Shown here: piece by piece, positions 1-26,097 of the stretch
Layout: each line of letters begins with the position of its first letter
How positions within the stretch are numbered: position 1 is the first letter of the stretch
Source: a virus
DNA: 26,097 nucleotides
IMG/VR virus record: IMGVR_UViG_3300009169_000084
Span: 1 to 26,097 of that record
Direction: 5' to 3' (one strand)
Made by a program: the position numbers and the translations under genes
The notes under the pieces: generated by a model
The model's input: only the letters and a program-made list of their open reading frames with translations
Databases searched by the model: none
Told to the model about the DNA's origin: nothing

Positions 1-8
1 CAAATCAT

Positions 9-81
9 CGGGGCGACTTAATTTGAATCAGCGGCCTCTGGTTCCCAAAACCAGCGCTCTAACCAAGCTGAGCTACGCCCC
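9..81 (-). tRNA. tRNA-Pro (UGG)
   Basis: Cloverleaf on the minus strand. The anticodon stem CTGGT/ACCAG encloses the loop TTTGGGA, giving anticodon UGG. The acceptor stem pairs for six bases (GGGGCG), with a T-T mismatch at the seventh, and the discriminator is G. The T arm has one mismatch. No CCA is encoded. It is the last (most 3') tRNA of the array inside the window. Confidence 0.85.
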
Positions 82-89
82 GTCTGTTT

Positions 90-119
90 ATTTTACAAAG
101 ATTAACTAAAAATGTTTAC
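90..119 (-). promoter_or_regulatory. Putative promoter (TAAACA, 17 bp, TAAAAT)
   Basis: On the minus strand TAAACA (118-113) and TAAAAT (95-90) are exactly 17 bases apart, just upstream of tRNA-Pro. The same arrangement recurs at 5010-5038 and 7624-7652. The copy at 5010 is part of a duplicated block with tRNA-His, so it is not independent; the copy at 7624 has a different spacer. Confidence 0.45.
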
Positions 120-129
120 GATTTAATTG

Positions 130-204
130 GGGTACTTGAGGGGAATTGGACCCCTATTCTCTGCAGTCACAGTGCGGCGTGTTAACCACTACACTACAAG
201 TACC
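130..204 (-). tRNA. tRNA-His (GUG), copy 1
   Basis: Acceptor stem GGTACTT/AAGTACC is perfect. The anticodon loop CTGTGAC gives GUG. The discriminator is C, as expected for tRNA-His. The anticodon stem has one C-A mismatch. A diverged second copy lies at 5050-5124, exactly 4920 bases away. Confidence 0.9.
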
Positions 205-207
205 TAA

Positions 208-278
208 TGACCCAGAGTGGAGTCGAACCACTGTCGAGAGCTTATAAGGCTCCCGTTCTTCCGTTGAACCACTGGGCC
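208..278 (-). tRNA. tRNA-Ile (UAU)
   Basis: Acceptor GGCCCAG/CTGGGTC with A73. T arm AGTGG/CCACT with loop TTCGACT. Anticodon stem GGAGC/GCTCT around CTTATAA gives UAU, which reads AUA. Three bases separate it from tRNA-His. Confidence 0.85.
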
Positions 279-286
279 AGTGTTAA

Positions 287-361
287 TGGGCCACCCCGGA
301 CTCGAACCGGGCACCCCCACGTTATCAGCGTGGTGCTCTGGGCCAACTGAGCTAGTGACCC
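287..361 (-). tRNA. tRNA-Ile (GAU)
   Basis: Acceptor GGGTCAC/GTGGCCC with A73. Anticodon stem CCACG/CGTGG around CTGATAA gives GAU. The stop codon of the nuclease gene at 352-804 lies inside its 5' end, so mRNA and tRNA share ten bases. Confidence 0.92.
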
Positions 362-804
362 CTAATTAAACGTTTAATCACGGACCATGTTAACTGCTTT
401 TTATTTAAGACTTTTACAGTAACATAATTTTGGCTTTGAACTCTGCGAATCTTATCAGCATCCTTCTTTCGTAGGTAATCATTCTTTGGTTCAAGATAAA
501 CATCAAAGTCCGGTAAATAAAAATCAGGATAATATCTATGTGCTTTATTTTCTTTATCAATCCAAGGTAATGGTAGTGGGCGAGTCCAGGAGATGTTATT
601 TTTATCTAGACTCTCTGCAACTTTGACCTCCCAGCTGGAACCTAGAATAACGATAGAATTATCTTTTTTCTTGTAGTAGATCTTGCGATTTGAGTGTTTT
701 TTCTTGTACTTGCCCCTCTTTTTAACATCTTTTCGTTTGTATTTCTTGAAACATTTCTTGTGTGAAAAGCGAGATCTTTTCGAAAAAAGTCTTTTAGTCG
801 ACAT
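352..804 (-). CDS. PD-(D/E)XK-type endonuclease, putative
   Basis: A 150-residue protein. Residues 1-47 are very rich in Lys and Arg, suggesting nucleic-acid binding. The rest has the layout of a small PD-(D/E)XK nuclease: SSWEVKVAESL with Glu59, then YYPDFYLPD with Pro93-Asp94, then YLEPK with Glu105 and Lys107. This arrangement is known in small phage nucleases, including some homing and Vsr-like enzymes; the exact family is not certain. Its TAG stop falls inside tRNA-Ile(GAU). An ATAACTCACTAAT motif lies 17 bases upstream. Its place inside a tRNA array would suit a free-standing homing nuclease, but no target site can be shown. The fold assignment is fairly good; the biological role is open. 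Confidence 0.75.
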   Translation of the reverse strand: MSTKRLFSKRSRFSHKKCFKKYKRKDVKKRGKYKKKHSNRKIYYKKKDNSIVILGSSWEVKVAESLDKNNISWTRPLPLPWIDKENKAHRYYPDFYLPDFDVYLEPKNDYLRKKDADKIRRVQSQNYVTVKVLNKKQLTWSVIKRLIRGH

Positions 805-821
805 CTCATAAATAACAGAAA

Positions 822-834
822 ATTAGTGAGTTAT
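822..834 (-). promoter_or_regulatory. ATAATTCACTAAT-family motif (ATAACTCACTAAT)
   Basis: A one-base variant of a motif found before several genes here. It ends 17 bases before the nuclease start and directly follows the terminator-like hairpin at 842-871, as expected at a junction between transcription units. Confidence 0.5.
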
Positions 835-841
835 GAGATGA

Positions 842-871
842 AGCAAGACCAGTTTTGAGGCTGGTCTTGCT
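842..871 (-). terminator. Hairpin, arms AGCAAGACCAG / CTGGTCTTGCT
   Basis: A perfect 11-bp stem with an 8-base loop follows the leader gene at 887-1066. The same 30 bases recur at 17281-17310 behind another leader gene. Here the minus-strand tail is only weakly T-rich, so termination may be partial. Confidence 0.6.
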
Positions 872-886
872 AAAGTACAAGAGAGG

Positions 887-1066
887 CTACCTACGTCTAA
901 CTATCTTCAAAACTAAATCTCTAGTTAAACCATCTATTGCGTCCAAAACATGAGCGATGGCCTCTTCTTCGTCTAAACCTTCCTCTAAAGCACCTTGATA
1001 GCATTCTCTGATTAAAGATTCTTGCAGATCAGCAGCAATCTTCTTGAGTTCTCTGACTGGGTTCAT
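887..1066 (-). CDS. Leader-family small protein, 59 residues
   Basis: A 59-residue ORF that starts MNPVRELKKIAADLQESL and ends KIVRRR. Its first eleven residues are those shared by the leader genes at 1339, 1588 and 5633. The body (roughly residues 18-59) is acidic in the middle (EEGLDEEEA) and predicted helical, with no recognised domain. It lies 12 bases downstream of the 1079-1339 gene and is followed by the AAGACCAG hairpin. Function unknown. The leader may be an address tag, for example for packaging into the head, but that is inference. Confidence 0.75.
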   Translation of the reverse strand: MNPVRELKKIAADLQESLIRECYQGALEEGLDEEEAIAHVLDAIDGLTRDLVLKIVRRR

Positions 1067-1078
1067 TTGTTTTGACTC

Positions 1079-1339
1079 TTAAGAAATGTCACTCAAATCT
1101 TTACCATGGGGTTTGACTGTGTTCATATAGAAGGACGCCATGCCGCGCACTGATGGGTCATCGCTCTGCATAGCTTTTTTTGCACATGCAATGCATGGAC
1201 CCTTAAAACCTTGTCTTTTGCAATATGCAGTAAATCTCCCCTCTTTGAGATCTGTAGGCCAACCATTTTCTTTTGAAGATTTATCTAAAGATTCTTCTAA
1301 CTCAGTAGCGATCTTCTTTAACTCCCGGACTGGGTTCAT
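1079..1339 (-). CDS. Leader-family protein with CxxC body, 86 residues
   Basis: Starts MNPVRELKKIATELEESL, the shared leader. The body is unlike the other family members: it has Cys at about residues 40, 49 and 52 (GPCIACAKKA) and then SVRGMASFYMNTVKP, a compact helical-looking stretch. The CxxC could bind a metal or be structural. It lies 18 bases downstream of the 1358-1588 gene, so the leader genes at 887-1588 appear to form one operon. The LxE motifs just after the leader resemble the cut sites of T4-type prohead proteases, which would fit removal of a targeting peptide; this is untested. Confidence 0.8.
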   Translation of the reverse strand: MNPVRELKKIATELEESLDKSSKENGWPTDLKEGRFTAYCKRQGFKGPCIACAKKAMQSDDPSVRGMASFYMNTVKPHGKDLSDIS

Positions 1340-1357
1340 TTTGACTCTCTTACAAAG

Positions 1358-1588
1358 TCACTCTGACATCCAAGAATCAATTTCAGTTGAGTCTTCTGCA
1401 TTCTCCCACTTAAAAAGTGCCACACTTGCGGCCCAAGATTTTGCGTCTTCAAAATACTCTTGTGCATCAGATCTAGACCAAAACCTATGTCCAAACTCAC
1501 GTCCATCATGGTAGTAACCACCAACGCTATATGGAACAAAAGATTCCAACTCAGATGCAATCTTCTTTAGCTCTCTAGCTGGGTTCAT
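1358..1588 (-). CDS. Leader-family protein, 76 residues
   Basis: Start chosen at the ATG of MNPARELKKIASELE, with GGAG seven bases upstream; a longer TTG start adds only four residues. The body is rich in aromatic residues (YYHDGREFGHRFW, then KSWAASVALFKWENAED) and matches no family I recognise. It shares only the leader with the genes on either side. Such a conserved head with unrelated tails is typical of sorting-signal families. Upstream lies an eight-codon remnant of another leader. Confidence 0.8.
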   Translation of the reverse strand: MNPARELKKIASELESFVPYSVGGYYHDGREFGHRFWSRSDAQEYFEDAKSWAASVALFKWENAEDSTEIDSWMSE

Positions 1589-1617
1589 TTTTTTCTCCAA
1601 AATAAATAACTATTCAC

Positions 1618-1644
1618 TCAAAGTAGTTCTTCTGCTGGGTTCAT
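1618..1644 (-). pseudogene. Orphan leader remnant (MNPAEELL, stop)
   Basis: ATG AAC CCA GCA GAA GAA CTA CTT TGA. The first seven residues match the leader form MNPAEEL seen at 1954, then the frame stops. It looks like the scar of a deleted or recombined leader gene, and it places leader starts at 1588, 1644 and 1954. Confidence 0.7.
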
Positions 1645-1697
1645 ATCTTTCTCTTTTAAATAGAACTGTATTTTCTGGATTTTAGTAACTGGAATTT

Positions 1698-1954
1698 TTA
1701 TTTAGATTTCACAATTTTAAAATGAATACCAGTAGATCCTGTTTGATTCATAACAAAATCTAATTTAAACTTAGATAACTCATAGGCTATAGTTTTTATC
1801 AAATCAAAAGGATCATCTGTAGCTGCCCAAACCCAATCCCCGATGGGCTCCCCGTCTTCATCTTCCTCTATTTCAGAATCATCTTGAATAATCTTACTCA
1901 CCTTTTTTTGACAACTCATTTGCAATCTTTTTAAGTTCTTCTGCTGGATTCATT
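1698..1954 (-). pseudogene. Leader-family gene split by a one-base frameshift at A7
   Basis: The leader begins at 1954 (MNPAEELKKIANELSKK) but its frame stops after two more codons. The body is open in the +1 frame (SKIIQDDSEIEEDEDGEP, and so on, to ...GIHFKIVKSK at 1698). The two frames meet at a run of seven A on the minus strand (plus-strand T run near 1903-1909). One A fewer would fuse them into an intact protein of about 85 residues. It may be a sequencing error, a real mutation, phase variation or programmed +1 slippage. The body is acidic and has no recognised domain. The upstream DNA is nearly the same as that of the 17332-17868 gene. Confidence 0.7.
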
Positions 1955-1997
1955 TTTTTTGACTTTCAAAAAATCAAGTAACATTTTTAGATAAAGT

Positions 1998-2010
1998 ATT
2001 AGTGAATTAT
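1998..2010 (-). promoter_or_regulatory. ATAATTCACTAAT motif
   Basis: Exact copy, 43 bases before the leader start at 1954. About 60 bases around it, from the AT-rich flank to the sequence just before the gene, are nearly identical to 17880-17940 in front of the other leader gene. Confidence 0.55.
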
Positions 2011-2047
2011 AAAAAAAATGTGAGCATGTGTTAAAATTAGTACTTAA

Positions 2048-2117
2048 CTCCAGTAGAGAGGCGAACTCCTAATCTTCGGCTTAATAGACCGCTATCTTAC
2101 CTTTAGACCACACTGGA
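2048..2117 (-). tRNA. tRNA-Asn-like, anticodon AUU
   Basis: Acceptor TCCAGTG/TACTGGA (last pair G-T) with G73. The anticodon region GCGGT-CTATTAA-GCCGA parallels bacterial tRNA-Asn (GCGGA-CTGTTAA-TCCGT), but position 34 is A rather than G. The T loop TTCGCCT is atypical. Both the 5' TCC start and G73 support Asn. It may be decayed or may read AAU by an unusual route. Confidence 0.6.
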
Positions 2118-2126
2118 ATAAATTAT

Positions 2127-2387
2127 TTACTGTTTCTCATCTACAAACCTAACTTTTGTAATCATTTCAGACAATCCGTTTTCAAACTCTAAAATCTTCT
2201 TTATGTCAATTAACCCCAATGGACAGATCTTTTCCCTACAATTACCCTCTGTATCTTCTGGATTCTTGGTGTGATTACAGAAAATCAAAGCAGGCAAAGA
2301 TTCGCGAAACTTTGGACCGCCAGTCTGTTCATTTTCTTCCCACTGACAGCATTGGAACTTGCACTGCTTACCAAACCAGTCAGACAT
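2127..2387 (-). CDS. Cys-rich protein, 86 residues
   Basis: The frame stays open upstream through the tRNA-Gln region, but GAGG eight bases before the ATG at 2387 marks the start MSDWFGKQCKFQCCQWEE. It has a CxxxCC pair near the N-terminus and single Cys later (IFCNH, GNCREKICPLG), a pattern of four or more potential metal ligands, so a zinc- or cluster-binding fold is possible. The C-terminal third is helical (IDIKKILEFENGLSEM). It lies between tRNA-Gln and tRNA-Asn. I do not recognise the family. Confidence 0.75.
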   Translation of the reverse strand: MSDWFGKQCKFQCCQWEENEQTGGPKFRESLPALIFCNHTKNPEDTEGNCREKICPLGLIDIKKILEFENGLSEMITKVRFVDEKQ

Positions 2388-2436
2388 AACTACCTCAAAT
2401 TTTGATGAAGATTCACCAGAATAAATATCAAACTCA

Positions 2437-2508
2437 CTGCCTCGGCGCGACTCGAACGCACATACTGGGATCCAAAGTCCCATGTCCTGCCAATTGGACG
2501 ACGAGGCA
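2437..2508 (-). tRNA. tRNA-Gln (UUG)
   Basis: Acceptor TGCCTCG/CGAGGCA is perfect, with G73 as usual for Gln. Anticodon stem TGGGA/TCCCA around CTTTGGA gives UUG. Confidence 0.92.
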
Positions 2509-2527
2509 AAACTTCAACTAAACTCTT

Positions 2528-2878
2528 CTACTTCTTTTCTTTCTTATACGCTTCCTCAAGATTTTTGTTTATTTCTTTTATAAGCAAATTCCTTCTTTCT
2601 ATAGCTTGAAGTATGCTTTTTTCAAGTTCTATGTCAACTTCATCTTTAGAATTTAACTTCAAAGCTTTTGCTGCCATTATGTCTTCCCCATAAACATAAC
2701 AAGTATCAGTCCAAAAACGCGGCAATACAGTAGCAATGCTTAGAGCAACATTATCTTCCGTGAGAAGATCTATTTCTTCTTTTAAAGCGTCAAAACCAAT
2801 CTTTTTAGCTTTTGCTTCATTCTCAGCGACGACAAGAGCTTCTACTTCAATACGAACGGTAAAGCATTTCTTTGACAT
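2528..2878 (-). CDS. Unknown small acidic/helical protein, 116 residues
   Basis: The frame extends upstream through tRNA-Glu, but MSKKCFTVRIEVEALVVAEN at 2878 is the sensible start. Residues 1-50 look like a beta-alpha unit (FTVRIEVEALVVAENEAKAKKIGFDAL). This resembles the small phage proteins whose strand is followed by an A/E/K-rich helix, but no family can be named. The C-terminus is a long charged helix (LQAIERRNLLIKEINKNLEE), possibly a coiled coil. It sits between tRNA-Glu and tRNA-Gln. Confidence 0.75.
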   Translation of the reverse strand: MSKKCFTVRIEVEALVVAENEAKAKKIGFDALKEEIDLLTEDNVALSIATVLPRFWTDTCYVYGEDIMAAKALKLNSKDEVDIELEKSILQAIERRNLLIKEINKNLEEAYKKEKK

Positions 2879-2901
2879 TTTTGGATCCTTAATAAATTTA
2901 A

Positions 2902-2973
2902 TACCCCGCAGGAGAGTCGAACTCCTGTTGCCAGAGCGAAAGTCTGATGTCCTCACCGCTAGACGAGCGGGGC
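2902..2973 (-). tRNA. tRNA-Glu (UUC)
   Basis: Acceptor GCCCCGC/GCGGGGT (first pair G-T) with A73. Anticodon stem TCAGA/TCTGG around CTTTCGC gives UUC. T arm AGGAG with loop TTCGACT. Confidence 0.88.
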
Positions 2974-3082
2974 GCTTAAATTTCTCTAACAATCTTCTTT
3001 ATTTACTTTTATCTTACAAAGATTAGATCATTCTATTTATAGAATAAGAAGTTTAAGCATTTTGGTTTGACGCATTGTAGAA

Positions 3083-3523
3083 TTAGGTTGTAGCTTCTAT
3101 ATAAGCAGCTTGTGATATATAGGCTGTTTCTCGATTTGGGGTGAGATAACCCATTGCTTCAGACAAAAAAAGTTCACCACCAACATAACTCCAAATAGGT
3201 GAAACTATACCTTCTTTTACATCAGGCGGAAGTTCTGTAATTGTTATATCATCCCCATCCAGCATTTCCGAAAAATACATATTTAAATGAATAAGATCGG
3301 AAAGAGTCCACTCAGGAGTTCCACTTGGTGTTACTCTCAAACCTGTCCAAGGTATTTGATTCATTTCTTCGACAAATTCATTAACATTGTCCCATTCATG
3401 CTGAGCAACAGCATCTCGAAGAGTCTTTACATTATCAACTCGGTGCAAAATCACATAAGGACCGTCATCTTTGAGTTGAAAGGCAAGTTTTCTTAAATTA
3501 GATACTATACCCGATTTTTTCAT
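3083..3523 (-). CDS. Unknown protein, 146 residues
   Basis: Starts MKKSGIVSNLRKLAFQLKDD, a basic amphipathic N-terminus that recalls the LKKIAxxL leader in character but not in sequence. The middle is acidic (LHRVDNVKTLRDAVAQHEWD, and DGDDITITELPPD). No recognised domain. The gene stands alone, with about 110-120 non-coding bases on each side. An inverted pair of TCTATAAATAGAAT sequences flanks it (3030-3043 and 3580-3593). The core TATAAATA is the T4 late-promoter word, though nothing else ties it to that use here. Confidence 0.75.
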   Translation of the reverse strand: MKKSGIVSNLRKLAFQLKDDGPYVILHRVDNVKTLRDAVAQHEWDNVNEFVEEMNQIPWTGLRVTPSGTPEWTLSDLIHLNMYFSEMLDGDDITITELPPDVKEGIVSPIWSYVGGELFLSEAMGYLTPNRETAYISQAAYIEATT

Positions 3524-3641
3524 TTAAGGTTCCTTAAATTAGGTTTACTTTGCATTTTAAAAACTTATTAAATAGCGCCTCTATAAATAGAATATTAAAA
3601 TCTTTTCTTATTCTCTAAGTTTATCAAAAGCAGTCATTTTA

Positions 3642-4007
3642 CTAGGTTTCACTAAAAAATCCTTTCTCATCCTTTAACTCTTCAATTTCTATGCCACCTT
3701 CTCTTAACCATTTTGCTACTAGATGTCTGTGACAAAATTTGCCTTTGCCCTCATAACATACTAAAATAGCATCATTACCTAAATCTCTAAGAACCTCTTC
3801 TTGTGTTAAATTTCTATCTTTTATACATTTTAAGTAGATCTTTGTGTACTCTTCTTCATTGATTTTACCTGATTTGTAATCTTTAACTAACTGCATTGGT
3901 GGCCCTAACTTGGCGTAGTGCTTACCCTTAAACCACCAGGGTTTTCCAGAAGTAATTGCCACTGCATTTGGATGATTCTTGCATTTTGCGAAGTACGATG
4001 TTTTCAT
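3642..4007 (-). CDS. DUF488-family protein, 121 residues
   Basis: The start at 4007 (MKTSYFAKCKNHPNAVAI) was chosen because the longer frame runs through tRNA-Tyr. DUF488 hallmarks are present: LGPPMQLVKDYKSGKINEEEYTKIY, then ILVCYEGKGKFCHRHLVAKWL, where CYE...CHRH is the family signature. The family is widespread in bacteria and phages and its biochemical role is unclear. The length is typical. It lies between tRNA-Tyr upstream and an unknown gene downstream. Confidence 0.85.
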   Translation of the reverse strand: MKTSYFAKCKNHPNAVAITSGKPWWFKGKHYAKLGPPMQLVKDYKSGKINEEEYTKIYLKCIKDRNLTQEEVLRDLGNDAILVCYEGKGKFCHRHLVAKWLREGGIEIEELKDEKGFFSET

Positions 4008-4027
4008 CTGATTTCTCTTAAAGTTGA

Positions 4028-4108
4028 TGTGGCAGGTAGGAGTTGAACCTACACAGGCGTAGCCGGCGGATTTACAGTCCGTTGAGCTCACCGATGCTCA
4101 GCTGCCAC
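4028..4108 (-). tRNA. tRNA-Tyr (GUA)
   Basis: Class II tRNA with a long variable arm. Acceptor GTGGCAG/CTGCCAC with A73. Anticodon loop CTGTAAA within CGGA/TCCG gives GUA. T loop TTCAACT. Confidence 0.92.
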
Positions 4109-4111
4109 TAA

Positions 4112-4184
4112 TGGACTGGATGGGGTTTGAACCCACGACCTCTGCATTGCAAACGCAGCGCTCTCCCAGCTGAGCTACCAGCCC
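4112..4184 (-). tRNA. tRNA-Ala (UGC), copy 1
   Basis: Acceptor GGGCTGG/CCAGTCC with A73. Anticodon stem CTGCG/TGCAG around TTTGCAA gives UGC. Three bases from tRNA-Tyr. Its sequence differs from the other two UGC genes outside the anticodon loop. Confidence 0.92.
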
Positions 4185-4188
4185 AAAT

Positions 4189-4656
4189 TTACTTTCTTCT
4201 ACGACCATAATCCCAACGATCTTCCCAGAAAAGGTCTTTTGAATAATCACCTGGATGTGGATACTTTTCCTCAAATGGCTTGTTTAAACGCTCAGTATAC
4301 CACTCACGCCCAGCATCTGTAAGATCTTCTTCCCAAAACTTTTTTAGTTCCTCACTCACATCGTCGTTGTATTCTTCTTGAGGCTGACACATCTGATCAT
4401 ATTTAATCAAAGCATCTTCGATCATTTGACTGTGACGAATAAAAATTGTACTCTTATCGGAATCAACGAAAACATTATCTCTAAAGCTGCCTGAAATTGA
4501 AACATCATGAAAACTAGATCTATAGGCATGAACAGCTTGCAATTGAATTTCAGCTAACACAGGTGGCGTAATTTTCTCACATATAAACGCTCTTAAAACC
4601 AACTTGACTTTTCGTGCGATTTCTGATCGCAAATTTCTAAATTTAAATTCTGACAT
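4189..4656 (-). CDS. Unknown protein, 155 residues
   Basis: Starts MSEFKFRNLRSEIARKVKLV behind GGAGAG. The N-terminal half is helical, basic and hydrophobic. A central stretch (SISGSFRDNVFVDSDKSTIFI) looks like beta strands. The C-terminal half is very acidic and aromatic (EELKKFWEEDLTDAGREWY) and closes with the basic tail LFWEDRWDYGRRRK. No known family recognised. It sits between two tRNA-Ala genes and ends four bases from the first. Confidence 0.75.
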   Translation of the reverse strand: MSEFKFRNLRSEIARKVKLVLRAFICEKITPPVLAEIQLQAVHAYRSSFHDVSISGSFRDNVFVDSDKSTIFIRHSQMIEDALIKYDQMCQPQEEYNDDVSEELKKFWEEDLTDAGREWYTERLNKPFEEKYPHPGDYSKDLFWEDRWDYGRRRK

Positions 4657-4680
4657 TAAATCTCTCCTAAAACCAAATTA

Positions 4681-4753
4681 TGGACCTGATCGGGCTCGGA
4701 CCGACTGCCTCCTGCTTGCAAAGCAGGCGCTCTAACCAACTGAGCTACACCCC
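4681..4753 (-). tRNA. Chimeric tRNA-Ala (UGC), mismatched acceptor stem
   Basis: From the D arm onward it is almost the same as tRNA-Ala at 6488-6560 (anticodon stem CCTGC/GCAGG, loop TTTGCAA). The 5' end GGGGTGTAGCTCAGTTGGTT instead matches tRNA-Pro at 9-81 (GGGGCGTAGCTCAGCTTGGTT). The 5' GGGGTGT and 3' CAGGTCC do not pair: only the first three and the fifth positions can pair at all, with wobbles. It is probably a recombinant, non-functional tRNA. Confidence 0.75.
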
Positions 4754-4984
4754 GTCTTCTTGATCAACAGCTAACGCAGCCCCAGTCTTTAAAAAACACT
4801 GCAAGCTGAAATCATCTTTTTCTTTTAAAAGTTCTAAAATGATTTCCTGTTCGAAATGCCATCTCTCAGCGTTTGGTAAATTTTGTTTAATTGCACTTTG
4901 AACTTCTAAAAGACGCAAGGCTATTTCTTCCCTAGAGCTCCTAAGAAATCCACGAATTATTTTAAAACGAACAATATCCCTCAT
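4745..4984 (-). CDS. Unknown helical protein, 79 residues
   Basis: Begins MRDIVRFKIIRGFLRSSREE and is almost entirely helical, with alternating charged and Leu/Ile residues (LRLLEVQSAIKQNLPNAERW, EIILELLKEKDDF). No known domain. The last codons GAC-GGG-GTG-TAG lie inside the 5' end of the chimeric tRNA, so the stop is the conserved TAG of the tRNA. The C-terminal residues may therefore be dictated by the tRNA. A TAAACA/TAAAAT promoter-like element (5010-5038) lies about 25 bases upstream. Confidence 0.65.
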   Translation of the reverse strand: MRDIVRFKIIRGFLRSSREEIALRLLEVQSAIKQNLPNAERWHFEQEIILELLKEKDDFSLQCFLKTGAALAVDQEDGV

Positions 4985-5009
4985 TCTGTACTCTTTAAAT
5001 TTAACATTA

Positions 5010-5038
5010 ATTTTACAAAGATTAACTAAAAATGTTTA
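5010..5038 (-). promoter_or_regulatory. Putative promoter (TAAACA, 17 bp, TAAAAT)
   Basis: TAAACA at 5038-5033 and TAAAAT at 5015-5010, 17 bases apart. It is identical to 90-118 because both are part of the duplicated tRNA-His block, but here it precedes a protein gene (4745-4984). Confidence 0.45.
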
Positions 5039-5049
5039 CGATTTAATTG

Positions 5050-5124
5050 GGGTACTTGAGGGGAATTGGACCCCGATTCTCCGCGTCCACAGCGCAGCGT
5101 GTTAACCGTTACACTACAAGCACC
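5050..5124 (-). tRNA. tRNA-His (GUG), copy 2
   Basis: Acceptor GGTGCTT/AAGTACC, with one G-T pair, and C73. Anticodon stem CTGCG/CGCGG around CTGTGGA gives GUG. Its anticodon stem pairs better than that of copy 1. Confidence 0.9.
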
Positions 5125-5128
5125 TAAA

Positions 5129-5205
5129 GCCGGAAAATGGATTCGAACCAATCAGGGGCGTAATCCCCTACGCAAGGGGCCCCGGCAACCATCTTTGCTT
5201 CCGGC
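5129..5205 (-). tRNA. tRNA-like gene, identity uncertain (GCG in loop)
   Basis: Ends pair perfectly (GCCGGAA/TTCCGGC), the discriminator is T, and the T loop TTCGAAT is canonical. A D-like arm GCAA/TTGC with GG in its loop is present. The middle is odd: extra bases (CGGGG) precede CCCC-TTGCGTA-GGGG, whose loop would give GCG, and GGGG/CCCC can also pair around it. T73 and the acceptor resemble tRNA-Gly or tRNA-Cys. It is either an aberrant tRNA or a decayed one. Confidence 0.5.
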
Positions 5206-5220
5206 ATTGTTATTACATTA

Positions 5221-5249
5221 AACAAGACCAGTTGTTTACTGGTCTTGTT
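5221..5249 (-). terminator. Hairpin, arms AACAAGACCAGT / ACTGGTCTTGTT
   Basis: A perfect 12-bp stem with a 5-base loop, 19 bases after the stop of the leader gene 5268-5633. The arm core AAGACCAG/CTGGTCTT is the same as in the hairpins at 842 and 17281, also behind leader genes. Confidence 0.65.
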
Positions 5250-5267
5250 TAGTAATTTTAGATTAAC

Positions 5268-5633
5268 TTAGTCGTAATCTAAAGCAATTATCAACTCTCC
5301 CGCTCGAGGAGAATTTACGATAATAATATTTCCGCCAACCTCAGAAGTTTCATAACCTACCCCAAGATTTTCTGGTTGTTTATCCAAAATCATTACTTCC
5401 GTGTCACCACCCCCACCATAAGGTGCAAGGGCGTATCCTGAACGTCCAATAGAATCTATAAATTCTAGCATTCCTTTTCTATCTCGTGAAGCAAAAACCT
5501 TATATTTTGTATCTGATTGAAGTAAGTAAATACCTCCTTTAAGACTTTGTATACCGACAGCAGAAAGATCACCAAGTTCAATAAAATCTTCAAGAGCATC
5601 AGCAATCTTTTTGAGTTCTCTAACTGGGTTCAC
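5268..5633 (-). CDS. Leader-family protein, 121 residues (GTG start)
   Basis: Reads MNPVRELKKIADALEDFIEL from a GTG start at 5633, with GAGGTG upstream. After the shared leader the body appears mainly beta: GIYLLQSDTKYKVFASRDR, then GYALAPYGGGGDTEVMILD and VGGNIIIVNSPRAGELIIAL. The Gly-rich turn YGGGG is notable. It shares no similarity with the other bodies. It is a complete cassette: ATAATTTACTAAT 45 bases upstream, leader, body, AAGACCAG hairpin downstream. The fold and the function of the body are unknown. Confidence 0.8.
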   Translation of the reverse strand: MNPVRELKKIADALEDFIELGDLSAVGIQSLKGGIYLLQSDTKYKVFASRDRKGMLEFIDSIGRSGYALAPYGGGGDTEVMILDKQPENLGVGYETSEVGGNIIIVNSPRAGELIIALDYD

Positions 5634-5678
5634 TTGTTCACCTCAAAAACAAAAACTAAATATATTTTTGAATAAAGT

Positions 5679-5691
5679 ATTAGTAAATTAT
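5679..5691 (-). promoter_or_regulatory. ATAATTCACTAAT-family motif (ATAATTTACTAAT)
   Basis: A one-base variant, 45 bases before the GTG of the leader gene. The bases after it (ACTTTAT...AAAAAT) also match the upstream regions of the leader genes at 1954 and 17868. It directly follows a terminator. Confidence 0.55.
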
Positions 5692-5695
5692 AAAA

Positions 5696-5728
5696 AATAT
5701 TAATATCATTGGAAATGATATTAATATT
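5696..5728 (-). terminator. Terminator, 15-bp stem followed by T-run
   Basis: Arms AATATTAATATCATT/AATGATATTAATATT with a 3-base loop, followed on the minus strand by TTTTTTATAA. It lies after the tRNA-like gene at 5732-5803. Confidence 0.7.
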
Positions 5729-5731
5729 CAT

Positions 5732-5803
5732 CTTTCTAAGTAGAAATTGAACCTGCAGCTTTGTGACTAAAACCACTTACTCTACCAATTAAGATATCGA
5801 AAA
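5732..5803 (-). tRNA. Degenerate tRNA, Lys-like
   Basis: Aligns with bacterial tRNA-Lys through AATTGGTAGAGTA and GCAGGTTCAATT. The anticodon stem GTGG/TCAC leaves only six loop bases (TTTTAG), where UUU would be the expected anticodon. The acceptor stem has a mismatch and two G-T pairs, and the T stem has a C-A mismatch. Probably decayed. Confidence 0.45.
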
Positions 5804-5845
5804 ATAAATTATATATTGTTTCACACGATTTAATTTAGCGTAATT

Positions 5846-6409
5846 TCACTTTTCACCAATCTGTGTATTATCGCTAAACAAAATAGACTTTGGCTCCCAA
5901 ATCACTTTCATATTTTCAAGAGATGTATTTCTTAATCTAACATGTTCGTCCATAAATTGATTAAAATCAATACTACCAATCCAGTCTATCTTAGCATTGG
6001 CATCTATTGAATCTGATATTGTTATTCTTAAAGAGGAAATTTCTGACCCAAATAAATCTGTAAATCGAATAACCCCAGTAAATGCTCTAATCTTTTTATT
6101 AGATAAATTCTGACAATCACATTTGAATAAAATACGATCATTCATCCGTCCTGCACGATAATTAGATTTATCAAACATCTTCTCAACAACTGTAACCATT
6201 ATAGTACGACGAAGTTCTTTTCCAAGATCCTCATGGCGTTTTTTGGCTTCCTGAGCAATTCTTTCTTCTTCAACGACTTCTTTCTTTTTATCTGCTTCCC
6301 ATTTCTTTTGTGTTTCAATTATTTCACCAAGAGTCTTTCCAGTAACAGATGTAGATTTACCTTGAAGTGATTTTTCCATACCATTACGAAAATTAAATGC
6401 TATTAACAT
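5846..6409 (-). CDS. Unknown protein with FxLYD-like beta domain, 187 residues
   Basis: Residues 25-75 are a charged, probably coiled-coil region (KKWEADKKKEVVEEERIAQE). Residues 85-187 form a beta-rich domain of a kind seen in bacterial exported proteins: FKCDCQNLSNKKIRAFTGVI, then FTDLFGSEISSLRI, then a conserved W in DWIGSIDFNQF and a final WEPKSILFSD. No signal peptide is visible. The frame remains open about 20 codons upstream of the ATG, up to a TAA, with convincing codons (EKEDYFEDLEDVHGLTFGE) but no ATG, GTG or TTG. The N-terminus may thus be truncated or use a rare start. GGCGAG precedes the ATG at 6409. Confidence 0.7.
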   Translation of the reverse strand: MLIAFNFRNGMEKSLQGKSTSVTGKTLGEIIETQKKWEADKKKEVVEEERIAQEAKKRHEDLGKELRRTIMVTVVEKMFDKSNYRAGRMNDRILFKCDCQNLSNKKIRAFTGVIRFTDLFGSEISSLRITISDSIDANAKIDWIGSIDFNQFMDEHVRLRNTSLENMKVIWEPKSILFSDNTQIGEK

Positions 6410-6487
6410 TCTGCACTCGCCGAATGTAAGTCCATGAACATCTTCTAGATCTTCGAAATAATCTTCTTTCTCTATTTTAATCTTTTA

Positions 6488-6560
6488 TGGACTCGATCGG
6501 ACTCGGACCGACTGCCTCCTGCTTGCAAAGCAGGCGCTCTCCCAGTTGAGCTACGAGCCC
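6488..6560 (-). tRNA. tRNA-Ala (UGC), copy 3
   Basis: Acceptor GGGCTCG/CGAGTCC with A73. Anticodon stem CCTGC/GCAGG around TTTGCAA gives UGC. Its body is the likely parent of the chimeric tRNA at 4681-4753. Confidence 0.92.
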
Positions 6561-6594
6561 ATCTTCTCTTAACGAATGAAACGAGCTTTAAGAC

Positions 6595-6849
6595 TCACTT
6601 AATAGTAAAAGGATCTTCGCCAATCTGAAAATTCTTAAAGTGTTTCATTCCCAGAAGACCAATTTCTTCTGGTTTCAAGCCATCTAAAGTTTGAATCTCT
6701 TCTTGATGTGTAATTCCTGGGCTACCATCTGGAGCTTGAGTGATCTTTAAACTTTCAATCAAATAAGAAATCTGTCCCTCTGCCAGATCTATACCGAGGA
6801 TCTTGGCGAATGAAGCAAAACCTTCCTGTGGCTTGTCGTTAGAGTTCAT
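6595..6849 (-). CDS. Unknown small protein, 84 residues
   Basis: Start set at the ATG at 6849 (MNSNDKPQEGFASFAKILGI), which has GGAGG five bases upstream; the TTG four codons earlier overlaps this site. The sequence alternates short helices and acidic loops (GITHQEEIQTLDGLKPEEIG). No Cys, no membrane segment, no recognised family. It follows the 6863-7201 gene by 13 bases and is probably co-transcribed. Confidence 0.75.
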   Translation of the reverse strand: MNSNDKPQEGFASFAKILGIDLAEGQISYLIESLKITQAPDGSPGITHQEEIQTLDGLKPEEIGLLGMKHFKNFQIGEDPFTIK

Positions 6850-6862
6850 ACCAACCTCCAAA

Positions 6863-7201
6863 CTAATAATGACTACCGGGCCTCCCTAACAATTCTTTAA
6901 GTAGCAAAATATCGCTACTTTGCCAACTAATTTCTACAGATCCACATGGCCCCCTACCTGGAGTACCCCTTGGACAGTCGACTCTAAGCCAAGAGGAACT
7001 TATAATAAAACTATCCGAAAATATGGCTATTGTACTGTATGAAGTAGGAATCTGTTTTCTGTTTTTCAAATAAGAAGTAATGGGATCTGAAATGCTGCTC
7101 TTTGCTTTTTCATAAAACTCAATATTTTCGCCATATCTCACATATGTATAAAATCCATCTTTTAATTCTGAAACTCTTAATTGCTTAACATTCTCATACA
7201 T
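6863..7201 (-). CDS. Unknown protein, 112 residues
   Basis: Starts MYENVKQLRVSELKDGFYTY behind a strong GGAGG. The first half has the rhythm of a small alpha/beta protein. Later segments (YSTIAIFSDSFIISSSWLRV) suggest beta strands, then comes a Pro/Gly-rich loop with two Cys (DCPRGTPGRGPCG). The C-terminus is EISWQSSDILLLKELLGRPG. I do not recognise it. It lies 29 bases downstream of tRNA-Leu. Confidence 0.75.
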   Translation of the reverse strand: MYENVKQLRVSELKDGFYTYVRYGENIEFYEKAKSSISDPITSYLKNRKQIPTSYSTIAIFSDSFIISSSWLRVDCPRGTPGRGPCGSVEISWQSSDILLLKELLGRPGSHY

Positions 7202-7230
7202 TTAACACCTCCAGTCTGATATTATATTAG

Positions 7231-7312
7231 TGCGCGAGAAGAGACTTGAACTCTTACACCTTACGGTACCAGATCCTAAGTCTGGCGCGTATGCCAATTC
7301 CGCCACTCGCGC
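7231..7312 (-). tRNA. tRNA-Leu (UAG)
   Basis: Class II tRNA. Acceptor GCGCGAG/CTCGCGC with A73. Anticodon stem CCAGA/TCTGG around CTTAGGA gives UAG. The variable arm is long. The first G of the tRNA is the last base of the HNH gene stop codon. Confidence 0.93.
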
Positions 7313-7602
7313 TACTTCTTCTTTTTCTTCTCCTTAAAGCAAACACTAAAATCTTTCTTTTTCCTGACCCACTTAATCCAAGTTTGTATTTGTGGGTGTT
7401 CTCTAATCGCTTGTAGCGTGTCTAACTCTAATTTTAAAACATTGTTATCAAATAACTGATGTAATGTGTCACCACAATTACAACAAACTAAAATAGATTC
7501 TTTACCATCCTTGCTCTTAGGCACTAAATGATGTTTTTCTTGATAATGTGGCGGAGTTGAGCGCCCACAAATAGCGCATATAGTATTTTCTGTTGTTTGC
7601 AT
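7312..7602 (-). CDS. HNH-type protein, 96 residues
   Basis: Motifs in order: CAICGR (residues 9-14), then EKHHLVPKSKDGKE with the paired His, then VCCNCGDTLHQLF with a CxxC and the final His. This CxxC-HH-CxxC-H order is that of a compact zinc-stabilised HNH domain, known from small phage and bacterial proteins with DNA nicking or cleaving activity. The rest (LDTLQAIREHPQIQTWIKWV) is helical and ends in a run of Lys. The stop TAG overlaps tRNA-Leu by one base. A TAAACA/TAAAAT promoter-like element lies about 20 bases upstream. It may act as a homing or recombination nuclease; activity is unproven. Confidence 0.8.
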   Translation of the reverse strand: MQTTENTICAICGRSTPPHYQEKHHLVPKSKDGKESILVCCNCGDTLHQLFDNNVLKLELDTLQAIREHPQIQTWIKWVRKKKDFSVCFKEKKKKK

Positions 7603-7623
7603 CTTATTTCTCTAAACTTGCTT

Positions 7624-7652
7624 ATTTTACAAGAAGCAAAAAAGAATGTTTA
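7624..7652 (-). promoter_or_regulatory. Putative promoter (TAAACA, 17 bp, TAAAAT)
   Basis: TAAACA at 7652-7647 and TAAAAT at 7629-7624, 17 bases apart. It directly abuts the 3' end of tRNA-Asp and precedes the HNH gene. The spacer differs from the copies at 90 and 5010, so conservation of the boxes and distance is informative. Confidence 0.5.
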
Positions 7653-7726
7653 CGGAAGCGACGGGACTTGAACCCGCAATCTCTGGATTGACAATCCAGC
7701 ACGTTAACCAATTACGCTACGCCTCC
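7653..7726 (-). tRNA. tRNA-Asp (GUC)
   Basis: Acceptor GGAGGCG/CGCTTCC with G73. Anticodon stem CTGGA/TCCAG around TTGTCAA gives GUC. Confidence 0.93.
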
Positions 7727-7731
7727 ATAAA

Positions 7732-7841
7732 CAGGGTGAGGATTTTAAACCTTCACCCTGAGAGTGTTAAGTGTTACTGATCAAGCCTGTGACCCTCAGA
7801 TCACGTTTGGCTAAACTCAAATTATCAAAGATCAAATCTTA
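7732..7841 (-). other. Structured spacer between tRNA-Trp and tRNA-Asp
   Basis: A stretch of about 110 bases without a gene. It holds a hairpin CAGGGTGA/TCACCCTG (extended by GG/CC, 7732-7760), just before tRNA-Asp, and a second one with GTGA/TCAC and AGCC/GGCT arms (7784-7812). It could be a processing signal, a weak terminator or a small stable RNA. Confidence 0.45.
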
Positions 7842-7913
7842 CGGGCTGGCCGCGACTTGAACGCGGAGCACCGGCTTTGGAGACCAGCATGTTGCCAATT
7901 ACACCACCAGCCC
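7842..7913 (-). tRNA. tRNA-Trp (CCA)
   Basis: Acceptor GGGCTGG/CCAGCCC with G73, typical of Trp. Anticodon stem CTGGT/GCCGG (two G-T pairs) around CTCCAAA gives CCA. Confidence 0.93.
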
Positions 7914-7919
7914 ATTTGA

Positions 7920-7990
7920 AGCAGGTGGAGGGAATCGGACCCTCGTCTCCAGGTTGGAGGCCTGGAATGCTACCATTGAACCACACCTGC
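7920..7990 (-). tRNA. tRNA-Gly (UCC) with C33
   Basis: Acceptor GCAGGTG/CACCTGC with T73, as expected for Gly. Anticodon stem CCAGG/CCTGG around CCTCCAA gives UCC, but position 33, almost always U, is C. It is the first tRNA after the structured leader at 8016-8215. Confidence 0.88.
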
Positions 7991-8015
7991 GCATTTCCAT
8001 GATCAACACCTAAAT

Positions 8016-8215
8016 AAAAAACCCCTTAAACCTTTTGGGCTTAAGAGGTCTCTAAAATTTTGAACTTCTTGCTGACCTCTTACGGCCCAAGCAGCTGTTC
8101 ATTGGTATAATCGATACCAATGAACGCTGATGTTCCACAATTAGCTTGTGGGCACCAACTTATTGCTGCGAGATGTAAGAAGTCTCTTTGCATTTAAATA
8201 GATCTACCTATTACC
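8016..8215 (-). ncRNA. Structured RNA / attenuator-like leader before tRNA-Gly
   Basis: About 200 gene-poor bases with strong folding potential. Stems in plus-strand positions are: 8092-8108 with 8114-8129 (16 bp, one bulge); 8135-8140 with 8146-8151; and 8035-8050 with 8074-8090 (15 bp, small internal loop). The loop of the third stem (8064-8072) can pair for nine bases with 8175-8183, forming a pseudoknot. On the minus strand the arm at 8048-8041 (CCTCTTAA) can instead pair with TTAAGGGG (8029-8022), which is followed by TTTTTT: an intrinsic terminator that excludes the third stem. The layout resembles an attenuator or riboswitch ahead of the tRNA-Gly/Trp/Asp run, or a separate small RNA with its own terminator. 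Confidence 0.55.
8080..8193 (-). CDS. Possible 37-residue leader peptide or small protein
   Basis: ATG at 8193, reading MQRDFLHLAAISWCPQANCG, then TSAFIGIDYTNEQLLGP and TAA at 8080-8082. Residue composition is protein-like, with a CPxxxxC pair. An AGGTAG lies 12 bases upstream, which is far for a ribosome site. The ORF overlaps the 16-bp hairpin, which argues for RNA structure rather than coding. Its stop lies in the arm that would block the terminator, so translation could in principle control it. Confidence 0.35.
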   Translation of the reverse strand: MQRDFLHLAAISWCPQANCGTSAFIGIDYTNEQLLGP

Positions 8216-8221
8216 ACTTTA

Positions 8222-8250
8222 ATTATACAAAAATTTAAAAATAAATTTAC
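8222..8250 (-). promoter_or_regulatory. Putative promoter (GTAAAT, 17 bp, TATAAT)
   Basis: A perfect TATAAT (8227-8222) with GTAAAT (8250-8245) 17 bases upstream, just before the structured RNA on the minus strand. The -35-like box resembles the GTAAAC of the other putative promoters. Confidence 0.5.
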
Positions 8251-8300
8251 TAATTTTCTAGGAAATTTATAGATTATTTCTGGATTTTAGGGTTTGATCA

Positions 8301-8339
8301 AAAATAAAACTCAAACTTTTTAAGTTTGAGTTTTATTTT
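8301..8339 (-). terminator. Strong terminator after the sheath gene
   Basis: A perfect 18-bp stem (arms AAAATAAAACTCAAACTT and its complement) with a 3-base loop, followed by T-rich sequence. It is A-start/T-end symmetric, so it may act on both strands. It closes the late operon. Confidence 0.85.
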
Positions 8340-8378
8340 TTAAAAATTTGTGTCTAGGTTTATACGTTTTTAACTCGA

Positions 8379-11147
8379 TTATAGCCTACTGCGCAGGTTA
8401 AACGTTATGACCACCCAGTTCAAAGGAAAGATTGGACGATAGAAAGCCTCCACCACAGGAGTTGTTGCATCACCCGCTGGGTCAATTGTGGCACTAACTC
8501 CCTTATACTCACCAATGATCTCCGCTTGTACCAGCATTTTCAATGTATTTGCTAACGCTGTCTCAATATCCCCAAGCACTGTATTTAGGAACTTAATTCC
8601 AACGAATCTCTTCAAATTAAATCTGGCAACTTGCTGAACATAATCAGAAATCGCTGTAACCGAAGGAGTACGCGTCAACACATTGTCCATATTCGTTGTT
8701 AAAGATTGCCTAATCACCAAGTTTGGATCAAGATCAGCAATTACAGTTAAACCAGATACAGCGCACTGATTTTGTTCAACCGAATCAAGTTCTCTAGTTA
8801 ATCTCTTAAACCCAACTAATAACTTATTTGTCATCGGTGTTGCAACATCATATTGCGGTGCAACATTTAAACCAGTAAAAGCTGCTGCCAAGAAAGTTCC
8901 GTCTATTGCATACTCTTGCTCAGAGCCATACTCATCAATTAAACCAATAATTACGCCATCTGGATATAAACCCCACATACGATTGGAATAAGTATTGCGA
9001 GCAACAAGCTGTGCAGTTTCTGGTGTAGTCCCTAAACCAAAACCAAATACACCAACCCGCTCTGCGCGGTATCTAATAGAGCTCATTTTTTCAACATGAG
9101 CTTTTAAAGCAGATCGAACTGTATCATCTGTTGTCAAGGGCAAAATAAAATTGGGATTATAAATTCGCTGTATTGGTTTCTCCAAATCAGTTAGTGCTGC
9201 GATATAACTTGCAGCTGATGCATATTCTTCACCAGGCTCTTTAAGTACCTGGCAAAGACCGACAGCAACTGCCCCATTCTGGAAAGCTAAATAAGCCGCT
9301 AATGTCAACTCATTCTTAGTATCTAGCGTTCCAAAATCTCGCTCAACATCTTTAAAGCGTGAATATAACTTACAGCTATAGTCTGTCTTAGCATAGGTAT
9401 ATGTGACATAATAGAAATCACCAATCGCTGGCTCATTACCTGATTTATCATAAGTGCAAAGTACTGCTGTATCGCCAACCCCAACATCCGTTGTATTTGT
9501 AACAGTTGTTCTTAAACCGGATATTGATAAGATCGGCTGAACACTTGTAGTATGAAGAGCAACCGTCTCGAACTGTAATGTATCACCAACTTGATAGGTA
9601 ACTGTCGAACCTTGTCTAACTGTAAATCTAATACCTGTAACACCGTCAATATATGTCTTTTCTAGCTCACCTGTACCGGCTGAACCACTTGGTGCTAATG
9701 AAGAAGCAACGCTATAGGTCGTTGAAGAATCAAATGTGACGGTTACCACTTCAACTGGCGAATACCCAGGTATTGTCTGTAAGTCTGCAAATGACGTCGG
9801 AATAGCATCTAGCCCAGTCGGCCACCTTACACCCTCTGTCGCAAAATCTGGGTCTGCAACATGGTCTTGAGATATGTTGTGTCTTAGGTAATTTGCTGCG
9901 CCATGGTCGCGGCTTGCGATTGTATATGTACCAACACCAGTAACACCTGGCGTTACAACAGTTAAAGTGTAACAATCATCCGCCAATAGATTGTAATAAT
10001 ATGTGGCATAAACTTTGTGTCCAACAGGTGGCGGAGTTAGTAGAGTTACAGTCTTTGCACTACCATCAAGATGTATTACATCAACTGCACCAGCATTAAA
10101 AGCATTAACAGCACTTGTTCCTGTAAATACTCTAATATTTGCAATATCATCAGTAACTTTATCGCGACCACCACCATCTACTGGTTCTCTTGAAAGAGTA
10201 AAAGTCTTTAAAATACCGTTACCTGTCCCGATTGGGTCCATGTACAGAGCATTATCTACAAGGAGTCTTGAAATTTGTGTTGAGTCAAAATATTCAGAAC
10301 CAGGAGTATTTGTTCCAGTCAATAATGTAGCAGCTGCTCCCCACTCAATTTCATCATTTATTAGAACGAAATCAACGCCCTCAATGAAATCTGAGGAATC
10401 AGGTGAATAACCAACTCGTGTAATTGAAAGAGCACCCTGATTATATAAATCATCCCCGGTATCCTGATATCTATTGTAATAATAAGTAACAGTAAATGTT
10501 GCACCAAGAGTTGGTGCAGTAGTCATTTCAATTAAACCACTAACGCCAGAAAGAGATTTAGCAACAACTGTAGAACCATTTACTTTTACAATAATCTTTG
10601 TAACATCATTTGTAATAATTCCGCCACCAGAACCATCAACAACTGGCACATAAAAAACTTTAAAAATTTTATTTGTGCCGTCTACTTGATCTGAAAGATC
10701 TTCATCTGTTCGAAGAGTATCTGTCCGGTTATAATAATAAGTACAAAGGACTACTGCACCAGCCGCTGGGGCCGAGTCCAAATAAACTTTACCCGTTGAA
10801 CCAGTAACTGCAGATACACCGACTGGTTGACCGTCAACTAAAACTGTTATATCCCTTGGATTTGTGGTCACCTGACCCTGCCCAGTACCTGTAACAATGG
10901 GATAATTTGTAACAGTAAAATCTCTATTCAAACCAGTAAAATGTGCTGACTCATTTTCTTTAGCAATTAAATTGTCAGCAACTGAAGAAGAGCCTCTAAA
11001 CAACTCATCAGTTGCGTCAAGTGTTTCGCTTCCAACACCAATAAATACTGGGAAACGAATAGCACCAGTGAAACTAGGAGTTGTTTGATCTGTTAACGTT
11101 CTAGTATATGCACCTGGAGGGGCATATGATGTAAAAGGACCAACCAC
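8379..11147 (-). CDS. Contractile tail sheath protein, 922 residues
   Basis: The start is GTG at 11147, with AGGAGG upstream. The N-terminus (TSYAPPGAYTRTLTDQ) carries the PGxYTRT signature of myovirus sheath proteins. The C-terminal third is the conserved sheath core: IYNPNFILPLTT, then RYRAERVGVFGFG, SNRMWGLYPDG, a stretch near VQQVARFNLKRFVG and the ending NWVVITFNLRSRL. At 922 residues it is longer than T4 gp18 (659). The extra length includes at least three copies of a beta module ending in TYYYN, at about residues 76-140, 158-225 and 313-386, probably decorating the outside of the tail. It is the last gene of the operon and is followed by a strong terminator. The product forms the contractile tube around the tail. 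Confidence 0.93.
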   Translation of the reverse strand: MVGPFTSYAPPGAYTRTLTDQTTPSFTGAIRFPVFIGVGSETLDATDELFRGSSSVADNLIAKENESAHFTGLNRDFTVTNYPIVTGTGQGQVTTNPRDITVLVDGQPVGVSAVTGSTGKVYLDSAPAAGAVVLCTYYYNRTDTLRTDEDLSDQVDGTNKIFKVFYVPVVDGSGGGIITNDVTKIIVKVNGSTVVAKSLSGVSGLIEMTTAPTLGATFTVTYYYNRYQDTGDDLYNQGALSITRVGYSPDSSDFIEGVDFVLINDEIEWGAAATLLTGTNTPGSEYFDSTQISRLLVDNALYMDPIGTGNGILKTFTLSREPVDGGGRDKVTDDIANIRVFTGTSAVNAFNAGAVDVIHLDGSAKTVTLLTPPPVGHKVYATYYYNLLADDCYTLTVVTPGVTGVGTYTIASRDHGAANYLRHNISQDHVADPDFATEGVRWPTGLDAIPTSFADLQTIPGYSPVEVVTVTFDSSTTYSVASSLAPSGSAGTGELEKTYIDGVTGIRFTVRQGSTVTYQVGDTLQFETVALHTTSVQPILSISGLRTTVTNTTDVGVGDTAVLCTYDKSGNEPAIGDFYYVTYTYAKTDYSCKLYSRFKDVERDFGTLDTKNELTLAAYLAFQNGAVAVGLCQVLKEPGEEYASAASYIAALTDLEKPIQRIYNPNFILPLTTDDTVRSALKAHVEKMSSIRYRAERVGVFGFGLGTTPETAQLVARNTYSNRMWGLYPDGVIIGLIDEYGSEQEYAIDGTFLAAAFTGLNVAPQYDVATPMTNKLLVGFKRLTRELDSVEQNQCAVSGLTVIADLDPNLVIRQSLTTNMDNVLTRTPSVTAISDYVQQVARFNLKRFVGIKFLNTVLGDIETALANTLKMLVQAEIIGEYKGVSATIDPAGDATTPVVEAFYRPIFPLNWVVITFNLRSRL

Positions 11148-11222
11148 ATCTGCCTCCTACTTTTCAAAGTAACGTTCAAAGTTATTCTGTATGTATTTTT
11201 GAATTAGTACATTATTAGACAA

Positions 11223-11687
11223 TCACTTCCCATCATCAAACTGAGATAAACCCTGAGCTTCCCTTTTTTTACGGTGTGTTTGTAATGCTGTATCAAATTC
11301 ATTAAGCATTTTCTTTCGGCTACCTGTAAGCTTAGGGTCATTAATAGGTTGATATTCAATCACACCATTATCCCCTGTAGAAACTCGTTTTAATTTTGCT
11401 TCTTTCGCTGCTTCACGAAATTCCTTCTTCTCACGTTCTCGTTCTTCAAAAACTGGTCTAATTTTCTTCTCAATTGTTTCGCCAATACGATGATCTATCT
11501 CTTTATCAGAGGTTGTTGGGTTATCCTGATATGGTGTTGAACTATGAATAACTGGAGGTGCCATTTGTGAGATAATTTTACTACATTCTTTCTTACAAAT
11601 TGGGCAATCAAAAGTAATGGTACCTACTGGAACAAGGCGCTCGAAAATAGCAACACAATCATTGCATTTAAATTCATATAATGGCAT
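11223..11687 (-). CDS. FmdB-type zinc-ribbon protein, 154 residues
   Basis: The N-terminus MPLYEFKCNDCVAIFERLVP followed by DCPICKKECSKII is the FmdB zinc-ribbon pattern, with Cys8, Cys11, Cys28, Cys31 and a fifth Cys at 35. The family was named after a putative formamidase regulator, but many phages carry such ribbons within structural gene clusters. The rest is a long charged helix (EEREREKKEFREAAKEAKLK) with a basic C-terminus. It lies 75 bases upstream of the sheath start and 12 bases after the 480-residue gene. A role in late gene expression or as a small virion part is possible; neither is shown. Confidence 0.8.
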   Translation of the reverse strand: MPLYEFKCNDCVAIFERLVPVGTITFDCPICKKECSKIISQMAPPVIHSSTPYQDNPTTSDKEIDHRIGETIEKKIRPVFEEREREKKEFREAAKEAKLKRVSTGDNGVIEYQPINDPKLTGSRKKMLNEFDTALQTHRKKREAQGLSQFDDGK

Positions 11688-11699
11688 GTGTTCTCTCCT

Positions 11700-13142
11700 T
11701 TAAGAAGAAAGACGTTCAAAATTCTTAAAACCTACGCGAAGTACTGGGTTTTCATCCGGCAAGATTTCTCTTAACTGTATGGAAGAAGTTTCCTCACCAC
11801 CCTGCTGACGGACTGCCATCTCACCACCCAAAACATAATCAAATTTTCTAAACGAAAATGGTAATGGCTGATGTAGCTCCCAGTCTGATTCCATATTTAG
11901 CGTAATTGAAGTTAAGTAGTATTGCTCTCCCGAAGTTTCATTATAAACTTCCTCGGATTCCCCATTATGTGAAACATTCTTAATTACAAAACCTTCGCGA
12001 TCAAGCCGGGGCTTTAAACCCTCCCATAAAATCGAAAGAGTAAGATCTGTGAGTTCCTCACGTTGAATAGGGTCTTTAGCATAAACATCTAAAGAGATCG
12101 AGAAATCCCATTTGCCACCATAAGCCTGAGCAACATGTTCGCGTGTATTACGAATAATCACCGCTTGTTTATCACCTTCTTTAATACCACGCTCAAAAGC
12201 AAGAACTACACCTTTAATTGCAAGATTGTTACTTCTTTCTGGTATTAATGGATATGGGCCGCGAGAAACTCCAGGGTATTTATAACTTACTGTTAATATG
12301 GTCCCACTTGGCATGCTTGGATTTATTAAAGTTAAAATACCTGTTTGAGCATCAACTGTATATTCCTGATCTTTAATTAACTCAATTCGATCATCTCGCC
12401 AAACATCAACTGTTTGAGCAAATAGAGGGTAATGAGGAAGTTGGAATATAGTTTGAGAACCATCATAATCATCTGTTAAACTTGCATTTTCAATAACATA
12501 AACCGGATCAATTACAAACTGGTTACTACCAGTAATTTCAACAAAATAAATTCCTTGAGGCTCAAGTACGCGATATGCGTAAGTTATATTAACTGTAGTT
12601 CCGATACGAGGTGTTTGTTCTAGAATAATTTGACCAGTCAATGGCATAATACTAAGAGGTAACACTAGAACACCATTTATAGTTACCCTAACAGAAAATG
12701 GCTTTTCAGCATATTCACCTGTGCGAGCATCAATCAATGGAAAATTTGTAGTTTGTAAAGTTCGTATTGTCCCGTCAAACTGACTAGATACATCCTCTGA
12801 GGTTGTTACCAATATGTTTTCAATATCTTCGCGTACCCACTCAATAGAACGTCCTTCATAATTTTGAACCCGAGCCAAATAAACATGACTAACGATTGTA
12901 CCTAAAAAATTATCAGGTGATAGTTTAATCAGATCACCTGAAATATTTTTAACAACAATGCCAAAAGAAGGGCGTTCTTCAAAAGCAAATTTATTCTGAA
13001 TAAATTGTTCAACATCTTTGAAAACTGGATGACCACGAAAAGAAGCTTTAAGTTCATCAATAATTCTAAACTTGACAGTTTTGCTCAAGCGCCCGATATT
13101 TATTTTAGCAATTTCAACTGGTGGTGTTGGTAAAACGGCCAT
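11700..13142 (-). CDS. Probable tail/neck structural protein, 480 residues
   Basis: Residues 1-115 and 300-450 form a domain with alternating strands and helices. The middle has two beta modules (about 122-190 and 228-290) of the type found in the sheath: a hydrophobic start, NFPLIDARTG, then VRVTINGVLV, TGQIILEQTP and a final NITYAYRV or TVSYKYPG. Its place directly before the sheath gene suits a tail terminator or tail completion protein (T4 gp15 position), but similarity to gp15 cannot be shown by eye. No signal peptide or membrane segment. Confidence 0.6.
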   Translation of the reverse strand: MAVLPTPPVEIAKINIGRLSKTVKFRIIDELKASFRGHPVFKDVEQFIQNKFAFEERPSFGIVVKNISGDLIKLSPDNFLGTIVSHVYLARVQNYEGRSIEWVREDIENILVTTSEDVSSQFDGTIRTLQTTNFPLIDARTGEYAEKPFSVRVTINGVLVLPLSIMPLTGQIILEQTPRIGTTVNITYAYRVLEPQGIYFVEITGSNQFVIDPVYVIENASLTDDYDGSQTIFQLPHYPLFAQTVDVWRDDRIELIKDQEYTVDAQTGILTLINPSMPSGTILTVSYKYPGVSRGPYPLIPERSNNLAIKGVVLAFERGIKEGDKQAVIIRNTREHVAQAYGGKWDFSISLDVYAKDPIQREELTDLTLSILWEGLKPRLDREGFVIKNVSHNGESEEVYNETSGEQYYLTSITLNMESDWELHQPLPFSFRKFDYVLGGEMAVRQQGGEETSSIQLREILPDENPVLRVGFKNFERLSS

Positions 13143-13144
13143 AA

Positions 13145-13351
13145 TTAAGATTCCAAACCATATTCTTTATAGAGAGCTTTTATTGCAAAATGATGTTTTC
13201 GGAACTCTGACATATTCTCAAGAGCTTTTACTGGGTTAATATGATTCCGACGATAATAATCTTGCATTACAAGAGATTTTACTTGTGTTCGGCAATTCAT
13301 TGTAACACCGTCAACAAGCCAAGTATGCTGGCTGGATCTAGTTACTTTCAT
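13145..13351 (-). CDS. Unknown small protein, 68 residues
   Basis: Start set at the ATG at 13351 (MKVTRSSQHTWLVDGVTMNC), which overlaps the upstream stop as ATGA, a sign of translational coupling; a GTG three codons earlier is less likely. The N-terminal half looks beta, the C-terminal half helical and basic (NHINPVKALENMSEFRKHHF). Not recognised. It sits between the 480-residue protein and the 129-residue protein in the late operon, so a minor virion part or an assembly helper is plausible. Confidence 0.75.
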   Translation of the reverse strand: MKVTRSSQHTWLVDGVTMNCRTQVKSLVMQDYYRRNHINPVKALENMSEFRKHHFAIKALYKEYGLES

Positions 13352-13737
13352 GCTCCCCACTCCGCCAAAGTATACAAGTCTGTATACTCATAATCTAAAA
13401 TTTGACCTAAAAAGTCATCTAAATTATCACCTCGCCCATATGCCTTCAAAAGAGATCTCAAACCCACTTCATAAAACCTTTGAGCATCACTCAAAGCACC
13501 CTGTAAAAGATTAAGAGTATCTTTTTGAGCATCTATATCTAACTCATCCCATGGTACAATTAAATTCTCTGGGTTTTCTACAGATTCTAATGCGTTTAAG
13601 ATAGCTTTAAATTTATAATCAGTCTTCTCTATAACTTGATTTAAAACTATCTTAATCTCATTACAAAGACGAAAATACTCCTCCTTTGAGACATTGTCAG
13701 CATAGCGTAAAAGAACTCTTTTAGCATACTGGTTCAT
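13348..13737 (-). CDS. Unknown helical protein, 129 residues
   Basis: MNQYAKRVLLRYADNVSKEE begins an almost wholly helical, acidic protein (EIKIVLNQVIEKTDYKFKAI, ALSDAQRFYEVGLRSLLKAY). The basic amphipathic first 15 residues are similar in character to the head-targeting-like leaders elsewhere in the window, though not in sequence. The C-terminus LDYEYTDLYTLAEWGA is acidic and aromatic. The stop overlaps the next start by four bases. Function unknown; the operon position suggests a structural or assembly role. Confidence 0.75.
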   Translation of the reverse strand: MNQYAKRVLLRYADNVSKEEYFRLCNEIKIVLNQVIEKTDYKFKAILNALESVENPENLIVPWDELDIDAQKDTLNLLQGALSDAQRFYEVGLRSLLKAYGRGDNLDDFLGQILDYEYTDLYTLAEWGA

Positions 13738-13802
13738 AGATTAATACCAAAAAGTCTATTTAGTGAAATGTATAAGTTAATTATTTAATGAAAGGGGGAG
13801 AA

Positions 13803-14063
13803 CTACTCTTTTGAGCGCTTAGATTTCTTGCGTGGAGATTGTTCTTCAATTGGTTGGGACTTAATTGAAGAAGCGCTCTTCTTTTGAATAGTTGGGAAGG
13901 ATTTCTTTAAAACAGTAACCCAATTAGTGCGAATAGCACTTCTAAGGGTAGAAGATTTTGCGTATTCAGCCTCTGAAAAGTTACCAATTTCACTTAAACG
14001 AAGAGTTCTTGAAATTTCTGAAAAAGAAAGACTTTTCACATTACATTGAACTTTAACTTGCAT
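13803..14063 (-). CDS. Unknown basic-tailed protein, 86 residues
   Basis: MQVKVQCNVKSLSFSEISRT starts with a probable beta strand, followed by helices (LRLSEIGNFSEAEYAKSSTL) and a strongly basic, Ser-rich tail (PRKKSKRSKE). The tail suggests contact with nucleic acid or with an acidic partner. Eight bases separate it from the 14072-14236 gene. No recognised domain. Confidence 0.72.
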   Translation of the reverse strand: MQVKVQCNVKSLSFSEISRTLRLSEIGNFSEAEYAKSSTLRSAIRTNWVTVLKKSFPTIQKKSASSIKSQPIEEQSPRKKSKRSKE

Positions 14064-14071
14064 TTCTACCT

Positions 14072-14236
14072 CTAGACAGTAACAGCCGTAATCTGATTAT
14101 TCAAAGCATTATAACCCATAGCCTTGAACGGCGTAAAAGTTCCATCAGTTACAAGATGAACATCCATGGTAAGGGTCGCTGGCCCATAGTATGGATAAAG
14201 TATAAAGATTTCTTGTTGAATTGTGTGGGTTTCCAT
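14072..14236 (-). CDS. Unknown small protein, 54 residues
   Basis: ATG at 14236 with GGAG upstream reads METHTIQQEIFILYPYYGPA, then TLTMDVHLVTDGTFTPFKAM and ...QITAVTV, ending in TAG at 14072. Hydrophobic alternation suggests a small beta protein. Gaps of only two and eight bases to the neighbouring genes and a good ribosome site make it a likely real gene of the late operon. Not recognised. Confidence 0.75.
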   Translation of the reverse strand: METHTIQQEIFILYPYYGPATLTMDVHLVTDGTFTPFKAMGYNALNNQITAVTV

Positions 14237-14238
14237 AG

Positions 14239-14790
14239 TTACTCCTTGTTCTCTTGAATGTCAAAATCCGGCATATCAGAAGATTCAAGAAAAGACGAAT
14301 CACCCTGTGGCATTCCCTGAACAATAATAAAGACCGGAACATCACTACCAATCTCAGGCATCTCTTGCTGAATCTGTTCCATAAGAGATTGCAGATCAAA
14401 ATTAGGCATACCATTAAGCTCAGTTTGATTCATAGGAGGCTGCGAATCAAGTGCTGGCATACCACATTCAGGGCAACAATTACAAGCTTTTTTAGCATTT
14501 TCAAGCATACTGGCGACCTTGAGCAAAGCTCCAGCAACTTTAGCCTCTAAATCCTCGCTGACAACTTTTTCACCCTTATAGGCTAAAATAGCATCCCAAA
14601 CATATTTCATCAAACCAAAAAGATTATTCTTTGAATCAATAACAGATCTCATCTTCTTTTTGGATTTATCATTAATGTTAGAATGGTCAATCTTTTCAAC
14701 TAGAAGCTGTTTAGCAGAATCAAGATCAAGTTTCTCAATCTGTTGAGCAACATCTTCTAGAACAGAAACAAAGTCACTGCGATCTGACAT
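14239..14790 (-). CDS. Unknown protein with Cys cluster, 183 residues
   Basis: The N-terminal 110 residues are helical (MSDRSDFVSVLEDVAQQIEK, then DSAKQLLVEKIDHSN). Residues 113-120 (CNCCPECG) hold four Cys, possibly a metal site. The C-terminal third is a low-complexity tail rich in Met, Pro, Gln and Asp, repeating MPxxDxQ-like units (GMPALDSQ, GMPNFDLQ, DMPDFDIQ). Together this looks like a flexible virion or scaffold-type protein, but no family is recognised. It ends two bases before the next start. Confidence 0.72.
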   Translation of the reverse strand: MSDRSDFVSVLEDVAQQIEKLDLDSAKQLLVEKIDHSNINDKSKKKMRSVIDSKNNLFGLMKYVWDAILAYKGEKVVSEDLEAKVAGALLKVASMLENAKKACNCCPECGMPALDSQPPMNQTELNGMPNFDLQSLMEQIQQEMPEIGSDVPVFIIVQGMPQGDSSFLESSDMPDFDIQENKE

Positions 14791-14832
14791 GCTACTTACT
14801 CCAAAAATCTATTAGAATACAAAATTAGTAGT

Positions 14833-16158
14833 TTAATACTCGATGTTCTCAAAAGTAATCGTTCTACCTTTAACCTGCGGCTTATCCTCTTTCTCTGGTT
14901 TATCTGTTATAACTGGACTATCTGTTGTAACACCTGGTGGTTCTCGTGTATTATCAACAATTGGTATTGGTCCATCAATTGTAGCACTTGGATTTACTGG
15001 AACCTTATATCTAATATCTTTCGTATCAATATATTGAGCATTAAAGTGTTGCTGAAAGATAGCACCACTAGCACCTTCAGGTGTTATTGCACCAACTGAA
15101 TATCTCTCACCGTTTGGTCTAACAATAAAATCTCTCTGAGAAAGTAATGGGCTTGGTCCAGTCCAAGTGTTAAATGAATAATTAACATTTAAACCTAATT
15201 CAGTTAAATCAATATTTTTTGGAGCCTCTGGCGGGGCAATAATAACTTCAAAGGGGCCATCATAACCACCAACAAACCCTGTGCCATAACAAATTGGGCA
15301 ATCATTGTAACTGCGCTTATGTGTATCAGACCAATCTGTACAACGCTGCCCCATCCATTTGCGAATAAAAACTTTAACTCTTTCTCCAGCTTGTTGAAGA
15401 ATCCAGCGATTGCGCCGAACAGCTTCTCGCCACATCCAATTTATTCGCTCAACTTGCTGATAGGTTTCTGCTTCAACCTGATCTAAAGGTGTCTCAATTT
15501 CTTCTTGAGTATCTTTACGTTTTCCAACCGTTGTTACTTTATAAAAGATTCGCTGATCTAGATCGAATGGTACCTGATTAATATTATAACGGTAGGTACA
15601 CAGAACTCTTGAAGCTGGATTATTAAAATCTGGTAAAATTGCAGGTATAACTTGTCTTAAAGTATGATTAAAATAACCAGAGCTAATTAAAAAGACCTCA
15701 GCCGTAGAACCAATGATTCTATAGATTGGAGTAACAACTAAGTTCCCATCCCCATTATCTATCTTCACAATAATATCTTTAGAATCGCTAGCATATTGAA
15801 AAGCGTCACTATCTTTAACAATTGGACGGTGAGATGTTTTAAAGATATATTCTTTGCGTTCATTGTCTCCACGACTAATAAAGCTGCCTGTTACATTTTC
15901 GTCGATAATAAGTTCATTTTTTACTCGATCTCTAAAAGTAAGAGTTGTTGATAAGATTGAATTTATTTTTTTAAATGGGCCGAATTCACTGTTATGAGAT
16001 TTATATACATTAACGCCGAGAATATCAAAATCTTGATTATCTGGGTCAACAGCCGGGTTGTCAAAACGGATATCTAGAGCACCTGTTATAAAGGGATGAA
16101 CACAAAAAGCGTTTCGAGGACCTTTTGGAAAAAGATTGTTTGTCTTTGCTTGCCACAC
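14833..16158 (-). CDS. Probable neck/connector structural protein, 441 residues
   Basis: Starts at GTG (16158). Residues 20-90 look like a fibronectin-type beta domain (DFDILGVNVYKSHNSEFGPF). Residues 100-192 contain one beta module like those in the sheath gene, ending CTYRYN. Residues 240-300 carry RCTDWSDTHKRSYNDCPICY followed by GTGFVGGYDG, a Cys-rich segment with a CPxC that I have seen in head-tail connector-type proteins of large phages (from memory). The C-terminus is Pro-rich and probably flexible. It lies between the sigma-like gene and small virion genes. A connector role is inferred from position and modules. Confidence 0.6.
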   Translation of the reverse strand: MWQAKTNNLFPKGPRNAFCVHPFITGALDIRFDNPAVDPDNQDFDILGVNVYKSHNSEFGPFKKINSILSTTLTFRDRVKNELIIDENVTGSFISRGDNERKEYIFKTSHRPIVKDSDAFQYASDSKDIIVKIDNGDGNLVVTPIYRIIGSTAEVFLISSGYFNHTLRQVIPAILPDFNNPASRVLCTYRYNINQVPFDLDQRIFYKVTTVGKRKDTQEEIETPLDQVEAETYQQVERINWMWREAVRRNRWILQQAGERVKVFIRKWMGQRCTDWSDTHKRSYNDCPICYGTGFVGGYDGPFEVIIAPPEAPKNIDLTELGLNVNYSFNTWTGPSPLLSQRDFIVRPNGERYSVGAITPEGASGAIFQQHFNAQYIDTKDIRYKVPVNPSATIDGPIPIVDNTREPPGVTTDSPVITDKPEKEDKPQVKGRTITFENIEY

Positions 16159-16177
16159 TTATTTTACCTATCTGAGA

Positions 16178-16951
16178 TTACTGAAGACTGGAGCGTAAAA
16201 AATATTTCTTGTGAATTGCTTCAGCCGCTTGTGAAAGATCTTCATTACCAATACTTTCGGCAAACTCAACAATTGATTTGCGCATCTCTTCCATAATCTG
16301 TGAAATATAGCCACGAGAAATACCAAGCTCTTCCTGAATTTGCTGTGCAGTTAAACCTGCAAAAAGCATATCAAAAATCTTACCTAATTTCTCTTTCTTA
16401 CTGTGTAAGAAAGCACTAATCTGACCAACGAGACTATGAAAGTCGGATTCATCATTTGCAGTATCGCGAATATCTTCAATTAATTCCGCTGGAACGCCGC
16501 CACCCTCTTCCTCATCTGTCACAAGAGATACTTGTCCAACGTCTTTTGATTTTTCATTCATATAATCAGCAATTCTACTTTTAATATTGCGATAAAGCAT
16601 ATTGGTGAATTTACCCAGTTCTGGCTTATAACGCTCAATCCAGTCAGGAAGCTGTGAGAAAACTTGTGCTTGAACTTCCTCTATGTCTGCCCCGCGTAAG
16701 CCAGATTTATATAAAATACCTGTAACCATGCCAGAAATTGTAAAACCTTCAGGTATTTGGTCTTCAGGTATGCCTTTCTCGCGGGCTAATTCAAGAAACC
16801 AACGATCAATTGCTTTAAGCGTTTCTTCAGATAATCTCTTGAAAAAAGCATAGTATCTAGAACCTTCTCTAACTCTTGAAGAAGTGATCTGTCTATACGC
16901 TTTAACAAGAAGATCTAAAGAGGCCCGTTTAAGTGCTGAAACCTTAAACAT
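16178..16951 (-). CDS. Sigma-70-like RNA polymerase factor, 257 residues
   Basis: Start set at MFKVSALKRASLDLLVKAYR (ATG at 16951) because GGGAG stands just before it; the ATG at 16972 lacks this. Residues 88-134 (ADIEEVQAQVFSQL, YKPELGKFTNMLYRNIKSRI) match the region-2 style of sigma factors, and residues 197-226 (FAGLTAQQIQEELGISRGYI) form a region-4 helix-turn-helix. An acidic linker (DEEEGGG) joins them. The length and two-domain layout fit a group 4-like sigma factor. It sits inside the structural operon, so it probably drives late genes. It overlaps the upstream gene by eight bases. The ATAATTCACTAAT motif is a candidate target. Confidence 0.8.
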   Translation of the reverse strand: MFKVSALKRASLDLLVKAYRQITSSRVREGSRYYAFFKRLSEETLKAIDRWFLELAREKGIPEDQIPEGFTISGMVTGILYKSGLRGADIEEVQAQVFSQLPDWIERYKPELGKFTNMLYRNIKSRIADYMNEKSKDVGQVSLVTDEEEGGGVPAELIEDIRDTANDESDFHSLVGQISAFLHSKKEKLGKIFDMLFAGLTAQQIQEELGISRGYISQIMEEMRKSIVEFAESIGNEDLSQAAEAIHKKYFLRSSLQ

Positions 16952-17225
16952 TTTTGCTCCCTTTCTTTTCATTTAAAGGCGCGCTATTTAAAACGATGCC
17001 TTTAATATAGTTCTCAAACTTACACTGCTGATCGTACCACTCTTTAGGGCGATGATCAACTTTTTCTTCTTCAACTACTGGCTCAACTTTTTGCAAATCT
17101 GGGTTGTAAGCTGGTGTACCTTCAGGCGAAATATCAAAGCAACCTGTTGATAGAAGAGTGCTTTCTAATTTTATACAAGCCGGCTCTTGTGTAGAGAGTT
17201 TAGTTGATTTACGCAGAAGTGCCAT
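16944..17225 (-). CDS. Unknown protein, 93 residues
   Basis: MALLRKSTKLSTQEPACIKL begins behind AGGAGG. The protein is polar, with little secondary structure at the start, an acidic middle (KVEPVVEEEKVDHRPKEWYD) and a short helix (QQCKFENYIKGIVLNSAPL). Not recognised; possibly a small scaffold or adaptor. It is the first gene after the terminator at 17281 and carries the ATAATTCACTAAT motif 26 bases upstream, so the late operon (sigma factor to sheath) probably starts here. The stop overlaps the sigma-like gene. Confidence 0.75.
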   Translation of the reverse strand: MALLRKSTKLSTQEPACIKLESTLLSTGCFDISPEGTPAYNPDLQKVEPVVEEEKVDHRPKEWYDQQCKFENYIKGIVLNSAPLNEKKGSKNV

Positions 17226-17251
17226 ATAATACCTCCTGAATTTTATGTTTA

Positions 17252-17264
17252 ATTAGTGAATTAT
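17252..17264 (-). promoter_or_regulatory. ATAATTCACTAAT motif before the late operon
   Basis: An exact copy, 26 bases upstream of the first gene of the structural operon and directly after a terminator. This placement is what a promoter would show. Confidence 0.6.
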
Positions 17265-17279
17265 AACTTGTAAACAAAA

Positions 17280-17310
17280 AGCAAGACCAGTTTTGAGGCT
17301 GGTCTTGCTT
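17280..17310 (-). terminator. Terminator, arms AGCAAGACCAG / CTGGTCTTGCT
   Basis: The same 30 bases as at 842-871. Here the minus-strand hairpin is followed by TTTTTGTTT, a proper intrinsic terminator. It closes the leader gene 17332-17868. Confidence 0.8.
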
Positions 17311-17331
17311 TGAATAAGTAATTATAAAAGA

Positions 17332-17868
17332 TTATTCAGATTCTTCCTCGGATTCCCCAAGATCTGTAAGAAACTCATCATAAATTTCATCAACGCCAAT
17401 ACCCTCTTTAATCCGAGATTCTAAACCATGAGCTAAAAGGGCTGCATGACATGCGTGCATATCTTCACCAGTATCAGCTATACCATAAACAATATTATAG
17501 TCTAATTTAGCTCCAAGTTTTGAAAGAACTTCTACGGCTTTGAGGGCAGCAGCAACTTCCGCCTTCGAGATAGATGCAGCCTTCTTCTCGAATCTACCAA
17601 GGACTGCAGACTTCTTCTCGCTTAAAAATTTTAAGAAACCCGCTTCATCCTCTGAAAGAACTTCTGCCAAGAGATCGCGACTTTCATCTCCTGGACGAAG
17701 CTGTGGATCTAATTTAAAGTACACATCTCCAACCGCTACATACCAAATCCCATCCTGGAGTACTGCTTTTCCTCTAACCTTCTCCCCAACCAGAGAATCA
17801 TTTGCAGACTTCTTCTCGAATCTACCAAGGACAGCAGCGATCTTCTTCAACTCTCTGGCTGGGTTCAT
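17332..17868 (-). CDS. Leader-family protein, 178 residues, internal repeat
   Basis: MNPARELKKIAAVLGRFEKK opens with the shared leader. The segment AVLGRFEKKSA right after it recurs at about residues 88-97 as SAVLGRFEKKAAS, coded by a 29-base direct repeat (17581-17609 and 17809-17837, one mismatch). The part between looks beta (KAVLQDGIWYVAVGDVYFKL). The part after is helical (ISKAEVAAALKAVEVLSKLG, GEDMHACHAALLAHGLESRI) and ends in an acidic tail. It may be two cargo modules fused through a leader-proximal repeat. It forms a full cassette with an upstream ATAATTCACTAAT motif and a downstream terminator. Function of the bodies is unknown. Confidence 0.82.
   Translation of the reverse strand: MNPARELKKIAAVLGRFEKKSANDSLVGEKVRGKAVLQDGIWYVAVGDVYFKLDPQLRPGDESRDLLAEVLSEDEAGFLKFLSEKKSAVLGRFEKKAASISKAEVAAALKAVEVLSKLGAKLDYNIVYGIADTGEDMHACHAALLAHGLESRIKEGIGVDEIYDEFLTDLGESEEESE
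17581..17609. repeat. 29-base direct repeat within the leader gene, copy A
   Basis: 28 of 29 bases match 17809-17837. The offset of 228 bases is a multiple of three, so the frame is kept. It codes for VLGRFEKK and neighbours. Confidence 0.85.
17809..17837. repeat. 29-base direct repeat within the leader gene, copy B
   Basis: Partner of 17581-17609. It lies just after the shared leader codons. Confidence 0.85.
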
Positions 17869-17913
17869 CTATTCTGACCTCTCAAAAAATCGAGTAACAT
17901 TTTTAGATAAAGT

Positions 17914-17926
17914 ATTAGTGAATTAT
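17914..17926 (-). promoter_or_regulatory. ATAATTCACTAAT motif
   Basis: An exact copy, 45 bases before the leader gene start at 17868. The surrounding 60 bases closely match 1963-2025. It directly follows the terminator at 17946-17977. Confidence 0.6.
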
Positions 17927-17945
17927 AAAAAAAATGTGAAAGATT

Positions 17946-17977
17946 AAAAAAGAGTCTGATTATTCAGACTCTTTTTT
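17946..17977 (-). terminator. Terminator, 14-bp stem AAAAAAGAGTCTGA
   Basis: A perfect stem with a 4-base loop TTAT. The arms start with A6 and end with T6, so it can act in both directions. It follows the holin-like gene. Confidence 0.88.
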
Positions 17978-17995
17978 AATAAGTTCAAAATCTCT

Positions 17996-18337
17996 TTAGT
18001 ACTTCACTGGATCACTCTTCTGGTTCAGATTTATTTTCTTTAAGAAATCATCTAACTTAACCTTATCGGCAACACCGGCAACAACATCAGTTGTAATCTC
18101 TTTAGCGATTTCTGGATGTTTTGTTTTCTGGTTCTCAATTGCTTTTGTAGTTGCACCAGCAATACCAGAAACGTCCTTGAGGTCTTCTTGTAACTGGTCA
18201 GCTGTCTGTTTGTTAATCCAACCATGGCGGACAGCAATAGCTAAAGCAAAACCCAAAACAGGCAGCAAAATACCGGTAACAATAAAACTAATAATCTGGA
18301 CAGTTTCCATAGTTGTACTTGCTTCAAGTAGAATCAT
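17996..18337 (-). CDS. Holin-like membrane protein, 113 residues
   Basis: One hydrophobic segment at about residues 13-34 (VQIISFIVTGILLPVLGFAL) is followed by a polar, helical cytoplasmic part (INKQTADQLQEDLKDVSGIA, and so on). This single-span layout, a short N-terminus and a helical tail, is that of LLH-type phage holins, which release the lytic enzyme through the inner membrane. No charged C-terminal cluster stands out. It is followed downstream by a terminator and preceded by a small basic protein and a lipoprotein, so a lysis group is plausible; no endolysin is in view. A different single-span membrane protein cannot be excluded. Confidence 0.6.
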   Translation of the reverse strand: MILLEASTTMETVQIISFIVTGILLPVLGFALAIAVRHGWINKQTADQLQEDLKDVSGIAGATTKAIENQKTKHPEIAKEITTDVVAGVADKVKLDDFLKKINLNQKSDPVKY

Positions 18338-18349
18338 TGTCAGTCTCCT

Positions 18350-18592
18350 TTAAACAAAAAGAGCAACAGCTTTTAAAATCTGCAAAACAGTATAAGCACC
18401 ATCTTTAATGGCCTCAACTGTTTTGATCTGATCTCTTCGGTCTTTTAGAGCCTCAGCAGCTTTTTTAAATATCTCAGCTGCTGCTTCATCTGTCAAAGCC
18501 GAACGCTCAACATTTGGGTCAATCTTATACTTCTTAAGATAGTCACCCGCAGTTAATTTCTGTGGAACTTTCTTAGGGGACTTCTTAGCCAT
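18350..18592 (-). CDS. Small protein with hydrophobic C-terminus, 80 residues
   Basis: MAKKSPKKVPQKLTAGDYLK is strongly basic. The middle is helical (DEAAAEIFKKAAEALKDRRD) and the last 20 residues are hydrophobic (DGAYTVLQILKAVALFV), which could touch a membrane. Twelve bases from the holin-like gene, so it could modulate lysis, but nothing in it is diagnostic. Confidence 0.72.
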   Translation of the reverse strand: MAKKSPKKVPQKLTAGDYLKKYKIDPNVERSALTDEAAAEIFKKAAEALKDRRDQIKTVEAIKDGAYTVLQILKAVALFV

Positions 18593-18600
18593 TGATCACC

Positions 18601-19005
18601 TCATTTAAATTGAGAAATCAGTTTCTGAATTTCAGGTATTGCTTCATTTGTAGCTTTTAAGATTTCCGTAAAGTTATCAACTTCAAGAGTGCTTGAATGC
18701 GCATCTTGATGTGCAAGTTTAATAAAAGTTGTTAAATATAGAGATTGCTTGCGTGTCTCAACTACTTGATCTTTAATAACTGCTAAAACCTTCTCACGCT
18801 CGCTTTCTTCCATCTGCCCAGAAGCAACTAATTCTGCCGTGTGTTCAGAAATTTGATTATAAAAATTTAAGCAGATTGTTTCTATATTTTTATCTGCTTT
18901 AGGGGCCAATTCAAAAGCCTGATCTGTAGCAACAACATAAGCCTCTGGATGCTGACAACCAATTACACAAACAAGAAGAATTGAAACAAAAGATAAGAAT
19001 CTCAT
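18601..19005 (-). CDS. Lipoprotein, 134 residues
   Basis: A typical lipoprotein signal: MRFLSFVSILLVCVIGC, with Cys17 as the predicted lipidation site after VIG. The mature part is helical and charged (ETICLNFYNQISEHTAELVA, and EILKATNEAIPEIQKLISQF), with no transmembrane segment. Outer-membrane-lipoprotein spanins are one family with this layout, but they usually are Pro-rich and shorter, so the label is open. It heads the operon that includes the holin-like gene and carries the ATAATTCACTAAT motif 38 bases upstream. The existence of a lipoprotein suggests a Gram-negative host, weakly. Confidence 0.7.
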   Translation of the reverse strand: MRFLSFVSILLVCVIGCQHPEAYVVATDQAFELAPKADKNIETICLNFYNQISEHTAELVASGQMEESEREKVLAVIKDQVVETRKQSLYLTTFIKLAHQDAHSSTLEVDNFTEILKATNEAIPEIQKLISQFK

Positions 19006-19043
19006 TGCATCTTCTCCTAATCTAAATCACTTGTTAAATAATT

Positions 19044-19056
19044 ATTAGTGAATTAT
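19044..19056 (-). promoter_or_regulatory. ATAATTCACTAAT motif before the lysis group
   Basis: An exact copy, 38 bases upstream of the lipoprotein start. Confidence 0.6.
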
Positions 19057-19060
19057 GAAG

Positions 19061-19279
19061 TTAATCAGACTGTTTAGGCTGTCTTGGATCCCTTAGTGGA
19101 GCATTAGGCTCAATCTTTTTACCGCAAAACGGACAAAACTTTAAAGCGAGCAACATCTGTTCACCTTCCCAATCGACCACAAAATCAACAAGATCTACTG
19201 GCGTTGGTACATTTGGATTCTCGCCAATAAATCCAACCAAATATTTTTCCCGCATTTTACAACAAAATTCTGCATTCAT
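19061..19279 (-). CDS. Zinc-ribbon-like protein, 72 residues
   Basis: MNAEFCCKMREKYLVGFIGE starts with a Cys pair, and residues 48-53 (KFCPFCGKKI) form a CxxC knuckle. The 40 residues between (NPNVPTPVDLVDFVVDWEGE) look like a small beta unit. A four-Cys metal site is likely. The gene overlaps the end of the upstream gene by four bases (ATGA). Several other genes in this region have similar Cys pairs. No function known. Confidence 0.75.
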   Translation of the reverse strand: MNAEFCCKMREKYLVGFIGENPNVPTPVDLVDFVVDWEGEQMLLALKFCPFCGKKIEPNAPLRDPRQPKQSD

Positions 19280-19731
19280 TTTTTAATTTCTTTAAACAAA
19301 ACTAAATTTGGTGTCCCAAGTTCTCGTTTTCGCCACAGCTCAATAAAAGCCAAATGTATCTTTGAAAAAGTAAAGCAATCAGAGTCTAGCGTCCCCTTAA
19401 CAAATCTAAAAGTAAGTAAACGCTCAAAAATAAATTCAGCTTGCAGAAGACGACCATGTAAAAAAGCTACATATTCATTGCCCTCAAAGTTACCTTCAAG
19501 CTGCTCTGCGAGTGATTCAATTTCAGAAGTAACATCACTAATTGTTTTTTGAAACGCAGATAGGTTACGATACAAATAACACTCTTTTAAAGAATTTATA
19601 ACACCTGTTTTAAAAGATGCAGTTTCAGGAGTATGCGGAAGAACATCATTTCGCTCAGCTAGCTCAATTTGCCCTACAGTACAAGTTTCTTTTAAGAGAG
19701 CTAACTCGTCTTCATTAAGAAAATCACGCAT
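19276..19731 (-). CDS. Unknown helical protein, 151 residues
   Basis: MRDFLNEDELALLKETCTVG is followed by a mainly helical chain (FQKTISDVTSEIESLAEQLE, and LLQAEFIFERLLTFRFVKGT). The central part could be a coiled coil. No recognised domain. It starts directly after an AT-rich region with a plus-strand motif. The start has only a weak ribosome site (AAG), so translation may be low. Confidence 0.72.
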   Translation of the reverse strand: MRDFLNEDELALLKETCTVGQIELAERNDVLPHTPETASFKTGVINSLKECYLYRNLSAFQKTISDVTSEIESLAEQLEGNFEGNEYVAFLHGRLLQAEFIFERLLTFRFVKGTLDSDCFTFSKIHLAFIELWRKRELGTPNLVLFKEIKK

Positions 19732-19768
19732 CTTAAAACCAAATAATTACTGGTTTATGTACCTAAAA

Positions 19769-19781
19769 ATAATTCACTAAT
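19769..19781 (+). promoter_or_regulatory. ATAATTCACTAAT motif, plus orientation
   Basis: The only exact copy on the plus strand. It lies about 50 bases before a hairpin with a T-rich tail, so it could drive a short plus-strand transcript (see the next entry). Confidence 0.45.
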
Positions 19782-19784
19782 TGA

Positions 19785-19862
19785 ACAAACTAATTGACTC
19801 ATTCATGCGGAGTGGGTCAACCCCATGGGTTGGAGGTGCGTAGGGACGCACCTCCTTATTTT
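19785..19862 (+). ncRNA. Candidate plus-strand small RNA
   Basis: Between a plus-oriented ATAATTCACTAAT and an intrinsic terminator lie about 75 bases with local stems: TTGACTCA/TGGGTCAA (one G-U), AACCC/GGGTT, and the terminator stem GGAGGTGCG/CGCACCTCC. No ORF of note. It would be antisense to the space between two minus-strand genes. Confidence 0.4.
19832..19862 (+). terminator. Hairpin GGAGGTGCG / CGCACCTCC with TTATTTT tail
   Basis: A perfect 9-bp stem with a 6-base loop and a T-rich plus-strand tail. On the minus strand it directly follows the stop of the 19856-20149 gene but lacks a T tail there. Confidence 0.55.
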
Positions 19863-20149
19863 GTCTCCCTGCAAGCAGTCAAAAGTTTAGAAATTTCAGT
19901 AACATTATTCATGGGTTCTTTTTCAACAGCAGAAAGTGTAGCAGTAATTAGTAATCTAAAATTTTTATCCCAGCCAAAACACATACTTAAAGTTGCTTGA
20001 ATTGCAGATGAAGCTTCTCCACTTGACAGTTTCTTATTTAAAAAAGAATTGACATAACCAGTAATTGCTGTCACTGCATCCCTCTCTTTAATTATAACAG
20101 GCTTGTCAACATAACGACGAAGTGGTCCACTCCAACTTGCTATTCCCAT
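19856..20149 (-). CDS. Unknown protein, 97 residues
   Basis: MGIASWSGPLRRYVDKPVII starts behind GGAG. The rest is helical (ERDAVTAITGYVNSFLNKKL, SSAIQATLSMCFGWDKNFRL) with moderate hydrophobicity but no clear membrane span. Not recognised. Twenty bases downstream of the 20170-20406 gene and probably in its operon. Confidence 0.75.
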   Translation of the reverse strand: MGIASWSGPLRRYVDKPVIIKERDAVTAITGYVNSFLNKKLSSGEASSAIQATLSMCFGWDKNFRLLITATLSAVEKEPMNNVTEISKLLTACRETK

Positions 20150-20169
20150 GTTAATCTCCTTAAAAGATT

Positions 20170-20406
20170 TTACAAACCACCGAAAGGTGTATTACCTTTT
20201 ACATTACAAAGTAGACAGTCATCAAAACAAGATGACATTTTGCAAGAGTATGTTTTGTCATAAATTCTTGCAATTTCAAGACAAGACAAAATTCTAGGAT
20301 AAAGGTGAAATCTCTTTGTTACAAACCCAGTCATAGGGGTGCTATTGAACTTCCCATCAGTACGATAGTCACCCGCTTCATAACTAAAGCCTTTTATAAA
20401 TGGCAT
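20170..20406 (-). CDS. Cys-rich protein ending PFGGL, 78 residues
   Basis: MPFIKGFSYEAGDYRTDGKF, then a beta-like stretch (PMTGFVTKRFHLYPRILSCL) and a Cys-rich end (YSCKMSSCFDDCLLCNVKGN). Five Cys in the last third suggest a metal or disulfide site. The last residues TPFGGL resemble the end VPYGGL of the gene at 21442-21600. GGAGG precedes the start. Function unknown. Confidence 0.75.
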   Translation of the reverse strand: MPFIKGFSYEAGDYRTDGKFNSTPMTGFVTKRFHLYPRILSCLEIARIYDKTYSCKMSSCFDDCLLCNVKGNTPFGGL

Positions 20407-20435
20407 AACTGACCTCCGCTAACCATTGTGTCTTT

Positions 20436-20615
20436 TCAATCGCGCCATAGGGCACTACCTGGTCCGGTCTTGTCCTTGAACAATTCTTCGATTTCCCGTT
20501 TTGACAGTGCGCGGTGTAACCGTTTTTCTTCTGCTTCCCACTTTAACCATTCTTCATGCGTAAGCCGACTTCCTAGTGTAGATCGTTGACGGATGGAGAG
20601 ACCCCTTTCACGCCA
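20436..20615 (-). pseudogene. Start-less ORF, 59 codons
   Basis: An open frame runs from TGG (20615), just after an in-frame TAA, to TGA at 20436, without ATG, GTG or TTG near its start. It reads RERGLSIRQRSTLGSRLTHE, then EWLKWEAEEKRLHRALSKRE and ...GPGSALWRD, a convincing helical protein. An ATG in the other frame (ATG GCG TGA, just upstream) could serve only with a +1 shift. It looks like a gene that lost its start, or a non-canonical start (ATC is in frame). It directly follows the 20619-20852 gene. Confidence 0.5.
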
Positions 20616-20618
20616 TTA

Positions 20619-20852
20619 TCATTTTGTTTTCTCAGTTCTAATCTTTAGAATTTTCTCTAGCAGAGCATGTTCTGCTAACCATCCAGCATATTCACGTCGA
20701 CTATCTTCATGCCGTGCTGATTTCAACCATGTTACTGGACGCTCAAGTTCTTCCATCTTAATTTCGTATGCCATCTTTATTTCATATGTCTTTATTTTAT
20801 TTTCTAACCAAAAAAGCGTATTTTTTATTTCTTGTATAGATCGCACTACCAT
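20619..20852 (-). CDS. Unknown helical protein, 77 residues
   Basis: MVVRSIQEIKNTLFWLENKI begins a fully helical, charged chain with a near-repeat (KTYEIKMAYEIKMEELERP) and WLKSARHEDSRREYAGWLAE. Not recognised. GGAGAGG precedes it. Its W-rich helix style resembles that of the start-less ORF that follows; both might come from one older gene. Confidence 0.72.
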   Translation of the reverse strand: MVVRSIQEIKNTLFWLENKIKTYEIKMAYEIKMEELERPVTWLKSARHEDSRREYAGWLAEHALLEKILKIRTEKTK

Positions 20853-20864
20853 TGGATGCCTCTC

Positions 20865-21059
20865 CTATTTTGTCTTCTTCACCTTAGGTAACGGACACCA
20901 GACTGGAATCTTATTAGTAAGAATCTTTGAATGTCCTCCTGGAGCTGCTATACACCAAGGCCAATCAAATGCTCCACCAAAATCTTTATTACCGTCCGCA
21001 GGTCGACAGTTTGGACAGTCTCTACACCGCCTAATTGTCTGTTTATAAATTCTAGGCAT
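20865..21059 (-). CDS. Cys-rich protein with IPVWCPLP motif, 64 residues
   Basis: MPRIYKQTIRRCRDCPNCRP holds three Cys in CxxCxxC; later come WPWCIAAPGG and IPVWCPLPKV. This order (Cys cluster, single Cys, then I-P-x-W-C-P-L-P) is a pattern I know from small phage and bacterial proteins of unassigned role, so it is probably a compact metal-binding protein. The ribosome site is weak. Twelve bases before the next gene (20619-20852). Confidence 0.75.
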   Translation of the reverse strand: MPRIYKQTIRRCRDCPNCRPADGNKDFGGAFDWPWCIAAPGGHSKILTNKIPVWCPLPKVKKTK

Positions 21060-21065
21060 TACTTT

Positions 21066-21173
21066 TCATATTCTCAAAACTATGTTAAAAATAAGCGTGA
21101 CGGGATACCTCGAAAAGTGGGCATCCAGAAGTCGCATGCGTCTTCTCGGCGTCGATTCGCTTGTGTCTCGCAT
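21066..21173 (-). CDS. Possible microprotein, 35 residues
   Basis: ATG at 21173 reads MRDTSESTPRRRMRLLDAHF and ends TLIFNIVLRI with TGA at 21066, six bases before the start of the 20865-21059 gene. It has no ribosome site. The region also contains a palindrome-like hairpin (AGAAG, T, CGC / GCG, T, CTTCT at 21128-21147). Coding is uncertain; this otherwise gene-free stretch of about 150 bases could be a structured leader. Confidence 0.3.
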   Translation of the reverse strand: MRDTSESTPRRRMRLLDAHFSRYPVTLIFNIVLRI

Positions 21174-21206
21174 TCTACAATTCTATTAAACTGTTACACT
21201 CTGCCA

Positions 21207-21413
21207 TCAAGTTAAAGTCTTCTCACCTTCTCGAATGTAAGAATCTTCTATTGTTTTATCTGGCTCTTCTTCGAGAACCCAATCAAATAACCATTCATGC
21301 CCACAATGTGGGCATTGACAACCATCAACATCTGCAACAGTACAGTCATTGAGGTCACCAAGATCAACATAACAGTGTTTCTCACACTTTGGACAATAAA
21401 CTTTCTCATACAT
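21207..21413 (-). CDS. Zinc-ribbon protein, 68 residues
   Basis: MYEKVYCPKCEKHCYVDLGD has CPKC, and CQCPHCGHEWLFD has CPHCGHEW; the pair of CxxC knuckles spaced about 25 residues is a classical zinc ribbon. The C-terminal half is acidic (EEEPDKTIEDSYIREGE). The family is common but without a single role. It stands in a run of Cys-rich small genes. Confidence 0.8.
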   Translation of the reverse strand: MYEKVYCPKCEKHCYVDLGDLNDCTVADVDGCQCPHCGHEWLFDWVLEEEPDKTIEDSYIREGEKTLT

Positions 21414-21441
21414 TGCTATTTCACTTTCTTCCTAATTTCAC

Positions 21442-21600
21442 TTACAAACCGCCATAAGGGACTGCACCCTTATCGGGAATAGCCAAAGGCTTGGGATAGG
21501 TGTAAGAAGCCACAATATATAAAACTTTTTCTGTTAAGCCCATGTCAATAAATTCAACTATTTTAGTAGTTTTAGTCCAACCGTTTTGTCCTGTTGCCAT
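21442..21600 (-). CDS. Small protein ending PYGGL, 52 residues
   Basis: ATG at 21600 reads MATGQNGWTKTTKIVEFIDM, then GLTEKVLYIVASYTYPKPLA and ends IPDKGAVPYGGL. It stops at 21442. A strand-helix-strand shape is likely. Its end, PxGGL, matches that of the 20170-20406 gene. Good codon pattern and tight packing (seven bases from the upstream gene) support it. Not recognised. Confidence 0.7.
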   Translation of the reverse strand: MATGQNGWTKTTKIVEFIDMGLTEKVLYIVASYTYPKPLAIPDKGAVPYGGL

Positions 21601-21607
21601 AACAACC

Positions 21608-21820
21608 TCATTTCTTTTTTGATCTCTTGTGAAGCACTAGACGCTTGTCGTAACCAGACTGATTAGGTAGCGTCTTCCTATCATATGGACAGGGGTAACA
21701 AATTGCACAAGCACCAATTGGGAGAGAAGCCTCTTTGACTAGAGCATCTTTCTCATCTTCATAGAGACCTGCAATTCTATCACGTGGAAGTTGTCTCATT
21801 ACAATCCAAATTGTTTTCAT
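21608..21820 (-). CDS. Small protein with CxxC, 70 residues
   Basis: MKTIWIVMRQLPRDRIAGLY starts with a hydrophobic strand, then a helix (EDEKDALVKEASLPIG) and ACAICYPCPYDRK, with Cys near residues 37, 40 and 43. The C-terminus is basic (KRLVLHKRSKKK). Probably a small metal-binding protein; not recognised. Confidence 0.75.
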   Translation of the reverse strand: MKTIWIVMRQLPRDRIAGLYEDEKDALVKEASLPIGACAICYPCPYDRKTLPNQSGYDKRLVLHKRSKKK

Positions 21821-21827
21821 TTCTTTA

Positions 21828-22094
21828 TTACACTTTCTTGACAGCTACATGATTTACAGCTACAATTCTATTGAAATCAGTGTACTCCGGAAGCATGGGT
21901 CGAATGAAATCTGGAGAAATCTCCACTATCGGTTGATCATGAAGTTCAATAAAACCACGTTCAGTACCACACTTGGAGCATTCTTTAATTATACCGACAC
22001 CTGGAAGATCTCGGTTACCAGAATGAGAGAGATCTCGTACTGTCACAACAACTGGTCCTTGTTTAGTTATCTGCCAAGTGTGAAACCAGCACAT
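21828..22094 (-). CDS. Small protein with zinc knuckle, 88 residues
   Basis: MCWFHTWQITKQGPVVVTVR begins behind GGAG. A CSKCG knuckle follows at about residue 39 (IIKECSKCGTERGFIELHD); with Cys2, His5 or other His it could complete a metal site. The rest is beta-like. It lies seven bases from the next gene. Function unknown. Confidence 0.75.
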   Translation of the reverse strand: MCWFHTWQITKQGPVVVTVRDLSHSGNRDLPGVGIIKECSKCGTERGFIELHDQPIVEISPDFIRPMLPEYTDFNRIVAVNHVAVKKV

Positions 22095-22096
22095 GA

Positions 22097-22381
22097 TTAA
22101 TCTCCTTCTTGCTTTGAATTCTCATTTTCTTGCTTCTGATCAGCTTTAACCCATTCTTGAACATCCTTGCTAGTTAAACCTGTACCAAGTCTACGAGTTA
22201 CTTGAGTATATCCGTTAGCAGTCATATAATTAACATGATTGTAGTAAATTAACATCCCTAAAACAATTGTTAATCCAGCCATTAGGGAGATAAAGCATCC
22301 TGCAAAAGCAAAGACAGAAAACTGCAAGACATCTTGAAAAGTAGTCTCATTGCAGCCAAGATATTCTCGAAGGCTACGCAT
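22097..22381 (-). CDS. Membrane protein, 94 residues
   Basis: MRSLREYLGCNETTFQDVLQ leads to a long hydrophobic stretch at residues 20-47 (FSVFAFAGCFISLMAGLTIV, then LGMLIYY), enough for one span and perhaps a hairpin of two. The C-terminal 45 residues are polar and charged (KADQKQENENSKQEGD). The start overlaps the stop of the upstream gene by one base (TAATG). It could be an accessory lysis or host-takeover membrane protein; no diagnostic motif is seen. Confidence 0.75.
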   Translation of the reverse strand: MRSLREYLGCNETTFQDVLQFSVFAFAGCFISLMAGLTIVLGMLIYYNHVNYMTANGYTQVTRRLGTGLTSKDVQEWVKADQKQENENSKQEGD

Positions 22382-22785
22382 TATGTATCTCCTTGTTTTA
22401 TTTTACTGAGTGCTAATTTTTTGAGCAAGGCAATAGCTACAAACCCTAAACAATCATCCTCATGTTTACCATCGTGATAACACTCACCACCTTCATGATC
22501 TATCTCGCAATGCTTACAATCTTTTTTAGGGCGAAGATCATTGCCACAAAGCGGGCAAATATAGTCTGACCCTGTCATTAGACTTACAACTCGTTCCAGC
22601 ACTCCTTGCATTTCACTAATAATAGACGTTTTCTGCTCATTTACACTACGCCAACCCTCAATGGCTCCTTCAAGTAGTTTTACTTGTGCTTTGAGATTAA
22701 TCAATTGAATGGAACAGCCACACATAGGACAGTGCTCTGCGTCACCCCTAATTTCTTCACCGCATAATGGACAATGTGGTGGCAC
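22381..22785 (-). CDS. Double zinc-ribbon protein, 134 residues
   Basis: Start is GTG (22785). Residues 1-25 hold CPLCG and CPMCG (HCPLCGEEIRGDAEHCPMCG), a full ribbon. A helical coil follows (LINLKAQVKLLEGAIEGWRS). A second Cys/His cluster is YICPLCGNDLRPKKDCKHCE with H and C to GGECYHDGKHEDDC. Two zinc sites joined by a helix suggest a protein- or nucleic-acid-binding adaptor. It is the most Cys-rich gene in this run and overlaps the membrane-protein gene by one base. Confidence 0.8.
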   Translation of the reverse strand: MPPHCPLCGEEIRGDAEHCPMCGCSIQLINLKAQVKLLEGAIEGWRSVNEQKTSIISEMQGVLERVVSLMTGSDYICPLCGNDLRPKKDCKHCEIDHEGGECYHDGKHEDDCLGFVAIALLKKLALSKIKQGDT

Positions 22786-22797
22786 TTCTTAATCTCC

Positions 22798-23004
22798 CTA
22801 TGAAAATAGTCCAGATACACCTGGCATCTTTCTAATCCGCCGATAACGGCCTGTTAAACGTTTAGCATGACGTGAAATAGAACAAACATCCTGAGCACTA
22901 TAATCTCTAGCCTCTGCCTCATATTGAGCAGCTTTGTTACAGTAAGCACACCAAGTTGCCGCACGCCTAAAAACTACAGTAACTTTATCTTTTTTATTAG
23001 ACAT
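22798..23004 (-). CDS. Small basic protein, 68 residues
   Basis: MSNKKDKVTVVFRRAATWCA is followed by YCNKAAQYEAEARDYSAQDV and CSISRHAKRLTGRYRRIRK. One WCxxC pair and a third Cys are present, and the C-terminus is very basic, so nucleic-acid contact is possible. Not recognised. GGGGAA precedes the start. Confidence 0.75.
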   Translation of the reverse strand: MSNKKDKVTVVFRRAATWCAYCNKAAQYEAEARDYSAQDVCSISRHAKRLTGRYRRIRKMPGVSGLFS

Positions 23005-23014
23005 AAGAGTTCCC

Positions 23015-23320
23015 CTACTTTTTCAAGCAACTAAAGTCAATACCTAACAAAGCGGCAACCTCTCCTGTCATTAAATCATTAAGAGCTGTATGCTTCCCCC
23101 AGTATTCAGCTTTAAGTTTCTCAAGAGATTTAACAATTTCTCTACCAGATTCTATGGGGCGAAGTGCAACCAAGGATTTTGGATGAAAAATGCCCACATC
23201 TTTTATTACAAAGTCACCATTATCTCTAATCCCGGCTATTTCAAAGGCAACGACATAGGGGAATAAATCATACTTGAAAAAACCCATTAGTTTCTGACAT
23301 TTTTGTAATTTATCACTCAT
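23015..23320 (-). CDS. Unknown protein, 101 residues
   Basis: MSDKLQKCQKLMGFFKYDLF begins behind GGAG. The first half is beta-like (PYVVAFEIAGIRDNGDFVIK), the second helical (EIVKSLEKLKAEYWGKHTAL) and ends with a hydrophobic helix (VAALLGIDFSCLKK). No recognised family. The nearest genes are all of unknown function. Confidence 0.75.
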   Translation of the reverse strand: MSDKLQKCQKLMGFFKYDLFPYVVAFEIAGIRDNGDFVIKDVGIFHPKSLVALRPIESGREIVKSLEKLKAEYWGKHTALNDLMTGEVAALLGIDFSCLKK

Positions 23321-23377
23321 AAATAATTTCTCCTATTCTCTTTTTCTTTTTTACTCCTTTAACTTTCATTTCTTTAC

Positions 23378-24400
23378 TTAATTTTTATCAGTTTCTTGAT
23401 TTGTATCAAAAGTGTCATGATTATCTTCTAAACCATTGTCCATTTCTTGTTCAATATTGTCTTGCTCTGTTAGATCAAATCTAAACGTTTCTGAGCCTTT
23501 ATTCAGCATGTCTTGAATTTGCCTTAAGAGTTCTCCATGAATTACAAAACCAGAATTTGCAAGAAGGTCAATAACTTCATCTAAAAGAACATTATTTGGT
23601 TGATCAGCATCTATTTGTCGTGAAATATTACACCAGGGATCTGTTATTGCTTCCAGGGGTATTGGGTCCGACCAACCGAGAATGTTACGAACAGTCAAAT
23701 CACGAATGCCAGTTGTAGCATTACCACAAGGTATTGTTTCGACTAAATTTTCCCAAGCTTTTAAACGCCAAGTAATGATGCTATCTTTAACGTCTTCATC
23801 AGAATTACATTCTTTACAAAATTCCTTGTGAGAAAGATCAACTTGATACAGTTCAACACCATTTTGATCGTAAATCTTTTCAATATGAGTAACTCTAAAA
23901 AAGGAGTCCTTTCGAATAGTGTCCTCAATATATTTTGCAATCTCCTTTAAAATGTCTTTTCCCTTTAAGGCGTCTTTCTTTTTAAATGTGCCCTCTTTTA
24001 TAGATGTCAATGACTCAATAGATAACACGAATTCATAAGAGTAAAAACCAGAATCATCTCTTGTTACAAAACTTACTAAAGTTCTATGCTCGCATAATTT
24101 TTTAAAATTTAACTCTGTTAATCGCTGTGTAGCTCGCTGCAAAACTTGGGTAGTAATCTCTTCAAGAACATTAAAATCTAGGGAACCTCTAGGTAAAGTT
24201 TTAACAACTTCTTGAATCCGCTTTTGTAACCAGCCAATATCCACTGAAGATGCAAAGAAACCCTGAGAGATATTAGCTACTTCAATTTTGCCCTCAACAC
24301 ACTTACGTATGTTCTGTGCAAATTTGCAGAAGTCCTCTTGACGAGTGTCCGGGCCAAATTGAGGCCAATCAAGCTTATCATAGTCAATATTCTGTATCAT
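23378..24400 (-). CDS. Unknown large protein, 340 residues
   Basis: The largest gene of the small-gene region. MIQNIDYDKLDWPQFGPDTR leads to a long alpha/beta region (SLDFNVLEEITTQVLQRATQ, YEFVLSIESLTSIKEGTFKK). Residues near 195-205 hold a Cys pair (HKEFCKECNSDED). The last 60 residues are acidic and Asn/Gln-rich (EQDNIEQEMDNGLEDNHDTF). No membrane segment or signal peptide. A strong GGAG site marks the start. It is the first gene of the minus-strand run after the plus-strand island. I do not recognise a family. Confidence 0.8.
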   Translation of the reverse strand: MIQNIDYDKLDWPQFGPDTRQEDFCKFAQNIRKCVEGKIEVANISQGFFASSVDIGWLQKRIQEVVKTLPRGSLDFNVLEEITTQVLQRATQRLTELNFKKLCEHRTLVSFVTRDDSGFYSYEFVLSIESLTSIKEGTFKKKDALKGKDILKEIAKYIEDTIRKDSFFRVTHIEKIYDQNGVELYQVDLSHKEFCKECNSDEDVKDSIITWRLKAWENLVETIPCGNATTGIRDLTVRNILGWSDPIPLEAITDPWCNISRQIDADQPNNVLLDEVIDLLANSGFVIHGELLRQIQDMLNKGSETFRFDLTEQDNIEQEMDNGLEDNHDTFDTNQETDKN

Positions 24401-24428
24401 GAAAGAAGTACTCCTTATGAATTAATGG

Positions 24429-24434
24429 ATTTTA
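24429..24434 (-). promoter_or_regulatory. Possible -10 box TAAAAT for the 23378-24400 gene
   Basis: TTGTAAAAT stands 28 bases upstream of the minus-strand start, the same extended box as in the putative promoters at 90, 5010 and 7624. No good -35 box is seen. Confidence 0.3.
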
Positions 24435-24441
24435 CAAGGCT

Positions 24442-24486
24442 TTGCTACTTCTTATTTTACATTGTATAATTTAATAGTTTACTAAT
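24442..24486 (+). promoter_or_regulatory. Plus-strand promoter with operator-like repeats
   Basis: TTGCTA (24442-24447) and a perfect TATAAT (24465-24470) are 17 bases apart, a good sigma-70-type promoter. Directly behind lies ATAGTTTACTAAT (24474-24486), a variant of the recurring motif, containing the inverted repeat TAGT-TT-ACTA. This is where a repressor made by the first gene could bind. Confidence 0.6.
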
Positions 24487-24516
24487 TGTAGTTAATAAAA
24501 AATATAGGAGGTTTAT

Positions 24517-24663
24517 ATGGAAAAAATTATTACATCTATCAGCCTCACAAAAGATCTGAAAGCGTTTTTGGATCAATTCGCTAAAGAAAAAGGACTTGCA
24601 CGCAGCACAATTATTGTCTTACTCCTGACAAAGCTAAAGGAAGGAAAGGTGGAGATAATTTAA
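24517..24663 (+). CDS. Ribbon-helix-helix regulator, 48 residues
   Basis: A plus-strand gene with AGGAGG six bases upstream. It reads MEKIITSISLTKDLKAFLDQ, then FAKEKGLARSTIIVLLLTKL and KEGKVEII. The pattern of a short N-terminal strand (ITSISL), a helix starting at TKDLKAFLDQFAKEKG, the turn LARS and a second helix is that of the Arc/CopG ribbon-helix-helix family, dimeric DNA-binding proteins that act mostly as repressors. The length is typical. Its own promoter carries TAGT/ACTA repeats, so self-control is likely. The motif family across the window suggests it may control other genes as well. Its stop overlaps the next start. Confidence 0.8.
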   Translation: MEKIITSISLTKDLKAFLDQFAKEKGLARSTIIVLLLTKLKEGKVEII

Positions 24664-24740
24664 TGAGTGCAGAACAATATGAAAAATGTCCTCTGTGTAG
24701 AGGGGGTAAAATTGGTGGGCATATCAAAATACATAAGTAG
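24663..24740 (+). CDS. CxxC/HxxxH microprotein, 25 residues
   Basis: Starts at the ATG overlapping the regulator stop (TAATG), so it is probably translationally coupled. The sequence is MSAEQYEKCPLCRGG, then KIGGHIKIHK. Cys9, Cys12, His20 and His24 give C-x2-C-x7-H-x3-H, the spacing of a small C2H2 zinc knuckle. It would be among the shortest zinc fingers. Function unknown; a partner of the regulator is a natural guess. Confidence 0.65.
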   Translation: MSAEQYEKCPLCRGGKIGGHIKIHK

Positions 24741-24758
24741 AAAATTCTGGCAAGAAAA

Positions 24759-26097
24759 TTAAAATCCGGAGCGTGTGTTGAAGCTGGCATATGATCTCGG
24801 ACTCACAACGCCTGATTTGTTAAACGGCCCAAGATGCACTGAGTTTGAAGTAATAACTCCATTTAAAATAAAATTATAGTTTCGTAAAAACGAAAGATCA
24901 TAAGTCAATTTTTCCCCAACTGCTTCCTTCTTAATAATAGATTCAGAAATAATTTTATCTTCCTCAACGCAAGCTATCTCATCCCCAACTTGCAATTCAC
25001 CTATAACAACTTTACTTCCAGATAAACGATATAATTCATGAGCCTCTGATCCTTCAATCCACTTGCCACTACTTGTTTCAAGCCTGAAAATCGGTTTTTT
25101 ACCTGAAAGAATTATTTGATAAAGTGGAAGAGGCTCAATAACCTTCTCAGTAAAATTAACTGTATCTATAAGAACTCCAACAGCATGTTTATCAACAATA
25201 TCTTTGACTGAAATCTCTTTTACATTCTCAAACCCATATATCTTTATAGATTCTGGAATATTGTGTAACTGTATGATATTATTACCGGTTATACTAAGGC
25301 CAATCCCATAGCGGGGTTGACTTAAGCCCTTCATGATGTGTAAGGAGGCCTTGAACTGTTCTACCATCTTGTCGTACATCGCCTCGGCGTTATCTTTGAG
25401 AGCCTCATACTTGCTCATTTTATCTATGTCTAATGAAACTGCGCTAATGGAATAGCTAAATTCGTCGAGTGCCCAGTTGGCCGCACGAGCCATAAAAGCA
25501 TATGTAGAACCGCCAATGGCGATCATCGTCTTGAGATCAGCCCGCAAAGTATCAAGACTATAATCAGTCTCTGGTGGATACATATTCGTGCGATCTAGTG
25601 CCATCTGTAAGTACTCAACTAGTTCATAATCCTCCCAAATGTAACCAAACGTCCTTGTTAAATTCTGTATCTCATCCTCACTACTTGGTGGTGCAAATCT
25701 ATAATTTCTATCTGGATTATTATCCCTCAATAAAATTCTTAATCTTGAGATTAACGCGGTGACAGCTGGTGTGTAGAAATATGGAGTTAAACCGCCAGCG
25801 GCAACACTGAAATCTTCTACCGCCTCCATTTCAGGACTTGAAGAAGATTCCCAGAAATGCCATCTAACGCGGTAAAGACCTACAGGAGTGTCATAAGGGA
25901 CTTGGTATGGGGCATAATAAAAACCAACACGAGTATTTGCTGGGACCCTCTGGGGTGGGTTAATAACAACTTCCACCCCTTGAGTCATATCCGAAAGAGT
26001 ATAATAAATGTTATATGCGTTCGTTTGTTGGCCGATATCATTTCTCAGAGTGATATTAAGGTCGTTAGGCCCTAATATCTGACCCCTCTGGAAAGTG
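24759..26097 (-). CDS. Virion structural protein with mini-intein, N-terminus outside window
   Basis: The frame is open to the right edge (TFQRGQILGPNDLNITLRND, then IGQQTNAYNIYYTLSD before Met25988), so the start lies outside. The N-terminal part (about 25 visible codons and residues 1-65 from that Met) looks like a beta-sandwich: VEVVINPPQRVPANTRVGFY, then DTPVGLYRVRWHFWE. The middle (residues 75-220) is helical (TPAVTALISRLRILLRDNNP, LQMALDRTNMYPPETDY). This organisation, beta domain then helical domain, is seen in virion proteins of large phages. A mini-intein (residues 232-382) interrupts the C-terminal region. After splicing, the C-terminus is SVHLGPFNKSGVVSPRSYAS and FNTRSGF. No terminator separates it from the convergent plus-strand genes, 18 bases away. 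Confidence 0.75.
   Translation of the reverse strand, partial: TFQRGQILGPNDLNITLRNDIGQQTNAYNIYYTLSDMTQGVEVVINPPQRVPANTRVGFYYAPYQVPYDTPVGLYRVRWHFWESSSSPEMEAVEDFSVAAGGLTPYFYTPAVTALISRLRILLRDNNPDRNYRFAPPSSEDEIQNLTRTFGYIWEDYELVEYLQMALDRTNMYPPETDYSLDTLRADLKTMIAIGGSTYAFMARAANWALDEFSYSISAVSLDIDKMSKYEALKDNAEAMYDKMVEQFKASLHIMKGLSQPRYGIGLSITGNNIIQLHNIPESIKIYGFENVKEISVKDIVDKHAVGVLIDTVNFTEKVIEPLPLYQIILSGKKPIFRLETSSGKWIEGSEAHELYRLSGSKVVIGELQVGDEIACVEEDKIISESIIKKEAVGEKLTYDLSFLRNYNFILNGVITSNSVHLGPFNKSGVVSPRSYASFNTRSGF
24843..25295 (-). other. Mini-intein (Hint domain), 151 residues, Ser1 / Ser-Asn / Ser+1
   Basis: Counting from Met25988, residues 232-382. Block A: SITGNNIIQL (family: CLxGDTxI), with Ser as residue 1. 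Block B: GKWIEGSEAHELYRL, with the block His (317) kept but Ser in place of the usual Thr. Then VIGELQVGDEIA, the typical GxLxxGDxI. Block F: TYDLSFLRNYNFILNGV, then ITSN followed by Ser383. The last Asn (382) and the nucleophile Ser+1 are intact, but the penultimate His is Ser. No homing endonuclease domain is present. Flanking sequence reads RYGIGL | SVHLGPF after removal. Class and activity are open. Confidence 0.82.

What the first reader, a model, noticed from the sequence alone, without database searches (positions are those of the whole stretch)
887..1954. Family of genes sharing one N-terminal leader (MNPxRELKKIA) and unrelated bodies
Five intact genes (starting at 1066, 1339, 1588, 5633 and 17868), one frameshifted gene (1954) and one remnant (1644) share MNPxRELKKIA(x)xLE-like starts; the bodies are dissimilar in length and content. 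A conserved N-terminal stretch of about 15 residues on diverse cargo is the hallmark of a sorting signal. The established parallel is the capsid-targeting sequence shared by T4 internal proteins and Alt, removed by the prohead protease. The leader here is an amphipathic basic helix followed by LxE-type sites. If right, these are head-packaged, injected cargo proteins.
Basis: partly seen in the sequence, partly recalled or inferred. Interest (0 to 1): 0.88.

Follow-up and report, generated by a model that had tools for sequence, protein, structure and literature searches.

The report
Shared leader on unrelated phage proteins
A giant-phage fragment carries at least six genes whose proteins start with the same 15-residue leader but otherwise share nothing, and related giant phages use a different leader in the same way, which makes it most likely an address label for proteins packed into the phage head and injected into the host, although packaging itself has not been shown.

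Summary
M-[ND]-P-x-[RKE]-ELKKIA-x-x-[LI] opens five intact genes, one frame-broken gene (ATG at 1953, not 1954) and one remnant. ELKKIA is invariant, and the bodies show no similarity. In the window, ELKKIA codons are as diverse as independent choice predicts, so the protein sequence is conserved and recent duplication does not explain it. One related 87-kb contig (G001) has five more leader genes. The pattern is absent from 35 related huge-phage records and from 257 Gb of bacterial and archaeal genomes.

The window is a 26-kb fragment without a head module. G001 has phage-G-type major capsid, portal and terminase genes and a head maturation protease. New here: other phage-G-type huge phages use a second, unrelated leader (LRSKLIRLAHENPELRPHLLPLLK), 55 proteins in nine records, mostly N-terminal, but also C-terminal or between modules of polyprotein-like ORFs. 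Some carry ParB-nuclease, LPD1 or DnaJ domains.

Both leaders contain [KR]-[TVIL]-A, a motif enriched in the N-tails of these phages' capsid, portal and protease proteins.

Best reading: a capsid-targeting, perhaps cleaved, cargo leader that works like the T4 and P1 signals (about 0.5). Virion location is untested, and leader genes do not cluster near head genes.

The parts
887..1066 (-). leader gene 1 (59 aa); leader MNPVRELKKIAADLQ at 1022-1066
1079..1339 (-). leader gene 2 (86 aa); leader MNPVRELKKIATELE at 1295-1339
1358..1588 (-). leader gene 3 (76 aa from ATG 1588); leader MNPARELKKIASELE at 1544-1588
1618..1644 (-). remnant: MNPAEELL followed by a stop
   Evidence: read from sequence
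1698..1953 (-). frame-broken leader gene: MNPAEELKKIANELSKKGE-stop, body continues in another frame after a run of seven A; leader at 1909-1953
5268..5633 (-). leader gene (121 aa, GTG start), among tRNA genes; leader MNPVRELKKIADALE at 5589-5633
17332..17868 (-). leader gene (178 aa); leader MNPARELKKIAAVLG at 17824-17868; between ORF 16944-17225 and 17996-18337, the latter with an orthologue in G001 that has no leader gene beside it

Best explanation
The leader is a portable N-terminal targeting peptide of a phage-G-type huge phage that loads otherwise unrelated cargo proteins into the prohead, probably with removal by the phage's head maturation protease, so that the cargo is injected with the DNA. 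Shown: the leader is real, conserved at the protein level, attached to unrelated bodies, confined (in what could be searched) to the window's phage and one relative, and that relative encodes a head maturation protease. Shown: other phages of the same head type carry a second unrelated leader used the same way, including polyprotein-like strings. Inferred: binding to the prohead core, cleavage (perhaps at the shared [KR]-[TVIL]-A motif), presence in the virion, and injection.
For: Invariant ELKKIA on bodies with no mutual similarity. ELKKIA codon identity inside the window is 0.478 against 0.459 expected for independent codon choice, and DNA 21-60 bases upstream is 32% identical, so protein-level selection. 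Five more leader genes in G001. G001 has MCP (phrog_2522, 1e-48) and head maturation protease (phrog_18299, 3e-11). Second leader family in MCP-related huge phages: 55 proteins in nine records after leaving out G26, which looks like the same phage as G28, HMM E down to 1e-16. Cargo domains include ParBc_2, LPD1, DnaJ and S-AdoMet lyase, one each, the ParBc_2 and LPD1 hits below Pfam's own cut-off. In G010 four leader genes lie within 9 kb of the MCP. The same leader-plus-body unit stands alone in G010 (60851) and ends a 1238-aa string in G011. The motif [KR]-[TVIL]-A occurs 17, 14 and 18 times in the first 70 residues of MCP, protease and portal against 3.8, 3.4 and 3.6 in shuffles, and both leader cores contain it (K-I-A, R-L-A). 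Precedents: T4 IPIII, 10 residues required (PMC9026906); P1 DarB, 30 residues sufficient (PMC9024508).
Against: No virion data. Leader genes of the second family are not near the head module (mean distance rank 0.497) and not biased to the MCP strand (32 of 42 against 31.7 expected). The second leader is sometimes C-terminal or internal, unlike the N-terminal T4 CTS. A phage with the same kind of protease, Tunturi_5, shows no leader family. The [KR]-[TVIL]-A motif was chosen after inspection and the head proteins tested are homologous to one another. LxE sites are not conserved. The window has no head gene, so the protease is inferred from the relative. The window's own cargo has no recognised domain.
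Confidence: 0.5

Rival explanations
1. The leader is a docking helix for some other phage or host partner inside the infected cell (membrane, polymerase, replication compartment, chaperone), not a packaging signal.
For: The second leader occurs N-terminally, C-terminally and internally, as expected for a binding motif; leader genes are scattered and not specific to the head cluster; the window leader is a short amphipathic helix.
Against: Some cargo domain types of the sister family (ParB nuclease, LPD1, SAM lyase) resemble those of known injected or anti-restriction phage proteins (from general knowledge); the same [KR]-[TVIL]-A motif is enriched in the tails of head proteins.
Confidence: 0.25
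2. The leader is a virion attachment segment, tying small decoration or tail-associated proteins to the particle surface rather than packing them inside.
For: In the related phages other shared N-termini with differing bodies exist that look like structural anchors (MSVLRRRLDQILETLWP in G010, MASPRKLFQAIGATQQSARDAIGA in G016).
Against: Those N-termini are longer and mostly on large proteins; leader proteins of the window are mostly 59-121 aa and lie among tRNA and small genes; the LPD1, DnaJ and ParB cargo of the sister family is of intracellular type (general knowledge).
Confidence: 0.1
3. Ordinary paralogy: one duplicated gene family whose bodies diverged beyond recognition while the start stayed similar, or shared start regions kept by recombination or as a translation-start cassette.
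For: Three genes plus a broken one and a remnant lie in tandem at 887-1953; in G001 codon identity in ELKKIA is raised (0.633, P=0.025) and two neighbours share near-identical upstream DNA.
Against: In the window, codons in ELKKIA are at the level of independent choice and upstream DNA is not conserved; bodies differ in length and content with no BLASTP similarity; in sister phages the analogous leader also sits at C-termini and between modules.
Confidence: 0.12

Closest known systems
T4 capsid-targeting sequence (internal proteins IPI-III, Alt)
   Same: Short N-terminal leader shared by dissimilar small proteins; phage encodes a head maturation protease; only the first 10 residues are required in T4 IPIII (PMC9026906).
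   Different: No conserved LxE/IxE site (2 of 11); 11 leader genes seen in two partial genomes; virion location unproven; sequence not compared with T4 here.
Phage P1 DarB capsid-targeting sequence
   Same: Short N-terminal peptide thought to route cargo into the head; 30 residues suffice in P1 (PMC9024508).
   Different: The P1 authors found no consensus among Dar protein N-termini; here the consensus is strict.
SPN3US / phiKZ-type head propeptides
   Same: Giant phages with head proteins cleaved by a prohead protease, most of them by loss of N-terminal propeptides (PMC10052503).
   Different: SPN3US N-terminal propeptides are 20-254 residues and cleaved after AXE; MCP here is of the phage G type.
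LIRLA leader family in phage-G-type huge phages
   Same: Short leader on many dissimilar proteins in phages with related MCP, portal and protease; core [KR]-[IL]-A.
   Different: Not detectably homologous in sequence (hhalign probability 0.8%); about 28 residues; also C-terminal and internal.

Membership tests
T4-type capsid-targeting sequence | short N-terminal stretch shared by proteins with dissimilar bodies | tested here: met
T4-type capsid-targeting sequence | cleavage site of the LxE/IxE type at the leader end | tested here: not met
   only the leaders at 1066 and 1339 have L-x-E; 2 of 11 (leader sequences)
T4-type capsid-targeting sequence | prohead (head maturation) protease in the genome | tested here: inconclusive
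   present in the nearest relative with a head module, G001; the window fragment has no head module
T4-type capsid-targeting sequence | cargo present in the mature head and leader removed | not testable with these tools
   needs virion mass spectrometry
T4-type capsid-targeting sequence | sequence similarity to the T4 IP leader | not tested
   no T4 reference leader was compared
LIRLA leader family | match to the LIRLA leader HMM | tested here: not met
   no window or G001 protein among the 65 hits; profile comparison probability 0.8%

The most novel reading that the evidence does not exclude
Phage-G-type huge phages carry lineage-specific address tags, of at least two unrelated sequences, that load many different effector proteins into the head. 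Tag-plus-cargo units can be strung into polyproteins that the head maturation protease cuts, so the tag lets one predict a huge phage's injected proteins from sequence alone.
Probability: 0.35. Interest if true: 0.85.

Novelty: new variant of a known kind. Interest (0 to 1): 0.66.

Why it matters
If right, the leader turns dark genes of uncultured huge phages into a readable list of injected proteins: about 55 candidates in nine related records by the second leader, 11 by the first. It would extend capsid targeting from single well-studied cases (T4 internal proteins, P1 DarB) to a general, swappable system, and would offer new tags for loading proteins into very large capsids.

Tried and rejected
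LxE/IxE cleavage: rejected, 2 of 11. Basic leader: rejected, charge about neutral. Chance motif: rejected. Conserved upstream DNA or translation cassette: rejected for the window. Clustering near the MCP or strand bias of second-family leader genes: tested, none. First pattern hits outside G001 (L006-L009): treated as chance; L007 lies inside a longer ORF, L006 and L009 are single N-terminal matches in contigs not shown to be related. Homology of the two leaders: not detectable. Leader family in Tunturi_5 and in the first 50 kb of phage G: none found. Body homologues of the 17868 gene in IMG/VR: none confirmed. Leader in the INPHARED phage collection: none for ELKKIA; LIRLA only in an uncultured 485-kb record, 11 places. 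A third leader type suggested by one protein (G019 106959, whose body matches a LIRLA protein of G010): only one example, not pursued. A first codon count used the wrong start for the frame-broken gene; one search is the corrected one. AlphaFold of two leader proteins without alignment: mean pLDDT 43, uninformative, so no fold search was run. Paper searches for a shared leader in huge phages found nothing relevant, within an open-access library only.

Full report
What is there. The window is one whole IMG/VR record of 26,097 bases, a phage fragment with nearly all genes on the - strand, 14 tRNA genes and tail-type genes. Five intact genes, one frame-broken gene and one remnant begin with the same leader. 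In the ten intact proteins of the window and G001, M1 and E6-A11 (ELKKIA) are invariant, P3 and L14 nearly so, and nothing aligns after residue 15 or 16. The bodies (43 to 174 residues) have no mutual BLASTP hit better than E=0.2.

More than chance. A degenerate DNA form of the leader has no match in 257 Gb of bacterial and archaeal genomes and none with up to two mismatches in 35 related huge-phage records. IMG/VR yields one clear second carrier, IMGVR_UViG_3300017987_004587 (G001, 87,557 bases), with three tandem leader genes at 53082, 53494 and 53853 and two at 15422 and 15714. A 16-residue HMM finds only window and G001 proteins below E=1. Nine window proteins find matching DNA in G001; one of those hits is only the leader itself.

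Selection on the protein. In the window the codons of ELKKIA are 47.8% identical between genes, against 45.9% expected if each gene chose codons independently (P=0.37); upstream DNA at -60 to -21 is 32% identical. The amino acids are kept while synonymous choice is saturated, so recent duplication does not explain the similarity in the window. In G001 some copies are more recent (0.633, P=0.025), and two neighbours share their upstream DNA. The gene at 17868 lies beside an orthologue of G001 417-737, where G001 has only 123 bases before its next gene and no leader gene, so leader genes probably come and go.

The phage. The window has no head module. G001 has a major capsid protein (phrog_2522, E 1e-48), a head maturation protease with a scaffold-like tail (phrog_18299, 3e-11) and genes I read as portal and terminase from their sequence and homologues. 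The capsid protein of a close relative of G001 (L031, 95% identical) is 37% identical to that of Bacillus phage G, 51% to Tunturiibacter phage Tunturi_5 and 77% to an uncultured 485-kb phage; 455 IMG/VR stretches encode relatives, on contigs up to 618 kb.

A second leader. Comparing N-termini inside each related genome, after removing pairs with similar bodies, gave an excess over middles and C-termini in the window, G001, G010, G011, G016 and G28/G26, with a weaker sign in G019. Outside the window and G001 the main shared leader is LRSKLIRLAHENPELRPHLLPLLKEA. An iterated HMM hits 65 proteins in ten data sets; without G26, which appears to be the same phage as G28, 55 proteins in nine. Of 65 copies outside G26, 36 are N-terminal, 8 C-terminal and 21 internal, nine of the last with a Met just upstream that may be the true start. 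The two leaders are not homologous by profile comparison, but both have a [KR]-[IL]-A core. An exact DNA pattern of the second leader is found in 67 IMG/VR stretches and 13 in the genome collection.

Cargo and polyproteins. Second-leader proteins include single cases with ParBc_2, LPD1, DnaJ and S-AdoMet lyase domains; the ParBc_2 and LPD1 scores are below the curated cut-offs. In G011 a 1238-residue ORF has three leaders between ParB-like and other modules; its last leader-plus-module unit is a separate gene in G010. In G010 four leader genes, one with LPD1, lie within 9 kb of the capsid gene, but over five genomes there is no clustering or strand bias.

A candidate cleavage motif. [KR]-[TVIL]-A is enriched in the first 70 residues of capsid, protease and portal proteins (17, 14, 18 against about 3.4-3.8 in shuffles); 32 of 35 have it against 20% of 2235 other genes. 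K-I-A in the window leader and R-L-A in the second leader fit it, and [KR]-x-A recurs near the end of 36 of 65 second leaders against 9% background. The motif was chosen after looking, and the head proteins are related, so this is a lead and not proof.

Comparison with known systems. T4 internal proteins and P1 DarB carry short N-terminal capsid-targeting sequences; SPN3US head proteins lose N-terminal propeptides after AXE. The P1 authors looked for and did not find a consensus among Dar proteins. The window's leader works plausibly like these but fails the T4 cleavage-site feature, and virion location is untested, so it is not filed as a member.

Verdict. Real, protein-level, phage-specific leader: high confidence. 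Capsid-targeting cargo signal: about 0.5. Docking to another partner: about 0.25.

Noticed in passing
window 24759-25988 and G001 13653-15029: Homologous structural proteins each carry an intein-like insertion (Pfam Intein_splicing, 3.8e-5 and 4.2e-15), at different positions in the protein.
   Followed up: partly
window 1-7990: Fourteen tRNA genes on the - strand are scattered among small genes, with two copies each of Ile, His and Ala types.
   Followed up: no
L210 8184-11900, L211 1548-2600, L221 11250-11771, L124 5894-6958: A second short element, YLxxHPxADPxxH, directly follows the second leader in two G011 proteins and stands near the N-terminus of others.
   Followed up: partly
G013 (L217, L219, L221): In this phage four of five second-leader copies are at the C-terminus.
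   Followed up: partly
G001 57618-59198: A short ORF and a divergent 375-aa ORF look like an IS200/TnpB pair, judged by eye only.
   Followed up: no
G001 25-50 kb: A long run of genes that look like sugar and glycan biosynthesis enzymes, judged by eye only.
   Followed up: no
G010 23114, 40712, 45085; G016 33102, 133177, 135562: Other N-termini shared by proteins of differing length, probably structural anchors rather than leaders.
   Followed up: no
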